The notes below the pieces were generated by a model. That model saw only the letters and a program-made list of their open reading frames with translations. It had not been told where the DNA came from and searched no databases. A DNA stretch of 64,000 nt from contig JADJLX010000005.1 of the NCBI GenBank assembly GCA_016709865.1, positions 1,116,001 to 1,180,000 on the forward strand. Reading direction: 5' to 3'. Source of the stretch: Bacteroidales bacterium (GTDB lineage Bacteria > Bacteroidota > Bacteroidia > Bacteroidales > VadinHA17). Both the position numbers and the translations under genes were made by a program. Of the stretch, positions 1-64,000 are shown in pieces; position 1 is the stretch's first letter; each line of letters begins with the position of its first letter.

Positions 1-2046
1 GGTCAGAATTTCCCTGCTGTGGGCAGACCGTCTGGTATGACACAATGGACACCCGAGACCAGGACAACTGAAGATAAATGCGTTTCCCCGTATTACTATA
101 ACGACAAGTATATCACCGGTTTCCGCGGCAGTCACTGGATGAGCGGAAGCTGTACCCAGGATTATGGCAGCATCACACTCATGCCTTTTACAACAGCAAA
201 ACCCGACACTCTGAGCCGTAACCCCGTTTCAAAATTCAACCATAAAAATGAGATCTCCACTCCTGCTTATTACAGCCTGCTTCTTGATAATTCCGGCACA
301 CTTGCAGAACTGACCGGATCGGTACGTTCAGGAATGATACGATTCACCTTCAATGGTAAAGCTCCCGGGTATGTTCTTATAAGAATGAACAGCGATGAGA
401 AAGTTGGAAAAGTCTGGTTCGATGAGGAGAACAATGAGATAAGAGGATATAATCCCGTGCACAGAATATACCAGGGTAAAGGAGAGTCGGCAGGATTCAG
501 TGGATATTTTGTTATCAGATTTGATAAACCTTTTCAATCAATTTCACAGCTTCAGACCAACCAGCAGTTAGTAGTTGGTTTTAAATCTGAGAAGGTAATT
601 AATGTCCGTATAGGTACATCATTTACCAGCATTGAAGCTGCAGCAAACAATCTTGACAAAGAGATCCCGGGCTGGGACTTTGAAACACTCCGTAAGAAAA
701 CAGAAGATGTATGGAATCAAACTCTTGGGAAAGTCCAGGTAAAGGGAGGAAGCGAGGAGGACTTGATCAAATTCTATACTGCATTGTACCATTGCTATCA
801 GCTTCCCCGTATAGCCAGCGATATTGATGGCAGCTACCAGGGCTTTGCTCAGGATACGCTAATACATAAGGCAGTAGGATTTGATTATTACGACGATTTC
901 TCGATGTGGGATACCTACAGGGCATTGCACCCGCTTATGACAATCCTCGAGCCTCAGAGGACTCTCGATATGGTTAAGTCTCTTGTATTTAAAGCCAGTC
1001 AGGGCGGATGGATGCCAATCTTCCCTGCATGGTCTAACTACACTGCAGCTATGATAGGCGACCATGTAAGTACAACAATTGCAGATGCATATATGAAGGG
1101 CATTAAGGATTTTGATACTGAGACTGCCTGGAATTATATGCGCCGGAATGCGTTTGAAACACCACCTGTTGCCGACTATAAGGATGGCAAAGGCCGCAGG
1201 GCACTGCAGAGCTATTTGAAATACGGATATATACCTCTCGAAGACAGTGTGTGGGATGCATTCCACCGCAGAGAACAGGTCTCGCGGACACTTGAGTATG
1301 CTTTCGACGACTATGCCCTTTCAAGATTCGCTGAAGCTCTGGGCAAAACAGAGGATCTGAGTACTCTGAAAAAGCGCTCGGAAAACTGGAGGAATGTTTT
1401 TGACAGTCAGACAGGATTTGTCAGAGGCCGCTATGCCGACGGAAAATGGATAGAGCCATTTGACCCGTATAAAAAAGCAAGCTTCATTTGTGAAGGAACC
1501 CCGTTTCAGTATACATGGTATGTTCCGCATGATATTCCCGGACTCATTCAGGCAATGGGTGGTAATGAAAATTTCATCTCAAAGCTTAATGAGTTCTTCG
1601 ATAAAGGTCACTACTGGCATGGTAATGAGACAGATCACCAGGCAGCTTACATCTTTGCAATGGCGGGCAAGCCTGAGAAAACACAGGAATGGGTAAGTAA
1701 AATCATTGCTGAAGAATATGGAACCGGTCCGGGCGGATTAAGCGGCAATGAAGATGCCGGACAAATGTCGGCATGGCTGGTATTCTCAATGATGGGTTTA
1801 TATCCTGTGTGCCCTGTTTCAAATCAGTATATTATCACAACTCCATCCTTTGACGAGGTTAAGATTCTTCTACCGGGCAATAAGATCTTCCTGATTAGTT
1901 CAGTTAAGAAAGAGGCTAACAGCAAATATATCAGGGTCATAACAAAAGATGGCGGCAGGTTTAATAACTGGTTTATCACTCATGAAGAGATTGTAAAAGG
2001 AAGCAGATTCACTTTTCAATTGGATTCAAGACCCCCTGTCAGATAA
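1..2046 (+). CDS. GH92 family alpha-mannosidase, 3' part (5' end outside window)
   Basis: The frame is open from base 1, so the gene begins before the window; 681 residues are visible. They cover most of the catalytic region of glycoside hydrolase family 92, calcium-dependent exo-acting alpha-mannosidases of Bacteroidota used on N-glycans and mannans. Family motifs seen include GNETDHQAAY and GNEDAGQMSAW, which carry the acidic residues typical of the GH92 active site, and FSMMGLYPVCPV near the end. The C-terminal beta sandwich finishes with WFITHEEIVKG. No type IX secretion C-terminal domain follows. A GTG at 19 is in frame but is not the real start. The downstream neighbours are on the other strand. 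The substrate linkage cannot be told from the sequence. Confidence 0.93.
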   Translation, partial: GQNFPAVGRPSGMTQWTPETRTTEDKCVSPYYYNDKYITGFRGSHWMSGSCTQDYGSITLMPFTTAKPDTLSRNPVSKFNHKNEISTPAYYSLLLDNSGTLAELTGSVRSGMIRFTFNGKAPGYVLIRMNSDEKVGKVWFDEENNEIRGYNPVHRIYQGKGESAGFSGYFVIRFDKPFQSISQLQTNQQLVVGFKSEKVINVRIGTSFTSIEAAANNLDKEIPGWDFETLRKKTEDVWNQTLGKVQVKGGSEEDLIKFYTALYHCYQLPRIASDIDGSYQGFAQDTLIHKAVGFDYYDDFSMWDTYRALHPLMTILEPQRTLDMVKSLVFKASQGGWMPIFPAWSNYTAAMIGDHVSTTIADAYMKGIKDFDTETAWNYMRRNAFETPPVADYKDGKGRRALQSYLKYGYIPLEDSVWDAFHRREQVSRTLEYAFDDYALSRFAEALGKTEDLSTLKKRSENWRNVFDSQTGFVRGRYADGKWIEPFDPYKKASFICEGTPFQYTWYVPHDIPGLIQAMGGNENFISKLNEFFDKGHYWHGNETDHQAAYIFAMAGKPEKTQEWVSKIIAEEYGTGPGGLSGNEDAGQMSAWLVFSMMGLYPVCPVSNQYIITTPSFDEVKILLPGNKIFLISSVKKEANSKYIRVITKDGGRFNNWFITHEEIVKGSRFTFQLDSRPPVR

Positions 2047-2068
2047 ATCAATGTTCCTCCTTTTATGA

Positions 2069-2122
2069 GCCCCTAAATCCCCTAAAGGGGACTTTCAGAA
2101 CCCCCTTTAGGGGGCAGGGGGC
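2069..2122. repeat. REPIN-like GC-rich inverted doublet, copy 1 (compact)
   Basis: Two oppositely oriented copies of a C-run/TAAA/G-run palindrome (2069-2091 and 2099-2122) are separated by about 7 bases. The right copy reads CCCCCTTTAGGGGGCAGGGG. It lies between the convergent ends of the GH92 gene and feoAB. It is the same family as the copies near 32.4, 34.9 and 42.3 kb, but with a much shorter spacer. It may fold into a strong hairpin that ends both transcripts. Confidence 0.75.
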
Positions 2123-2141
2123 AACACAATAAAGAGAGAAA

Positions 2142-4598
2142 CTAACCAAGGATCAGGCTCCCAACCTGAAATACTGTGAAGGACAGCAGCCAGGCAATAG
2201 ATGTTGTATAGACTACTACAAATGCAGCCCATTTCCAGCTGCCTGACTCGCGTTTTATTGCTGCTACAACACTTACACATGGGAAATATGTCAGGATGAA
2301 AAGCATAAAAGAAAAGGCAATAAGTGGAGTGAAAAGAATTTTTCCATCAGGACTTTTCTGAGTCTGTATTTTTTCCACAAGTGATGTTTTGCCTGAATCA
2401 TTATCAACCTGAAAAATGACTCCCAGGGTACTTACAACAACCTCTTTAGCTGCTAAACCTGAAAGAATACTCACACTTAGCCGCCAGTCAAATCCAAGGG
2501 GCTTCATAACCGGCTCAATTGAGCGTCCGATAATTCCCATAAATGACTGGCTCTGCTTCTCACCTTTTTGTTCGAGCAGTAGTTCATTAACAGATTCTGA
2601 TTTCTGCTGAACTGATAATTCGCTCTTTTCTATCCTTGAAATTTCATCTGAAAAATCTTTTGAGTGCTGAATGTTCCTGGGAAAATTACTTAATATCCAG
2701 ACTATTACAGAAGCGATCAATATAACTCCGCCAATCTTTTTAAAGTATAAACCGGTTCTGAATAATACATGTTTCAGTATACTTCTGACAGTTGGCACCC
2801 TGTATGGAGGAAGCTCCATTACAAAGGGGATCTCTGCTGATTTAAAGAAGACTCTCTTTAATAACAGAGCAGAAAGAATTGCGAAAATCATCCCGAGAAC
2901 ATACAGAAGGAATAACACTGTACCCTGATTTTTTGCAAAGAAAGCACTGATAAACAGGATATAAACCGGCAACCTGGCACTGCACGACATGAATGGTGTA
3001 ATCAGCATTGTAATCATCCTGTCGCGCTTGCTCTCGATTATCCTTGTTGCCATTATAGCAGGAACATTACATCCGAATCCCATAAAAAGCGGAATGAATG
3101 ACTTGCCATGCAGGCCGATCTTATGCATAATCTTATCCATTATGAAGACTGCCCTGGCCATATAACCGGTATCTTCCATGAATGAAATAAATAGAAACAG
3201 AATAATAATATTAGGAAGGAAGACCACTATACCACCTACGCCTCCTACAATACCTTCGACAAGAAAATCTCTTACTATTCCGGGATTAAGAATACCGGTT
3301 ATGAATTCTGAGAGCAAACCGGTCCCAACCTCAAGCCAGTATTTGGGATAGCCTCCAAGTTTAAATGTAGCATAGAAGGTAAGCCACATAAAAAAGACAA
3401 AAATTGGAATACCTAAATACCTGTTTGTCAAATAATTATCAATAACCTTGGTCTTTCTTAACCTCTCAACTTTATTTAATTTAAGAGTCTCTTTCAAAGC
3501 CCCTGAAATAAACCCGTATCTAAGGTCGGTGATGACAGTCTCTACAGGGTCTGAAAAAAGCTTTTCGAGTTTAAGGTATTCCTTTCTGGCTGTCTGGATT
3601 ATCTCCATGGAGTTTGTGCAGCGTGTTATGCTGTTGGAGAACTCCTTATCGTTTTCAAGTAATTCAATTGCAAGGTATCGGGCTGAGACAATATTTGTGA
3701 ATACACGGTTCTCTTCGATCTTTATTTTTGACTGAATTGCGCAGATTGAATTCTCTATTTCTGTTCCATAGTTAATATGGATATGCCTTACAATTGGTTC
3801 CCTGTTCTCATAGACCTCAATTATTTTGTTAAAGAGATCCTTTATGCCTTTACCTTTTGAACTGACTGTTGGTATAATCGGGACCCCGAATAATTTTCCA
3901 AGCGAAACATAATCAAGCACATCGCCCTTCTTCTCCAGTTCATCGTACATATTAAGGGCGATTACCACCTGAATGCCCATGTCGATCAGCTGTGTTGTCA
4001 GATAGAGGTTTCGTTCGAGGTTGGAAGCATCTACAATATTTACAACTATATCAGGCTTATTATCAAAGATATAATTACGCAGATAGATCTCTTCAGGAGA
4101 ATAGCTTTTAAGTGAATAAGTACCTGGCAAGTCTACAATAGAGAATGTATAACCTGATTGTTTATAACGTGCCTCCTTCGAGTCTACAGTAACACCGGCA
4201 TAATTGCCAACCTTCTCCTTAGAGCCGGAAGCATAATTGAAAAGAGTTGTTTTGCCAGAATTTGGATTACCGACAAGAGCAATCTGTATATGCTTGCTTT
4301 TTTCGAGCCAGCCTGTGTTCTCGTCGTCGCTGAAAAGAACACCCCGGGATGCATTCAGATCTTTCGAATTGTTTCCCCTGTCGACCTCAATGAGTTGAGC
4401 CTCGCTGTTTCTCAGCGAGATATGATAACCCATTATCATATATTCAATCGGGTCGCGAAGTGGTGCTTTCTTTATAACGGAAACCTTCTTGCCAACGACA
4501 AATCCCATTTCTGATAATCGCTGTCTGAATTGTCCCCGCCCCTTGATCTTCAGAATAATCCCCTCTTCTCCCTCAGCAAGATCGTATAGTGTAGTCAT
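2142..4598 (-). CDS. feoB: Ferrous iron transporter FeoAB (FeoA-FeoB fusion)
   Basis: This 818-residue inner-membrane Fe(II) uptake protein has FeoA fused to the N terminus of FeoB, as is common in Bacteroidota. Residues 1-75 are the FeoA SH3-like domain. The G domain follows, with G1 GNPNSGKT (110-117), G3 DLPG (156-159) and G4 NMYD (216-219). The membrane part carries the two Gate motifs, PLFMGFGCNVPAIMATRI and the region around TPFMSCSARLPVYILF, each with the conserved cysteine. Length and motif set are complete, so it should be functional. It stands alone; no feoC-like gene is seen. The next gene upstream is separated by a heptamer repeat array. Confidence 0.97.
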   Translation of the reverse strand: MTTLYDLAEGEEGIILKIKGRGQFRQRLSEMGFVVGKKVSVIKKAPLRDPIEYMIMGYHISLRNSEAQLIEVDRGNNSKDLNASRGVLFSDDENTGWLEKSKHIQIALVGNPNSGKTTLFNYASGSKEKVGNYAGVTVDSKEARYKQSGYTFSIVDLPGTYSLKSYSPEEIYLRNYIFDNKPDIVVNIVDASNLERNLYLTTQLIDMGIQVVIALNMYDELEKKGDVLDYVSLGKLFGVPIIPTVSSKGKGIKDLFNKIIEVYENREPIVRHIHINYGTEIENSICAIQSKIKIEENRVFTNIVSARYLAIELLENDKEFSNSITRCTNSMEIIQTARKEYLKLEKLFSDPVETVITDLRYGFISGALKETLKLNKVERLRKTKVIDNYLTNRYLGIPIFVFFMWLTFYATFKLGGYPKYWLEVGTGLLSEFITGILNPGIVRDFLVEGIVGGVGGIVVFLPNIIILFLFISFMEDTGYMARAVFIMDKIMHKIGLHGKSFIPLFMGFGCNVPAIMATRIIESKRDRMITMLITPFMSCSARLPVYILFISAFFAKNQGTVLFLLYVLGMIFAILSALLLKRVFFKSAEIPFVMELPPYRVPTVRSILKHVLFRTGLYFKKIGGVILIASVIVWILSNFPRNIQHSKDFSDEISRIEKSELSVQQKSESVNELLLEQKGEKQSQSFMGIIGRSIEPVMKPLGFDWRLSVSILSGLAAKEVVVSTLGVIFQVDNDSGKTSLVEKIQTQKSPDGKILFTPLIAFSFMLFILTYFPCVSVVAAIKRESGSWKWAAFVVVYTTSIAWLLSFTVFQVGSLILG

Positions 4599-4654
4599 CT
4601 GATATTCTCAATACTTAAACATAACCCCGGAAAACAGTTATTGTTCAATTCATT

Positions 4655-4738
4655 GGTACTTGGTACTGGGTACTGGGTACTAGGTACTGGGTTCTGAGCA
4701 CCCAGCACCTAGCAACTAGCACCCAGCACCCAGCAACA
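4655..4738. repeat. Heptamer tandem array, 12 units in two complementary halves
   Basis: Six units close to GGTACTG (4655-4696) are followed without a break by six units close to AGCACCC (4697-4738). The two halves are roughly reverse complements of each other, so a long imperfect hairpin is possible. The array lies between the lipoprotein gene and feoAB, both on the minus strand. Confidence 0.85.
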
Positions 4739-4741
4739 TTT

Positions 4742-5356
4742 TCAGTCAACTTTCACCTTAACCACAATCTTCTTAATCATCGTATTCTCACCGATTTTTA
4801 AACCCGGTCTGTGAATATCCGATGGAAAGAAAATAAAGAAGTTTTCCTGGGTAGCCTTGAAATGCTTACTCTCTTTAACTGTCATGAATTCAACCTCTTT
4901 AGCCGGATCATAAGGCACAGTAATTGAGTCCAATGCTGAATAGGGGGCGACGCTCATCTGCTCAACACCGATTATAACATACTGAATATCAATATATTTC
5001 TTATGAGCTTCAAATTTTGCATCTTCCTCATTCTTACTCAGATACTCACTTACAGGAGCAAAAACATTGTCCCCGTCAATTTCATATCTTTTTATCTCAA
5101 GCTTTGAGAGGTCGTTAGATTTAAGGAAGGTAAATGCCTTATCCCATCTCTCCCTGTTTTTGAAATAGGAAACAGCAAATTCTTTTCTGTTTATTGAACC
5201 GTCAGGAGTAATGTTCCATCCGTTTCGCCATTCACCTTTTTCGAACCATTTATCAATTTTTTCACTGCTCCAGGTAGCAGGATCTGTTGAACTTTTACAA
5301 CCGAAAATTCCAAGAAAGCCAGTTATTACCATGATTTTTATAAATATGTTTTTCAT
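4742..5356 (-). CDS. YhcH/YjgK/YiaL (DUF386) family lipoprotein
   Basis: The chosen ATG at 5356 gives 204 residues starting with a lipoprotein signal peptide (hydrophobic core then FLGIFGC, lipid Cys20). An earlier in-frame start at 5407 is unlikely, because a good promoter sits at 5395-5425. The C-terminal half has the YhcH family signatures AHKKYIDIQYVI and FFPSDIHRPGL, whose His and acidic residues bind metal in this cupin-like family, linked to sugar acid and sialic acid catabolism. Between the signal and this domain is a segment rich in Trp and charged residues (WSSEKIDKWFEKGEWRNGW). Export of this normally cytosolic family is the unusual point. The substrate is unknown. Confidence 0.85.
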   Translation of the reverse strand: MKNIFIKIMVITGFLGIFGCKSSTDPATWSSEKIDKWFEKGEWRNGWNITPDGSINRKEFAVSYFKNRERWDKAFTFLKSNDLSKLEIKRYEIDGDNVFAPVSEYLSKNEEDAKFEAHKKYIDIQYVIIGVEQMSVAPYSALDSITVPYDPAKEVEFMTVKESKHFKATQENFFIFFPSDIHRPGLKIGENTMIKKIVVKVKVD

Positions 5357-5663
5357 AATGAAACGGTTAATTTCAGTATTAGAATTATGAATTTCAAAAC
5401 TAGACAATAATTATTTCTAATCAAATAGAAAATAATTTAAGATTAGTCTGGCAAATCAGGTGTCATTTGCTGCGCTGTCATTTGCTTCGCGTCATTTGCG
5501 CTCCGCGCGTCATTTGGCTTTGCCGTCATTCGGTTGTCATTAATTGTCATTAATTGTTCTACTATCGAGTGACTATCGAATGACTATTGAAGGACAATTG
5601 AATGACTATTGAAGGACAATTGAATGACAATTGAATGACTATTGAATGACTATCGAATGACCA
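5357..5663. repeat. Gene-free gap with GTCATT/AATGAC repeat element, copy 1 (largest)
   Basis: The gap holds the lipoprotein promoter and then a mosaic repeat. From 5462 to 5551 there are seven GTCATT boxes spaced 10-18 bases apart, some separated by GC-rich mini-hairpins (TGCTTCGC, GCGCTCCGCGC). From 5568 into the stop codon at 5664 there are nine units of 11 bp, consensus AATGACTATTG. The second half is broadly the inverse of the first, so a large cruciform is possible. No open frame or transposase is seen. Confidence 0.85.
5395..5425 (-). promoter_or_regulatory. Bacteroidota-type promoter for the YhcH-like lipoprotein gene
   Basis: On the minus strand a -33 TTTG (5422-5425) is followed after exactly 19 bases by a -7 box TAGTTTTG (5395-5402), matching TTTG-N19-TAnnTTTG. 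It lies about 40 bases upstream of the ATG at 5356 and supports that start. Confidence 0.6.
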
Positions 5664-8600
5664 TTATAAATAATTCTTCACCATAGCAATCAAGACATCT
5701 TTTTTGACAGGTTTTGAAATATAATCGTCGAAGCCTGAGGCGAGGATTTTATCCCTGTCTGATTCTAATACAAATGCTGTTTGTGCGATAACCGGCAACA
5801 AAGGGTTTCTTCTTTTAAGAATAGACGTTGCCTCATATCCATCCATGAGAGGCATCTTTATATCCATTATAACCAGATCGATACTATTATTTGACTTACA
5901 TATTTCAACCGCCTCACTTCCATTAACTGCGTGAATAATTTTCAGGTTTAAATGAGAAAGCAGTTCGACTATCAACCTGAAATTATTTTCTTCATCTTCG
6001 GCCACCAACACAGTCTTGTTAGCTATACTATGCGGGATAATCCTCTTGTTGTTTTCAGCTTCATCTCTAACATATCCTTCTGCCCCTTTGCAGGGTATTG
6101 TAAAAAAGAAAGTTGATCCGTTCCCGGGTTCAGAAGAAAGCCAGATACTACCTCCAAGCAGCTCAATATAAGCCTTTGATATTGAAAGTCCCAGTCCGGT
6201 ACCCTCATATTGACGGGATATAGTACTCTCTACCTGATAGAATCGCTCGAATATCTTAGAGAATTGATCTCCGCTAATTCCGATCCCTGAGTCTTGAACA
6301 AAAAATTCCAAATTATTTAAGTTGACTTTATAACCCATTACAATCCTGCCGCTATTAGTAAACTTTACAGCGTTACTAAGCAAGCTGGATAATACCTGCG
6401 TTAGTTTAGCTCCATCAGTTAAAACATTTGCCTCGCTATCGTTTAAACCGTGGGAAACCAGGAATTCCAGATTCTTTTGTTCTGTACCGGGAAGGAACTG
6501 ATTGTAAAGATTTCTTATAACAGAATTCAGGTTGACTATTTTAGTATTTAGCTTAAGGATCCCCGCTTCAATATTTGAAATTTCAATAATGTCAGTTACT
6601 ATCGAAAGAAGGTGATTACTGCTCTTTGTAATAATATCGATGTATGATGTCTGAGAATCCTTATCCAGATCAGGTTCATTAAGCATCGATGTGAATCCTA
6701 TTATGGCATTCATAGGGGTCCTTATCTCATGAGAAATGTTATGAAGAAACGCTGTCTTCAGCCTGTCGCTCTCTTCAGCTTTCTCTTTAGACTTAATTAG
6801 TTCATATTCAGCTTTTTTACGATCTGAAATATCTCTGCATACTATAATTAACGATAAAGGATTTCCTTCTTTATCCAGCAAAGGTGACGATGAGATTTCA
6901 CCCCAGAACAGTGAATCATCAAACCGTCTTAATTTATATTCACGGGTTTCAGGTGCGATATTTCCCTTCATAATTTCCAAAACACGTTCCATTATAGCAT
7001 TCTTAGAATCCGGTGCAAGCCATCTGAGAATAGATGTATTTGTTACATTTTCACCCGCAGGAATCCCGAAGATTTCATAGGCTTTCTTCGAACCATATGC
7101 AACATTTCCTTCAAGGTTGGTTATAATTATTCCGTCAGGTGAGATATCCACCAGCGTCCTGTAATAAGCCTCAGACTCGATTATTTTCTGTTCCATGATC
7201 TTTCGCTCGGTAATATCTATGAAGATTTCGAGCATCGCTTTTTTACCCCGGAATAAAATACCTGTATGACTTATATTGAAGATTTTATTACCCAGCACAC
7301 CTTTTGATTCATAATTTTCTGTCTTGCCTATCTTAATTCCCTTAAATAACGGGCAATCAGTACACTGTCTCTTATCGTCGCGGTAAAGTTCCCAGCATTT
7401 ATTTCCAATTGCTTTATTGCCAAACAATTGATGAAAGTTAGCGCTCTGAAACAAAACAGTTCCGTTCTCATCAACTATATCCATTCCAAACGGGATAGTG
7501 GTGAGTAATGAATTATTAAATTCATAACTCTCCTTTAGTGCCTTCTCAGATATATTTCTTGCCGTAACATCCTGAACCGTAGATATCATTAAGTTCTGTT
7601 CATAAAGCGGGATATTGATTGCTGTAACATATTTCAGTTCTCCGTTTCGTGTTGTAATTTCGATATCCTCCCACCTCATTTTTAATGGATCGCTGGAAGT
7701 TATATCTTTAATAGTTCTCTCGCGCATTTTCTCTCTTTGTACAGAATCTACATATACAATGTCGAAAAATTCACCTACAGATTTTAAACTACCCCTCGGA
7801 ACTCCATAAATCTCCTCAAACCTGCTTCCTACGTAAACTATTGAACCATCATCTATTTTGTTAACTGCAAATCCTATTGGTGAATTCTCCAGAATTTTTT
7901 CAATGAATTCCTGTTTTTTCACTATTTCCAGTTCAGCATTCTTTCTGTCAGTAATATCCCTAAAAACACCAAATGTACCTGTAAGCAGGTTATTTTTTGA
8001 AAATTGGGGGGTTGCAGTAATAAGCAATGTTCTCTGCTCTCCGTTAGGACGGATAATATCAATCTCGTATGTGGATTTTTTATCTTTGGTTCTTTTCCGT
8101 GTCTCCCGCTTAATTACAGGTATGTATTCAGGTTTCACAAAATCCAGCAGATTGCGGTTAAGCAGGCCTCCCTTTTCCACACCCAGCATCTCCTCAGCAG
8201 CCGGATTGGCGAAAACAAACTTTTCCTCAAGATCAACAATTCCAACTCCTTCTCCCTGGTTTTCAATAAGAAGCCTGTACTTTTCCTCACTCGTTTTAAG
8301 TTTCTGCTCAGATCTTCTGCTTTGGATGGTTGTGGCGGCTAACCGTGCAAATGCAATCAAAACTTCTTTTCTGGGTGCAACGGTACCTTTTTTAAAACCG
8401 AGCATAGTAGTCCCAAAAAATTCTCCTCCAATCACGTTAGCAATCGCATAGAAACGATCGATACCTGTAACTTTTTTTATTACTTTATCCGTAATATCTG
8501 ACACCTGTCCAAATGAAAGTTCTTTTAAAGAATCTGCTACAGCAAAGTATTCCCGCAGGATAAAATCAATTTTTTCCTCCGGTACAGGAATCAGAGACTC

Positions 8601-9827
8601 AAAATACTTCAGTCCTAAAGAATTTGATACCTTATTAATCACTTCCTGATTAGTCTCTATGTGTCTGATCTGAATAGCCTTCTTCTCGGGTAAATAGTCA
8701 AGTGAAACGACAATAAAAGCTTCAGAAAACTCTTTAATCTTTTTAGCAAGGAACTCATTGATATTATCTGTCAGCGAAAGCTGAGTGAGTTCGAAAGCAA
8801 GTGTATTGAGAAAACTAAGTTCCCTGTTCTTGGCTTCAAGTTCCTGTTCAGCTAACTTACGATTAGTAATATCGTGACCGATCCCGACTAATCCCTCACA
8901 TTTACCATTTGCGTTAAACAATGGATATTGCGTAGTAGTCAGATACCTGATTTCACCGTTACTGTTAACGAACTCTTCAATTTTATCAATCTTTGGTATA
9001 CCAGTCTTAACAACACTCATGCTGTCAGAATAGAAACGGTTACCAGTCTCCCCCGGATAGATTTCCAAATCTGTTTTACCAATAAGATCCTCTTCTGACT
9101 TACATCCGGTAATTTCCACGTCGGCCCTGTTAGCAATTATTTTCCTGCATTCACTGTCAAAAACATAAATGGTATCAGGAATATTATCAATAAGAGTTCT
9201 TAACAAATTGCGTTCAGACTGTAGATTTTCTTCTGTTTTTTTACGCACAGCCATCTCTTCTTTCAGGTCTTCCATGAGGTTCATAATAGCCTGCCTGTTC
9301 CTGGTTATCTTATCCAAAGAAAGAATCAGTTTGTTCTCTGCTTTTTTCCTGTCGGCAAGCTCAATTTCAAGGGCTGCAGTACGGTCAAGAACCATGTCTT
9401 CAAGCCGTTGCTTCTCTTCACTTTTTAAATCCTCAGATTCCCTGATCCTTAATATTAACTTGATCTGTGCCTTAAGTTCTGATCCATCTACCGGACTACG
9501 CAGGAATGCCTGGACTCCTGCCTCAAGTGCGTATGCTCTGCTCTTCTTATCAGAATTGTCTGATATTAACATTATTATAGGGATATGCCTCAGGCTTTCA
9601 TTTGACTTAAGTCTTGAACAGACCTCAAATCCATTCAATCCAGGCATAGAGATGTCGAGCAGGATAACATCAGGGTATTCCTTTTGGCAAATCTCCAATC
9701 CCTGCAAGCTAGAATTGGCCGACAAATACAATGCATCAGGAAAAGCCTCATACAACAAATTCCTGAGTTCACTAAGATTATCCATACTATCATCAATAGC
9801 AAGGATTTTTACATGTCGTTTTTCCAT
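5664..9827 (-). CDS. Hybrid sensor histidine kinase: REC-PAS-GAF-PAS4-HisKA-HATPase-REC
   Basis: This is a 1387-residue cytoplasmic kinase with no membrane segment. An N-terminal receiver (6-130, Asp58) has RSP where receivers normally have a conserved Lys-Pro. A coiled coil, PAS1 (about 205-330), a GAF-like domain (345-500) and four more PAS domains (515-1010) follow. PAS4 contains a Cys cluster (CWELYRDDKRQCTDCPL). HisKA has FLHNISHEIRTPMN (His1033), the ATPase has LLSNAVKF (Asn1152) and EGTGLGLSI, and the terminal receiver has VIMDIKMP (Asp1322) and SKP (Lys1372). A candidate promoter lies in the 72-base gap upstream. The signal and output are unknown; its phosphate may pass to neighbouring receivers. 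Confidence 0.93.
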   Translation of the reverse strand: MEKRHVKILAIDDSMDNLSELRNLLYEAFPDALYLSANSSLQGLEICQKEYPDVILLDISMPGLNGFEVCSRLKSNESLRHIPIIMLISDNSDKKSRAYALEAGVQAFLRSPVDGSELKAQIKLILRIRESEDLKSEEKQRLEDMVLDRTAALEIELADRKKAENKLILSLDKITRNRQAIMNLMEDLKEEMAVRKKTEENLQSERNLLRTLIDNIPDTIYVFDSECRKIIANRADVEITGCKSEEDLIGKTDLEIYPGETGNRFYSDSMSVVKTGIPKIDKIEEFVNSNGEIRYLTTTQYPLFNANGKCEGLVGIGHDITNRKLAEQELEAKNRELSFLNTLAFELTQLSLTDNINEFLAKKIKEFSEAFIVVSLDYLPEKKAIQIRHIETNQEVINKVSNSLGLKYFESLIPVPEEKIDFILREYFAVADSLKELSFGQVSDITDKVIKKVTGIDRFYAIANVIGGEFFGTTMLGFKKGTVAPRKEVLIAFARLAATTIQSRRSEQKLKTSEEKYRLLIENQGEGVGIVDLEEKFVFANPAAEEMLGVEKGGLLNRNLLDFVKPEYIPVIKRETRKRTKDKKSTYEIDIIRPNGEQRTLLITATPQFSKNNLLTGTFGVFRDITDRKNAELEIVKKQEFIEKILENSPIGFAVNKIDDGSIVYVGSRFEEIYGVPRGSLKSVGEFFDIVYVDSVQREKMRERTIKDITSSDPLKMRWEDIEITTRNGELKYVTAINIPLYEQNLMISTVQDVTARNISEKALKESYEFNNSLLTTIPFGMDIVDENGTVLFQSANFHQLFGNKAIGNKCWELYRDDKRQCTDCPLFKGIKIGKTENYESKGVLGNKIFNISHTGILFRGKKAMLEIFIDITERKIMEQKIIESEAYYRTLVDISPDGIIITNLEGNVAYGSKKAYEIFGIPAGENVTNTSILRWLAPDSKNAIMERVLEIMKGNIAPETREYKLRRFDDSLFWGEISSSPLLDKEGNPLSLIIVCRDISDRKKAEYELIKSKEKAEESDRLKTAFLHNISHEIRTPMNAIIGFTSMLNEPDLDKDSQTSYIDIITKSSNHLLSIVTDIIEISNIEAGILKLNTKIVNLNSVIRNLYNQFLPGTEQKNLEFLVSHGLNDSEANVLTDGAKLTQVLSSLLSNAVKFTNSGRIVMGYKVNLNNLEFFVQDSGIGISGDQFSKIFERFYQVESTISRQYEGTGLGLSISKAYIELLGGSIWLSSEPGNGSTFFFTIPCKGAEGYVRDEAENNKRIIPHSIANKTVLVAEDEENNFRLIVELLSHLNLKIIHAVNGSEAVEICKSNNSIDLVIMDIKMPLMDGYEATSILKRRNPLLPVIAQTAFVLESDRDKILASGFDDYISKPVKKDVLIAMVKNYL

Positions 9828-9857
9828 AAATCAATAATTCGGTTATAGGAAAATGGG

Positions 9858-9865
9858 CAAATCTA
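9858..9865 (-). promoter_or_regulatory. Candidate -7 box upstream of the hybrid kinase
   Basis: TAGATTTG on the minus strand matches TAnnTTTG and lies 31 bases before the ATG at 9827. No clear -33 TTTG is found at the right distance, so the call is weak. Confidence 0.35.
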
Positions 9866-9899
9866 TAATATCTCTATCAAGCGCCTGTTACCATTTGCC

Positions 9900-10808
9900 T
9901 TATTCTACAATTTTATACTTCTCTTTCTGACCCATTTTTTTAAGCAATGAATTCACTTCCTGCTTTAATTCAATCATTTTAAGTTCTCTTCCTACTGTAA
10001 GATCATTGAACTGTTCAAGCTCCTCTATTTTTTGTTTTAAAGCAGTCTCTGATTTTTTCTGTTCGGTAATATCTATAGTGAAACCGGCAAGATATGTGGG
10101 CATTCCATGTACCTTAATCGGGAACTTTAATGTCTCATAAATTCTTCCATTCAGCTCTTCCACCACACTTACAGGCACATTATTTTTCAATACGGTGAGG
10201 TCATCATGAATCATCGTTTTTGCTAGCTCTTCAGGAAATATTTCGAACATACTTCTTCCAATCACCTCATTTACCGGGCGTCCGATCATTTTTTCATAAT
10301 TGGAACTGAGTCTGATGGGACGGGCTTCATGGTCCTTAAAGAAAAAAAACACCGGACAATAATCCATGAAAGCTGTAAAAATCTGCTCGCTCCTTCTCAG
10401 TTCACTCTCAATTTTTAATTTTTCCTTTACTATCTCTCTTTTTTTCAAGGCCTGATTCAAAGCTGAAGCAAGGCGGGACAGGTTTTGCTTGATAACATAA
10501 TCATCGGCACCAGCTTTCATTAATTCAACAGCTATCTCCTCATTGATAGAGCCGGTAACAAGGATAAATGGTACTTCAGGGGCCATTTCATTCTTCAGTA
10601 AAAGAGCAGTCATACCATCGAATTGTGGCAATGAATAATCAGATATTATCAAATCAGGTTCAAATGACTTAAGTGCTGAAATGTATTCTTCTTTATTCTC
10701 AACAAGCTTCTTACTGAAATTTACCTTGCTCCTTGATAGTTCTGTCCAGATCATCTCGGCATCTGCAAGTACGTCTTCAAGAAACAGAATTTTGATTGAA
10801 TCTTTCAT
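9900..10808 (-). CDS. REC-PAS protein without kinase domain
   Basis: The 302 residues comprise a receiver (about 5-125) with acidic EDV at 11-13, phospho-acceptor Asp57 in LIISDYSLP and Lys in YVIKQN, then a short coiled coil and one PAS domain (about 145-260). The last 45 residues form a charged helix with VGRELKMIELK, almost the same as the C terminus of the 7TM-PAS protein at 14273-16291. There is no DNA-binding, kinase or cyclase domain. It probably relays a signal between kinases by protein contact. The gene lies between the hybrid kinase and the Rcp1-type regulator, on the same strand. Confidence 0.88.
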   Translation of the reverse strand: MKDSIKILFLEDVLADAEMIWTELSRSKVNFSKKLVENKEEYISALKSFEPDLIISDYSLPQFDGMTALLLKNEMAPEVPFILVTGSINEEIAVELMKAGADDYVIKQNLSRLASALNQALKKREIVKEKLKIESELRRSEQIFTAFMDYCPVFFFFKDHEARPIRLSSNYEKMIGRPVNEVIGRSMFEIFPEELAKTMIHDDLTVLKNNVPVSVVEELNGRIYETLKFPIKVHGMPTYLAGFTIDITEQKKSETALKQKIEELEQFNDLTVGRELKMIELKQEVNSLLKKMGQKEKYKIVE

Positions 10809-10840
10809 ATAAATACCATTTATACATTAATAAATTCTAT

Positions 10841-10905
10841 GTCATTCGGCTTCGCCGTCATTCGATTGTCATTTGATGGTCATTTATTGTCTTTCAATTG
10901 AATGA
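10841..10905. repeat. GTCATT/AATGAC repeat element, copy 2
   Basis: Boxes at 10841, 10856, 10867 and 10878 read GTCATT, the first two separated by CGGCTTCGCC; the element ends with CAATTGAATGAT close to the stop codon of the Rcp1-type regulator. It is the same family as the element at 5462-5666. Confidence 0.75.
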
Positions 10906-10909
10906 TATC

Positions 10910-11353
10910 TTATTTAAGCGGCTGATTAACAAGCAACCAGTATAAACCCAGGCTGCTCATGGCACTGACAAACTTGTCGAAGTCAACAGGTTTTACAACA
11001 TAACTGTTTACCCCCAGCTCATAAGCTTCCTTCATATCTGGTTCTTCACGTGATGATGTCACTACGACAATCGGGATATGCGATATTCGCTTATCGGATT
11101 TTACAAGTCGCAATACTTCAAGTCCGCTAACTTTTGGAAGTTTTAGATCGAGCAGAACAACCTTGGGAGGATTCTGAAAATTTCTGCTTTCAAACTTCCC
11201 TCTGCAGAAGAAGAAGTCTAGAGCCTCCTCCCCATCCTCTGCAACATAAACATTATTGGCAAGATTGTTTTTCTTCAATGCCCTAAGAGTAAGTTCAGCA
11301 TCACGGGGATCATCCTCAACGATTAAAATTTCGATAGCATTCATATCTGTCAT
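10910..11353 (-). CDS. Single-domain response regulator, Rcp1 type
   Basis: This is a stand-alone receiver of 147 residues. Acidic residues sit in IVEDDPRD (Asp14, Asp15), the phospho-acceptor is Asp69 in VVLLDLKLP, and the conserved Lys is in YVVKPVDF. An insert between helix 2 and strand 3 ([19 protein letters not shown]) marks the Rcp1 subfamily that pairs with phytochrome-like PAS/GAF kinases. The gene directly upstream (11477-14215) is a kinase of that type, so the two are likely partners. It has no output domain and acts by protein contact or as a phosphate relay. Confidence 0.92.
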
Positions 11354-11402
11354 TTTTCTATAATTATTTGTTAACCACTTAATTTGCTTCTCTCAATTTA
11401 CA

Positions 11403-11480
11403 GTCATTTGCCCTTCGGGCGTCATCCACTAATCTGTCTCAGGTTATCAAACATTTGAATGACTACTTAATGACTGTTAT
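11403..11480. repeat. GTCATT/AATGAC repeat element, copy 3
   Basis: GTCATTTGCCCTTCGGGC at the left, a GTCATC box, then TTGAATGACTACTTAATGAC running up to the stop codon of the four-PAS kinase. It has the same left and right design as the other copies. Confidence 0.7.
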
Positions 11481-14215
11481 ATATTCTTTATAGCCGGCAA
11501 CGAGAAAAAGAAAGTGGCTCCTTTACCAACTTCTCCTTCAGCCCAGACTTTTCCACCATGACGGTGAATTATCCGCTGAACAATTGCCAGGCCAACTCCG
11601 TTACCCTCGAATTCTTTGGTACTATGAAGACGCTGAAATACCCCAAACAGTTTATTTGAGTATTTCATGTCAAAACCCACACCATTATCCCTCACATAGT
11701 AAGCCTGGCTATCCTTTGACTGCTCCCATCCAAAATAAATTGAAGGCTTATCATTTTTAGAACTGTACTTTATTGCATTCGATAACAAGTTGGTAATGAC
11801 CTGCTTTATGGCTGTGGAATCACCATAAGCTGAAGGTAGTTTATCCACTTTAATGTTGATCCGAAGCAAGTCTTCAGGACTAACAACTTCACTTAAAACA
11901 GCTTTAACCATTTTCGTCATATCAATTTTTGAGGAATTGATCTCCGACCTTCCTACCCTAGAAAATGAAAGCAGGTCATCGATGAGCTGTCCCATGTGAA
12001 CTGCACTATTTTCAATTATTTCACAGATTCTTTTTCCTTCATCATCAAGAGTATCCTTATAATCTTCCTTGAGTATCCTCGTATAGCTATGGACTGCCCT
12101 TAGCGGAGCTCTTAAATCATGTGAGACAGAATAACTGAATGCTTCCAGCTCTTTATTTGCTGAATTAAGCTGCGAGGTCCGCTGATAAACTTTTTTTTCG
12201 AGATTCTCGTTTAGCGCTATTATCTCCTGTTCCGCAATTCTCCTTGCAGTTATATCGTTTATAATTGCAAACAAAAGTTTTTTACCTTCATCATTATAAA
12301 TCTGCAAAAATACCTCAACAGGGTAATCGGTACCATTCTTCCTTCTGTGACTTGTTTCGAATACCAAGACTTGCTTCTCAAAAGAGAGTAATGGCTTCAG
12401 CATTTCCCTGAATGTTTCTTCAGAAATAAATGGTTTAATATCGATGGGGGTCATAACCCTCATCTCGTCAATTGAGTATCCAATATTTAAAAGAGCTCCC
12501 CGGTTTACATATTCGAATATTAATGTCTCAGAGTCGAAAATATATATTTCATTCGAACTTTTATCTATTATATCAAGGAGCCGGAATCGCTCGCGTTCAA
12601 GCTGAATACGCTCGGTTATATCGCTTATCGTTGTTATAAAAAACTGGGGATTACCGGAATTATCTCTCTGTAGATATGTTGTTATATCTGTAAAGATGAT
12701 CTTACCACTCTTATGAAGGTAGCGTTTATCCCATCTTGCCCATTCTGCCTTACCTGAAATGAGAGTTTCGACAATCTCTTCAGTTCTGGGTATATCATCA
12801 GGGTAACTAATCTCTTTCCAATTCTTAGACCTTAATTCATCTTCAGTATAACCAAGAATTTTGCAAAATGATTTATTAACATTTATCGTACCGTCTATAC
12901 CTGTCATTGATTTGCCAACGGGGGAGTGTTCAAAAAGATTTCTGAATTTTTCCTCACTCTCCCTTAGGGCCAGTTCCGCCCTTTTTCTCTCTGTAATGTT
13001 CCGTGCAAAAGCTGTAGCTCCTACTATTTCATTGTTTTCATTTCTTATCGGATTATAAAACGACTCAAAGTAGCTCCGTTCTGATTCCCCATATTCCTGA
13101 ACAGTAATAAGTGATTCACCATTCATGGCACGGCTATAGTTTTCTATTGCATTTTTTTTATCATCCTCCCCTACCATGCATTCGAGAAGATTCATCCCTG
13201 TTTCCACATCAGTTCCATAGGCAGATTTCATTACTGCTTTATGATTGTTATTAAATGACAGATAATTAAAATCCTTATCTATTGCAAGGATTATCATGTC
13301 TACAGGACTTTCAAGAGTGGCCTTAAGTATTAGCTGTGTTTCCTTAAGATTATCCTCTGTATTTTTACGTGCAGTAATATCATCAATCATAGCAAGAAAA
13401 TACAGGAACTTTTTTTCAGGGTCTCTTATAGCACTAATGTTGACGGATCCCCATACTGTCTTACCGTTTTTAGTTAAATATCTCTTTTCAGTCTGATAAA
13501 ATGGAATATTTCCTTCATATAGGTTTTTTACCGATTCAATATCCCTTGAAATATAATCGGGGTGGGTAAAATCCCTGAAAGTCATAGAGGAGAGTTCTTT
13601 ATCGGTAAAACCTGTAAAACGGCAGAACGCTTCATTAACATCAATGAAACTAAAATTTTTATCTACTAACGCCATACTTATCTTGCCATCTTCGAAAACT
13701 CTCCGGAACTTTTCCTCACTTTCACGCAGAGCCAGTTCAGATTCCCTGAGATAAGCTTCTGCCAGTTTTCTTTTTTCAATTTCATCAGTCAGATCCTCAA
13801 TCAGGTTAATTGAAGCACTTCTCGACTCTTCCAGATCCCTGAGATTGGTTTCAACCTCCCTTAACTTACTGATTGAAACCTCCTCAAATAAGTCTCTGTC
13901 CTTCTCAAGTTTTTGTTCAAATTCCAAGCGTTCAATTATTATTGCAAGCATCTGAACCGAATTATTTATCAGAACACGATGTACATCATTATCAGTCTGG
14001 AGTAAGGTTGTACCAATAACTCCAAAGGATGACTTTCCAGTCCTGATTTCAAAGAATTCTGACCCTTCTGGACTATCTGCCGAATAATTGAACTTTACAG
14101 GCTTAAATATCTCATCCATACCCTCAACAAAAAGCAGAATTATCTTCTCTTTGTCATGTAGCTGCGACAGATTAAATGTTAAAAGAAACAGATCAGATGC
14201 CAGATTCATTTTCAT
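11477..14215 (-). CDS. PAS sensor histidine kinase (GAF-like N terminus, four PAS, HisKA, HATPase)
   Basis: The 912 residues contain no membrane segment. A short GAF-like domain (about 1-100) and a coiled coil lead into four PAS domains between about 165 and 660. HisKA has SYSVSHDLRAPLR (phospho-acceptor His699). The ATPase domain carries ITNLLSNAIKY, the DNGVGFD box and EGNGVGLAI. This kinase type (HDLRAPL) is the usual partner of Rcp1-type receivers, and such a gene lies 123 bases downstream. The second PAS is clearly related to the second PAS of the 7TM-PAS protein next door, pointing to duplication within the block. The ligand is unknown. Confidence 0.93.
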   Translation of the reverse strand: MKMNLASDLFLLTFNLSQLHDKEKIILLFVEGMDEIFKPVKFNYSADSPEGSEFFEIRTGKSSFGVIGTTLLQTDNDVHRVLINNSVQMLAIIIERLEFEQKLEKDRDLFEEVSISKLREVETNLRDLEESRSASINLIEDLTDEIEKRKLAEAYLRESELALRESEEKFRRVFEDGKISMALVDKNFSFIDVNEAFCRFTGFTDKELSSMTFRDFTHPDYISRDIESVKNLYEGNIPFYQTEKRYLTKNGKTVWGSVNISAIRDPEKKFLYFLAMIDDITARKNTEDNLKETQLILKATLESPVDMIILAIDKDFNYLSFNNNHKAVMKSAYGTDVETGMNLLECMVGEDDKKNAIENYSRAMNGESLITVQEYGESERSYFESFYNPIRNENNEIVGATAFARNITERKRAELALRESEEKFRNLFEHSPVGKSMTGIDGTINVNKSFCKILGYTEDELRSKNWKEISYPDDIPRTEEIVETLISGKAEWARWDKRYLHKSGKIIFTDITTYLQRDNSGNPQFFITTISDITERIQLERERFRLLDIIDKSSNEIYIFDSETLIFEYVNRGALLNIGYSIDEMRVMTPIDIKPFISEETFREMLKPLLSFEKQVLVFETSHRRKNGTDYPVEVFLQIYNDEGKKLLFAIINDITARRIAEQEIIALNENLEKKVYQRTSQLNSANKELEAFSYSVSHDLRAPLRAVHSYTRILKEDYKDTLDDEGKRICEIIENSAVHMGQLIDDLLSFSRVGRSEINSSKIDMTKMVKAVLSEVVSPEDLLRINIKVDKLPSAYGDSTAIKQVITNLLSNAIKYSSKNDKPSIYFGWEQSKDSQAYYVRDNGVGFDMKYSNKLFGVFQRLHSTKEFEGNGVGLAIVQRIIHRHGGKVWAEGEVGKGATFFFSLPAIKNI

Positions 14216-14272
14216 GATTATTGTCGTTTGCTTAACGCTATATATTGTTATTTGCTTCTCAACAAATGCGCC

Positions 14273-16291
14273 TTATTCACTATCTTTGCTGATGATCTCC
14301 TTTGGTGCTTTATATCTCTCAGGCATATTAAGTTTTATGCAGAGTTCATTTATTTCCTTCTTAAGCTCTATCATTCTGATTTCCCTGCCTACCATTATCT
14401 TATTGAATTTTTCAAGTTCATGAATCTTTTCCTTAAGCAGATTCTCGGTATTTATCCTCTCTGTAATATCCTGTCCCTGTGCAATTGCAGCTATAGGAGT
14501 CACCCTGTCTTTATCATAGATTGTTGCTGAATTCCAGATAACTGTCCGCACTGTGCCATCAACATTCTTTATAGGGATTTCAACAATCTCCCATCTTGAG
14601 CCCAGCGTTGTGTTTCTGATATTTACCATCGATTCATCCTTTGTTTCAGCAGGGAAAAGAATATCTATTTTCTTATTAATAACATCAGATGCTACTAATC
14701 CGGTCAGGCTCTCAAATGCATGGTTAAAACGTGTAATAGTAAGGTTTGTATCCCATACAATTATTGGTGCGTTAGCATAATTTATGAGGTTTTCAAGGTA
14801 TTCGCTTGTCTCACGCAGTTCTTCCTCGATTATTTTTCTGTGGGTCATATCCCTTGCCAGTACTGCCACTCCGATTACTTCAGATTTATCATTTAATATG
14901 GGATTATGGGAAACCTCAAAGTATAATTTCGACAGACGATCTTCTCCTGAAAAAGCTTCCTCTGTGATCTGCTGCCCTTTCAGCGCCAGATCAATATTCT
15001 TTTTTGCCTTTTTTCTGTCATCCGGATTCGACATACAATCTAGCAGATTCTTACCAACCTCAATGTCAATATTATATATATGTTTCATTACAGCAGCATG
15101 AGTCTTGTTAAAGCTTGTATAGCAGTAATTTACATCCACTGAAAAAATAGGACTCGGAGAACTGTCATTCAGTCCTTTTAATGTAAAGAATTGCTGTCGT
15201 AACTTTTCCTCGGCATTTTTATAGTCTGTAATATCATGAAAGACAACTATCCCGGCTTTTACTTTGCCTGAATCGTTAAATATTGGAGCCGCATTAGCCA
15301 GGACAACTCTATCGTCATTAAAACCGCGTGAAATAATAAACTCTCTGCTATTTGCTTCACCATACAAAACAGCCCTTGCAAGAGGCACTTCTTCCGGCTT
15401 ATATGGTGTACCATCATGATGTTTGATCTGCCAGCTTGAAACATATCTATTAATATCAATATCCTCCACAATCTCATCCTCTTCCTTTGCAGGAATCATA
15501 AGTCCTGCCTTATTTACATACCTGAGCTTACCATCAGGAGCATCTGCAATTGCAATACCTGACGGACTGCAATCCATGGCTGCCTGAAGCAAAGCCTGCG
15601 ACTCCCTTAATAATCCGGAGCTTTCTTCCATGCTGAAAAGAAGCTTTTTATTGAACATAAGTGCCAGGCTGTAAGTGAGAAGAATAAAAAGCATCTGATA
15701 AAAAATAAGAACTAAAGATTCGAAACCATTTGTCTCAAAATAATCGTTCCCGGGATGCTCTGCCGTAAAAAAATTAATGATCCTGCCGGTATTGATCACA
15801 CAATAAAACAAGAAAATAAATCCGATGCTTGACGTAAGCCTGCGCATCTCCCCTTTCAGTCTGAATGCTACAAGCCAGCAAACCTGTAATCCAACAATAA
15901 GAAATGCAGTTGCAAGGTTAAGATTACGCACAGGCAGATCGGGTTTCACAATACTGAACCAGAAATGAATAAAAATAAATACTGCCAGCAACATCCAGTT
16001 GAGAATATGTCTTCTTCTTATCCCAGCAAAATACTCAAGGCCAATCAGACCAAGAATATTGCCTGCAATAACAAGTGAATTTGATAAAACCATCGACATC
16101 CAGTCAGGTACTACACCCCTCATTGCAATAAGTGCAAGGGCTACAGTCTGAAATGTGAAATTGACAACCCAGTATATTGTTCCGAAGAAATGTTTTCTGT
16201 TCTGTATCCAGAGCATCACCATGACTATTGTAATAATCATGTCTGTTATCAGGAAACTGAAAATCAGAGTACGCATATCGGGTGAAATCAT
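14273..16291 (-). CDS. 7TM-type membrane sensor with three PAS domains, no kinase domain
   Basis: The first about 220 of 672 residues hold roughly seven hydrophobic segments, starting TLIFSFLITDMIITIVMVML and ending ILLTYSLALMF. Three PAS domains follow (about 235-350, 355-475, 485-605). The C terminus is a charged helix with FNKIMVGREIRMIELKKEI, nearly the same as in the REC-PAS protein at 9900-10808. No kinase, GGDEF, EAL or methyl-acceptor domain is present. It could be a membrane receptor that docks to a separate kinase; this is inference from the shared tail and the location between kinase genes. Confidence 0.87.
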   Translation of the reverse strand: MISPDMRTLIFSFLITDMIITIVMVMLWIQNRKHFFGTIYWVVNFTFQTVALALIAMRGVVPDWMSMVLSNSLVIAGNILGLIGLEYFAGIRRRHILNWMLLAVFIFIHFWFSIVKPDLPVRNLNLATAFLIVGLQVCWLVAFRLKGEMRRLTSSIGFIFLFYCVINTGRIINFFTAEHPGNDYFETNGFESLVLIFYQMLFILLTYSLALMFNKKLLFSMEESSGLLRESQALLQAAMDCSPSGIAIADAPDGKLRYVNKAGLMIPAKEEDEIVEDIDINRYVSSWQIKHHDGTPYKPEEVPLARAVLYGEANSREFIISRGFNDDRVVLANAAPIFNDSGKVKAGIVVFHDITDYKNAEEKLRQQFFTLKGLNDSSPSPIFSVDVNYCYTSFNKTHAAVMKHIYNIDIEVGKNLLDCMSNPDDRKKAKKNIDLALKGQQITEEAFSGEDRLSKLYFEVSHNPILNDKSEVIGVAVLARDMTHRKIIEEELRETSEYLENLINYANAPIIVWDTNLTITRFNHAFESLTGLVASDVINKKIDILFPAETKDESMVNIRNTTLGSRWEIVEIPIKNVDGTVRTVIWNSATIYDKDRVTPIAAIAQGQDITERINTENLLKEKIHELEKFNKIMVGREIRMIELKKEINELCIKLNMPERYKAPKEIISKDSE

Positions 16292-16394
16292 AAATGCACA
16301 GATTAATTTGTTTTGACGAAAGTTACTCTTGAAAATGCAAACCGGGTGTAGGATATGTTCTGATTATTCTGTAAGGGAATTACCTACAAAATGG

Positions 16395-16490
16395 GTCATT
16401 TGGCCTGTGGCCGTCTTTTACTTCGTGTCATTCGATTATCATTGATTGTCAAACCATTGAATGACTACTGAATGACTATTATATGACTAT
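16395..16490. repeat. GTCATT/AATGAC repeat element, copy 4
   Basis: GTCATTTGGCCTGTGGCC at the left, further GTCATT and ATCATT boxes at 16427-16446, then CATTGAATGACTACTGAATG and ATATGACTAT reaching the stop codon of the NarL-type regulator. It lies in the 195-base gap between that gene and the 7TM-PAS gene; nothing else is recognised there. Confidence 0.75.
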
Positions 16491-17131
16491 TTTTCTTCCG
16501 ACAGTCCCTCCTTTATTGCATAACGGATAATATCGGAGGTGGTTTTAAGTTTTAGTTTTGAGAGGATTCTCTCCCTGTAAGTACTTATTGTTTTAGGGCT
16601 TAAGGACAACAGATTGGCAATATTACTCATTGTTTTGCCTGTTGCGAGAAGCGAGAGAACCTCCAGTTCCCTAACTGAAAGTTTTTCATGCAAAGGAGAA
16701 TCTGAATCCTCAATCAGATTAGAAGTTATTTTTTCCGCCAGTGATGCAGAAATATATCTGCCTCCCTGCGAAGCTTTTATTACCGCTGAAATGAGTTCAT
16801 CAGGTGCACTGGCCTTTGTCAGATAGCCTGCTGCTCCCATTTTCAAAGCACGAAGGGCATATTGTTCTTCAGGATAGATACTAAGTATTACAACTTTAAG
16901 TGCTGGTTTGAGTTTTTTAATATCAACAAGCAAATCCAGCCCGCTTCGTCCGGGTAAAGAAATATCAAGGAGAACCACATCAAAATCAGATAAATTCAGC
17001 TTCTCCAGAAGCTCCTTCCCGCTTCCTGCCTCCTCAATCTTTCCGAATCTCTCTTCCTTGTCATCTTCCAGGAGCTGTCGGATTCCTCGTCTGACGACAG
17101 GGTGATCATCGGTTATTAGAATTCTTATCAT
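16487..17131 (-). CDS. NarL/FixJ family response regulator (REC-LuxR HTH)
   Basis: The 214 residues comprise a receiver (1-120; acidic Asp8-Asp9, phospho-acceptor Asp56 in VVLLDISLPGRSG, Lys in YLTKAS) and a LuxR-type helix-turn-helix (about 150-210; LSVRELEVLSLLATGKTMSN and SPKTISTYRERI). It is a DNA-binding transcription regulator switched on by phosphorylation. Its start is 11 bases after the stop of the NarX-type kinase, so the two form an operon and almost certainly a cognate pair. It is the only DNA-binding output in the signalling block. Confidence 0.95.
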   Translation of the reverse strand: MIRILITDDHPVVRRGIRQLLEDDKEERFGKIEEAGSGKELLEKLNLSDFDVVLLDISLPGRSGLDLLVDIKKLKPALKVVILSIYPEEQYALRALKMGAAGYLTKASAPDELISAVIKASQGGRYISASLAEKITSNLIEDSDSPLHEKLSVRELEVLSLLATGKTMSNIANLLSLSPKTISTYRERILSKLKLKTTSDIIRYAIKEGLSEEK

Positions 17132-17142
17132 TTAAAATTGAA

Positions 17143-18615
17143 TTAATAATTTGGATCAGTTTTAGCTTTTAAACATAATGGAATTCTAACCTGAATAATT
17201 GTTCCCTCCCCGGGTTTGCCTGAAATTATAAACTCTCCACCGACAAGTAATATCCGCTCTCTCATCCCTGCCAATCCAAAAGATTTTGGATTTTCTATTT
17301 TTTCAGCTTCAATTCCCTTACCATTATCTTCAACAGTAACTTCCAGAATTTCACCGCGTATGGTTAAAATGACATGAACCTTTGTTGCCTTGGAATGCCG
17401 GACCACATTCGTTAAAGCCTCCTGTACAACTCTGAAGATTATCAATGCTGACTGACTGTCAATCTCTATTTCTTTAGGCACAAATGAAGTTTTACATAAA
17501 ATTCCTGATGTCCTGATGAACTCCTTTATCTGCCATTCAAGAGCAGGAATCAATCCCAGATCGTCGAGAATACTGGGACGTAATCCATACGAGATTTTCT
17601 GAATACTATCTATAGCTTCGTTCATGAGTAAGGTCATCTGCCGCAATTTATTCTCAACTGTGCGTGATTGAACACCAATTCTGGCTTTCAGCCATGCCAA
17701 ATCCATATTAAGGGCTGTAAGTTTCTGTCCCAGATCATCATGCAGATTTAAAGCGATTTGTGATCTTTCGTTTTCAAGAACTTCATTCATATGCTGATTA
17801 AGTTTCTCAAGAGAGTCTTTTGACTTCCGAAGTTCTGCTTCAGCTATCTTATGACTGGTGATGTCAAAATGTTCTGCCTGCAAATAAAGTAATTTACCGG
17901 AAGCATCCTTTACTTGCTTTGCCGAGACTAATGCCCAGAATTTTTCTCCGTTTTTTTTGTTCAGCTCAAATTCAGTAGGTGGCATATACCCGTTTTTTTC
18001 AAGAAGGCTGAGAACTTTTTCTCTGTCGGCAGGATCAGAGTATAGCATCTTTATGTTCGTTGAGACATCCTTAAGCAATGATTGAATATCAGGATACCCA
18101 TAAAGATCTGCATAAGCTTGATTTATTCTGAAAAAGCCTGATCCCGGCTTTGCCTGTGATATACCCATCATTGAGTTTTCAAACAAACTGCGGTATTCAT
18201 CAACTGATAGTTTAAGTTTTTCCAAAGTTGTCTTCAAATCTGTTGCATCTCTCAGAATTGTAATCGTCCGGTCTCTTCCTTCTGAATCTTTAAAAACTGA
18301 AGAAGTAAAATCAACCGGGAAGATTGTTCCATCCTTTCTCCTATACCTTAATTCCCCTGAAATTTTTCCGGTCTTTTCTCTCTCCAAAAGCAATAAAGGT
18401 ATCCTTTCATCACTTGGATCAAGTATACCGTCACGGCCAGCTTTAACGAATTCTTCAACACTATAACCAAACATTTTGCAGGCAGCAGGATTTGCTGATT
18501 GTATTCCACCATCAGTTGAAGTGATAAGAATAGCATCAATGCTGTTCTCAAAGATAGCTTTGTAAATATTCTCTGAATTATTTCGGTGCACCCCTCCCTG
18601 CTTACTTTCAGTCAT
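17143..18615 (-). CDS. NarX-type sensor histidine kinase, PAS-PAS-HisKA_3-HATPase
   Basis: An ATG at 18615 gives 490 residues; a TTG at 18717 would add 34 residues with a hydrophobic stretch but lacks support. Two PAS domains (about 15-130 and 135-260) precede a HisKA_3 dimerisation domain with ERSQIALNLHDDLGQK (His292) and an ATPase domain ending in KSFGLAGMRERILLVGG and GEGTIIQV. This subfamily phosphorylates NarL-type regulators, and one lies immediately downstream. The gene diverges from copA with about 190 bases between the starts, so copA is a candidate target, by inference only. Confidence 0.92.
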   Translation of the reverse strand: MTESKQGGVHRNNSENIYKAIFENSIDAILITSTDGGIQSANPAACKMFGYSVEEFVKAGRDGILDPSDERIPLLLLEREKTGKISGELRYRRKDGTIFPVDFTSSVFKDSEGRDRTITILRDATDLKTTLEKLKLSVDEYRSLFENSMMGISQAKPGSGFFRINQAYADLYGYPDIQSLLKDVSTNIKMLYSDPADREKVLSLLEKNGYMPPTEFELNKKNGEKFWALVSAKQVKDASGKLLYLQAEHFDITSHKIAEAELRKSKDSLEKLNQHMNEVLENERSQIALNLHDDLGQKLTALNMDLAWLKARIGVQSRTVENKLRQMTLLMNEAIDSIQKISYGLRPSILDDLGLIPALEWQIKEFIRTSGILCKTSFVPKEIEIDSQSALIIFRVVQEALTNVVRHSKATKVHVILTIRGEILEVTVEDNGKGIEAEKIENPKSFGLAGMRERILLVGGEFIISGKPGEGTIIQVRIPLCLKAKTDPNY

Positions 18616-18713
18616 TTTCAGAATATTATCAACATGTACTCCTGATTTCAACAATATACGAAATCCCTGAAATAAGATGATATTAATGTTGCATATTATT
18701 AATAGAAAACAAT

Positions 18714-18732
18714 CCAATGACTATTGAATGAC
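18714..18732. repeat. Short AATGAC repeat fragment, copy 5
   Basis: CCAATGACTATTGAATGAC is a short two-unit remnant of the repeat seen downstream of the other signalling genes, here in the divergent region between the NarX-type kinase and copA. Confidence 0.6.
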
Positions 18733-18772
18733 TTTAAGATGTTCTGCAAACATCCGGAGAAGATAATTGTTA

Positions 18773-18780
18773 TACTTTTG
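18773..18780 (+). promoter_or_regulatory. Candidate -7 box for copA
   Basis: TACTTTTG matches TAnnTTTG, 26 bases before the chosen ATG at 18806. No good -33 TTTG is seen, which would suit an activated promoter. It overlaps an alternative upstream start at 18767, making that start unlikely. Confidence 0.45.
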
Positions 18781-18805
18781 TAAATCGCATTTAAAAACAC
18801 AGTTA

Positions 18806-21244
18806 ATGACTAAATCAAAAAGTGCAATGATGCCCGTAACAGGCTTATCGTGCAGCAATTGCGCTCTTACAATAGAAACAAACCTTCGAAAGGTAAACGG
18901 AATTGAAGTCGCATCAGTAGATTTTGCCGGGGAGAAACTCAATGTTGTTTTTGATACTGAGGTTCTCAGTGAAAAAGATATTATTGATTCTGTCAGGAAG
19001 ATAGGTTATGGTGTTGCCGTAGGAAACCTTGAACTGCCGGTTACCGGTATGCAGGATAATACAGATGCCCTCTCCCTTGAGAAAATAGTCGGAAAACAAG
19101 ACGGCGTGGTCTCATGTAAGGTAAGTTATGGTTCGGAGCTCATTCTGATTCAGTATATCCCGGGAATGATAACCGTTGCGCAAATTGCCGCAACAATACA
19201 GAAAGCAGGGTTTGGAATCATTCAGGCTGCTGAAAATGAAGAGCTTGAAGATATTGAGGCAAAGGTGCGTACATCAGAATTGAAAAGGCAGTTGCAACTT
19301 TTAATAGTCGGACTGATCTTTACTATTCCACTGATAGTATTCAGTATGTCGCATGACTTTGCGGATATAAGTTTCAAATACGATCATCTTGCCATGCTTG
19401 TCGCAGCAACTGTTGTCCAGTTTATTGTGGGCTGGCAGTTCTATAAGGGAGCATACAAAAGCCTCAGAATGGGCGGGGCCAATATGGATGTTCTCATTAT
19501 GCTTGGCTCATCTGTAGCATACTTTTCGAGTCTGCTTGTTGTAACTGGTATCATTAGTAGTCCACATGTATATTTCGAAACAAGCGCTTCCATTATAACT
19601 CTCATAAGATTAGGCAAATATCTCGAGACCAGGGCTAAAGGAAAAACTTCCGAAGCATTAAAAGCGCTTATGGGTTTAAGTGCAAGAAAAGCAACTGTTT
19701 TAAGAGACGGAAACGAGGTTGAGCTCGGTATTGAACAGGTCATTGTCGGGGATACGATAGTTGTCCGTCCGGGTGAAAAAATTCCGGTTGATGGTATCAT
19801 TTCAGAAGGCAGGTCAGCATTCGATGAGTCAATGATTACAGGTGAATCAATGCCTGTTATAAAAGGGCCGGGTGACGAGGTAATCGGGGCAACAATAAAC
19901 AGGGAGGGCTTAATAAAATTTGAGGCCACAAAGATTGGCAAAAACACCACCCTCTCTCAGATAATCAATCTGGTACAGAATGCTCAGGCCAGTAAAGCAC
20001 CTATCCAAAAGCTCACCGATGAGATTAGCAGATATTTTGTTCCAATAATTATAGGAATAGCAATCGTTACCTTCACCGGATGGATATTTCTGGCCGGTCA
20101 GAGCTGGACAATAGCCATGATGAATGCAATTGCTGTACTTGTTATAGCTTGCCCGTGTGCTATCGGTCTTGCTACTCCAACTGCCATAATGGTTGGATCA
20201 TCAAAAGGAGCTGAAAATGGTATTCTCTTCAAAAACAGTGAAATACTTGAACGTGCCGGGAAAGTAAATGTTGTTGTTCTTGATAAAACAGGAACAATAA
20301 CAAAGGGAGAACCGGAGGTTACCGACATTATTTCTCTCACACAGATTAATAAGGATGAGTTGTTATCTCTTGCTGCCAGTGCTGAAAAAGGCTCAGAACA
20401 TCCTTTAGGCAGGGCTATTGTCAAAGCTGCTGAAGCGAAAGGACTGACACTTACAGATACAGATCAGTTCAAGGCAGTTGGCGGATTTGGAATCAGAGCC
20501 TTAACAGGAAACCAGTCGATAATAATAGGCAATCTGCGTATGATGCAAAATGAGGGCATCAATACTGAAGCAATTCAGGATGAAATCTTAAAATTACAGA
20601 GAGAAGGCAAAACAGTAATGATCATTTCCACGGCTGCAGCAAATACTACTGACAAGTTTATCCCCGCGGGGATATTGGCAATGGCCGACACTGTAAAGCC
20701 CGGTGCGAGGGAAGCGATAGCAGGATTGAAGCATATGGGAATGGAGATCCTGATGATCACAGGTGATAATCAGGCAACTGCTGATGCTATTGCAAAACAG
20801 GTAGGCATTGAACGTGTAATAGCTGAAGTACTTCCGGGCGGCAAGGCTGATGCGGTGAAAAAAATACAAGGAACAGAAACTTCAGGCAAATCTCCCCGTC
20901 TGCAGGTAGCAATGGTTGGCGATGGAATAAACGATGCTCCGGCGCTTGCCCAGGCTGATGTAGGGATCGCTATTGGTACCGGGACCGACATTGCAATAGC
21001 CGCTGCAGGTATTACACTCATCAGCGGAGATCTTTCAGGTATTGCAAAAGCTATATCATTATCAAGAGGGACTTCCCGGACAATAGTCCAGAACCTGATA
21101 TGGGCATTCTTTTATAATGTCGCCCTGATACCAGTTGCCGCTTTCGGCTTACTTATTCCGATGTTTGCTGCAGGTGCAATGGCTTTCAGTTCAATTTTTG
21201 TTGTGACAAACAGCCTCCGGCTCAGGGCTTATAAAGTAGGTTAA
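18806..21244 (+). CDS. copA: Copper-translocating P1B-type ATPase
   Basis: A heavy-metal ATPase of 812 residues from the ATG at 18806. The first HMA domain has GLSCSNC (Cys16, Cys19). A second HMA-like domain follows, but its metal loop reads GMQDNTDA with no Cys pair, so it cannot bind Cu(I) in the usual way. The core has TGES, the membrane metal site CPC (449-451, in [15 protein letters not shown]), DKTGT (Asp493), the SEHPLG motif and [12 protein letters not shown] with a CxxC HMA domain indicates Cu(I) export. It is divergent from the NarX-type kinase; no copper chaperone or CopY/CueR gene is adjacent. N-terminal residues before the HMA domain are few, favouring this start. Confidence 0.95.
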
Positions 21245-21325
21245 TTTCATCAATATCTTTTTATTGTTTTTCTGTGCATTTAAGTATAAATTTACGGATG
21301 CTGAAAACAAATAAAAGAAGATACC

Positions 21326-22547
21326 ATGAAAAAACTATGCCTACTATTCAGTGTATTATTTACACTTATTATCCTGAGTACCAGCGACTCATTTTCCCAG
21401 GATTGGCCTCAGTGGCGCGGAATAAACCGTGACAGTAAAGTTATAGGATTCAAGGCTCCTTCTACCTGGCCGGCCACACTGAAACAGGAATGGAAAGTAA
21501 CTGTGGGAACTGGTGATGCAACCCCGATACTTGTTGGAAAAAACATATACCTCAACACCCGGCAGGGCACTGATGAGGTGGTTATGTGTCTCGATGCCGC
21601 CACAGGTAAAGAGAACTGGAGATATCAGTATCCATCAATGGCCGTTACAGGTGCTGCAGGCTCACACCCCGGACCCAGAAGCACTCCTGCGTATGCCGAT
21701 GGCAAAATTGTAACCTTTTGGTGCAGCAGCCATTCTTAATTGTCTTGATGCCAAAACAGGAAAACTTTTATGGAAAAGAGAAAATCCGACAAACGCAGTT
21801 CCACAGTTCTTTACAGGAATGTCGCCACTAATCGTTGACAACATTTGTATTGCCCATGTAGGAACAAAAGATAACGGGGAAGTTCTGGCTCTCGATCTGA
21901 AAACAGGTGCCGAAAAGTGGAAAATGTCAGGAGACGGACCGGCATATGCCTCTCCTTCAATTATGGTAGTGGATGGTAAAAAACATATTATTGTACAGAC
22001 AGAAAAGAACCTTATGGCTCTAAGCCTGTCAGACGGAAAATCACTCTGGCTATATGCCACACCGGTACAGCAAAGATTTTACAACTGTGTCAGTCCGTAT
22101 ATCGATGGCCAGACAATTTATCTGACCGGTCAGGGAAACGGTATGAGAGCTCTGAAAGTTGAAAAGGCAGGAAATGAGTATGTTACAAAAGAAGTTTGGA
22201 GTAATCCTGAAGTTGGCGCAAAGTGGAACACACCTGTACTTGTAAATGGTTTCCTGTATGGTTTTACTGATCAGAAAAGAATTTATTGTCTGAATGCTTC
22301 AACCGGAGCAACTGCATGGATAGATAATGCGGTAAACAACGATTTTTCTACAATTGTCGATTGCGGAAATCTTATTATCGGTCTCACCAGTACAGACAAC
22401 CTGATAGTTCTGAAGCCGGAATCTGCAGCATATACTGAAGTTGTTAAATATAAAGTATCTGAAACTCCGATTTATGCTTTCCCTGTAGTTGCAGGAAATA
22501 CGATTTACATTAAGGATGCTGAAACTCTGACGTTATACACTCTCTAA
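21326..22547 (+). pseudogene. Exported PQQ-type beta-propeller protein, split by a one-base frameshift
   Basis: The first piece (21326-21739) starts with a signal peptide and reads PQWRG and CLDAATGKENWRY, typical of PQQ-dehydrogenase-like propellers in which blades carry D-AxTGxxxW. It breaks after KIVTF. Removing one T from the TTTT run at 21716-21719 restores GAAAILNCLDAKTGKLLW and joins the second piece, which runs to 22547 with further blades (LDLKTGAEKW, LNASTGATAW). The joined product is about 406 residues, a normal length for the family. No PQQ or metal-binding residues were confirmed. The break may be a sequencing error. Confidence 0.85.
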
Positions 22548-22548
22548 G

Positions 22549-22715
22549 GCTCGGCGAAGTCTCCTGACTTCGCCGGATACATAATGTAGTCTTCAGACTA
22601 CAAATTACTTGAAATAACAACTTTGATTGCTCGGCGAAGTCTCCTGACTTCGCCGAATATTTAATGTAGTCTTCAGACTACAAATTACTTGAAGCGAAGT
22701 CTGGAGACTTCGCTT
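22549..22715. repeat. Stacked hairpins: 80-bp tandem repeat with five palindromes
   Basis: Two copies of an 80-bp-spaced unit each hold CGGCGAAGTC-TCCT-GACTTCGCCG (22552-22575, 22632-22655) and GTAGTCTTCAGACTAC (22586-22601, 22666-22681). A fifth palindrome, arms AAGCGAAGTCT and AGACTTCGCTT, is at 22692-22715. The stretch fills the gap between the convergent PQQ-propeller and cdaA genes and probably blocks read-through both ways. Confidence 0.85.
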
Positions 22716-22746
22716 AGCACTAGGAAAGAGACTTAATCTTCCTCCC

Positions 22747-22774
22747 TACGCTTTACGCTTTACGCTCTACGCTT
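22747..22774. repeat. Heptamer tandem repeat, four units of TACGCTT
   Basis: Four direct units (TACGCTT, with one TACGCTC) lie just downstream of the cdaA stop. They share the 7-bp period of the arrays at 4655 and 61399. Confidence 0.8.
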
Positions 22775-22799
22775 GTCTTTATCCTTTTGTCTTTTATCT

Positions 22800-23576
22800 T
22801 CACCATTCCTTCTCCATCAGCAATATGTTTCTCAACTCGTTGGGAGAAATATTCTCTCTGATTTCGCCTTCTTCAACAACCGAGATATAACCAGTCTCTT
22901 CTGATATGACAATTATAAGAGCATCTGAATGTTCTGACATGCCTATTGCGGCTCTGTGCCGCATACCAAAGCGGGGATCGACGTCAACACGTTCAGTTGT
23001 TGGTAAAGGACACCGTGCAGCCAGTATTTTATGCCCTTCAATCAGAACGGCACCATCGTGCAGCGGGGTATTTTTAAAGAATATAGTCTCCAGTAGGTCT
23101 GCCCTTATCTGGGCCCTGATTATTTCACCGCCGTCGGAATAGAGGTCAAGACTGCTTTTCCTTCCGATCACGATCAGTGCACCTGTATTTTTTGATGCCA
23201 TTTTTTCGCAAGCCCTTACAATTTCTTCTGCTTCTTTCGGACTACCATTGTCATTTCCTACTGCTGAGAAAAACCGGCTGACAGAAAACCTGCTGCCTGT
23301 AATATATCTGTTCCCGAGAACCAGAAGGAATCTTCTTACCTCCTGTTGAAATACAATTATAAGTGCAAGTACACCAACACCTATCACTTGTCCCAGGAGC
23401 GCACTTATCAGCTCCATATTCAGTGCCTTAACGATAATCCAGAATAAGTAAATGAAGAATATCGCAATAAATATTGTGAAAGCAGCAGTGCCTCTTATTA
23501 TCCTGTAAATCTGAAAAAAGATTAAAGCAACCAGAAAAATATCTATAATATCAAGTACTGTAATATGAAAAGGCAT
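22800..23576 (-). CDS. cdaA: Diadenylate cyclase CdaA (c-di-AMP synthesis)
   Basis: The 258 residues make c-di-AMP from two ATP. Three N-terminal membrane helices (about 8-80) are followed by a DAC domain with the two hallmark motifs, DGA (174-176, in NTPLHDGAVLIE) and RHR (206-208, in GMRHRAAIGMSE). This is the standard membrane-bound CdaA layout and length. The usual regulator CdaR is not adjacent. The gene precedes nothing on its strand until the stacked hairpins; folP lies upstream on the same strand with a 78-base gap, as often in Bacteroidota. Confidence 0.95.
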   Translation of the reverse strand: MPFHITVLDIIDIFLVALIFFQIYRIIRGTAAFTIFIAIFFIYLFWIIVKALNMELISALLGQVIGVGVLALIIVFQQEVRRFLLVLGNRYITGSRFSVSRFFSAVGNDNGSPKEAEEIVRACEKMASKNTGALIVIGRKSSLDLYSDGGEIIRAQIRADLLETIFFKNTPLHDGAVLIEGHKILAARCPLPTTERVDVDPRFGMRHRAAIGMSEHSDALIIVISEETGYISVVEEGEIRENISPNELRNILLMEKEW

Positions 23577-23654
23577 AATTAGGGTTATTATAAAATTATA
23601 TCATATAGAAACACGCTGGAAGACCGGAGACCGGAGACCGACTCTGCATTTACT

Positions 23655-24506
23655 TCAGTCTTCGGTCTTCGGACTTCTTCTAACAAGTTTCACCACCTGA
23701 ACTGCTTCCTTAACATCATGAACTCTCAGTATATCAGCACCATTGGCTACAGCTAATGCATTGAGTGCTGTGGTACCATTCAATGCCTCTTCAGCTGAAA
23801 TACCGAGTGTTTTCCAGATCATCGATTTACGCGAAACACCAACCATTACGGGTAGTCCTGCCACAGAAAATTCATTAAGCCGTCGCAGCATCTCAAAATT
23901 ATGATCTGCTGTCTTGCCAAATCCAAATCCGGGATCAATGATAATATCCTTTACACCAAGTATCCTGAGTTTGTAGATCCTGTCGCCAAACCATCTGAGT
24001 ATATCTGCCACCACATCATCGTATACAGGATTATCCTGCATAGTACGAGGATTACCCTGCATATGCATTATAACATAGGGAACATTGAGTTTTGCAACGA
24101 TACCAAACATCTCTAAATCGGCTTCACCGCCTGAAATATCGTTTATAATGTGAGCTCCATTATCTTCCACAGCTCTGCAGGCTATACCCGATCGGAATGT
24201 ATCAACCGAGATTATTGCTCCGGGAAATTCAGAGGATACCAGTTTCACTGCTTTCAGCACCCTCTTGCTCTCCTCCTCCTCAGTAACAATAGCCGCACCC
24301 GGCCGGGAAGAATAACCTCCAATATCAATAATATCTGCACCTTCTTCAAGCATTTCAGAAGCTTTCTTTAAAATCGCAGAGTCGGAATTATATCGGCTTC
24401 CCTTATAGAAAGAGTCAGGAGTTATATTCAGAATCCCCATCACTTTTGGAGTGTCAAGGTCAATCAGTTTTCCTCCGGAATTTATATATCGTGGTTTGTC
24501 CTGCAA
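23655..24506 (-). CDS. folP: Dihydropteroate synthase
   Basis: The 283 residues catalyse the folate step that joins p-aminobenzoate to the pterin diphosphate. TIM-barrel motifs of the family are intact: MGILNITPDSF, IDIGGYSSRPGA, INDISGG, PYVIMHMQGNPRTMQ, IIDPGFGFGKT and GVSRKSMI. The length is normal. It sits upstream of cdaA on the same strand, a common Bacteroidota pairing, and diverges from tmk. Its last codons overlap a short inverted repeat (GACCGGAG units at 23622-23640 against the 3' end of the gene). Confidence 0.96.
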   Translation of the reverse strand: MQDKPRYINSGGKLIDLDTPKVMGILNITPDSFYKGSRYNSDSAILKKASEMLEEGADIIDIGGYSSRPGAAIVTEEEESKRVLKAVKLVSSEFPGAIISVDTFRSGIACRAVEDNGAHIINDISGGEADLEMFGIVAKLNVPYVIMHMQGNPRTMQDNPVYDDVVADILRWFGDRIYKLRILGVKDIIIDPGFGFGKTADHNFEMLRRLNEFSVAGLPVMVGVSRKSMIWKTLGISAEEALNGTTALNALAVANGADILRVHDVKEAVQVVKLVRRSPKTED

Positions 24507-24586
24507 AGTATTTAATTATTATCAGACGAATTTAGTGATTTTTATTAATTCATGCTGCTCCCCTTTTATCTTTGCCCTGCTGTTAT

Positions 24587-24594
24587 TACATTTG
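24587..24594 (+). promoter_or_regulatory. Candidate -7 box for tmk operon
   Basis: TACATTTG matches TAnnTTTG, 23 bases before the tmk ATG at 24617. A TTTG at 24571 is too close to act as a -33 box. Confidence 0.4.
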
Positions 24595-24616
24595 TGATTC
24601 AGGAAAAAGTTGAAAG

Positions 24617-25303
24617 ATGAAGCTTTTTGTTATAGAGGGAGTTGATGGTGCAGGGAAATCAACACAGATTAAAATGTTGCATAACTTTTTTGCAGAGAAA
24701 GGCTACAAATGCGAATATTTGCACTTTCCAAGAACAGACGACCCCTATTTCGGTGAGCTGATTGCAAGGTTTCTGAGAGGTGAATTTGGTACTCTTAATG
24801 AAGTAGATCCATATCTGGTGGCAATGCTTTATGCCGGCGACAGAAAAGATGCCTCAGAGATTATCCGAAACTGGCTTAAGGAAGGAAAAATAGTACTGCT
24901 CGACAGGTATACATATTCAAACATAGCATACCAGTGCGCAAAGATCAATGATGTTAAAGCTCAGGTGAAGCTAATGAAATGGATCCTTTCGCTGGAATTC
25001 AGCCACTTTGCCATTCCAAAACCAGATCTTAATATTTTTCTTGATGTTCCGTTCGAATTCACTGAGAGAAAACTGCTTAATGCAAGAACTGGTGATGACA
25101 GGAGTTACCTGAACGGCACACGCGACATTCATGAGGAGAGTCTGATATTTCAGAAAAACGTGAGGGATATTTATTTCAGGGTTGCACAGGATGACGACAG
25201 ACTTGCATTAGTAGATTGCGGCACAAAAGACGGAAAGATGCTCTCTCCGCCCGAGATCTTCAATCTTATTGTTAAAATATTGAAATACAGAAACTTTGTC
25301 TAG
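24617..25303 (+). CDS. tmk: Thymidylate kinase
   Basis: This is a 228-residue nucleoside monophosphate kinase, dTMP to dTDP. The P-loop GVDGAGKST is at residues 8-16, the DR-Y/Q segment reads LLDRYTYSNIAYQ, and LNIFLDVP and the lid TGDDRSYLNG follow. It is slightly longer than the E. coli enzyme. Its stop is one base before the ATG of the DoxX gene, so the two are co-transcribed, probably with tpiA. Confidence 0.93.
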   Translation: MKLFVIEGVDGAGKSTQIKMLHNFFAEKGYKCEYLHFPRTDDPYFGELIARFLRGEFGTLNEVDPYLVAMLYAGDRKDASEIIRNWLKEGKIVLLDRYTYSNIAYQCAKINDVKAQVKLMKWILSLEFSHFAIPKPDLNIFLDVPFEFTERKLLNARTGDDRSYLNGTRDIHEESLIFQKNVRDIYFRVAQDDDRLALVDCGTKDGKMLSPPEIFNLIVKILKYRNFV

Positions 25304-25304
25304 G

Positions 25305-26417
25305 ATGAGGATATTAAAAATAGTTGCCAGGATTATTGTTGGACTCACATTCATCTTCTCGGGTTTTGTTAAAGCAGTTGACCCGTTTGGATCAGCTTAT
25401 AAATTCCATGATTATTTTCAGGCCTTTGACCTCGGATTCCTAAAATCACTAAGCCTGCCGCTGGCAATCCTGCTATGCACCGCCGAATTCATCGCAGGTT
25501 TTGCGGTGCTGTCAGGAATAAGACAGAAAACCGGTATCTGGGTTGTGATTTTGCTTATGGCTATTTTCACTCCGCTTACTTTCATTCTTGCACTAACAAA
25601 CCCTGTCTCCGACTGTGGCTGTTTCGGCGATGCAATACATCTTACCAACTGGCAGACTTTCTGGAAAAATATTGTTATTGTTTCGTTTGCCATCGTCTTA
25701 TTCGCCAACAGGAAACTGATGAAAAGTCTCTTTAAATCATCAGCTGAATGGGCAATCATCTCAGCAATTATTTTACTTTTTACCTTGTTTTCTTTCTATA
25801 ACCTAAGATATCTTCCTGTTATCGACTTTTTACCATATAAAACCGGAGTAAAAATAGCCGATAAGATGATAATGCCTGAAGGAGTGGCGGCAGATGAGTA
25901 TCATACAACTTTCATATATGAGAAGGACGGCATACAAAAAGAATTTGAGCTCAGCAATTATCCCGCAAACGACACAACATGGCACTTCATTGATCAGAAA
26001 TCTGTACTGGTGAAAAAAGGATATCAGCCCCCCATTCATGATTTTGTAATTTCTTCGGCAACCGGTGATGACCTGACCCAGAAAATATTATCAGAAAAGG
26101 GATACTCAGTATTGATGGTAACAAAAAAACTGGCAGAAGCAGGAGAAGATCATTTGTCAGATGGATTTGAGTTCGGAAGATTCTGTATTGTAAACGGAAT
26201 AGGATTTTACATACTTACTTCTTCAGGCTCTGATGAGGTAAAAAGCTATGAGAACGGATTACAATTCTGTTCAGCTGACGAGACAACTCTGAAGACAATG
26301 GTCAGATCTAATCCGGGCTATTTGCTGCTTAGAGATGGTACAATAATAGGTAAATGGTCATGGGCTAATCTCCCCTCGAACGAATGGTTTGAAAAATTAA
26401 CAAGTGAAAGTAAATAA
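25305..26417 (+). CDS. DoxX-family membrane protein with thioredoxin-like C terminus (BT_3928-like)
   Basis: The ATG at 25305, one base after tmk, is preferred to a TTG at 25296. The first about 140 residues are a DoxX/MauE-like four-helix membrane domain (SGFVKAVDPFGSAYKFHDYF; a conserved DCGCFGDAI loop). After a further helix, residues about 190-370 resemble a thioredoxin-like fold with NPGYLLLRDGTIIGKWS at the end, but without a CxxC pair. The same kind of protein is found next to tpiA in Bacteroides. It is probably an inner-membrane redox-linked protein; its substrate is unknown. Confidence 0.85.
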   Translation: MRILKIVARIIVGLTFIFSGFVKAVDPFGSAYKFHDYFQAFDLGFLKSLSLPLAILLCTAEFIAGFAVLSGIRQKTGIWVVILLMAIFTPLTFILALTNPVSDCGCFGDAIHLTNWQTFWKNIVIVSFAIVLFANRKLMKSLFKSSAEWAIISAIILLFTLFSFYNLRYLPVIDFLPYKTGVKIADKMIMPEGVAADEYHTTFIYEKDGIQKEFELSNYPANDTTWHFIDQKSVLVKKGYQPPIHDFVISSATGDDLTQKILSEKGYSVLMVTKKLAEAGEDHLSDGFEFGRFCIVNGIGFYILTSSGSDEVKSYENGLQFCSADETTLKTMVRSNPGYLLLRDGTIIGKWSWANLPSNEWFEKLTSESK

Positions 26418-26428
26418 TTTGATAACTT

Positions 26429-26455
26429 TAGGCACTCTAGGCACTCTAGGCACTT
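26429..26455. repeat. Nonamer tandem repeat, three units of TAGGCACTC
   Basis: Three adjacent 9-bp units lie between the DoxX gene and tpiA, which are otherwise closely spaced. No other feature is seen in the 75-base gap. Confidence 0.75.
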
Positions 26456-26492
26456 ATATTTAACTTTATATATTATTTAAAATTTGACTTAT

Positions 26493-27341
26493 ATGAGAAA
26501 GAAGATTGTTGCAGGGAACTGGAAAATGAACATGAACCTTGCTGAAGGGTTGAAATTTGCAGGTACTATTGACAAGCATTTTAAAGAGAATCCTGCCGGT
26601 AAGGCACAGGTAATTTTATGCACACCATTTATTCATCTTGCAGGGGTGGCTGAAATTCTTAAGCATGGAAAGGTAGCTCTGGGAGCACAGAATTGTGCCG
26701 CAGAAGCATCAGGTGCCTATACCGGAGAAGTTTCAGCATATATGGTTAAGAGTACCGGTGCAGAATATGTTATTATCGGACATTCTGAAAGAAGATCATA
26801 TTACCACGAGGATGATAAGCTGCTGAATAAGAAGACACTGCTGGCTATCAACGCCGGTTTGAAAGTAATATTCTGCTGCGGTGAGGTATTAAGCGAAAGG
26901 GAGTCGGAAAAACATTTTCTCATTGTTAGGAGACAACTTGAAGAGGGCCTTTTCACCCTTACAGAAGAACAGATGGATATGATAGTTATTGCTTACGAAC
27001 CCGTCTGGGCTATTGGTACAGGACTAACAGCAACACCCGACCAGGCACAGGAGATGCACAAATATATTCGCGATCTCGTTAAAGAAAAATACAGCAACGA
27101 ATGTGCAAAAAAAGTTCCGATACTGTATGGAGGAAGCTGCAAGCCATCAAATGCTGCTGAGATCTTTTCAAATCCTGATGTTGACGGTGGCCTTATCGGA
27201 GGCGCAGCACTCAAGAAGGAGGATTTTGCAGGTATAGTGGATGCATTGAAATATGCCCAAGTGGGGGGGGGGGGGAGGGGCGAAAACTGGGGAAAGATAA
27301 AAATTAATCTAATGATATCTGTATGTCAGGAAAGCAAATAG
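26493..27341 (+). CDS. tpiA: Triosephosphate isomerase with altered C terminus over a G13 tract
   Basis: The ATG at 26493 is used; the reading KKIVAGNWKMN is the standard TIM start, and an upstream TTG at 26484 is not needed. All catalytic parts are present: Lys and Asn in GNWKMN, IIGHSERR, AYEPVWAIGTG, and the phosphate loop ending GGLIGGAAL. The enzyme would normally end near ALKYAQ (about 250 residues). Here a run of 13 G at 27263-27275 extends it with a glycine tract and about 20 further residues, overlapping the next gene by 19 bases. Losing or gaining one G gives a stop within about 40 bases. The tract may be a sequencing or assembly error. Confidence 0.92.
   Translation: MRKKIVAGNWKMNMNLAEGLKFAGTIDKHFKENPAGKAQVILCTPFIHLAGVAEILKHGKVALGAQNCAAEASGAYTGEVSAYMVKSTGAEYVIIGHSERRSYYHEDDKLLNKKTLLAINAGLKVIFCCGEVLSERESEKHFLIVRRQLEEGLFTLTEEQMDMIVIAYEPVWAIGTGLTATPDQAQEMHKYIRDLVKEKYSNECAKKVPILYGGSCKPSNAAEIFSNPDVDGGLIGGAALKKEDFAGIVDALKYAQVGGGGRGENWGKIKINLMISVCQESK
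27263..27275 (+). repeat. Homopolymer tract of 13 G inside the 3' end of tpiA
   Basis: Thirteen G are followed by A and four more G (27263-27280), at odds with the AT-rich surroundings. It sits exactly where the conserved TIM sequence ends. It could be a slippage tract or a base-calling artefact. Confidence 0.9.
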
Positions 27342-30300
27342 TACTGTCTATTTTACTTTTACTGGGCACCCCCTTCATCTTACTATCCCAGACCAGATCA
27401 GCATTTTCAGGCGATCCTGAAAAATTCAGGACTGAACTGACATCTTTTATGGGGCCTAACCTCAATCCCGAACAGCTTGCTAATCTGAACTCCTTCTTCA
27501 CCAGATGGGATAGTGCTGCTTTCAGTAAGGAGAACATGGTTAAGATAATTGATATCTCCAGCCAGCTCTCCTCACGAAATATGAGAGCTGTTCCGCATTT
27601 CAACGATTTCATAACTACTCTTAATAATTTCGTTGAATTCAAAAGAGAGGACTCCTTCCTCGTAAACTGGCTGAAAGGATTAAGTGAAATTGCATTCAGC
27701 CCGAGGTATACCAATGATGTCATTGCAAGGTATTTTAAAAATACTGTTTCAATGATAAAAGGGAATGTTCTCTACGAATCAGGAAGTGTCAGATGGAAAG
27801 TCAAAAACAATACACTTAAGTTTCTGCACGATACTGTATTTTATATCGCGATAACAGACGCCACTCTAACCTGCTATTCTCAAAAGGACAGCACCGAAAT
27901 ATACAATGCCACAGGCGCATACTACCCTGAATTACAAATTTTTAAAGGAACCAAAGGGATTATAACATGGGAGAAGGCAGGGTATACAAGGGATGAAGTG
28001 TTTGCCAGTCTTACTGATTATACCATTAACACAACCAAAAACAGTTTCATAATCGATTCTGTAAAACTCTCGCACAAAACCTATTTTAAGGAACCGGTCT
28101 CAGGTTCACTTACCGATCAGGCGGTAAGCTTCAGCAATAAAGAGAGAGCCAATTACCCCAAGTTTGTTACATATATCAAATCTTTCCAGCTTAAAAATAT
28201 TTATGAGGGGGTAAACTACGAGGGCGGACTCACTTTTGAAGGTGCAAACGTTAAAGGTACCGGCGAAAACTATCTTCCTGCAAGGATAACCTTATACAGA
28301 AACGATACTCTTTATCTGAAAATTTCATCAAAAGAATTTCTCTTCTCAAAGATAGGTTTAAACAGCCAGGAGACTTCGCTTTCCCTTTACCTTGACAAAG
28401 ACTCTATCTACCATTCGAACCTTGGATTTTCATATTTTGCAGCAACCAGGCAGGTGAACCTGTTCCGTACCAACAATCCGATTTCGAGAAGCCCGTATTT
28501 TAATTCATTCCACAAGATCGATATGTATTTTGAATATATGTCGTGGAATATGAATGAATCTAAAATACTGCTCTCAAGGGCCAGAGGAGCATCACTCGGA
28601 CAGGCTCAGTTTGAATCATCATCATTTTTTAATTCTGACTATTTCATTCGTCTTATGGGTCTCGACGACTACCATCCGCTCGACAGGCTGATGAAGTTTG
28701 CTGAGTGGTATTACCAGGAAACATTCCCGGTTGCTGAATTTGCCAAGTGGCTAAACAGGCCGCAGGAGTCAGTTACAGGTCTGTGCATAGATATGGCTAA
28801 CAAAGGATTTGTATTCTATGACCGCACAAATAATGAGATTACTATAAAGCAGAAAACAAAGGACTTTCTTGCATCTTATTCAAAAAGAAAGGATTATGAT
28901 ATTCTTAATATCGAGAGTGAAACAAAAGCTCCAATGGATAATGCCTCACTTGATCTTAAGAATTTCAGGCTGACAATCAATGGAGTTAAAAACGTATTCC
29001 TCAGCGATTCCCAGAGAGTAGCTATTTTCCCTTACAATCAGCAACTGGTTCTGGGACGAAACCGGAACATACAGTTCGATGGTGTAGTTGCTGCCGGACT
29101 TTTTACAGTTTTCGGACATAATTTTACTTTCAGCTACGACACTTTCAAGATCCGTCTCCAAAAGATTGATTCAATAAGGATTGCCGTTGAAACTGAACAG
29201 AAAGACATGTATGGTAATCCGGTAATTAAAGATGTCGATAACCTGATACAACTCGGTACCGCAGAGTTGTACATTGATAATCCGGATAATAAATCAGGAC
29301 TAAAGAGCCTCAAACAATATCCTATTATTAATGCTATAACCTATTCATATATCTTTTACGATAAGATCCCCGGACTGGAAGGTGTCTATCCGCAAAAAGA
29401 TTTCTACTTCAAGGTTGATCCCTTTACATACGAAAATATCGATCATTACTCCAACGAGGACATGAACCTGTCGGGCGAGTTTGTAGGCGGGAATATTATA
29501 AAACCTATGAAGCAGTTCCTTACAATTCAGGCAAACAACTCGCTGGGATTTAATATGGTTATACCCGAAACCGGTATTGATGTCTATGGCGACAGGGGCA
29601 TTCTGTACAATGAGCTTAGTATGAGCAACAAGGGGCTCATCGGAAGCGGAAAGTTAAAGCACCTTACCTCAATTACAATGGCTGAAGAATACAGGTTCTT
29701 TCCTGATTCGATGCTGACACAGGCTACTACTTTTGATATTCTCAAAGATGGTTCCGGTGTCTTTCCGGAACTGAACAGTAAGGATGTTTCTATTAAATGG
29801 ATGACCAAAAAGGATGAATGGCTGGCGACAAATGCAACCGGCAAAAACTTTAATATGTTCGAGAACGGAACCACTCTTGATGGTACCCTTAATCTGACAC
29901 CTGAAAAACTAAAAGGCTCAGGGGTAATAAACATGCCAAGTTCGATGGTCACTTCAAAGCTTTTCAGCTTTGCCTCTAACGCAATCAAAGCAGATACTGC
30001 TGATTATAATCTGAAATCACCAACAACCAGCGGTTATTCATTCATAGCGGAAAATGCTAATACAGATATAAACTTTGATCTGAAAATGACCAGATTCAGA
30101 TTGAATACAGATTCATCAGTGGTGAAATTCCCTGAACTTCAATATATATGCACGATGACCGATTTTGCATATAACATGGATACACGGATACTTGATATGG
30201 AGCAGAAAGGGAAATCCAATACACCTCTGTTAACTCCAGAAAATCTACTCAAAGTTGATTTCAATAATCACGACAAACCAACCTTTTTTGCAACAAACAA

Positions 30301-31816
30301 TCTGGCTGACACTGTCTCATTTGCCTCCTGGAAGGGAAGCTATCATCTTGATCAGGAATATATTGAGGCAGAAAACATAAACTACATACATATTGCCGAC
30401 GCACTTATTCAGCCTGAAAAAGGTAAGGTTACAATAAACAGGCGTGCAAAGATCTCACAGATGCAGAATGCGATTATTGCCGTAAACAACAAGCATATAT
30501 TACACGACGGTAAGATTGACATCGAATCTACAAAACGTTACACTGGTAGTGCAATTTACGATTACGTTGATGAAAACAAAGAGATCCAGCAGATAAACTT
30601 TCCTGAGCTTGCAGTAGATACAATGGTAACTACAGCACGAGGATACATACCGGCAAACCAGAAATTTATGCTCAATCCTGCCTTCTCCTTTACAGGCGAT
30701 GTCAGACTTTATGCGAAAGACGACCTGCTGACTTTCACAGGTGCCACAGGTATAGTACATAACTGCAGCACAATTAAGAGCTTCAATATAAAATTCAAGT
30801 CGAAGATTGATCCTCTGAATGTTATGATCCCGGTAAGTGAAAAACCAAGGGATATAAATGATGAGCTGGTCTTCTCTGGCTCATATATCAATACCGATTC
30901 AATTCATATCTATCCTGCTTTCTTATCTGCCCAGAAATCATGGCAGGATGTAGCGCTGGTGAATTCCGGCGGATGGCTCTATTATGAAAAAGCAAAGGGA
31001 AGATATCTTATCACTTCCCTGGAGAAACTGGCAGATCAGACACTGCCGGGAAATATGCTGGCATTCGACAAAAATTTCTGTATAATGTCGGGTGAAGGGA
31101 CTATTAATTTCGGCGGCAAGTTTGATCTTGTTAAGCTCGGAAGTGCCGGAAAGGTTATTCATACCATCGACTCAGGAAAAGTAGACATTGAATCAATACT
31201 TGCACTCGACTTCTATTTTTCACCTGAGGCACTAAAGGTAATGGCCGATGAGATAAGGATGATGCCAACATTAAAGCCTGTTAACTTAAACACCGACCTC
31301 AATAATAAAGGGATGAAAGATCTTCTCGGAGTTGCAGCTGCCACTCAGCTGAAAGAGGAGATGGACCTTTTTGGTACTTCAAGGAATTTACCTAAAGAGT
31401 ATGTTTATGAGTTGTTGCTGAATGAAGTAAATCTCTTCTGGAATGAACCAACATCATCTTTCAGATCAAGGGGAAAAATCGGAATCGGGTTCGCCGGACC
31501 TCAACCGATAAATGTATACGTCGATGGTTATATTGAGATCCAGAGAAGGCGATCGGGAGATATGATTGATATCTACCTCAAGGCAGATGAATCGACCTGG
31601 TACTACTTCTCGTACTTCAGAGGTGTAATGATGGCTCAGGCAGGAAACAATAACTTCAACACTATAATAACCAGCACAAAACTCAACGACAGAAAGCACC
31701 CTGAATCTTCTGTGAGAGTGCCATATACATATATGATTGCTGTTGAAGACAGACTTGCCCGGTTCCTGCGGAGAATGGCCAGCAATAACGTTGAAGAAGA
31801 ATCTGTTATCAGATAA
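27323..31816 (+). CDS. Very large exported protein of unknown function (1497 residues)
   Basis: A signal peptide (IVLSILLLLGTPFILLSQ) starts the protein, with no lipobox and no further clear membrane segment, so it is periplasmic or at the cell surface. I do not recognise a named domain. The middle and C-terminal parts read as long runs of short beta strands with repeated patterns such as sDSv.f.EL, like beta-solenoid or jelly-roll proteins acting on lipids or the outer membrane. A winged-helix-like stretch (about 465-520, FAEWYYQETFPVAEFAKWLN) interrupts them. The start overlaps the extended tpiA end by 19 bases. The end overlaps the opposing phosphoesterase gene by 8 bases. Confidence 0.85.
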   Translation: MSGKQIVLSILLLLGTPFILLSQTRSAFSGDPEKFRTELTSFMGPNLNPEQLANLNSFFTRWDSAAFSKENMVKIIDISSQLSSRNMRAVPHFNDFITTLNNFVEFKREDSFLVNWLKGLSEIAFSPRYTNDVIARYFKNTVSMIKGNVLYESGSVRWKVKNNTLKFLHDTVFYIAITDATLTCYSQKDSTEIYNATGAYYPELQIFKGTKGIITWEKAGYTRDEVFASLTDYTINTTKNSFIIDSVKLSHKTYFKEPVSGSLTDQAVSFSNKERANYPKFVTYIKSFQLKNIYEGVNYEGGLTFEGANVKGTGENYLPARITLYRNDTLYLKISSKEFLFSKIGLNSQETSLSLYLDKDSIYHSNLGFSYFAATRQVNLFRTNNPISRSPYFNSFHKIDMYFEYMSWNMNESKILLSRARGASLGQAQFESSSFFNSDYFIRLMGLDDYHPLDRLMKFAEWYYQETFPVAEFAKWLNRPQESVTGLCIDMANKGFVFYDRTNNEITIKQKTKDFLASYSKRKDYDILNIESETKAPMDNASLDLKNFRLTINGVKNVFLSDSQRVAIFPYNQQLVLGRNRNIQFDGVVAAGLFTVFGHNFTFSYDTFKIRLQKIDSIRIAVETEQKDMYGNPVIKDVDNLIQLGTAELYIDNPDNKSGLKSLKQYPIINAITYSYIFYDKIPGLEGVYPQKDFYFKVDPFTYENIDHYSNEDMNLSGEFVGGNIIKPMKQFLTIQANNSLGFNMVIPETGIDVYGDRGILYNELSMSNKGLIGSGKLKHLTSITMAEEYRFFPDSMLTQATTFDILKDGSGVFPELNSKDVSIKWMTKKDEWLATNATGKNFNMFENGTTLDGTLNLTPEKLKGSGVINMPSSMVTSKLFSFASNAIKADTADYNLKSPTTSGYSFIAENANTDINFDLKMTRFRLNTDSSVVKFPELQYICTMTDFAYNMDTRILDMEQKGKSNTPLLTPENLLKVDFNNHDKPTFFATNNLADTVSFASWKGSYHLDQEYIEAENINYIHIADALIQPEKGKVTINRRAKISQMQNAIIAVNNKHILHDGKIDIESTKRYTGSAIYDYVDENKEIQQINFPELAVDTMVTTARGYIPANQKFMLNPAFSFTGDVRLYAKDDLLTFTGATGIVHNCSTIKSFNIKFKSKIDPLNVMIPVSEKPRDINDELVFSGSYINTDSIHIYPAFLSAQKSWQDVALVNSGGWLYYEKAKGRYLITSLEKLADQTLPGNMLAFDKNFCIMSGEGTINFGGKFDLVKLGSAGKVIHTIDSGKVDIESILALDFYFSPEALKVMADEIRMMPTLKPVNLNTDLNNKGMKDLLGVAAATQLKEEMDLFGTSRNLPKEYVYELLLNEVNLFWNEPTSSFRSRGKIGIGFAGPQPINVYVDGYIEIQRRRSGDMIDIYLKADESTWYYFSYFRGVMMAQAGNNNFNTIITSTKLNDRKHPESSVRVPYTYMIAVEDRLARFLRRMASNNVEEESVIR

Positions 31817-32315
31817 CAGCCTTTCCTCTCTCTCCCATCTCTATCAGTTCAAGATCGTGAATCTTTGCATCATCGATCTGAAATCTGATTGCAGTCATGA
31901 ATTTATGAAAACCGTTATATCCCGCTGCACCCGGATTGATATAGAGAAATCCGCCCTTTGGATCGTGCATAACCTTTGCGATATGAGAGTGTCCGCAGAT
32001 AAAAATATCCGGAGGATCTGCATAAACTGAACTTCTTACCCGTGGATCATAGTGGCCGGGAGTGCCTCCAATATGAGTTATCCACACTTTTACTCCTTCA
32101 ACTTTAAACTTCAGGTTCTCTTTATAAACTTTTCTGACAACTGCATCATCTATATTGCCAAATACAGCCCTCAATGGTTTGAACTCAGCCAACCTGTCGG
32201 CCGTCTCAATATTTCCAATATCACCTGCATGCCAGATCTCATCGCATTCCTTAAAATGTTCAAAGAGACTGGGGTGTATCCACCCATGAGTATCAGAGAG
32301 CAGGCCAATTTTCAT
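31809..32315 (-). CDS. YfcE/MJ0936-type metallophosphoesterase
   Basis: This 168-residue calcineurin-like phosphodiesterase of the small YfcE group has metal ligands in GLLSDTHG (Asp8, His10), WHAGDIG, AVFGNIDD, WITHIGG and FICGHSHI. It probably cleaves phosphodiesters in the cytosol with Mn or another divalent metal; the natural substrate is not known for this family. It is convergent with the 1497-residue gene and overlaps it by 8 bases at the stop codons. Confidence 0.92.
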   Translation of the reverse strand: MKIGLLSDTHGWIHPSLFEHFKECDEIWHAGDIGNIETADRLAEFKPLRAVFGNIDDAVVRKVYKENLKFKVEGVKVWITHIGGTPGHYDPRVRSSVYADPPDIFICGHSHIAKVMHDPKGGFLYINPGAAGYNGFHKFMTAIRFQIDDAKIHDLELIEMGERGKAVI

Positions 32316-32358
32316 TAATTTGCTGTTTTACTTAAATATTCGTTTTACCACCATTTTC

Positions 32359-32457
32359 GCCCCCCTTGCCCCCCTAAAGGGGGGATAATTTCCTGAAAAA
32401 GATAGGGATAAGCCTATTTATCAGCATATTAGCCCCCCTTTAGGGGGGTTGGGGGGC
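32359..32457. repeat. REPIN-like GC-rich inverted doublet, copy 2
   Basis: Left palindrome 32359-32385 (CCCCCCTAAAGGGGGG core) and right palindrome 32432-32457 (CCCCCCTTTAGGGGGG then TTGGGGGGC) are reverse complements around a spacer of about 46 bases. It lies between the divergent phosphoesterase and rsmE genes. Confidence 0.8.
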
Positions 32458-32513
32458 TAACTTTAAAGAAACACTAAGAATTCATAAAGTAATGTAAGGT
32501 ATTTCAAATTTCC

Positions 32514-32521
32514 TACTTTTG
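32514..32521 (+). promoter_or_regulatory. Candidate -7 box for rsmE
   Basis: TACTTTTG matches TAnnTTTG and lies 15 bases before the ATG at 32537. It overlaps an upstream TTG (32519), which therefore cannot be the start; the leader would be very short. Confidence 0.4.
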
Positions 32522-32536
32522 TATAAACTGATTGTT

Positions 32537-33241
32537 ATGCAGATATTCTATGCTCCTGATATTTCAGGAGACAAATACACCCTTGATGAAAATGAATCAA
32601 AGCATATCATAAGGGTTTTAAGAATGAAAAAGGGAACTACTGTAAAGTTGATTGATGGAAAAGGCAATCTCTATGAAGGAGTTATTGATAATCCCAATCA
32701 AAAGCATTGCACAATAGCAATAACAGGAATTACCAGGGATTTCGAAAAACGGAATTACAAACTTCATATAGCTATTTCCCCGCTGAAAAACCCTGAAAGG
32801 TTTGAATGGTTCATTGAAAAAAGTGTTGAGATTGGAGTTGATGAGATAACCCCTGTAATCTGCAGAAATACTGAGAAACAGAGCATTAAGAAAGAACGGA
32901 TAAATAATATTATCATCTCAGCAATGAAACAGTCGCTTAAAGCTACAAGTACAATATTGAACGAACCTGTTACATTCAATGAATTCCTTACCGCAAAAGC
33001 TGATGGCAAATTTTTGATTGCTCATTGTAATGAATCATTCACAAGACTCAAGATAACTGATGTATGCTCAAAGAATGATAATGCAATTATTCTTATTGGT
33101 CCTGAAGGCGATTTCAGTGAAGAAGAAATAATTAAAGCTTCAGATAAAGGATTTTCAAATATTCATCTTGGCCCGAGCCGTCTGAGAACAGAAACGGCAG
33201 GTGTTGCCGCCTGCCATTCCATATACTTTATAAATCAGTAA
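32537..33241 (+). CDS. rsmE: 16S rRNA m3U1498 methyltransferase
   Basis: 234 residues from the ATG at 32537. An N-terminal PUA-like part (FYAPDISGDKYTLDENESKH, IIRVLRMKKGT) is followed by a SPOUT methyltransferase domain with the trefoil-knot motifs ILIGPEGDFSEEEI and LGPSRLRTETAGVAA. It uses S-adenosylmethionine to methylate U1498 in the small ribosomal subunit. The stop codon is 2 bases from that of the opposing zinc-ribbon gene, with no room for a terminator. Confidence 0.95.
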   Translation: MQIFYAPDISGDKYTLDENESKHIIRVLRMKKGTTVKLIDGKGNLYEGVIDNPNQKHCTIAITGITRDFEKRNYKLHIAISPLKNPERFEWFIEKSVEIGVDEITPVICRNTEKQSIKKERINNIIISAMKQSLKATSTILNEPVTFNEFLTAKADGKFLIAHCNESFTRLKITDVCSKNDNAIILIGPEGDFSEEEIIKASDKGFSNIHLGPSRLRTETAGVAACHSIYFINQ

Positions 33242-33243
33242 TT

Positions 33244-33471
33244 CTAGAATTTATCTGTCCTGATTTCAAGTACCTCACCGAGTCTTTTCAGCGGTAACCT
33301 GTAAAGTTCCGAATACTTGCATTCTGAACATATTACTACTGTATACCTGTTGCTTTCAATATCAAATAATTTTGAAAGAATGTTTTTCGAAACCCACATA
33401 GTACTTGTTGTAAAACTCTTTGATCCACATTTCGGACAAACATATTTAACTGGTTTTATCATCTTCTTCAA
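33244..33471 (-). CDS. Small zinc-ribbon protein
   Basis: The 75 residues have two Cys pairs, CPKCG near the start and CSECKY near residue 50, making a zinc ribbon. A start a few residues later (MIKPVKYVC) is also possible. Its 5' end overlaps the ribbon-helix-helix gene upstream by 26 bases, so the two are translationally linked. It is the third gene of an SPFH operon. Function unknown; similar small zinc-ribbon proteins are annotated only as hypothetical. Confidence 0.8.
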   Translation of the reverse strand: MKKMIKPVKYVCPKCGSKSFTTSTMWVSKNILSKLFDIESNRYTVVICSECKYSELYRLPLKRLGEVLEIRTDKF

Positions 33472-33640
33472 CTTTAGTGTTCTCTGACTTAATTTTTAAT
33501 CTTCCTGCTTTTTTCAGCGCCTGATCAAGTATATATTCGATCTGACCATTTGTGCTGCGAAACTCATCGGCAGCCCATTTCTCCAGAGCCTTAAGTTTCT
33601 CCGGATCAATTCTTAATACAAATGGTTTTTTCTCACTCAT
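33446..33640 (-). CDS. Arc-like ribbon-helix-helix protein
   Basis: The 64 residues read KPFVLRIDPEKLKALEKWAA then NGQIEYILDQALKKAG, the strand-helix-helix pattern of Arc/MetJ DNA-binding proteins, with a charged tail. Such proteins bind DNA as dimers of dimers. It starts 2 bases after the SPFH gene ends and overlaps the zinc-ribbon gene. It may control its own operon, though this is inference. Confidence 0.85.
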   Translation of the reverse strand: MSEKKPFVLRIDPEKLKALEKWAADEFRSTNGQIEYILDQALKKAGRLKIKSENTKVEEDDKTS

Positions 33641-33642
33641 AA

Positions 33643-34497
33643 TCAGTTATGCAAAGTGCCTGTATTTACTATTGGAGTAGCATCTTTGTCTCCGCACAGT
33701 ACCACCATAAGATTACTCACCATTGCAGCCTTTTTCTCCTCATCAAGATTAACAATATTCTTTGTTGAAAGTTGCTCAAGAGCCATCTCAACCATCGATA
33801 CAGCACCTTCAACAATTTTAAATCTGGCAGCTACAACGGCAGTGGCCTGCTGCCTGCGAAGCATTGCGTTTGCAATTTCCTCAGCATATGCAATATAGTT
33901 GATCCTGGCTTCGATAACCTCAATACCGCAGATCTGAAGTCGTTCCCTGATCTCTTTTTCAAGTTCATTATTTACTTCTTCTCCTCCGCTCCTGAGAGCA
34001 ATAACTGCATCATGGTCCTCAAAGTTATCGTAAGGATAAAGACCTGCTAGTTTTCTCAGGGCAGCGTCGCTCTGAACAAGCACAAAATGCTGAAAATCAT
34101 CAACATCAAAAACAGCTTTGAATGTATCTGATACTCTCCATACAAGCACTAATCCAATCTTAATGGGGTTCCCGATTTTATCGTTCACCTTAATTGGCTC
34201 ACCGTTAAAGTTACGGGCTCTGAGAGACAGATGTCTCGTGATAAAAAAAGGATTCACCCAGAAAAATCCATTTTCCCTTATAGTGCCCTTATAGGCACCA
34301 AAAAGAACCATAACACATGAACTGTTCGGATTAACAACCTTAAATCCCAAAATAGTAAAAACAAAAAGGATTGAGAGTGCAATACCAAGCCAGATTAAAT
34401 TGAAAATAAATCCGGCAATAGCTCCGCCGAGAAACAATATTGCTGTCAGCAAAGCCAGATAACCTGAAATCGGTTTGATTGTAAATTCTTGTTTCAT
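33643..34497 (-). CDS. SPFH/Band 7 domain membrane protein
   Basis: Two N-terminal hydrophobic segments (about 12-50) are followed by an SPFH domain (VVNPNSSCVMVLFGAYKGT, RARNFNGEPIKVNDKIGNPI) and a helical tail (IREYRLQ-like region, ANAMLRRQQATAVVAAR). The 284 residues match prohibitin/stomatin-like scaffolds that form rings at the inner membrane. A good promoter lies upstream at 34524-34556. It is first in an operon with an Arc-like and a zinc-ribbon protein. A membrane-microdomain scaffold role is family knowledge; the operon partners do not define a process. Confidence 0.92.
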   Translation of the reverse strand: MKQEFTIKPISGYLALLTAILFLGGAIAGFIFNLIWLGIALSILFVFTILGFKVVNPNSSCVMVLFGAYKGTIRENGFFWVNPFFITRHLSLRARNFNGEPIKVNDKIGNPIKIGLVLVWRVSDTFKAVFDVDDFQHFVLVQSDAALRKLAGLYPYDNFEDHDAVIALRSGGEEVNNELEKEIRERLQICGIEVIEARINYIAYAEEIANAMLRRQQATAVVAARFKIVEGAVSMVEMALEQLSTKNIVNLDEEKKAAMVSNLMVVLCGDKDATPIVNTGTLHN

Positions 34498-34523
34498 TTT
34501 TATATGATATTATTTTAATATCA

Positions 34524-34556
34524 CAAAGATATTATTTTAATTTGGAATAAAACAAA
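34524..34556 (-). promoter_or_regulatory. Bacteroidota-type promoter for the SPFH operon
   Basis: Minus-strand -33 TTTG (34553-34556) and -7 TATCTTTG (34524-34531) are separated by 21 bases, close to the TTTG-N19-21-TAnnTTTG rule, 27 bases before the SPFH start. The -33 box overlaps the poly-U end of the neighbouring terminator. Confidence 0.55.
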
Positions 34557-34582
34557 AAAAACACAGGATTTTTTCCTGTGTT
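34551..34582 (-). terminator. Rho-independent terminator after the 65-residue protein gene
   Basis: Stem AACACAGGA (34560-34568) and TCCTGTGTT (34574-34582) enclose a five-base loop. On the minus strand it is followed by a T-run of eight. It lies 12 bases after the stop of the 34595-34792 gene. Confidence 0.85.
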
Positions 34583-34594
34583 CTCTAAAAAAGT

Positions 34595-34792
34595 TTAAAC
34601 TTTCTTCCTGATTTTCTGAATCAGGGACTTTGTCAAACGTTTTCCCGGAACCGATTTTATCTCTCCGAGAAGGGCAATCACATCATGAAACTCAGCACTT
34701 AAACCAAAAGCATCTTCAATAAGATCAATATCTTCCGTTCTGATGTCGTGACATGAAAGAAAAGGAGTAGAATTTAATCCCATAGGCTTCAT
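34595..34792 (-). CDS. Small protein of unknown function
   Basis: The 65 residues may start at the first ATG or three residues later (MGLNSTPFLSCHD). It is acidic in the middle (RTEDIDLIEDAF) and basic at the end (SLIQKIRKKV), with no signal peptide or Cys pair. It is downstream of the ECF sigma gene on the same strand but separated by a GC-rich inverted doublet, and it has a clear terminator, which supports it as a real gene. An anti-sigma role is possible but nothing in the sequence shows it. Confidence 0.6.
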   Translation of the reverse strand: MKPMGLNSTPFLSCHDIRTEDIDLIEDAFGLSAEFHDVIALLGEIKSVPGKRLTKSLIQKIRKKV

Positions 34793-34867
34793 GTTTTCTA
34801 TTTATGTGAAAACGTGCCCTGATTACATAATATTGCAATTAGGATTAGATTATTTTCCCAACATTTT

Positions 34868-34963
34868 GCCCCCCTGCCCCCCTGAAGGGGGGTAAGTTGC
34901 TGCAAATATCTGTGATTCTTATCTCTATGTAAGTTTAGCCCCCCTTTAGGGGGGATGGGGGGC
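34868..34963. repeat. REPIN-like GC-rich inverted doublet, copy 3
   Basis: Left palindrome 34868-34892 (CCCCCCTGAAGGGGGG core) and right palindrome 34938-34963 (CCCCCCTTTAGGGGGG then ATGGGGGGC) flank a 45-base spacer. It lies between the ECF sigma gene and the downstream small protein gene. Confidence 0.8.
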
Positions 34964-34969
34964 GTCTGC

Positions 34970-35557
34970 TTAATTCACTGTCAGACTAATCTTCTTCTCC
35001 TCCATCAGCTTTCTCATGTTGATGAGAGCATATCTCATCCTTCCGAGTGCTGTATTGATGCTTACATCAGTGATATCAGCAATTTCTTTAAAACTTAATC
35101 CTGCATAATGCCTCAGAATGACAACTTCGCGCTGATCATCGGGAAGCTGGGTTATCATTTTTCTGACATCAAGATGAATCTGCCGTTTTATCATATCATC
35201 CTCAACATTGTCCTCCGCGAACCTTTTCGAATTAAAAAGGTCCGATTCATAATTATCGTTTGAGATGGTATTCATCTGTTTAATCCTTCTGAAATGATCG
35301 ATGATTAGATTATGCGCTATCCGCATAACCCATGAGAGGAATTTTCCGTTATCGGAGTATTTTCCTGCTTTTACAGACTGAATTACCTTAAGGAAGGTAT
35401 CCTGGAAGATATCTTCAGCAAGAGCCTGATCGCGTATATAAAGACTTATATAAGCGAAAACTTTGTTCTTATGTCGGTGGATTAGCTGTTCAAAACATGA
35501 CTGCTCACCTTTTATGAATCTGAGTATCAGATCATAATCGGAAATCGTTTTATTCAT
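34970..35557 (-). CDS. ECF-type RNA polymerase sigma factor
   Basis: The 195 residues are a sigma-70 family ECF factor. Region 2 (about 20-90) includes QALAEDIFQDTFLKV and SWVMRIAHNLIIDHFRR. Region 4 (about 135-185) reads LPDDQREVVILRHYAGLSFK and SINTALGRMRYALINMRK, a helix-turn-helix. No FecR-type anti-sigma, TonB receptor or SusC/D pair is adjacent, so it is not a typical nutrient-uptake ECF factor. It diverges from uvrA with 156 bases between the starts. Confidence 0.93.
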   Translation of the reverse strand: MNKTISDYDLILRFIKGEQSCFEQLIHRHKNKVFAYISLYIRDQALAEDIFQDTFLKVIQSVKAGKYSDNGKFLSWVMRIAHNLIIDHFRRIKQMNTISNDNYESDLFNSKRFAEDNVEDDMIKRQIHLDVRKMITQLPDDQREVVILRHYAGLSFKEIADITDVSINTALGRMRYALINMRKLMEEKKISLTVN

Positions 35558-35665
35558 AACTCTCTCTTTAAATTAACTAGAGTAGAGATATTTCTATAGG
35601 CAGTCCTCCTTTGTTTTGAATTGATTCGTAATACAAAGAAAAGAATTTTTTTAATTTGAAAGTAT

Positions 35666-35673
35666 TACTTTTG
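35666..35673 (+). promoter_or_regulatory. Candidate -7 box for uvrA
   Basis: TACTTTTG matches TAnnTTTG, 41 bases before the uvrA ATG. No TTTG is found at the ideal -33 distance; one at 35655 is too close. Confidence 0.4.
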
Positions 35674-35713
35674 GGTTTTAACTGAACTTTAACACAAATC
35701 TAAAGGATTTAAG

Positions 35714-38494
35714 ATGCAGGGGAGTATTGAAATAAAGGGGGCCAGGGTACATAATCTTAAAAATGTAAGTCTCAATATACCAAGAAATAAGCTTGTAGTA
35801 ATTACAGGAGTGTCGGGTTCAGGTAAATCATCTCTTGCGTTTGATACAATCTATGCGGAAGGGCAAAGAAGATATGTAGAGAGCTTGTCAGCATATGCCC
35901 GTCAGTTCCTTGGAAGAATGAACAAGCCGGAAGTTGACTTCATAAACGGGATCCCTCCCGCTATAGCTATAGAACAGAAAGTAAATTCACGAAATCCCAG
36001 GTCAACAGTTGGAACCTCCACAGAGATTTATGACTACATGCGCCTGCTTTTTGCCAGGATCGGCCGCACATATTCTCCTGTCTCAGGGAAAGAGGTAAAA
36101 AAACACAGTGCTGACGATATCGTTGATTACCTGGCAGCACTCCCTGTAGGAACAAAGGTAATTATTACTTCATCTGGGGAAATACCGGCCAATATTGAAG
36201 CCTCAGAATACTTTTCTTTCCTGGCTAAACAGGGATTTAACAGGATCGAATCAGGAGGTGAACTAATAAAAACAGATGAAATTAAATCATTCAGGAATTA
36301 CAAACCCGGCAGTCAGATAAACATTGTTGTCGACCGCCTGGTTATTAGTCACGAAGCAGATAATTTCAGCAGGGCAGCTGAATCGGCCCAGACTGCTTTT
36401 CAAACAGGAAAGGGGTATTGCCAGGTTGTCATTCTTGATGATAATGGAGTAAGAAGAGAAAGTTTTTCCAATATTTTTGAAGAAGACGGAATCCTTTTTG
36501 AAGAACCCTCTGAGTTTCTGTTCAGCTTTAATAATCCGATTGGTGCATGCCCTGTATGTGAAGGATATAGTAAGATCATAGGCATAGATGAGAATCTTGT
36601 TATTCCTAATCAGAACCTCTCGGTTTATGAAGATGCAATTGTATGCTGGAAAGGTGAAACAATGAAGAAATGGAAAGAGAGGCTGATTGCAAATGCTGAA
36701 CAATTCGACTTTCCCATTCATAAACCGTATTATCAGCTCACCGATGAACAGAGAACTCTCTTATGGAAGGGGAACAAATATTTTTATGGTCTTAACCGTT
36801 TCTTTGAACATCTTGAAGAGAAAAAATTTAAGATTCAGTACAGGGTCCTTCTTAGCCGCTATCGCGGCAAAACAACCTGTCCGGAATGCAAAGGATCCAG
36901 ACTTAAAAAAGAGGCAGGGTATGTCAAGGTAGCCGGGAAGACTATTCAGGATCTGGTTTCTGTTCCTGTCGGGAAACTGTACGATATAATTACAACACTT
37001 GAATTTGATGAGACAGATGCAAAAGTTGCAGACCGGCTTATCAAAGAGATCTCAGTAAGACTCAGGTTCCTTATCGATGTGGGACTCCCCTATCTAACAC
37101 TCGACAGACTTTCAGCAACATTATCCGGAGGCGAGTCTCAGCGAATTAATCTTTCAACATCGCTGGGAAGCAACCTTGTGGGATCGATGTACATTCTCGA
37201 TGAGCCAAGCATAGGACTCCATCCCCGCGATACTAACCTGCTTATTAAGGTACTCAAACAGCTGCGCGACTTTGGCAATTCGGTTATTGTTGTGGAACAC
37301 GAAGAAGAGATAATCAGGGCTGCCGACCAGATTATTGATCTTGGACCGGAAGCAGGCAGGCTAGGCGGAGAGATAGTTTATCAGGGCGGACTAAATCTGA
37401 CTACATCAAACAAATCTCTGACAGCAGGTTACCTCAGCGGAAGACTTACCGTACCTGTTCCAAAAGGGAGGAGGAAATGGAACAGTTACGTTGAGATAAA
37501 AGGAGCTCGCGAGAATAACCTGAAGAATATTGATGTTAAATTTCCCCTTCATACAATAACTGCAGTAACAGGTGTAAGCGGTTCAGGTAAATCGAGTCTG
37601 ATCTCAGACATATTATATAAGGTACTCTCCTCGAAAATAAATGGAACAAATTTAAAACCTGGTCAGTTCAGTGATATTTCAGGCGATGTTGCCGGACTCA
37701 CAGGTATTGAACTGGTAGATCAGAATCCCATTGGAAGATCGAGCAGGTCAAATCCGGTAACCTACCTGAAAGCTTATGATGAAATAAGAAAACTCTATTC
37801 CGAGCAACAGGCATCGGTGCAGAATAATTTTAAGGCATCACACTTCTCATTCAATATTGAAGGAGGAAGGTGTGAAGAGTGTCAGGGTGAAGGTATCATT
37901 AGAGTAGAGATGCAGTTTATGGCCGATGTTGAACTGACATGCGAAAACTGTAAAGGAATGAGATTCAGAAAAGACATCCTGGAGGTAAGGTACCATGGAA
38001 AGAATATTTATGATATGCTTGAGATGACAATTGACGATGCAATTGATTTTTTCAACTCACACCCCGGAAAAAGCGAAAAAAGAATCACCGATAAGCTCAA
38101 ACCTCTTTCGGACGTAGGTTTGGGATATATAAAGATGGGACAATCGTCAAGCACTCTTTCAGGCGGCGAAAGTCAGAGGGTGAAGCTAGCCTACTTTCTA
38201 AGCCAGGAAAAGGGCAGCGGTCATATACTCTTTATCTTCGACGAACCAACAACAGGATTGCACTTTCATGATATAAACAAACTCCTGAAATCAATAAATG
38301 CACTGGTTGATCATGGTCATTCAGTGATACTTATTGAACATAATCAGGAGGTAATCAAGTGTTCAGACTGGGTAATTGACCTTGGACCAGAGGGTGGTGA
38401 AAAAGGTGGCTATCTTGTCTTTGAAGGGAAACCGGAAGATCTGGCTAAATGTAAGGAATCCTATACGGGTCGTTATCTGGCACCTAAATTGTGA
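35714..38494 (+). CDS. uvrA: Excinuclease ABC subunit A
   Basis: This is the DNA damage sensor of nucleotide excision repair, 926 residues with two ABC ATPase halves. Walker A motifs GVSGSGKS are at about 33-40 and 620-627. ABC signatures are [12 protein letters not shown] and [12 protein letters not shown], and Walker B motifs [12 protein letters not shown] and [12 protein letters not shown]. The zinc-binding Cys sets are present: GACPVCEG with [10 protein letters not shown], and RCEECQGEG with CENCKGMR. The length is normal for the main UvrA of Bacteroidota. It is followed by a perfect palindrome and a T-rich hairpin. Confidence 0.97.
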
Positions 38495-38511
38495 TTCATC
38501 GTATAAAACAC

Positions 38512-38539
38512 GTAGAGACGCGATGCATCGCGTCTCTAC
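38512..38539. repeat. Perfect 28-bp palindrome downstream of uvrA
   Basis: The arms are GTAGAGACGCGATG and its exact reverse complement CATCGCGTCTCTAC, with no loop. It lies between the convergent uvrA and 38581-39027 genes. Similar GAGACGCGAT palindromes are known as dispersed repeats in several bacterial phyla. Confidence 0.85.
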
Positions 38540-38554
38540 AATATTAACAGCATT

Positions 38555-38584
38555 AAAACATTTTTTTGCAAAATGTTTTTTTAT
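38555..38584 (+). terminator. Probable terminator of uvrA
   Basis: Stem AAAACATTTT (38555-38564) and AAAATGTTTT (38570-38579) with a five-base loop, then more T. The AT-rich stem is weak but the T-run is clear; it abuts the stop codon of the opposing gene. Confidence 0.55.
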
Positions 38585-39027
38585 TTTTTGATTTTGAATC
38601 CGAACATAATTGCCACGCAACCGCTGGCAGGTGTGTCGCCGGGCTGATTGAAAGAAGAAACCTTTACAACCAGTTTAAGCTGCTGGCTTGACTGAAGCTT
38701 AAAATCCCATGTTTTTACGTATTTCCCATCCTTTTTGTTTGTGTAAAGTACATTCTTGTTGGCATCCAGTACTTTAAACTCTACATCAGGAAGCTTATCC
38801 TCACCAACAATAGCAACCCTGTATTCCATGTCGGAGTAGAATGTTTTATACAATTCTGCCTCCTCACCTTCAACTAATATAGCAGCATGGTAATTACCAT
38901 CGTGGGTATATGAACCAAGTTCTGGAAGACAAACCTTCTTGGCGAATGCTTTACATTGTGCATTGGCACTAACAGCATTGCCTAATAATAACAATGCCAG
39001 TATCGGGAGTATTTTAAATATTCTCAT
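38581..39027 (-). CDS. Exported small protein of unknown function
   Basis: The 148 residues start with a signal peptide (LPILALLLLGNAVSANAQ). The mature part has three Cys (two early, in CKAFAKKVC, one late, in SGCVAIMFGFKIKK) and reads as beta-strand rich (VEFKVLDANKNVLYTNK, LKLVVKVSSF), like a small beta sandwich that may hold a disulphide. I do not recognise a family. It starts 8 bases after the stop of the lipoprotein gene upstream, so they form an operon and may act together in the periplasm. Confidence 0.8.
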   Translation of the reverse strand: MRIFKILPILALLLLGNAVSANAQCKAFAKKVCLPELGSYTHDGNYHAAILVEGEEAELYKTFYSDMEYRVAIVGEDKLPDVEFKVLDANKNVLYTNKKDGKYVKTWDFKLQSSQQLKLVVKVSSFNQPGDTPASGCVAIMFGFKIKK

Positions 39028-39035
39028 AGCAGTAG

Positions 39036-39953
39036 TTATTTTACAAATGTACCTCTGATTTCAGCAACAGTAGCGGCGAGTTCTTTGAAAACTTCAGGAG
39101 TCATATCGGTTTTAACCTCCGACTTGAGCACTGTGGTGTTGGAAGCCTGGTCAAACTCAGGTCTTACCGGTGAAGTTGAAATTGAAATCTTGTCAAAAAC
39201 AGTTTTCAGTTTTGTTACCTGAACCATCAGCTCGTCAACAGCAGGGTTACCCTTGCTGCTCTCAAGAAGATTCAGAAGGATGCCGATTGACAATTTCTGG
39301 TCGATAATTCTGCCAACAAGTTTGTTACCGTTAAAATCGTTCATATCTACGAGTTGGGTTGAGATATATAACCCTTCAAACCAACCACCTACAAGAACCA
39401 TAGCTGCAACAGCAGGTTGTCCGTTATCTTCCAGGTATGAATTTGAGTTCATAAATGTTTCGCTGACAATCTCCATTATAACCTCGCTGTTGTTGATGTT
39501 CTCCTCAAGACGATCAATAGTTGACTGCTCGATAGCTTTAAGGATACCAAGTCCGTCGGCCATTTTTTTAGCAGCATTCATATAATCAATAATCAGCTGG
39601 GTCTGCTCATACATACTTGCAAAACTCAGATCGCAGGTATATATTCCGAGATTAAGAGCCATGCTTTTATTAGTAACATAAGAATTTACATTGTTTACAT
39701 TATTAAGAAGAGCATGGTCGAACCTGGCTCCGGCTGATTTAATAAGCATTGCTGATTCGAGTGGAGAAGGCAGGGCATTAAATATCTTTTCTGCCTGCTT
39801 AATGTCCTCATATACAGCTGCATTGTCTTTAGGAACATCAACCGATACTTCGTCCTTCTCTGCTTTTGGACCACCTTTACAGCCTATAAGCAAACTGGCA
39901 AAAAGAAAAACTACCATTATGATCCCTGAACTAAATCCATATTTTTTATTCAT
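39036..39953 (-). CDS. Lipoprotein of unknown function
   Basis: 305 residues. The signal peptide ends with LLIGC (lipid Cys25), followed by KGGPKAEKDE, a charged stretch as often found on exported Bacteroidota lipoproteins. The rest is mainly alpha-helical (EDIKQAEKIFNALPSPLESA, then long helices to about 270). No named domain is recognised; similar all-helical lipoproteins are annotated as hypothetical in this phylum. The gene is co-transcribed with the small exported protein downstream. Confidence 0.82.
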   Translation of the reverse strand: MNKKYGFSSGIIMVVFLFASLLIGCKGGPKAEKDEVSVDVPKDNAAVYEDIKQAEKIFNALPSPLESAMLIKSAGARFDHALLNNVNNVNSYVTNKSMALNLGIYTCDLSFASMYEQTQLIIDYMNAAKKMADGLGILKAIEQSTIDRLEENINNSEVIMEIVSETFMNSNSYLEDNGQPAVAAMVLVGGWFEGLYISTQLVDMNDFNGNKLVGRIIDQKLSIGILLNLLESSKGNPAVDELMVQVTKLKTVFDKISISTSPVRPEFDQASNTTVLKSEVKTDMTPEVFKELAATVAEIRGTFVK

Positions 39954-40047
39954 GATTTAAATATTTAAGTGTCTAACCTAATTCCCGACTAAATTACTAT
40001 AATATTTTTATTTTTCAAAAACAGCTTCAAGTAATTGACTCTATTTA

Positions 40048-40055
40048 TACCTTTG
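40048..40055 (+). promoter_or_regulatory. Candidate -7 box for the 171-residue protein gene
   Basis: TACCTTTG matches TAnnTTTG, 17 bases before the ATG at 40072. No -33 box is seen at the ideal distance. Confidence 0.4.
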
Positions 40056-40071
40056 GATCAAATTTTCCATT

Positions 40072-40587
40072 ATGATCAAATCCGAAAAAAAGCTCAAAGA
40101 TCTTTCAGCATTACTCAATAAAGATAACAATATTCTGATTAACGAAGCTATCGGATTATTAAGAGATGAATTACCTTTCGAGGGTGCTATCGGTGCAATC
40201 ATCTCCTATTACGACCGATGCGATGATTTCGCAGTCCGGAAAACGATTGAGGGTTTCATGAACGACATAAAAGATCAGTCGGCTTGCACCGAAGTTATAA
40301 CTGAAATCAGGAAACCATGGAAAGATGAGACGATAAGCATGCTGGTTTCATCCTGCTGGCAATCAGGACTGGACTACTCGGAATTTTCAACAGATTTCGC
40401 AGGTGTGTTTGTAAGAGGCGACTATATTACTGCTATTGAATGCCTTACAGTCATAGAAGAGTCTGCTTCTGAGTTAACAACAGTTGTAAAAGATGAAATA
40501 AAAAAAATAGTCACAGAAAGTTCTTCTGCCTTTTCGCATGAAAAGAAATCACTTACCGACGAACTGATGGTAATACTTGACAGATAA
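40072..40587 (+). CDS. Small acidic alpha-helical protein of unknown function
   Basis: The 171 residues have no signal peptide, are mostly helical and acidic, with short HEAT-like pairs of helices (LINEAIGLLRDELPFEGAIG, AIISYYDRCDDFAVRKTIEG). The product is probably cytosolic. Its stop codon directly abuts that of the opposing DHODH-like gene, with no base between. Function cannot be assigned. Confidence 0.75.
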   Translation: MIKSEKKLKDLSALLNKDNNILINEAIGLLRDELPFEGAIGAIISYYDRCDDFAVRKTIEGFMNDIKDQSACTEVITEIRKPWKDETISMLVSSCWQSGLDYSEFSTDFAGVFVRGDYITAIECLTVIEESASELTTVVKDEIKKIVTESSSAFSHEKKSLTDELMVILDR

Positions 40588-41565
40588 TTAATCTACTGAA
40601 GAAAAATATTTCATAAACTGCGTCCTTTCAAAAACAGTAGGCTTTTCGTAGTTTACCCAGTTTAGTTTACCTCTGAATTCATCTGTGTTCTTAAAATTGT
40701 TTTTCGTCATCCAGTCACTTAATTCCAGATTCAGCTGCTTAAGATATCCGATCCCTTTCTGATATAATACAGAGCACACCTGAACTGTATCAGCTCCCGC
40801 CAGAAGGTATCTGACAACATCATCACCGCTATGCACACCTGTCGATGCCGAGATATTAATCTTAATATCCTGGGCACTCGTCATGGCGATCCACCTCAGC
40901 ACATCCCTTCTTTCTTCACTCTTGCTGAAAATAGAAGCAGGTACTATCTCAAGTTTCTTAACATCAATATCAGGTTCATAAAACCGGTTAAACATTACAA
41001 CTCCTTCAACACCTCTCATATAGAACTGATCAACCATATACAGAATATTCGAGAACCTTGAACCGATCTTCAATACAAGCGGGATTTTAACTTTGTTTTT
41101 AAGCTTCTCGATTAGTTCAAAATATACTTTTTCTGAATCTGCGGATGATATTTTTCTGTTGACCGGCATGAAAAACATGTTAATCTCAAGGGCATCAGCA
41201 CCCGATTCTGCGATAATTCCGGCAAAATCGATCCACCCCTCCGATGAAAAACAGTTGATACTTGGGATAACGGGAATGGTTAGCTTCTTCTTTGCATTTT
41301 TAACAAGTGCCAGATATTCATCAACAGAATGTGATTTAGTATAATACGTAATATAATCATCAGCTTCAGGGTAACCGGTTGACGATGGCAGACTGTTTAC
41401 ATGATACATGATCTGCTCCTCAAAAAGCGACTTGAGTACCACTGCACCTGCACCATTTTCCTCTGCTTCAAGCAGTCCCTCAACTGTTGAAGTAAGCCTG
41501 CTGCTGCTAAGAATAACCGGACTTTTTAATCTAAGTCCCAGATAATTTGTTGTAAGCTTTTCCAT
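40588..41565 (-). CDS. Dihydroorotate dehydrogenase-like flavoprotein
   Basis: This 325-residue TIM barrel resembles class 1 dihydroorotate dehydrogenases: LGLRLKSPVILSSSRLTST at the start, IPSINCFSSEGW, ALEINMFF, LVLKIGSRF and AGADTVQVCSVLYQKG for flavin phosphate binding. The length and some active-site positions differ from true PyrD, and Bacteroidota carry this as an additional paralogue of unknown substrate. It follows the PLP-binding gene by 11 bases, so the two are probably one operon. Confidence 0.85.
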   Translation of the reverse strand: MEKLTTNYLGLRLKSPVILSSSRLTSTVEGLLEAEENGAGAVVLKSLFEEQIMYHVNSLPSSTGYPEADDYITYYTKSHSVDEYLALVKNAKKKLTIPVIPSINCFSSEGWIDFAGIIAESGADALEINMFFMPVNRKISSADSEKVYFELIEKLKNKVKIPLVLKIGSRFSNILYMVDQFYMRGVEGVVMFNRFYEPDIDVKKLEIVPASIFSKSEERRDVLRWIAMTSAQDIKINISASTGVHSGDDVVRYLLAGADTVQVCSVLYQKGIGYLKQLNLELSDWMTKNNFKNTDEFRGKLNWVNYEKPTVFERTQFMKYFSSVD

Positions 41566-41576
41566 TTATTAAAAGT

Positions 41577-42251
41577 TTATTTTTTTATTCTTTCTCCAAA
41601 AATGAGACTGCCAATTCTTACCATTGTGCTTCCCTCTCCGATAGCCGCTTCAAAATCGCCCGACATTCCCATTGAGATCTCCTTAAAATGAGGCGATGAT
41701 GAAAAGTATTTCTCCTTAAGTGTTTTAAAGCAACCTGCAAGAAAACCAAATTCTTTACGCACCTTATCCATGTCAGAGGTGAAAGTAGCCATGCCCATTA
41801 CACCGCAGATATTTACATTTTTTAGTGTTGTAAAACCATTCATATCTCCAATATCGGTAAGTTCCTTCAAACTGAATCCGAATTTCGTTTCTTCATCAGC
41901 AATATATATCTGAAGAAGACAGTCAACAATTCTGTTAATCTTCTGGGCTTCCGAATTAATTGCAGTCAGCAGCCTGAGGGAATCAACCGACTGTACCATA
42001 GCTACATAAGGGATAATATATTTCACCTTATTCCTCTGCAGATGTCCGATCAGGTGCCATTCAATATCTGCAGGCAACAGATCCTTTTTGTTAAGTATTT
42101 CCTGAACCCGGTTCTCCCCAAAACATCTTTGTCCAGCGCTGTAAGCCTCAAGAATATCAGAAACTGGTTTTGTTTTTGATACAGCAATCAACTTAACAGA
42201 TTTAGGAATCTGTGACTTGAAAAAAATAATATTTGATCCAATTTCAGCCAT
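41577..42251 (-). CDS. YggS/PROSC family pyridoxal phosphate-binding protein
   Basis: From the ATG at 42251 the protein has 224 residues. A longer frame from 42293 only reads through the GC-rich repeat, so it is rejected. The PLP Lys is in KLIAVSKTKP (Lys26), and the family marks CFGENRVQEI, EWHLIGHLQRNK and ISMGMSGDFEAAIGEGSTMV are present. The family buffers PLP and affects amino-acid balance; it is not an enzyme with a known reaction. It leads an operon with the DHODH-like gene. Confidence 0.94.
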   Translation of the reverse strand: MAEIGSNIIFFKSQIPKSVKLIAVSKTKPVSDILEAYSAGQRCFGENRVQEILNKKDLLPADIEWHLIGHLQRNKVKYIIPYVAMVQSVDSLRLLTAINSEAQKINRIVDCLLQIYIADEETKFGFSLKELTDIGDMNGFTTLKNVNICGVMGMATFTSDMDKVRKEFGFLAGCFKTLKEKYFSSSPHFKEISMGMSGDFEAAIGEGSTMVRIGSLIFGERIKK

Positions 42252-42259
42252 CTTTTTCT

Positions 42260-42354
42260 GCCCACTACCCCCTAAAGGGGGTTTAAAATCCAATAGTGAT
42301 ATGTAAAATTCTTAATGTGAATAACTTAGCCCCCCTTTAGGGGGGTTGGGGGGC
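42260..42354. repeat. REPIN-like GC-rich inverted doublet, copy 4
   Basis: Left palindrome 42260-42281 (CCCCCTAAAGGGGG core) and right palindrome 42329-42354 (CCCCCCTTTAGGGGGG then TTGGGGGGC) lie between the yggS-like gene and the DUF1015 gene, both on the minus strand. The spacer is about 47 bases. Confidence 0.8.
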
Positions 42355-42360
42355 AATAAA

Positions 42361-43611
42361 TCAGTCAAGGAGGTGTATAACCAAACCACTTCTTAACTTA
42401 GGTTCAAACCAGGTTGTTTTCGGAGGCATGATATTACCCGAATCAGCTATTTTAATGAGCTGATCCATCGATACAGGATAAAGTGCGAAGGCAACCTTCA
42501 TCTCACCACTATCAACCCTCTTCTTAAGCTCTCCGAGACCTCTTATACCCCCAATAAAGTCAATACGTTTCGATCTCCTCAGATCCTGAATGTCAAGAAT
42601 TGGACTGAGAATCTGATTTGTCAGAATAGTAACATCCAGAACACCTATAGGATCGTTGTCATTATATGTTCCTTCCTTAGCTGTCAGACTATACCATTTC
42701 CCTTGGAGATACATTGAAAAATTATGCAATTTATTGGGTTTGTAGGTTTTAACTCCTTTCTCTTTGATTATAAATCCCTTTTCAAGTCTCTTAAGAAGAT
42801 CATCTGCCGACAATCCGTTAAGATCCTTAATGGTTCTGTTATAATCAATTATCCTCAACTGATTATCAGGAAAATGCACCGCAAGGAAAAAATTATACTC
42901 CTCTTTTCCATTGTGTTTCGGATTCTGCTCTCTCTTCTCTTTGCCTACCAGTGCTGCAGCTGCAGTACGATGATGTCCGTCAGCAACATATGTATAAGGG
43001 ACTTTTTTTGCGAAAAGCTTCTCAATCTCTTTATTGGTTTCCGGGTTCTTAACCACCCAGAAATGATGTCCAAAGCCGTCTTCAGCAACAAAATCATATT
43101 CAGGTTTATCTTCTGTAACGATCCTGGCCACAATATCATCTAGCTCTTTAACAGCAGGATAGGTAAAAAATACAGGTTCTATATTTGCATTATTCACCCG
43201 AACATGCACCATTCTGTCCTGCTCTTTATCAGGTCGTGTAAGTTCATGTTTCTTAATAACACCATTCAGATAATCATCAACTGAGGCACAACCAACAATT
43301 CCGTACTGTGTCCTTCCTTTCATCGTCTGGGCATAAATATAGAAATGCAGTTTACTATCCTGTACCAGCCACCCTTTTTTCTGCCATTTTGAAAAATTCT
43401 CAACCGATTTTTTATACACTTCATCTGAATGAGTATCAGTATCTGCCGGAAGATCTATTTCAGATCGTGTGATATGAAGCAACGAACATTCTTTTCCTTC
43501 AGCCATCTTAATGGCTTCTTCGGTATTCATTACATCATATGGCAGACAGGCCAGATCTTTAGCAATTTCATGAGGAGGTCTTAACCCCCTGAAAGGTTTA
43601 ACTATCGCCAT
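42361..43611 (-). CDS. DUF1015 family protein
   Basis: This 416-residue cytosolic protein has the family marks FRGLRPPHEIAKDLACLPYD, a DGHHRTAAA motif in TYVADGHHRTAAAALVGKE, and SKRIDFIGGIRGLGEL. Proteins of DUF1015 have no firm reaction. It is third in an operon after serC and serA, with 19 bases between, and this order is common in Bacteroidales, hinting at a part in serine metabolism. No phosphoserine phosphatase gene is in the window, so a link to that step is an open idea only. Confidence 0.9.
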   Translation of the reverse strand: MAIVKPFRGLRPPHEIAKDLACLPYDVMNTEEAIKMAEGKECSLLHITRSEIDLPADTDTHSDEVYKKSVENFSKWQKKGWLVQDSKLHFYIYAQTMKGRTQYGIVGCASVDDYLNGVIKKHELTRPDKEQDRMVHVRVNNANIEPVFFTYPAVKELDDIVARIVTEDKPEYDFVAEDGFGHHFWVVKNPETNKEIEKLFAKKVPYTYVADGHHRTAAAALVGKEKREQNPKHNGKEEYNFFLAVHFPDNQLRIIDYNRTIKDLNGLSADDLLKRLEKGFIIKEKGVKTYKPNKLHNFSMYLQGKWYSLTAKEGTYNDNDPIGVLDVTILTNQILSPILDIQDLRRSKRIDFIGGIRGLGELKKRVDSGEMKVAFALYPVSMDQLIKIADSGNIMPPKTTWFEPKLRSGLVIHLLD

Positions 43612-43630
43612 CTTTAAATTAGAATATGTA

Positions 43631-44554
43631 TTACTTGTTCAGTTTATATTTATCAATGCCTTTTCTGAAGTAGTTAATAACCTGTCGTGCCGCAGCCACA
43701 CCGGCATTGATATTGGCTTCTTCGGTCTGGGCACCCATTTTTTTTGCGGTAAAAATATATCTTCCCTTATACTTTTCTTCAAATACTGCTTTGCAATCGG
43801 GCTCAATATCTGAAAGATAGCAAAAGTCCGACCGCTCCTCAAAGACTTTAAGCAATCCGTCTTCATCTATAACTTCTTTCCTGGCAGTATTTACAAGTAC
43901 AGCATTCTGAGGCATCCTTTTCAAAAGATCATAACCAATCAGTTTACTTGTCCTGTCATTATACGGCATATGTATTGACATATACTGGCATTTTGAATAG
44001 AGCTCTTCGATAGTAATAATTTGTTTTGCCCCATTGTTTTTCATCACCCTTTCGCTTACGAAAGGATCGTAAGTGTAAGTATCCATACCAAACCCTCTGG
44101 CAATATCGGCAACATATTTTCCAACGTTACCGAAGCCATGCAATCCAAGAGTTTTCATTCTGAGTTCACTCCCCGACACCTTCCCGCTAAAGCCTCCCCT
44201 GATCTGATAGAGCAGTAATTCGAAGACCAGTTCTGCTACTGCATTTGAATTCTGACCCGGAGTATTCATTGCAATAACATTATGTTCGGTACATGCTTTT
44301 ACATCAAGGTTATCATAACCTGCACCTGCCCTTACAACAATCTTTAATTTTTTTGCTGCATCAAGCACTTCAGCAGTGACCAGATCACTTCTGACTATCA
44401 GGGCATCTACATCAGATACGACTGATAGCAGTTCTGACTTATCTTTATAATTCTCAAGTAACTCAAGCTGATAACCAGCGGCTTCCGTAACTTCCCGGAT
44501 CTGTCGGATAGCAATAGGGGCAAATGGTTTTTCAGTTGCAACAAGGATTTTCAT
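43631..44554 (-). CDS. serA: D-3-phosphoglycerate dehydrogenase, short form
   Basis: The 307 residues oxidise 3-phosphoglycerate in the first step of serine synthesis. Family motifs are RAGAGYDNLDVKACTEHN, the NAD-binding GLHGFGNVGKYVADIARGFG, MPYNDRTSKLIG and NTARKEVIDEDGL. There is no C-terminal ACT domain, so serine feedback through that domain is absent. It lies 17 bases after serC, in the same operon. Assignment to serine synthesis rests mostly on this pairing, as related hydroxyacid dehydrogenases look alike. Confidence 0.92.
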   Translation of the reverse strand: MKILVATEKPFAPIAIRQIREVTEAAGYQLELLENYKDKSELLSVVSDVDALIVRSDLVTAEVLDAAKKLKIVVRAGAGYDNLDVKACTEHNVIAMNTPGQNSNAVAELVFELLLYQIRGGFSGKVSGSELRMKTLGLHGFGNVGKYVADIARGFGMDTYTYDPFVSERVMKNNGAKQIITIEELYSKCQYMSIHMPYNDRTSKLIGYDLLKRMPQNAVLVNTARKEVIDEDGLLKVFEERSDFCYLSDIEPDCKAVFEEKYKGRYIFTAKKMGAQTEEANINAGVAAARQVINYFRKGIDKYKLNK

Positions 44555-44571
44555 AATTCTTTATATTTTGG

Positions 44572-45642
44572 TCAATTCTTTGATTCAAATTCTTTCATTG
44601 CACTAACAAGAGCTTCAACACTCTCTTTTGGCAAAGCATTGTAGGTGGAAGCCCGGAAACCTCCGGTTGAACGGTGTCCCTCAATACCTAGCAGACCCTT
44701 ACTCTTTGCAAAATCGGCAAATGGTTTCTCGAGCTCCTTGTAATTATCTGACATTACAAAACAAATATTCATGAGCGATCTGTCTTCCGGATCTACAATT
44801 GTGGGTCTGAATAGTTTATTTCTTTCAATCTCATTATAAAGAATGTTTGCCTTTTCAATATTCATTTTCTGGATAGCCTTTACGCCGCCAAGGTTCTTTA
44901 ACCAAACAAGTGTCTGCTGAGCTGCAAAAACAGCAAACACCGGAGGAGTATTGAACATAGACTCTCCTTTTATGTGCACCCTGTAATCGAGCATTGACGG
45001 AAGGGGACGGGTTACTTTCCCTAGAATATCTTCCTTAACAATAACAAACGCCACACCGGCTGGTGCCAGATTCTTCTGCGCCCCTCCGTAAATGAGAGCA
45101 TATTTTGAAATATCTACCGGACGGCTGAAGATATCTGATGACATGTCTGCCACAAGCGGAACCTTCGAATCCAGATCCTTCTTTATCTCAGTACCATAGA
45201 TTGTGTTATTAGTAGTAATATGAAAATAATCTGAATCGGCCGGTACTGTATAGTTCTTTGGTATATAATTGAATATTTTCTCTTTTGATGATGCCACTTC
45301 AGCAACTTCACCAAACAGTTTAGCCTCTTTCAGAGCTTTTCCTGCCCATTCACCGGTATTCAGGTAAGACGCTTTTTTCTCGAGCAGGTTCATTGGAACC
45401 ATTGCAAACTGCATGCTTGCGCCGCCACCGAGAAACAATACCTGGTAACCTGCCGGGATATCAAGCAATTCTTTGAAGAGAGCAATAGTGTCGTTCATGC
45501 ATGCTACAAATTCCTTGCTTCGATGAGATATCTCAAGAACCGATAGTCCAGACCCTGCAAAGTCTTTTATTCCTTCAATAGTCTTGTCAATAGTGTACTG
45601 TGGAAGAATTGAAGGACCTGCATAAAAGTTGTGTTTTTTCAT
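44572..45642 (-). CDS. serC: Phosphoserine aminotransferase
   Basis: The 356 residues convert 3-phosphohydroxypyruvate and glutamate to phosphoserine using PLP. Family motifs are [10 protein letters not shown] at the N terminus, [29 protein letters not shown], and the PLP Lys in [13 protein letters not shown]. The end has [17 protein letters not shown]. It is first in the serC-serA-DUF1015 operon. A candidate promoter lies about 52 bases upstream. Confidence 0.97.
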
Positions 45643-45693
45643 ACTGAAATTTTTATCGTGAATTAATAATTGACTTTTTTAATTATACCATTA

Positions 45694-45701
45694 CAAATCT
45701 A
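45694..45701 (-). promoter_or_regulatory. Candidate -7 box for the serC operon
   Basis: TAGATTTG on the minus strand matches TAnnTTTG, 51 bases before the serC ATG; no -33 TTTG is seen at the right distance. Confidence 0.4.
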
Positions 45702-45744
45702 TAAAAGGCTGCACTGTTAATAAAATAACAGAACAGATACAAAA

Positions 45745-46466
45745 TTACGAAACATTATCTATAAGGATGCCATTTTTTATTACCGGTATCTTCCTGGTAA
45801 AATCAGCTGTAATACAGAACTGTAAACAATCATCAAGACCTTTATCCCGCAGTCTTGTTCTCTGTGCAGCTTTTTCGATGTAACCCGGAAGGTCATTCTT
45901 TGCCATTTGCCAGAGATCCATGGCTGCCAGGGTTGAGTCACAGATAGTCGTGAACAGACCACATTTCATGAGTCTCTCAGCTATTGCACCTGCACAAACA
46001 GTATCTTCAAGATTAAACCTGTTCTTCCATCCGGCACAAAATAGTACTACATCTCTGTCCTGAGCCACCAACCATTCTGACAGTGCACTGAGATTAAGAA
46101 AAGATCCAATGACAGTACGAAAAGCGGAGGAAGCGATATTTATAATGCCGGTTCCATTTGTTGTGCTGTAAACAATCGTTTTGCCCCCGACTTTATCACT
46201 TGTGAAATTAAAGGGAGAGTTTCCGAAGTCAGCAAAATCCAGAACGAAACCATCGCGTTCAGCTGCAACAAGATAACCACGCGACTTATACTCCCTTGCC
46301 TCAGAAACTTCAGCAACAGGTATTATCTCCCGGGCACCGTTCTCAAAAGCAGTGCATATGGCTGAGGAAGCCCGCAAAATGTCAATAATAACCACTATTG
46401 AATCATTATGGGTATCCTTTTCATACAATGCCGGCGAGAAACAGGTCTCAAGATTTCTTTTGCCAT
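45745..46466 (-). CDS. ComB-like 2-phosphosulfolactate phosphatase, apparent frameshift near start
   Basis: The main frame (to 46428, where only a TTG is available) reads VVIIDILRASSAICTAFENG, STTNGTGII and FCAGWKNRFNLEDTVCAGAI, the ComB family of Mg-dependent phosphatases first known from coenzyme M synthesis. The expected N terminus, CFSPALYEKD, is in frame upstream but has no start codon. An ATG at 46466 lies one base out of frame: adding one A to the A4 run (plus-strand T4, 46458-46461) gives MAKRNLETCFSPALYEK. So a base is missing, either in the read or in the genome. The natural substrate in Bacteroidota is not established. Confidence 0.88.
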
Positions 46467-46480
46467 AAAAGGTTAAGTTT

Positions 46481-46559
46481 CTTAGTGTTTCTTAGAGCCT
46501 TGGAGTCTTGGTGGCATTTTTAGCCACAAAGGCACGAAGACACCAAGTAACACAAAGAG
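46481..46559. repeat. Imperfect inverted repeat of CTTNGNG type
   Basis: Left arm 46481-46515 (CTTAGTGTTTCTTAGAGCCT, then TGGAGTCTTGGTGGC) and right arm 46523-46559 (GCCACAAAGGCACGAAGACA, then CCAAGTAACACAAAGAG) are partial reverse complements with a 7-base loop. CTT-G-G triplets recur along each arm. It lies between comB-like and gcvT, both on the minus strand. Confidence 0.75.
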
Positions 46560-46592
46560 TTTAGTAAAGCAACCAAAGACAGTCATTAAATT

Positions 46593-47699
46593 CTAACTCG
46601 CTTTATAAATGGGTAAATCTACAATCTGAGCTTTGAGATCTTTATTTCTGATGCGGATGAATATTTCCGTTCCGGTTTTCCAGTATCCTTTATTAAGGTA
46701 AGCCATTCCGATACCCTGCTTCATCATTGGTGACATTGTTCCGGAAGTTACCTCCCCTATTATCTCACCTGAGACGTTTACAACTTCGTAATGTTGTCTT
46801 GGAATTCCGCGGTCGATCATCACAAATCCTTTCAGCCTTTTGCTCACACCCTCTTCCTTCTGATTGAAAAGCAGTGCTTTGTCAATGAAGTTCTTTTCAT
46901 TTGTGAACTTTGTTATCCATCCCAAACCTGCTTCAATAGGAGAAGTCTCATCATTAATATCATTACCATACAGGCAGAAACCCATTTCGAGACGAAGTGT
47001 ATCCCTGGCTCCCAAACCAATTGGTCTGATGCCAAACTCTTTTCCGGCTTCAAAAACGGCCTTCCAAAGTTTCGGGCCATCTTCATTCTTAACATAAATC
47101 TCACATCCGCCTGCTCCGGTGTAGCCTGTGGTAGAAAAGATTACATCTTTGATACCTGCAAATTCGATAACTTTGAAAGTGTAATACTCCATATCCTCAA
47201 CAGAAGATGTCGTAAGTTTCTGCATTGCTTTAAGCGCAAGCGGTCCCTGAACAGCGAGCTGGGCAAGTTCATCTGAAGCATTTATAAGCTCCTTCCCTGC
47301 TGAAATGTTAAATTTCGGAGCATTTTTAACGCACCAGTTCCAGTCTTTTTCAATATTTGCGGCATTTACAACAAGAAGATACTTCTCCTTATTATACCTG
47401 TATACAAGAAGATCATCAACAATGCCACCTTTTCCGTTGGGGAAGCATGAGTACTGGATCTTGCCGTCGAAAAGAGCTGACACATCATTGGAAGTTATAT
47501 GCTGAAGATAATCAAGAGCCGAAGGACCTGTCACCCAGAATTCTCCCATATGTGAAACATCGAAGACACCAATTTTTTCCCTTACAGTTATATGCTCTTC
47601 ATTTATACCGAAGTATTCAACGGGCATGTTATATCCGGCAAAAGGCACCATTTTGGCACCTGCTTCCTGATGAAATTTAGTAAATGCTGTGTTTTTCAT
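46593..47699 (-). CDS. gcvT: Glycine cleavage system aminomethyltransferase (T protein)
   Basis: From the ATG at 47699 the protein has 368 residues; a TTG-initiated upstream extension (to 47735) reads [12 protein letters not shown] and is not family-like. The family marks are [62 protein letters not shown] and the C-terminal [20 protein letters not shown]. It passes the methylene carbon of glycine to tetrahydrofolate. No gcvH or gcvP lies in the window; separate gcv genes are usual in this phylum. Confidence 0.96.
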
Positions 47700-47793
47700 T
47701 AATATCTTTTTAAATAATACAAAATTCAAGGGCACTCAGAAATAGATTTTCCACAAAGCAAACAAATAGTTTCCTAATAAAATCTGATGATTA

Positions 47794-49908
47794 TCAGAAT
47801 TCGAGAATTTTGAATTCAACCCTTCTGTTTTTTGCTCGTCCCTGGGGTGTGGCATTTTCTGTAACAGGCTGGAGAGATCCGAATCCTTTGTATTCCATTC
47901 TCGTTCTGTCGATACCTTTCTGAACAAGATACTCAACCACTGCCTTAGCCCTGTCTTCAGACAGCTTAAAATTAATCGGCTCACTGCCAGTTTTATCTGT
48001 GTGCCCGGATATTTCAATCTTCATTTCAGCGTTTTCTTTCATTATATTCAAAAGTCTGTCAAGTTCAGCATATGAACCTGCAGTCAGAATTGACTTGCCT
48101 GTCTCAAAAAGGATATTATTCAATACTACTTTTTTCCCTACCTTGACCTTTATGAGGTCTATATTAAGATTGTATGTATCCTTCATCCAGTTTGCCGGAA
48201 CATCAATCCTTTTCATATCTGAAAGAAATCCTGAAGCACGCAGCTCCAGCTTGTATGATTTCTTTTCAGGAAGCTTAATCCTGTAACTTCCGTCAATATC
48301 AGAACTCGCACTTGTCACGAGTACAGAATCAGTCTTCATGTCGACAATATCCATTTTAGCCATTACCGGTTCCCCGCTCTCAGAGTCAGAAATCTTCCCC
48401 ACAAGATAGAGGCCGGTTTCCTTAACCGGCTCAGGCTGAACAACGGGAACTACAGGTGGCGGCGGCGCAACCTCTTTTACAACTACAACAGTATCTCTTA
48501 TTACAATAGTATCTTTTACCGGAGGAGGTGGCGGAGGGGGTGGTGGTAAAACTACTGCAACCGGTTCCGGAGGAAGTAATTTACCGGAGTAAATGTCGAG
48601 GCCTCCGATACCTCCGCTGCGGTTTGAAACAAAATAGAAGGTACTGTCTTCTGCAGGTGCAGGGTAAAAAAACAATTCATCCCAGGGTGTATTAACCGGA
48701 TAACCGAAATTTTTGACACTATCCCACTCACCCACAGGATCTTTTACGCAATAAAAAATATCAAATCCGCCAATTGAGTTATGTCCCTTTGAACTAAAGA
48801 AAAGGGTATCACCGGTTCTTGAGAACCTTACTGATTCTTCGTCATAAATTGTATTAATTTTTGGACCAGCGTTCTGTGGTTTGGACCATTTCCTTTCCGA
48901 CATTCTCTTAATGAAATAGATATCCTTTCCACCGGCATTATCTTTCCTGCTGTCAGTAACAAAGTATATTTCATTTCCTGACGGACTAAACGAAAATGAT
49001 GTCTCAGATCCATTGCTGTTTATCGGATAAGGAAGTGCCACAGGAGCCCGCCATTCGCCTTTCCTGTTTGTTGTCACCATTTTAATGTCGCCACCATTCT
49101 CGTACCCTGCATAAATAAAGAGCCGGGTTCTGAGAGGATCTATATACAACGGGGTTTCACAATATTTTGTTACCAGGTTTTTACCGGCAGGAAGTGCCTG
49201 ACTCCATGTCCCGTTAATTATATTGGACACAAAAATATTCTCATCAAATTTGGTATCATCGTATCTTTTTCCCGACCTGGGGATCTGACGTCTCGATCCA
49301 AAATAAATAATATTTCCGTCTGCAGTAAAAATCTCAGAATAATCGTCAGCATTTGAGTTAATATTGGCTCCGGCATTCTCAATTTTAACCCTCAGGGTGT
49401 CCTGTGTAATACTTATTGCATTATTGGATTGCTCTGCAATTATTTTTGCCAGGGCAACATCCCTCTTGTCTTTCTTACCGGCTGAACCAACAAAAGCATT
49501 CAGTTTTTCAATAGCATCTGTGTACCTCCCGGCGTAATGCAGAGCCCTTCCGGCATAAAACAAAATATCATCGGTTACATCCGGTTTTACTTCAAGTGCT
49601 TTCAATAAAAAACCTGCAGCTTCTTCCTTATTGTCTGAAAGAAGCGCCGATACACCTGTTTTATAGTTTAACTCAGGATTTGAATTATTATAGACCAAAG
49701 CTTTAATATATTCATCATAGGCAAAAGAGTACCATACACCTCCAATCTGAAAATAATCATCCCCGTCTTTTACATGCTTCCATGCTTCCTTATAGCCTTG
49801 TTTGTCAGCTTTGAATTCTCTCTTTTTGATCGAGACATCCGTTTGTGCATCTAAAACCAGTGTATTAAATATTAAGAAGATAAGCAGGTATTTCAAAACA
49901 TTTCGCAT
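47794..49908 (-). CDS. OmpA-family outer membrane-associated protein (TPR, propeller, CNA-B, OmpA; PorE-like layout)
   Basis: 704 residues with a signal peptide ending VLDAQ, no lipobox. The N-terminal part has TPR-like helices (KHVKDGDDYFQIGG to about 150), followed by a PD40/WD40-like propeller (about 170-430; FSPSGNEIYFVTDSR, FSRTGDTLFFSS, FYFVSNRSGGIGGLDIY). A proline-rich linker with nine Pro follows, then a CNA-B/carboxypeptidase-regulatory fold, and last an OmpA domain that binds peptidoglycan (EISGHTDKTGSEPINFKLSE, then RAKAVVEYL). The order equals PorE of the type IX secretion system, but PorE is a lipoprotein and paralogues are many, so identity with PorE is uncertain. Confidence 0.9.
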   Translation of the reverse strand: MRNVLKYLLIFLIFNTLVLDAQTDVSIKKREFKADKQGYKEAWKHVKDGDDYFQIGGVWYSFAYDEYIKALVYNNSNPELNYKTGVSALLSDNKEEAAGFLLKALEVKPDVTDDILFYAGRALHYAGRYTDAIEKLNAFVGSAGKKDKRDVALAKIIAEQSNNAISITQDTLRVKIENAGANINSNADDYSEIFTADGNIIYFGSRRQIPRSGKRYDDTKFDENIFVSNIINGTWSQALPAGKNLVTKYCETPLYIDPLRTRLFIYAGYENGGDIKMVTTNRKGEWRAPVALPYPINSNGSETSFSFSPSGNEIYFVTDSRKDNAGGKDIYFIKRMSERKWSKPQNAGPKINTIYDEESVRFSRTGDTLFFSSKGHNSIGGFDIFYCVKDPVGEWDSVKNFGYPVNTPWDELFFYPAPAEDSTFYFVSNRSGGIGGLDIYSGKLLPPEPVAVVLPPPPPPPPPVKDTIVIRDTVVVVKEVAPPPPVVPVVQPEPVKETGLYLVGKISDSESGEPVMAKMDIVDMKTDSVLVTSASSDIDGSYRIKLPEKKSYKLELRASGFLSDMKRIDVPANWMKDTYNLNIDLIKVKVGKKVVLNNILFETGKSILTAGSYAELDRLLNIMKENAEMKIEISGHTDKTGSEPINFKLSEDRAKAVVEYLVQKGIDRTRMEYKGFGSLQPVTENATPQGRAKNRRVEFKILEF

Positions 49909-49999
49909 ATTCTCCGGATTTTATCACTATAAAAGTAGCACTATTTCGGTTATTAAAAACAGATGTATAATATTTTAGGTAGGGTATCTAATTCCCTTC

Positions 50000-50033
50000 T
50001 TTGGAAAATATTTTATTAAAATTACTATATTTG
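50000..50033 (+). promoter_or_regulatory. Bacteroidota-type promoter for the HPt-STAS operon
   Basis: TTTG (50000-50003) and TATATTTG (50026-50033) are 22 bases apart, near the TTTG-N19-21-TAnnTTTG rule, about 50 bases before the HPt gene start. Confidence 0.55.
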
Positions 50034-50084
50034 TTTCATATTCTTTGCGATCTGTATTGTACTTAATCTAATCCCCCGTAGGTT

Positions 50085-50435
50085 ATGAATTACAAGTTCA
50101 TAAACACTGACTATCTTAATTCTGTATCAGGCGGCGATCGTGACATTTCCGGCGAAATCATAAATATGTTCAGGGATCAGGCTATAGAGATCCATGAGGA
50201 AATGATACTTAATTTATCCAAAAAGAATTATCCATACCTGGGTCAGCTCGCTCACAAAGCTAAGTCGTCTGTAGCTATAATGGGAATGAACGACCTTGCT
50301 GCAATGCTAAAAACATTTGAACTTCAGGCAAAAGACGGAAGTGAATCAGATTTGTACGAATCTTATATTGAGAGGTTCAAATCGGATACAGATGCAGCAG
50401 TGATTGAACTGGATGATTATTTAAATAAACTGTAA
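50085..50435 (+). CDS. Histidine phosphotransfer (HPt) protein
   Basis: The 116 residues form a four-helix bundle with the HPt motif QLAHKAKSSVAIMGM; His57 is the expected phospho-acceptor. It probably shuttles phosphate between a hybrid kinase and a response regulator. No kinase is adjacent; the hybrid kinase at 5664-9827 is in the same window but about 40 kb away. The STAS gene follows by 12 bases, so the pair is an operon. Confidence 0.9.
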   Translation: MNYKFINTDYLNSVSGGDRDISGEIINMFRDQAIEIHEEMILNLSKKNYPYLGQLAHKAKSSVAIMGMNDLAAMLKTFELQAKDGSESDLYESYIERFKSDTDAAVIELDDYLNKL

Positions 50436-50447
50436 AACAGAAATTGA

Positions 50448-50783
50448 ATGATCAGTATTGAAAAAAAGGATAAGATTGATGTTATATCCTTCTCTGTCAA
50501 TAGAATAAATGCACTCATAACTGATGAAATCAGAGATGGCATAACAAAAGTCTTTGATAATTCAAATTCAAAAGTAATTATAGATCTTAAAGGTGTTGAG
50601 TACATCGACAGTTCGGGCTTTGGTTGTTTCCTGTCGGTAATGAAAACCGCCAGAAATAATTACGGAGTCCTGAAGTTTGCCAATCCCGAACCAAATGTGA
50701 CAGAGCTTTTCCATACGCTTCATCTTCATACTGTTTTCCAGATCTACGATGACATGGATACCTGTATAAGATCATTCAAATAA
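50448..50783 (+). CDS. STAS-domain anti-sigma factor antagonist
   Basis: The 111 residues match SpoIIAA/RsbV-type STAS proteins: VIIDLKGVEYIDSSGFGCFL contains the conserved DSSG with the phosphorylatable Ser (Ser55 or Ser56). Such proteins switch partners depending on Ser phosphorylation. No RsbW-like kinase or PP2C phosphatase is adjacent, but SiaB and SiaC homologues, which use the same logic, are about 7 kb downstream. The stop is 3 bases from that of clpB. Confidence 0.93.
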   Translation: MISIEKKDKIDVISFSVNRINALITDEIRDGITKVFDNSNSKVIIDLKGVEYIDSSGFGCFLSVMKTARNNYGVLKFANPEPNVTELFHTLHLHTVFQIYDDMDTCIRSFK

Positions 50784-50786
50784 GTA

Positions 50787-53387
50787 TCATGGCGTATTCC
50801 GGTTGGTAAATTCAAGCTGGTCATTCTTTACTCCGATTATTACATTACCATCCTTTAGAACAGTACCCCCTATTATCTTTTTTGATAGTTCATTTACAAT
50901 TGCCTTCTGTATTAACCTCTTAACCGGTCTGGCTCCTGATTGCGGATCGTATCCCTGCTTTGCCAGCCAGTCAATGGCATCGTCAGTTACGACGATTTTC
51001 ACTTTATATTCTTCAAGCGTCCGCCCTATCGAGGAGAGCTGAAGTTTAACAATCTGCCTTATCTGGTCATATGTCAAGGGTTTGAACATAACTATTTCAT
51101 CAACTCTGTTAAGAAACTCAGGACGGAGGGATCTTCTTAGCAACAGAAAGATTTCCTGTCGAAGCTCCTCTGCTTCTTTTTCATTCAATTCATTGTTTAA
51201 GCTATCCATTCTTTCTCTGATGATGTCTGATCCCAGATTAGAGGTCATAATAACTATGACATTTCTGAAGTTAACAGTCCGCCCCTTGTTATCAGTAAGC
51301 CTTCCTTCATCAAGAACCTGAAGCAGGAGATTAAATATGTCGGGATGGGCTTTTTCAATTTCGTCAAGAAGAACAACAGAATATGGTTTATGTCTTACAG
51401 CCTCAGTGAGCTGTCCTCCTTCATCATAACCAATATATCCCGGAGGTGCGCCTATAAGCCTTGAAACAGAGTGTCTCTCCTGATATTCCGACATATCAAT
51501 CCGGGTCATAAGGTTCTCATCATTAAAAAGAAAACCGGCAAGTGCTCTTGCAAGTTCAGTTTTTCCAACACCTGTAGTTCCAATAAAAATAAATGACCCA
51601 ACAGGCCGTTTCTGGTCCTGCAAACCGGCACGTGATCTTCTTACGGCATCAGCAACAGCCTCAATTGCTTCATCCTGACCAACTACCCTCTTATGTAACT
51701 CATCTTCAAGCCTAAGTAACTTTTCCTTTTCACTCTCAAGCATTCTGGTTACCGGAATCCCAGTCCACTTTGATACAATAGCAGCAATATCTTCAGATCT
51801 TACCTCTTCCTGGATTAAAGATCCTTTTTTTCTTTTTTTCTCTATTTCATGCTTCAGTGAGTTAATTTCCTTTTCGACTTCAACTATTTTACCATACCGT
51901 AACTCAGCAACCCGTCCATAATCACCAGTTCTTTCTGCTTGCTCTGCTTCAAATCGCATTGATTCCACAGCCTCTTTTTTCGACTGAACCTTATCAATCA
52001 TCTCTTTCTCTGCTTTCCAGTCGGCTTTAAGACTATCTCTTCTGGATTGCATATCAGCAAGTTCCCGTGAAATCTTATCAAATTTAATAGTATCACCATC
52101 TCTTCTGAGAGCTTCTTTTTCAATTTCAAGACGGGTAATAGTCCTCTCAGCCTCATCAATCTCTTCGGGGACCGAGTTCATTTCAAGTTTCAGTCTGGAA
52201 GCTGCTTCATCAATAAGGTCTATAGCTTTATCCGGAAGGAAACGATCAGTTATATATCTTGTTGACAGATCTACAGCAGAAATAAGTGCCTCATCCCTGA
52301 TAATGACCTTATGATGGGTTTCATATTTCTCCCGTATACCTCTGAGTATAGATATGGAATCTGCTCTGTCTGGTTCATCAACCATTACAACCTGAAATCT
52401 CCGTTCAAGAGCTTTGTCTTTTTCAAAATATTTCTGATATTCATTCAGAGTAGTTGCTCCGATTGCTCTAAGCTCCCCTCTGGCAAGAGCAGGTTTTAGG
52501 ATATTAGCTGCGTCCATTGCTCCATCGGATTTACCCGCACCTACGAGAGTGTGAATCTCATCAATAAACAATACAATCTCTCCGTTTGATCCTATGACCT
52601 CATTTACAACTGCTTTTAACCGTTCTTCAAATTCACCTTTATATTTTGCACCAGCTATCAGGGCACCCATGTCGAGCGAGTAAATAACCTTTGATTTTAT
52701 ATCTTCAGGTACATCCATCCTGATTATCCTATGTGCCAGTCCTTCCGCAATAGCTGTCTTTCCTACTCCAGGTTCACCAATAAGCAGCGGATTGTTTTTG
52801 GTACGTCTTGTCAGAATCTGTAAAATTCTTCGAATCTCATCATCCCTTCCTATAACGGGATCAAGCTTGCCAGACCTGGCTCTCTCATTCAGATTAATAG
52901 CATACCTGTTAAGTGAGTCGAAAGTATCATCAGAGGTCTGTGATTCCACTTTAGCACCTTTTCTTAATTCAGTTATGGCAGCCATCAGCATTTTTTGTGT
53001 TACTCCCCGATCCTGAAGAATATGGGATACCCTGTCTCCGGTATCAAGTATGCCCATTATAAGATGTTCTGCTGAAACGAATTTATCTTTCATCTTAGCT
53101 GCATGATCCGATGCTTTTCTTAAAGCCTCAGAAAATGCTGCAGATACATATGGCTCGGCTCCTGATACTTTTGGGAAAGTCAATATAAGTTTATCTGTCT
53201 CCTTTTGAATTACTGATGGATCAACACCTGATTTTCCAAAAAGAAAATCAGTAATACTTTCCGCTTCATTCATGATTCCTTTAAGAAGATGAGCGCATTC
53301 AATTGTCTGCTGACCATTTGCCCCTGCAATATTAAATGCCTGCTGAACAGACTCCTGTGCCTTTAAAGTAAAATTATCAAGATTCAT
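50787..53387 (-). CDS. clpB: ATP-dependent disaggregase ClpB
   Basis: This 866-residue Hsp104/ClpB hexameric AAA+ disaggregase works with DnaK. In order: Clp N domain (1-145), first AAA+ module with [15 protein letters not shown] and [14 protein letters not shown], the coiled-coil M domain (about 400-530, [16 protein letters not shown]), and second AAA+ module with [15 protein letters not shown], ending in a D2-small domain. The M domain separates it from ClpA/ClpC. Regulation by heat shock is expected, but no CIRCE or other operator is recognised in the 199-base upstream gap. Confidence 0.97.
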
Positions 53388-53519
53388 TTGAATATGTTTT
53401 ACAACACATATGCAATTTTTTTGCCATTGCCATTATCTGCATTAAAATTGCCTTTTTGACATCTATAAAACTACATAAAGTGTCAAACTGACAAGTTAGC
53501 TTTAGTCAAATGGTTATAC

Positions 53520-53527
53520 TATATTTG
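53520..53527 (+). promoter_or_regulatory. Candidate -7 box for the flavin reductase gene
   Basis: TATATTTG matches TAnnTTTG, 59 bases before the ATG at 53587. A TTTAG at about the -33 distance (53501) is only a partial match. Confidence 0.4.
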
Positions 53528-53586
53528 AATCTGTGATTTAAGGTGTCAGTAAATCAGTCAAAATAGTACACGTAAATTGAACAATT

Positions 53587-54168
53587 ATGAGTAAGGTAGT
53601 CTGGAAACCGGGAACAATGATCTATCCCCTTCCTGCTGTTATGGTGAGCTGTGGATCTGTATCTGAAGAGTACAATATTATAACTGTCTCATGGACAGGC
53701 ACTATCTGCACTGATCCTGCAATGTGTTATATTTCAGTCAGGCCTGAAAGACACTCATATGAAATAATAAAAAAAAATCGTGAATTTGTAATTAACCTTA
53801 CCACAAAAGAGCTGGCATTTGCAACCGACTGGTGCGGTGTGAAATCAGGCAGTAAATTCAATAAATTTAAAGAGATGGGCTTAACCCCGGTACCGGCTTC
53901 AAAAATAAAGGCACCTTTAATAAAGGAATCACCTGTGAATATTGAGTGCATTGTAAAAGAGATTAAAGAATTAGGCTCGCATCACATGTTTATCTCTGAA
54001 GTAGTTGCAGTAAATGCTGAAGAAAAGTATATTGACAGTAAAAGTGGCCTGTTTAAACTAAATGAAGCTACTCCGTTATGCTATTCACACGGCAAGTATT
54101 ATGAAACTGGTCCACTGGTAGGTAAATTCGGATTTTCTGTTGAGAAGAAAACAAAAGGCAAAGGTTAA
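53587..54168 (+). CDS. Flavin reductase family (FMN-binding split barrel) protein
   Basis: 193 residues of the flavin reductase-like/FMN-binding split barrel family: YPLPAVMVSCGSVSEEYNII, the SVRPERHSYEII segment and EFVINLTTKELAFATDWCG. It binds FMN and may reduce flavin or an unknown substrate with NAD(P)H. It stands between the divergent clpB and the ABC transporter gene, with its own candidate promoter. The partner oxygenase is not visible. Confidence 0.9.
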   Translation: MSKVVWKPGTMIYPLPAVMVSCGSVSEEYNIITVSWTGTICTDPAMCYISVRPERHSYEIIKKNREFVINLTTKELAFATDWCGVKSGSKFNKFKEMGLTPVPASKIKAPLIKESPVNIECIVKEIKELGSHHMFISEVVAVNAEEKYIDSKSGLFKLNEATPLCYSHGKYYETGPLVGKFGFSVEKKTKGKG

Positions 54169-54253
54169 TAATAAGGTAAAAACTATATCATTGATTTTTT
54201 GTACCAAATAACTAATTTCATATCTTCATTGCCGGAATTTAAAGTGACTAACT

Positions 54254-57200
54254 ATGAGTGAGAAGATCCTAGAAACCCTGATGCAGTTGTTTGCGATAAT
54301 TGCAAAACCTCAGAGCAACGACAGTGAAAGAAGAGGTGTTGTAGAAGCTTTTCTAAAACGAATGCTTAACCAGGAACTGGTAAAGGAATACCTGTCTACT
54401 TATGATAAGGAGTTCGAAGAGGCACGTAAAAAACTTGAAAAAAGCAGCGCTGAAAGACGTGAAGGAGCTATTGCAATCAGAATCAGGAAGCTTTGCAAAG
54501 AGATAAATGAACAGGGCCAGCTCGACCAGGAACAGAGGATTGTGGTGGTTATTCAGGTTCTTGAATTCTGCAAATCAGGCGGACAGGAGGTTAGTCAGCT
54601 TGAACTTGGTTTTATAAGTACACTTGCTGAGGGACTAAATATTACTAACGAAGAATACGAGTATATTGAAAAATTTGTGCTGAACCAGTTTACATCAATT
54701 CCAGACACATCCAACCTTCTTATAATAAATGGGATAAAAGATTTTGATCCCAAAGGCGCAAAACATGTTTTCAAAGATTTGCTTAAGGGACATATCTGGA
54801 TCCTTTTCGTTTCATCAGTAAATAAATACTTTGTAAGGTTTACAGCTTCCGGTGAACTTTCAATGAACGGGCAGTTACTACAGGAAGATAAGGTTTATCC
54901 TTTAAGTCAGGGTTCTTCAATAAAAGGCTATAAGATCTCCCCGATATATTACTGGGACGTAACAATGCAGTTCCTGAAAGAGGAATTTAAAGCATCCCGT
55001 GTTGTATATGAGGTAAGTAATCTCGAATACAGATTTAAAAATGGAAAGGTCGGTATCCACCATATGAGTTTCATGGAGGAGTCGGGCAGAATGGTTGGGA
55101 TAATGGGAGCCAGCGGTGCGGGAAAATCAACTCTTCTGGGGGTTCTGAATGGTACAAACGATCCATATGATGGTGAAGTATTAATAAACGGTGTAAGTAT
55201 ACATAAGGACAAAGACAAAATCAAGGGACTTATTGGTTATGTGTCTCAGGATGACCTGCTTATTGAAGAACTAACTGTCTTCGAGAATCTTTACTATAAT
55301 GCGAAACTCTGCTTCGACAATCTTACAGAAGAAGAAATTGTTGCCCGGGTTGACAGTGTTTTAAAAAATCTCGGCCTCTACGAAATCAGAAATATTCAGG
55401 TTGGAAGTCCGCTTAACAAAAAAATAAGCGGCGGACAAAGGAAAAGACTAAATATCTCACTTGAGCTGATCAGGGAACCGGCAATAATGTTCCTCGATGA
55501 ACCAACTTCAGGGCTCTCCTCAAGAGACTCTGAGAATATTCTTGACCTCCTGAAAGAACTTGCGAGGAAGGGTAAACTTCTGTTTATAGTAATACATCAG
55601 CCCTCTTCAGAGATCTTTAAGATGTTCGACAAACTGATAATCCTCGACACAGGAGGATACCTTATATATAATGGTAATCCTGTTGACTCTATCGAGTATT
55701 TCAAAAGAAAAATTGAACAGGCCAACTATAACGAAAGTGAATGTTATGTCTGCGGTAATGTTAACCCTGAACAGATCTTCAATATTGTAGAGACAAGGGT
55801 ATTTACTGAGAGCGGACAGCCGACAGACACCAGAAGGATCTCACCGGCTGACTGGAGCACTCACTATAAGGCTGAACAAAAGAAAGAGATGCTTGAACGG
55901 GGAACAAGTATTCCGGAGATCAACTTTAAAACTCCCAATAAGCTGAAGCAGTTTATTGTATTTGTCAAACGCGACCTGCTTTCTAAAGTTGCGGATACTC
56001 AATATCTCCTTATAACACTTCTTGAAGCCCCTATCCTTGCATTTTTCCTTGCCATACTAATCAGGTATTTTGATGAGAGTGCAAAAGATGCGCATTATAC
56101 TCTTTACGATAACAGTAACCTGCCTGTATATATTTTCATGTCGGTAATTGTTGCAATCTTCATGGGATTGACTGTGAGTGCAGAAGAGATTATTAAGGAC
56201 AGGAAAATCCTGAAGAGAGAGGCATTTCTGAATCTGAGCTGGAACAGTTATCTTATGTCCAAAGTATTTGTGCAGTTTGCTATTTCAGCTATTCAGGCAC
56301 TGACTTTTGTGATTGTAGGAAACAGCATTACCGGAATCAGAGGAATGTGGTTTGAATACTGGCTTGTGCTATTCTCCTGCTGGGCCGGCGCAAATATGCT
56401 TGGACTGGTTATCTCAGACAGCTTTAAAGCAGTGGTAACTATTTATATATTAATTCCGTTCCTTGTTATACCGCAGATTATTCTGAGCGGAGTAATGGTA
56501 AAATTCGAAAAACTAAATCCAAGCATTCCTCTTACTAATCCCGTAGGTATTCCTTTTTATGGCGAATTTATTACTGCAAGATGGGGATATGAAGCGCTGG
56601 CAGTAAATCAATTCATAAACAACAGATACGAGAGTCAGTTCTATGTATATGATAAGGCGATGAGTAAAGCCAAATTCAAGAAGGACTATTGGAATGTTGA
56701 GGTAAAAGGGAAACTCGATAATATTCAGAATGATCTGAATAAGGGCACCAGAAGCGCCGACTTCAACGAAAAGCTAAGTGTGGTTTATAATGAATTTCAG
56801 AAAGAAAAACTCTTAACACCTGATATCCCTTTTGAAGGGATTGAATCGTTGAAACCCGACAAGATTACGAAGGAACTAGTAGCTGATGCGCTGTTGTATG
56901 TTGAAAAATTAAGAAAATACTACATCGCTTACTCTAATAATGCAAAAGACAGGAAAGATGCACTTGTTACCAGGTTGCAGGCAGAGGATAATGAAGGGTT
57001 TCTTAAAACAAGGGACAGGTATGCCAATGAATCCCTCGAAGAATTTGTGACTAACAAAAATGAGACTGTAAGGTTTGTTGAGTTCAACGGAGAAATTATC
57101 CAGAAGCTTGAACCTATATTCATGGAACCAAAACACTCTTTTATTAAAGCTCACTTCTATTCTCCCACAAAACAGGTGTTTGGATGGAAAGTCGATACTT

Positions 57201-57331
57201 ATGTTGTCAATGTCGTTGTTCTGTGGTTTATGACAACATTGCTTTATCTGGCTCTCTATTTCAGACTTCTCAAGAAACTGCTTGACTCAGGCGAAGTTAT
57301 GATGGGCAAGAAGCACAAAGGATCAGATTGA
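54254..57331 (+). CDS. ABCG-like half transporter with N-terminal TerB-like domain
   Basis: 1025 residues. Residues about 1-150 are a helical TerB-like domain; 155-245 read as a small beta-rich domain that may be a degenerate FHA fold (ELSMNGQLLQEDKVYPLS). An ABC ATPase follows: Walker A GASGAGKST (285-293), signature ISGGQRKRLNIS, Walker B MFLDEPTSGLS, H-loop VIHQPSSE. About six membrane helices of the ABC2/ABCG type start near 590; a soluble insert of about 190 residues precedes the last helix. This is an ATPase-then-membrane order, as in ABCG exporters; the substrate is unknown. Confidence 0.88.
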   Translation: MSEKILETLMQLFAIIAKPQSNDSERRGVVEAFLKRMLNQELVKEYLSTYDKEFEEARKKLEKSSAERREGAIAIRIRKLCKEINEQGQLDQEQRIVVVIQVLEFCKSGGQEVSQLELGFISTLAEGLNITNEEYEYIEKFVLNQFTSIPDTSNLLIINGIKDFDPKGAKHVFKDLLKGHIWILFVSSVNKYFVRFTASGELSMNGQLLQEDKVYPLSQGSSIKGYKISPIYYWDVTMQFLKEEFKASRVVYEVSNLEYRFKNGKVGIHHMSFMEESGRMVGIMGASGAGKSTLLGVLNGTNDPYDGEVLINGVSIHKDKDKIKGLIGYVSQDDLLIEELTVFENLYYNAKLCFDNLTEEEIVARVDSVLKNLGLYEIRNIQVGSPLNKKISGGQRKRLNISLELIREPAIMFLDEPTSGLSSRDSENILDLLKELARKGKLLFIVIHQPSSEIFKMFDKLIILDTGGYLIYNGNPVDSIEYFKRKIEQANYNESECYVCGNVNPEQIFNIVETRVFTESGQPTDTRRISPADWSTHYKAEQKKEMLERGTSIPEINFKTPNKLKQFIVFVKRDLLSKVADTQYLLITLLEAPILAFFLAILIRYFDESAKDAHYTLYDNSNLPVYIFMSVIVAIFMGLTVSAEEIIKDRKILKREAFLNLSWNSYLMSKVFVQFAISAIQALTFVIVGNSITGIRGMWFEYWLVLFSCWAGANMLGLVISDSFKAVVTIYILIPFLVIPQIILSGVMVKFEKLNPSIPLTNPVGIPFYGEFITARWGYEALAVNQFINNRYESQFYVYDKAMSKAKFKKDYWNVEVKGKLDNIQNDLNKGTRSADFNEKLSVVYNEFQKEKLLTPDIPFEGIESLKPDKITKELVADALLYVEKLRKYYIAYSNNAKDRKDALVTRLQAEDNEGFLKTRDRYANESLEEFVTNKNETVRFVEFNGEIIQKLEPIFMEPKHSFIKAHFYSPTKQVFGWKVDTYVVNVVVLWFMTTLLYLALYFRLLKKLLDSGEVMMGKKHKGSD

Positions 57332-57350
57332 TGACAAGTATATATAAAAC

Positions 57351-57387
57351 AAGAGGCTGCCTCAGAAGAGACAGCCTCTTTAGTTTT
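57351..57387 (+). terminator. Rho-independent terminator of the ABC transporter gene
   Basis: Stem AAGAGGCTG (57351-57359) and CAGCCTCTT (57372-57380) enclose a 12-base loop and are followed by TAGTTTTT. It lies 20 bases after the stop codon. Confidence 0.9.
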
Positions 57388-57423
57388 TGGAACAACCGAT
57401 CTGATTAATAATACTTAAAGGTA

Positions 57424-57804
57424 TTATTCTACAATCTCAATCATCTTGAACGGGACGCGGATGATAGATTCGTAATCCTCACCGGCTTCGAGCATATCCT
57501 CATCGTCCTCCTCGTAGTACCAGTTAACTTCAACTTCATTCTTGGCCTTGTGTATTGCCTCAAGCTTCTTAAAAACATCGAGTATACACTTGGATGAACT
57601 TGTGTTGAAATATTCGAGACGAATATTAACAACTGTTTTTGTCAGAGGTGCTTCTTTATAGCTGTCAAGCCAATCAACCAAAGGCTTGTAGAATTCCACT
57701 GAGTTTTCAGGAATTGAACGTCCTTTAATTTCAAATACACCTTCTGAAGAATCAAATTTTACTGTTGGAGTTTTCGGGGTTCCCTCGATGATGATCGGTT
57801 CCAT
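57424..57804 (-). CDS. SiaC family regulatory phosphoprotein (DUF1987)
   Basis: This 126-residue STAS-like protein resembles Pseudomonas SiaC. The family region IRLEYFNTSSSKCILDVFKK holds Thr68, the position known to be phosphorylated in SiaC. When unphosphorylated, SiaC activates the diguanylate cyclase SiaD in Pseudomonas. Here the gene follows the SiaB-like kinase gene by 23 bases; no diguanylate cyclase or PP2C phosphatase is adjacent, so the effector must differ or be elsewhere. Confidence 0.92.
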   Translation of the reverse strand: MEPIIIEGTPKTPTVKFDSSEGVFEIKGRSIPENSVEFYKPLVDWLDSYKEAPLTKTVVNIRLEYFNTSSSKCILDVFKKLEAIHKAKNEVEVNWYYEEDDEDMLEAGEDYESIIRVPFKMIEIVE

Positions 57805-57827
57805 ATTTGTCAGATTTAAAAGTTGTT

Positions 57828-58385
57828 TTATATTTCTTCGTTTACTAAAATATCAAGGTAAAAAAATGAATAATTACTGTCATATTGTTTAAAAGCATAT
57901 TCAAGCTTATTACCGGTTTTTCTTGCTATATCAACCAGTCCCAGTCCACCACCTCCTTTTGCAGATATTCTCTGGTGATTTAGGATAAATTTATATAATT
58001 CTTTTATCTCCTCATGACTCGACCTGTTGATTCTTTTTATCTTTTCCTCAAGCTTTTCCATATTTTCGGCCTGAACAAAATTACCGGTAATAATCCGATA
58101 GCCGCCTGTTACTTTTTTAACAACAAGCAGTCCGTATTTTTCAGCAGTCTGATCTTCAAAATCAGATGGCACACTATCAACATGGTGGTAGAGATTCTGA
58201 AGGCTTTCCACCAGAACATTATAAACTTTTTTCCTCAGTTTAGGCTGTTCATCCACCTGCACCATCTTATCCTCGACCGTATCAAGAACATGGTTAATGA
58301 CATCCGAATCTACATTACCCTTATAGATAAGGATAGTATCTCCCTCCGGCTTTTCTGAAATGTAATTCTCTATATCAAAGCTCAT
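57828..58385 (-). CDS. SiaB family protein kinase (DUF6272)
   Basis: The 185 residues have a HATPase-like fold, with KVYNVLVESLQNLYHHVD as N-box and GGGGLGLVDIARKTGNK as G-box. This is the SiaB family of Thr kinases that phosphorylate SiaC and are related to SpoIIAB-type anti-sigma kinases. It is directly upstream of the SiaC-like gene. A TTTG/TATATTTG promoter is seen upstream. The target is expected to be Thr68 of the SiaC-like protein. Confidence 0.88.
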   Translation of the reverse strand: MSFDIENYISEKPEGDTILIYKGNVDSDVINHVLDTVEDKMVQVDEQPKLRKKVYNVLVESLQNLYHHVDSVPSDFEDQTAEKYGLLVVKKVTGGYRIITGNFVQAENMEKLEEKIKRINRSSHEEIKELYKFILNHQRISAKGGGGLGLVDIARKTGNKLEYAFKQYDSNYSFFYLDILVNEEI

Positions 58386-58424
58386 GTAAGCTTCCTTTTA
58401 GATATGGTCAAGTAATTCCAATAA

Positions 58425-58454
58425 CAAATATAATAAAAATATGAAGTTACCAAA
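58425..58454 (-). promoter_or_regulatory. Bacteroidota-type promoter for the siaB-siaC pair
   Basis: Minus-strand -33 TTTG (58451-58454) and -7 TATATTTG (58425-58432), 18 bases apart, about 40 bases before the SiaB-like gene start. Confidence 0.55.
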
Positions 58455-58548
58455 TTATAACACACCCACTTTCGGGATTTTTAATTTATGTCATACATTT
58501 TGATAAACATAACAAAATTTTATGATCAACGGCTCAATTACTGTGACA

Positions 58549-59691
58549 TCAGGATTTCACCGACTTCTTTGTCCCCTGGTACATTTCGTATTTCAGAAGG
58601 GTACATTCAAGTGCGCCATTAAACAAAGTGTGTTTTTCAGCAGGTTTCAATCCAACTTTTTTTAACGATTCCCTGTTCGAAGTAATAAGCCACGCTGTAT
58701 TACCCTGAAAGCTGTGCTTGAGTGTTGTACCAATCATCCCATAAAGACTATCAAGTTCATCAGGATTAAGCCTTTGTCCATAAGGTGGATTGAGAAATAC
58801 ATATCCCTGACTATCAGCGCTTTTAACATCCTTAAAATCAGCCAATTCAAGGGAAACCAATTCTCTCAGACCGGCTTTCATAAGATTATTGCCAGTCTGT
58901 AATATAGCATGTTCTGAGATATCGCTTGCATAAATTTTTACCGGAGAAGATCTGATTTCATTCTCGCAATCTTTTTTCAGCTTATCGAACAATTCTTCAT
59001 CATAATCTTTCCATTTCTGAAATCCAAAATACTTTCTGAATCTGCCTGGTGCTATATTGCAGGCAAGTAATCCTGCTTCAATCGGAATCGTTCCTGAACC
59101 GCACATTGGATCAGTAAGCGATGAAGATGCATTCCAACCCGATATGAGTAATATTCCGGCAGCCAAAACTTCGTTCAGAGGAGCAACAGCCTGTTCAACT
59201 CTGTATCCGCGTTTAAAAAGCGGAACAACAGATGAATCTATAGATACTGTTACCTGATCGTTGCTGATATGAAGATTAATCAGAATAACCGGATCATTGG
59301 TATCTACAGATGGTCTCCTGCCCGACTTGTTTCTGAAATAATCAGCAACCGAATCTTTGAGAAGAAGCCCCGCATATCCTGAATGGTCGAAATGTAGCGA
59401 ATTGACAACAGGGACAACTGAAAATGTATCATCGGGTCCCATATATGAGTCCCAGTCAAGTTTCAGACTATTTTTATAAAGATCATCCTTTGACCTAATT
59501 CTGAAATCGCCAACCGGCATCAATACTGAAAGTGCAGTTCTTGCGCAATAGTTAACCCTGTATAACAATTCTTTCGATCCGCTGAAAGTTACGGCACGGT
59601 TTACAGCCTTAACATCAACAGCCCCAAGCGCCAGCAGTTCGGAAGCTAGCACTGGTTCAAGGCCATAAAGAGTTTTTGCAACAAGTTTCAT
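58549..59691 (-). CDS. THUMP-domain class I rRNA methyltransferase (RlmL/TrmN-like)
   Basis: The 380 residues comprise an N-terminal THUMP RNA-binding domain (about 40-155) and a Rossmann methyltransferase domain with LTDPMCGSGTIPIEAGLLA, IYASDISEHAI and the NPPYGQRL motif of base-amino methyltransferases. It most likely makes an N2-methylguanine in 23S rRNA like the N-terminal half of RlmL, since the second RlmK half is absent. It lies 19 bases after the S41 protease gene, on the same strand. Confidence 0.91.
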   Translation of the reverse strand: MKLVAKTLYGLEPVLASELLALGAVDVKAVNRAVTFSGSKELLYRVNYCARTALSVLMPVGDFRIRSKDDLYKNSLKLDWDSYMGPDDTFSVVPVVNSLHFDHSGYAGLLLKDSVADYFRNKSGRRPSVDTNDPVILINLHISNDQVTVSIDSSVVPLFKRGYRVEQAVAPLNEVLAAGILLISGWNASSSLTDPMCGSGTIPIEAGLLACNIAPGRFRKYFGFQKWKDYDEELFDKLKKDCENEIRSSPVKIYASDISEHAILQTGNNLMKAGLRELVSLELADFKDVKSADSQGYVFLNPPYGQRLNPDELDSLYGMIGTTLKHSFQGNTAWLITSNRESLKKVGLKPAEKHTLFNGALECTLLKYEMYQGTKKSVKS

Positions 59692-59710
59692 AATTGAAGA
59701 TTACCCTTTG

Positions 59711-61312
59711 TTACTGAGATCCCAGAATGGCATTATAAGCTTTCTTATCAGAAATAACCTTAAGAGCTTTTTCAATCAATTTATCGTTTTGATTTATTAT
59801 CTGGAAATATTCGTTTGTCTGCCAGAGATTAGTGGCCACAAGTGCTTTCATAACGAGTTTCATTTCAGTCTCAGATTTCCTGAATTCCTCCTCATTGTAT
59901 TTAATTCCCTCCGCTTCTCCTTTCTCTATCATTGCTTTCATTTCTTCGGGTGAAAACTCAAATTTCAACCTGAAATCCGCGAAAGTCTTATATCTGGCAG
60001 CAAGATCCTTTCTGTTCTTATCACAGTAGTCGAGGGTAAAGGTATTTATTACATTTCTTCCAAATAACCTGTTAAAGTAGGGTGTATTATATGAGGTATC
60101 AACCGATACGAATACGTCAGGCATAATTCCTCCTCCGCCGTAGACAACTCTCTTATTTACAAGTGTTATATATTTCAGGGAATCGGGAAAATGAATGCTG
60201 TCAGCTGAAATAAGCTCTCCGTCGGTATATCGCTTGTAAAAATTCTCCATGTATTTTTCATAACCATCCTTATAGGAGCTTTGAATCGATCGTCCGGTGG
60301 GTGTGTAATAACGTGCAATTGTCAGCCTGATCATTGAACCGTCGGTTAAGTAAAAACCATTCTGAACCAATCCTTTACCAAAAGTACGCCGGCCCATAAT
60401 CACTCCTCTGTCCCAATCCTGAAGAGCGCCTGCTAAAATCTCACTTGCAGAAGCCGAACCTTCGTCGGTAAGTACAACCACTCTTGATAATGCGAGTGAG
60501 CCCGAACCTGCTGACTTATAATCCTGTCGTGGTGTTTTTCTTCCTTTAAGATAAACAAGAAGCTTCTGATCTGAAAAGAATTTTTCGGCAAGAGCAGTAG
60601 CAGCAAGCATATATCCGCCACCGTTTCCTCTTAAGTCGAGCACCAGATGTTGCAGATTGCTTTTTTTCAGTGTTGTAATCGCGTCTGAAAACTCTTTTTC
60701 TGTTGTAGCTGCAAACTTATTAAGTTTAATATATCCTGTTTCCTTATCAAGCATATAAGCCGCATCAAGACTATAAATTGGAATTTTGTCGCGGATTATG
60801 GTGAAGTCAAGCGGATCTTTGTTTCCCTTTCTGAATACAGTAATATTTACCTTTGTTCCTTTAGGCCCCATGAGTCTGCTTCTGACTCCTGCTGTCGTGA
60901 TTTTTATACCGGTTACCTTTTCATCATTGATAGTGAGGATCCTGTCGCCAGCCTTAACTCCAACCTTCTCGGAGGGTCCGCCGGCAATGGGCTCAATAAT
61001 AATAATTGAGTCACGCAGTAGATTAAACTGCACTCCGATTCCATCAAAATTGCCATTAAGAGGCTCATTCATATCTTTCACATCTTTAGCAGAGATATAA
61101 GTAGAATGCGGATCAAGGTTCCGGAGGATCTCGATGATAGCTTTTTCAGCCAGCATATCCATATTGGCTGAATCAACATAGTAAGCATCTATCAGACCAA
61201 ATGTCCTTCCGATCTTGAAGGTACCTTCATTCAAAACCTGTGAAGAAGCTGATATTGTGAACAGGAACAGGATTACTGCCACTATTGTCCTGCTTAATAA
61301 GATTCTTTTCAT
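59711..61312 (-). CDS. S41 family C-terminal processing peptidase
   Basis: 533 residues. A signal peptide (VAVILFLFTISASSQ) is followed by an N-terminal helical part, a PDZ domain (about 95-175, PLNGNFDGIGVQFN, AGDRILTINDEKVTG) and a peptidase domain with LVLDLRGNGGGYM, the catalytic Ser in TDEGSASASEILAG and the Lys in GRRTFGKGLVQ. The C-terminal 150 residues are charged helices. It is a periplasmic tail-specific protease. The THUMP methyltransferase gene follows on the same strand. Confidence 0.95.
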   Translation of the reverse strand: MKRILLSRTIVAVILFLFTISASSQVLNEGTFKIGRTFGLIDAYYVDSANMDMLAEKAIIEILRNLDPHSTYISAKDVKDMNEPLNGNFDGIGVQFNLLRDSIIIIEPIAGGPSEKVGVKAGDRILTINDEKVTGIKITTAGVRSRLMGPKGTKVNITVFRKGNKDPLDFTIIRDKIPIYSLDAAYMLDKETGYIKLNKFAATTEKEFSDAITTLKKSNLQHLVLDLRGNGGGYMLAATALAEKFFSDQKLLVYLKGRKTPRQDYKSAGSGSLALSRVVVLTDEGSASASEILAGALQDWDRGVIMGRRTFGKGLVQNGFYLTDGSMIRLTIARYYTPTGRSIQSSYKDGYEKYMENFYKRYTDGELISADSIHFPDSLKYITLVNKRVVYGGGGIMPDVFVSVDTSYNTPYFNRLFGRNVINTFTLDYCDKNRKDLAARYKTFADFRLKFEFSPEEMKAMIEKGEAEGIKYNEEEFRKSETEMKLVMKALVATNLWQTNEYFQIINQNDKLIEKALKVISDKKAYNAILGSQ

Positions 61313-61398
61313 ATAAGATTTGTATAAAATTGCGTTGTATTCTGTTAAACAATTATAAACACTGAAAGTTATTTCAAGTTTCAGATTCCAGATTTAAT

Positions 61399-61461
61399 TT
61401 TGAATTTTGAATTTTGAACCTTGAATTTTGAACTCTGAATTTTGAACTCTGAACCTTGAAC
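61399..61461. repeat. Heptamer tandem array, nine units of TTTGAAY
   Basis: Nine adjacent 7-bp units (TTTGAAT, TTTGAAC, CTTGAAC, TCTGAAC and similar) lie 4 bases downstream of the guaA stop. The period is exact; the first letters of the units vary. Confidence 0.85.
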
Positions 61462-61465
61462 ATTG

Positions 61466-62995
61466 TCATTCCCACTCTATTGTCGATGGCGGCTTAGAGC
61501 TGATATCATAAACCACTCTGTTTATTCCCTTTACCTTGTTTATTATTTCATTTGAGATAAGTCCAAGGAATTCATACGGCAGATGCGACCAGTCGGCAGT
61601 CATACCATCGGTTGAAGTTACTGCCCTGAGAACAACTGCATTTTCATAAGTCCGTTCATCACCCATTACTCCGACTGACTGAACCGGAAGAAGTATTACT
61701 CCTGCCTGCCAAACAGAATCGTAAAGCCCGTGTTTTTTCAACCCTTCAATGAAAATATCATCAGCATTTTTAAGTATCTCCAGTTTTTCCCTGGTCATTT
61801 TACCAAGAATACGGATTGCCAGACCTGGTCCTGGGAAAGGGTGTCGCTTAAGAATATTATCAGGAACCTCAAGTGCCTTGCCAACCCTCCTGACCTCATC
61901 TTTAAATAAAAGCCTTAATGGCTCAACTACTTTAAGGTGCATCTTTTCAGGCAGACCACCTACATTATGATGAGATTTTATTGTTGCTGATGGTCCGTTA
62001 ACAGAAACAGATTCAATAACATCGGGATAGATTGTGCCTTGCGCAAGCCACTTAACATCTTTTACTTTGTGTGCCTCTTCATCAAATACTTCAATAAAAA
62101 CCCTGCCGATAATCTTACGTTTTGTCTCAGGGTCACTTACTCCTTCAAGCTGGTTGAGAAATCTGTCTTCAGCATCAACACCTATAACATTAAGTCCCAT
62201 GCCAAGGTAAGAATCAAGTACTTTGCTAAACTCATTTTTTCTGAGTAATCCGTTATCAACAAAAATGCAGGTCAGGTTTTTTCCTATAGCCTTATGCAAC
62301 AGAGATGCAGCAACAGTTGAGTCAACTCCCCCTGAAAGACCAAGTATAACTTTATCATTTCCAAGCTGGCTTTTCAGACCGGCAATTGTTGATCCGGCAA
62401 ATGAGTCAGGTGTCCAGTTCTGCGAACATCCGCAAATACCAAGTACAAAGTTCTTCAGCATTTGAGTGCCCTCAGTAGTATGATATACTTCAGGGTGAAA
62501 TTGTATTCCCCAGGTATTCTCACCTTTAATATGATAAGCACCTGCTTTCACATCTGCTGTAGAACCAGTAATTTCATAGCCATCGGGAATTGAGGCAATT
62601 GTATCAGCATGAGACATCCAGACCTGTGTACCGGGTTTAATGTTTGTGAAGAGAGGATCGCTGTTGTTTACAGAAATCAGGTTTGCTCTGCCGTATTCCC
62701 TTGAATTGGACGGTAATACTTCTCCGCCAAAATTATGTACCAGATATTGTGCCCCGTAACAGACTCCCAGCAAAGGAATTCTCCCCTTAATCATTGTCAG
62801 ATCAGGTGAAGGTGCATTTTTATCACGGACAGATGATGGGCTTCCAGACAGTATAACACCTTTTACATCCTTATCAGGTAAAGGGAAATGGTTAAAAGGA
62901 TGAATTTCACAATAAACATTTATCTCTCGTATTCTTCTGGCAATCAGCTGTGTGTACTGAGAGCCGAAATCAAGTATAAGAATTTTTTCCTGCAA
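61466..62995 (-). CDS. guaA: GMP synthase (glutamine-hydrolysing)
   Basis: The 509 residues convert XMP to GMP. The N-terminal class I glutamine amidotransferase has nucleophile Cys79 in [11 protein letters not shown] and the His-Glu pair in [11 protein letters not shown]. The ATP pyrophosphatase domain has [17 protein letters not shown], and the C-terminal dimerisation domain has [12 protein letters not shown] and ends PPSTIEWE. The complete length matches the family. It is separated by 47 bases from rnz on the same strand; a candidate -7 box (TATCTTTG, 63023-63030) lies between them. Confidence 0.98.
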
Positions 62996-63022
62996 GACTT
63001 GTAGATTTTAATAAGATGGTCA

Positions 63023-63030
63023 CAAAGATA
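63023..63030 (-). promoter_or_regulatory. Candidate -7 box for guaA
   Basis: TATCTTTG on the minus strand matches TAnnTTTG, 28 bases before the guaA ATG, in the gap after rnz. No -33 TTTG is seen at the ideal distance. Confidence 0.4.
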
Positions 63031-63042
63031 TATATTCTTTTC

Positions 63043-63966
63043 TTAAGGTCCAGCAATTTTGCCCACCTCATAACTCTTTCCGTCTATGGCAGCATAAGTA
63101 TCCGGGAATATTTCCCTGGACTCTTCCACAAGGAATGAAATTGTCTTGTAGCGCGATGAGAAATGGCCAATAATCAGAGTTCCGGCACCGGCATTAAGTG
63201 CAGTTTTTGCTGCATCCAGAGTTGTCGAATGGCCTGTTATCTCTGCCAGCTTGTTTAAGCTTTTATCAAAAGTAGCTTCATGATAAAGAAGAGATACTCC
63301 TTTAATAAATGAGGCCAGTCTTTTAAAATAGCTTGTATCGCTGCAATATGCATAAGATAGCGGTTCAGGTGGCGGTAATGTAAGTTCGGAATTCGGGATT
63401 ACCGATCCGTCAGGCTTTATGAAATCCTCTCCTTTCTTAATTGCGGGTATCCTGACAGAGGGTATCTGATATTCATCAATCTTTTCTTTTATAATGTTCC
63501 TGTCTGATAATTTCTCCCGAAAAAGAAACCCAAATGCAGGAACCCTGTGCTGCAGAGGGAAAGCTGTTACAGTCAGATATTTATCATCCAGAATTAAAAA
63601 AGGATCTTTCCCTTTAAGCGGTATAAAGTCGATTTCAAAACTGAGGTTGATATCAAAGTCGCTGAGATGTGACCTCAGCATGATCTGATAGTTTTCAGGG
63701 GCATAAAGATGAATCGGGGTCTTTCTTCCCATAAGGCTGAAAGATGATAAAAGGCCGTATAGTCCGAAGATATGGTCGCCATGCAGATGGCTTATAAATA
63801 TATGGTTAATCTTTCCGAATCTGATCTTGTTTTTTCTGAGCTGCATCTGGGTTCCTTCACCGCAGTCTATTAAAAATAAGCGCTCATGTGCGTTGAGCAC
63901 ATGAGCGCTGGGATATCTTTCTGATGTCGGCAATGCAGAACTACTACCAAGTATGGTTAGCTTCAT
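63043..63966 (-). CDS. rnz: Ribonuclease Z
   Basis: 307 residues from the ATG at 63966; a TTG four codons upstream is not preferred, since MKLTILGSSSALPT is the normal family start. Metal ligands are in FISHLHGDHIFGLYGLL, and the later His and Asp motifs are CSDTSYFKRL, LLYHEATF and IIGHFSSRYK. It cuts the 3' end of tRNA precursors, using two zinc ions. It precedes guaA on the same strand; the upstream region lies beyond the window. Confidence 0.96.
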   Translation of the reverse strand: MKLTILGSSSALPTSERYPSAHVLNAHERLFLIDCGEGTQMQLRKNKIRFGKINHIFISHLHGDHIFGLYGLLSSFSLMGRKTPIHLYAPENYQIMLRSHLSDFDINLSFEIDFIPLKGKDPFLILDDKYLTVTAFPLQHRVPAFGFLFREKLSDRNIIKEKIDEYQIPSVRIPAIKKGEDFIKPDGSVIPNSELTLPPPEPLSYAYCSDTSYFKRLASFIKGVSLLYHEATFDKSLNKLAEITGHSTTLDAAKTALNAGAGTLIIGHFSSRYKTISFLVEESREIFPDTYAAIDGKSYEVGKIAGP

Positions 63967-64000
63967 CGCACTCTGCAAAGCGATCTGTTTTAAGATATCA

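Follow-up and report, generated by a model that had tools for sequence, protein, structure and literature searches.

How might sensor and receiver proteins that carry no output of their own take part in signalling when their genes lie among those of complete kinases? Annotation assigns no output to many bacterial PAS and receiver proteins, whose mode of action is, to our knowledge, an open question. The locus considered here lies in a 64,000-nucleotide stretch of a Bacteroidales genome (the window) and comprises seven genes, all on the minus strand, at 5664-18615 if g7 begins at its ATG; this start is uncertain, and TTG codons would extend the span to 18654 or 18717 (Table 1). An earlier note, made from the letters alone, had described this block as a signalling island, and its domain tally was reproduced with Pfam and with domain profiles made here: 15 PAS domains, three kinases and five receivers across four proteins, with g6 as the single DNA-binding protein. 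The 7TM-PAS protein that it listed is g5, in whose N-terminus a simple hydrophobicity plot marked eight hydrophobic stretches that overlap, and the metal-transporter genes named as flanks, FeoAB and a CopA-type P-type ATPase, are present. Our preferred reading, to which we give slightly less than an even chance on the basis of sequence comparison, is that this is a conserved two-component locus in which C-terminal tails couple the output-less g2 and g5 in trans to an adjacent partner kinase.

Table 1 Features of the block and its surroundings in the window (ORFs were taken from stop to stop, so that starts and overlaps are inexact).
Feature	Position	Strand	Basis
FeoAB fusion, block neighbour	2142..4598	-	window and syntenic places
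YhcH/YjgK/YiaL (DUF386) gene, block neighbour	4742..5407	-	window and syntenic places
Array of 13 AATGAC/GTCATT hexamers, 11-bp iterons, opposite orientations	5462..5661		motif scan
g1, hybrid kinase REC-PASx5-HisKA(SHEIRTPM)-HATPase-REC, 1387 aa	5664..9827	-	Pfam, domain profiles
g2, REC-PAS-tail, 302 aa, without kinase or DNA-binding output	9900..10808	-	Pfam, domain profiles
g2 C-terminal tail, residues 248-302	9903..10067	-	profile, AlphaFold2 model
Iteron array, 4 hexamers, between g3 and g2	10841..10884		motif scan
g3, single receiver domain, 147 aa	10910..11353	-	Pfam
Iteron array, 4 hexamers, between g4 and g3	11349..11474		motif scan
g4, kinase PASx4-HisKA(SHDLRAPL)-HATPase, 912 aa	11477..14215	-	Pfam, domain profiles
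g4 N-terminal domain, ~112 aa, without Pfam match	13880..14215	-	domain comparison
g5, hydrophobic (7TM-type) N-terminus-PASx3-tail, 672 aa	14273..16291	-	Pfam, profiles, hydrophobicity plot
g5 C-terminal tail	14276..14464	-	profile
Iteron array, 4 hexamers, between g6 and g5	16395..16476		motif scan
g6, NarL-type regulator REC-GerE, sole DNA-binding output	16487..17131	-	Pfam, NCBIfam
g7, NarX-type kinase PASx2-HisKA_3-HATPase	17143..18654	-	Pfam
Iteron pair, divergent g7/CopA gap	18716..18734		motif scan
CopA-type P-type ATPase	18767..21244		

The synteny check proposed in the earlier note came out in favour of a unit over a chance cluster, and the comparison indicates that the seven-gene block is a conserved locus. 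Its syntenic core in related Bacteroidales consists of a g4-like kinase, a single receiver (76-90% identical) and a receiver-led gene. Receivers of the g3 type were found at 39 places in 27 of 117 family genomes (E <= 1e-40), the other 90 having no match at this threshold, and g3 is the best conserved member, reaching 76-90% identity at 14 of the 39 places. At all 13 of these 14 places that could be read (one is cut by a contig end), a g4-like kinase lies directly upstream of the receiver and a receiver-led gene directly downstream; the latter are 12 hybrid kinases and one receiver-PAS-tail protein. Of the 12 syntenic places that could be read for it (two cut), 9 have a NarX-NarL pair upstream. 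The flanks are shared to different degrees: FeoAB adjoins the block at 5 and the DUF386 gene at 8 of the 14 places, FeoAB also adjoins a related lone hybrid kinase at three loci (L009, L011, L014), and CopA had no match within the sequence stretches around the 14 places. In the closest genome, the g4-g3-g2-g1 cassette (L001) and the FeoAB-side hybrid (L011) are on separate contigs, which, like the 90 genomes without a g3 match, speaks against a unit. At two loci of the Verrucomicrobia group, L248 and L251, the genes again follow the order sensor-tail, HDLRAPL kinase, REC, REC-PAS-tail and PAS-HATPase-REC (hybrid), the g3 homologues being 53 and 56% and the g2 homologues 34 and 32% identical.

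The idea that the block grew by duplication fared less well. All 15 PAS domains score better against PAS domains of another genome, and recent growth through internal duplication is not supported; the closest pair within the block, the second PAS domains of g4 and g5, is 42% identical. An old duplication might still lie at the origin of the block. The kinase core of g1 clusters with its homologue at L001 (support 97/96). The first receiver of g1, read by eye, has LRSP in place of TKP, the usual receiver motif, and may therefore escape phosphorylation. Concerning regulatory sequence, the 20-mer of the iterons, searched with up to three mismatches in 12 related genomes, gave 2 matches versus 4 for a reversed control pattern, and no similarly enriched 7-mer was found in 16 related loci. 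One other locus, L161, carries the hexamers (7 in 120 bp). A Bacteroidota-type promoter pattern was unmatched upstream of g7-g1, and sigma-70 and terminator scans performed no better than shuffles.

The tail that g2 and g5 were said to share was confirmed in a profile search (E 2e-26 and 6e-25, respectively, both tails being themselves members of the scoring profile), and we regard it as meaningful. It comprises about 50 residues, ELExFNxLxVGRE[LI][KR]MIELKxE[IV]NxLL...[KR]Y, and all 40 tails of a non-redundant sample, picked by shared words, keep the F, R, E, M and L of FN...VGRE..MIEL without exception. In the AlphaFold2 monomer model of g2 (mean pLDDT 90.9), the tail is predicted to form a helix (248-267), a break (268-273, NDLTVG), a second helix (274-291) and an extended end. 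Neither the two window tails plus 29 members against Pfam (best E 0.002, nothing above cut-off), nor the two window tails against NCBIfam, nor a comparison with solved structures (best E only 0.23) returned a family or a structure. A HisKA remnant with an H-box is not supported, hhalign giving probabilities of 13% and 3.5%, with 17 and 21 columns before the H-box. The open-licence subset of PubMed Central yielded no paper with the letters of the tail and none on PAS proteins that lack an output and carry a motif of this kind, which does not prove absence from print.

An initial scan of genome contigs with g5 as query returned no relative. Sampling around six phyla found the tail in 173 of 1,535 genomes, from which the regions examined were 20 of 64 places plus those of G021 and G022 in the Verrucomicrobia group, three in the Pseudomonadota group, three plus three of G014 in the Nitrospirota group, that of G009 only in the Acidobacteriota group and none in the Chloroflexota group. 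A phage collection gave no match at E 1e-3, and a plasmid collection gave one record. In all 29 rows of one set (four of them duplicate entries for proteins already in it), no more than 22 residues follow the tail, and in a further set at most 36 do so in 40 of 41 rows. It sits on sensors and receivers without output, including REC, PAS and bare receivers, as well as on inputs that we take, from Pfam accessions, to be GAF, PocR, HAMP/dCache, CHASE3, a 5TM family and CheB/CheR; tails of proteins with different domain make-up are 48-98% identical. An internal form was seen in 31 of 52 rows (30 HisKA-HATPase hybrids and one HDLRAPL kinase), 89-119 residues ahead of the H[DE][LI]R motif. In one Bacteroidota hybrid-kinase family the element lies between PAS and HisKA, and a PAS domain was detected ahead of it in 27 of the 30 hybrids.

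Trees and domain comparisons indicate that receiver and sensor regions are exchanged between tail fusion and kinase-core fusion. A clade of 17 in the receiver tree (91/88) holds 16 of the 19 tail-fused rows, g2 among them, together with one kinase-fused row, L006. The FeoAB-linked kinase-fused receivers make up a separate clade, with 11 members (93/74), and P0026, P0041 and P0053, which are tail-fused too, lie outside the main tail clade. Nine distinct proteins, five kinases and four tail proteins, carry the g4 N-terminal domain. The genes of two of the latter stand directly before a kinase (L185 and L087/L146), that at L133 is separated from the kinase by one tail gene, and at L213 a tail gene and a receiver intervene.

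A kinase gene lies no more than 5 kb away from 16 of 19 genes with a C-terminal tail in the Bacteroidota sample and from 10 of 20 in a second genome set. Of 21 control windows, each up to 20 kb long, none had a kinase that close to its centre; these windows came from tail-bearing and related genomes, some with only the internal form or no known tail, and two-component genes cluster in any case. The next same-strand gene is a kinase on the downstream side for 35 of 81 tail genes and on the upstream side for 7; for the other non-kinase receiver, PAS or GerE genes of the same loci, the corresponding numbers are 14 and 36 of 73 (genes too near a contig end and, in this other class, ORFs below 120 aa are excluded). 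Without L143 and L155-L160, the counts are 32 and 7 of 71 versus 12 and 29 of 60. The loci share descent, and significance values for these statistics overstate their independence. No kinase follows immediately downstream of 46 of the 81 tail genes, and those at L145, L148, L150, L156 and L157 are solitary. Tail-less PAS-only genes in tail loci (n=7) have a kinase downstream in two cases and upstream in none. In loci selected by g3, such genes have a kinase downstream in 5 of 5 cases and upstream in one, and six tail genes have it downstream in two and upstream in one. The PAS-only counts and those for g3-selected loci likewise leave out L143 and L155-L160. Because these tail-less genes show the same polarity, a position 5' of a kinase may be a property of sensors generally. 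These PAS-only figures, together with the three receivers that are fused to a tail yet lie outside its main clade, reduce our confidence in coupling in trans and in the broader view given at the end.

In the proposed mechanism, the core would be formed by the HDLRAPL-type kinase g4, the single receiver g3 and the receiver-led partners g2 and g1, with the NarX-NarL pair g7-g6 supplying the only DNA-binding output. The proteins g2 and g5 would be sensory subunits without their own output, whose tail occupies the position of the kinase core in fused relatives. The tail of g5 would couple in trans to g4, bringing membrane and PAS input, and that of g2 to g4 and/or g1. If g4 phosphorylates g3 and the receiver of g2, the latter would thereby report the phosphorylation state back. 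The DNA shows the domain content, the synteny, how conserved and widespread the tail is, that it is mostly C-terminal and close to kinases, and that it is exchanged with the kinase core; physical docking, the identity of the partner kinase and all phosphotransfer are what we infer.

Among known systems, Leptospira LvrA/LvrB, according to the excerpted accounts, also pairs a kinase gene with a receiver-led signalling gene, neither having a DNA-binding domain; LvrA phosphorylates the LvrB receiver, and LvrB is described as a prototype of Rec-controlled kinases (PMC5863495, PMC13269768). The g4 and g2 pair resembles this arrangement, but LvrB has DHp-CA where g2 has PAS and tail, g2 lacking the order of receiver then kinase core, and those excerpts mention neither tailed sensors nor a single receiver encoded separately, both of which the block has. 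Relatives at the g2 position are mostly REC-PAS-kinase-REC in syntenic places. Neither protein is a member of the corresponding NCBIfam model (g4 against NF047465, 293.4 bits, cut-off 1200; g2 against NF047466, 117.8 bits, cut-off 500). The g7 kinase (HisKA_3 and HATPase) adjoins the REC-GerE protein g6, as in NarX-NarL; NarX input is a periplasmic nitrate sensor, whereas g7 has PAS input and g7-g6 belongs to a larger conserved locus. In RetS-GacS and similar systems, one kinase is modulated through direct contact with a sensor that has no productive output itself. The proposed regulation of a kinase in trans by an output-less partner would be alike, except that RetS acts via its own kinase region and here a tail of about 50 residues would act. 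Signalling-helix (S-helix) linkers are helical PAS-to-kinase connectors, the place occupied by internal tail copies, but the tail is often terminal, has its own conserved sequence and is broken between two helices. Bacteroidota HTCS hybrids of polysaccharide loci carry an AraC-type DNA-binding domain in the kinase chain; g1 is not of this kind, ending in a receiver and having no HTH family match in Pfam.

The tail might instead be a tail-to-tail assembly handle, by which g5 pairs with g2 as a sensor-receiver complex without contacting a kinase. Multiple tail genes per locus (L133, L248, L247 and L256 with 3; L185, L213, L251, L253, L258 and L259 with 2; L270 with 5) and an M-x2-L-x3-V-x2-L heptad in tail helix 2, read by eye on the model helix, point that way. 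However, lone tail genes stand beside a kinase at L137, L202, L250 and L267 and some kinases carry the element in cis, within their own chain, and we consider this reading unlikely. There is likewise only a small chance, in our estimate, that the tail is a PAS-kinase linker remnant left by loss of the kinase core and serving at most dimerisation. It does follow PAS where a kinase would stand, its copies inside kinases are flanked by PAS and HisKA, and its entry ELExF is similar to ELEAF of HDLRAPL kinases; yet its charged residues are near-invariant, its identity holds across differing domain make-ups, and it is spread around six phyla and attached to bare receivers too.

It would surprise us if the block were an ordinary accumulation of two-component genes, with kinases serving their own neighbours (g7-g6, g4-g3, g1 alone) and the tails incidental. 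The standard NarX-NarL pair, found also in the g3-less loci L186 and L192, the two contigs of the closest genome and the many family genomes without a g3 match fit such an account, but the gene order kept at 14 places and in two Verrucomicrobia-group loci argues against it.

Returning to coupling in trans, the tail, which has no Pfam or NCBIfam family and caps g2 and g5, may let output-less sensors act via a partner kinase. A broader view is conceivable, though we hold it to be somewhat less likely than not: the tail would be an unrecognised plug-in crossing phyla, any sensor or receiver ending in it would be a detachable kinase subunit, so that kinases would receive interchangeable inputs in trans, and the five-gene order of this block and of Verrucomicrobia would be the complete form. 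If true, the tail would mark some orphan sensors as kinase subunits with a testable partner, and the two-component scheme would be extended to split sensor-kinases assembled in trans.

The seven-gene signalling content and the domain counts claimed for this block were borne out by ORF calls, Pfam searches and profiles. The genes are separated by gaps of 11 bp (g7-g6), 195 bp (g6-g5), 57 bp (g5-g4), 123 bp (g4-g3), 101 bp (g3-g2) and 72 bp (g2-g1), as calculated from gene coordinates. Neither the N-terminal region of g4 (window 13826-14215) nor the hydrophobic N-terminal region of g5 (window 15623-16291) had a Pfam match up to E 0.1. The earlier note had also proposed growth by duplication, which was not supported in its recent, in-place form: the best PAS pair inside the block (g4 PAS2 and g5 PAS2) reached 42%, and every one of the 15 PAS domains had a stronger match in other genomes. 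Domain shuffling between loci better explains the related PAS pairs.

Genes of the signalling block and iteron arrays in the window
Feature	Position or order	Content
g7	minus strand, transcribed first	PASx2-HisKA_3-HATPase
g6	minus strand, second	REC-GerE
g5	minus strand, third	hydrophobic 7TM-type N-terminus-PASx3-tail
g4	minus strand, fourth	unnamed N-terminal domain-PASx4-HisKA SHDLRAPL-HATPase
g3	minus strand, fifth	single REC
g2	minus strand, sixth	REC-PAS-tail
g1	minus strand, last	REC-PASx5-HisKA SHEIRTPM-HATPase-REC
iteron arrays	5462-5661, 10841-10884, 11349-11474, 16395-16476, 18716-18734	11-bp AATGAC

The shared tail motif proved to be real: both g2 and g5 have the same element at their ends, for which no family above the cut-off was found in Pfam or NCBIfam. 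In the predicted structure of g2, two helices (248-267 and 274-291) with a break between them are followed by an extended end. Tail-region queries alone matched 17 and 85 proteins, and a 672-aa protein of a Bacteroidales MAG (P0001) is 98% identical to the window in the g5 tail region. A profile built from 29 tails (A3) detected the element in 173 of 1,535 genomes (E ≤ 1e-6; internal copies counted too), namely in 42/395, 31/194, 49/398, 32/148, 5/199 and 14/201 genomes of six groups (Bacteroidota, Verrucomicrobiota, Pseudomonadota, Nitrospirota, Acidobacteriota and Chloroflexota; labels inferred from the centre loci), four of the six centre genomes being tail-positive beforehand (10 of 25 genomes were positive in an earlier scan). 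On a Paroceanicella profunda plasmid, the tail (46% identity) forms the end of a protein with a substrate-binding domain; the gene of this protein overlaps that of an ATP-binding protein by 4 bp, and an EAL response regulator comes next. In some Pseudomonadota-group chains the tail occurs twice, at a distance of about 400 residues, as in the tail-PAS-tail protein of locus L266 (3352-5505), and thus the unit can be repeated. In locus L270 (1-13001, Nitrospirota-group sample), a single REC-rich hybrid kinase is surrounded by five tail genes within 13 kb.

In all 29 rows of a first set (four of which repeat a protein), the tail ended no more than 22 residues from the C-terminus, and in 40 of 41 rows of a second set no more than 36. 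A Bacteroidota sample of 52 rows comprised 21 C-terminal and 31 internal tails, the latter separated by 89-119 residues from the H[DE][LI]R motif that follows, 30 of them in hybrid kinases (PAS detected before in 27) and one in an HDLRAPL kinase (L165). With similar length and order, the 30 hybrids look like a single orthologous family and so do not count as 30 independent cases. The Bacteroidota hybrids of L188-L229 (e.g., L200, 9356-11947) read PAS-tail-linker-HisKA-HATPase-REC(-REC), and in most loci such a hybrid is the sole two-component gene of the stretch. One element thus joins PAS to a kinase in cis in some proteins and caps output-less sensors in others.

A kinase was found within 5 kb of a C-terminal tail gene in 16 of 19 Bacteroidota cases, in 10 of 20 cases from the 25-genome scan, and in 0 of 21 control windows, some of which came from genomes with the internal form alone or without a known tail. 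The next same-strand gene was a kinase downstream of 35 and upstream of 7 of the 81 tail genes; for the other non-kinase receiver, PAS or GerE genes of the same loci, these numbers were 14 and 36 of 73. A smaller set gave 32 and 7 of 71 for tail genes and 12 and 29 of 60 for the others (Fisher 2e-6, binomial 7e-5; loci not independent), and with both ends in view the numbers were 30 and 7 of 67 tail genes and 10 and 25 of 40 single receivers. The control of most weight, the tail-less PAS-only genes, is small: in the same loci a kinase lay downstream of 2/7 and upstream of 0/7. In loci chosen by g3, five such genes had a kinase downstream in 5 and upstream in 1, and six tail genes in 2 and 1, respectively. 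The order is thus what one would expect of a sensor subunit encoded upstream of its kinase, but given this sparse control and the same polarity in g3-chosen loci it is not proven to be a tail property.

An approximately 112-residue N-terminal domain of g4 was present in nine distinct proteins, five kinases (window g4, L001, L015, L195 and L192) and four tail proteins (L213, L133, L185 and L087). The tail genes of L185 and L087 (same gene in L146) stand directly before a kinase; one tail gene intervenes in L133, and one tail gene plus one receiver in L213, whose 721-aa tail protein aligns with g4 residues 3-702, to the kinase core, at 28%. One and the same input thus occurs in two settings, as part of a kinase or in a tailed protein whose gene lies a short way upstream of a kinase gene. 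In the receiver tree, whose support values are rough, 16 of 19 tail-fused rows, window g2 included, fell in a clade of 17 (91/88) together with one kinase-fused row (L006); P0041 and P0053 paired elsewhere, P0026 formed a long branch, and the FeoAB-linked kinase-fused receivers formed a clade of 11 (93/74).

Receiver alignment gathered 78 loci. The nearest of eight compared genomes was G001 (Bacteroidales MAG GL140_4; loci L001 and L011), with 80% identity over a 1,497-aa window protein. A search with the g3 receiver in 117 genomes of its family (E ≤ 1e-40) gave matches at 39 places in 27 genomes. Fourteen of these are 76-90% identical, a conservation similar to that of FeoAB (82-86%, 8 loci) and higher than that of the kinases (about 33-65%). 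At these 14 places, a g4-like kinase lies directly upstream of g3 in 13/13 (G005 cut by a contig end), and the next gene downstream is receiver-led in 13/13 (G060 cut), the latter being 12 hybrid kinases and, in L001, one REC-PAS-tail gene like g2. A NarX-NarL pair is upstream in 9/12 (G005 and G069 cut), with none in the stretches of G001, G062 and G072; DUF386 follows the block in 8/14 and FeoAB in 5/14. The island's core is kept at these places. CopA, which flanks the block in the window, had no match in the examined stretches of the 14 places. A PQQ gene adjoins the block in G004, G060, G061 and G062. In the window, CopA (18767-21244) separates the PQQ gene from the block, and the PQQ-repeat gene (21326-22547) is broken up into two ORFs that differ in frame, being one ORF of ~408-423 aa in relatives.

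L009 and L014 carry one hybrid kinase alone between the PQQ gene and DUF386-FeoAB, indicating that signalling-gene number varies at the FeoAB site. The two G001 loci, the hybrid on the FeoAB side (L011) and the g4-g3-g2-g1 cassette (L001), are on separate contigs, and in the kinase-core tree g1 clusters with the L001 copy (97/96) and falls outside a 14-hybrid clade containing the FeoAB-linked hybrids. The window may therefore combine two histories, that of a FeoAB-linked signalling site and that of a tail-bearing cassette. The g5-g4-g3-g2-g1 order recurs in 2 of 20 Verrucomicrobia-group regions examined, L248 (G565) and L251 (G689), as PAS-tail (two genes in L248), PAS-HDLRAPL kinase, single REC, REC-PAS-tail and PAS-rich HATPase-REC, with g3 homologues at 53 and 56% and nearly full-length g2 homologues at 34 and 32%. 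L143 (G021), outside that set of 20, has a similar order with REC-tail, and among closer relatives L133, L137 and L140 place PAS-tail genes before an SHDLRAPL kinase, a single REC and a REC-led hybrid; L140 adjoins DUF386-FeoAB.

Five gaps within the block or at its ends, which make up 724 of 6,076 intergenic bp, contain 27 of the 29 intergenic AATGAC/GTCATT hexamers in the 64-kb window. Most are spaced at 11 bp, and some copies are separated by small GC hairpins. The hexamers stand before g7 (and CopA), g5, g3, g2 and DUF386-FeoAB. Not recovered above control level in 12 related genomes, they may be a species-specific operator linking the genes of the block or a dispersed repeat. Other intergenic gaps contain 7-bp tandem repeats (4655-4737 and 61396-61465; GGTACTG, AGCACCC; AATTTTG).

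In the simplest reading, the tailed protein would be a sensor or receiver subunit acting through the neighbouring kinase, and we infer that the tail docks on that kinase; the main rival is that tails pair with each other instead. Under kinase docking, g5 would pass membrane and PAS signals on to g4, whose phosphorylation targets would be g3 and the g2 receiver, and g2 would act back on g4 or g1 via the same kind of tail. LvrA-LvrB, in which a kinase relays to a receiver carried by another signalling protein (PMC5863495), is a precedent for the relay proposed here. The g7-g6 pair would give the transcriptional read-out, and, because FeoAB recurs as a neighbour, iron is only a first guess at the signal to which this block may respond.
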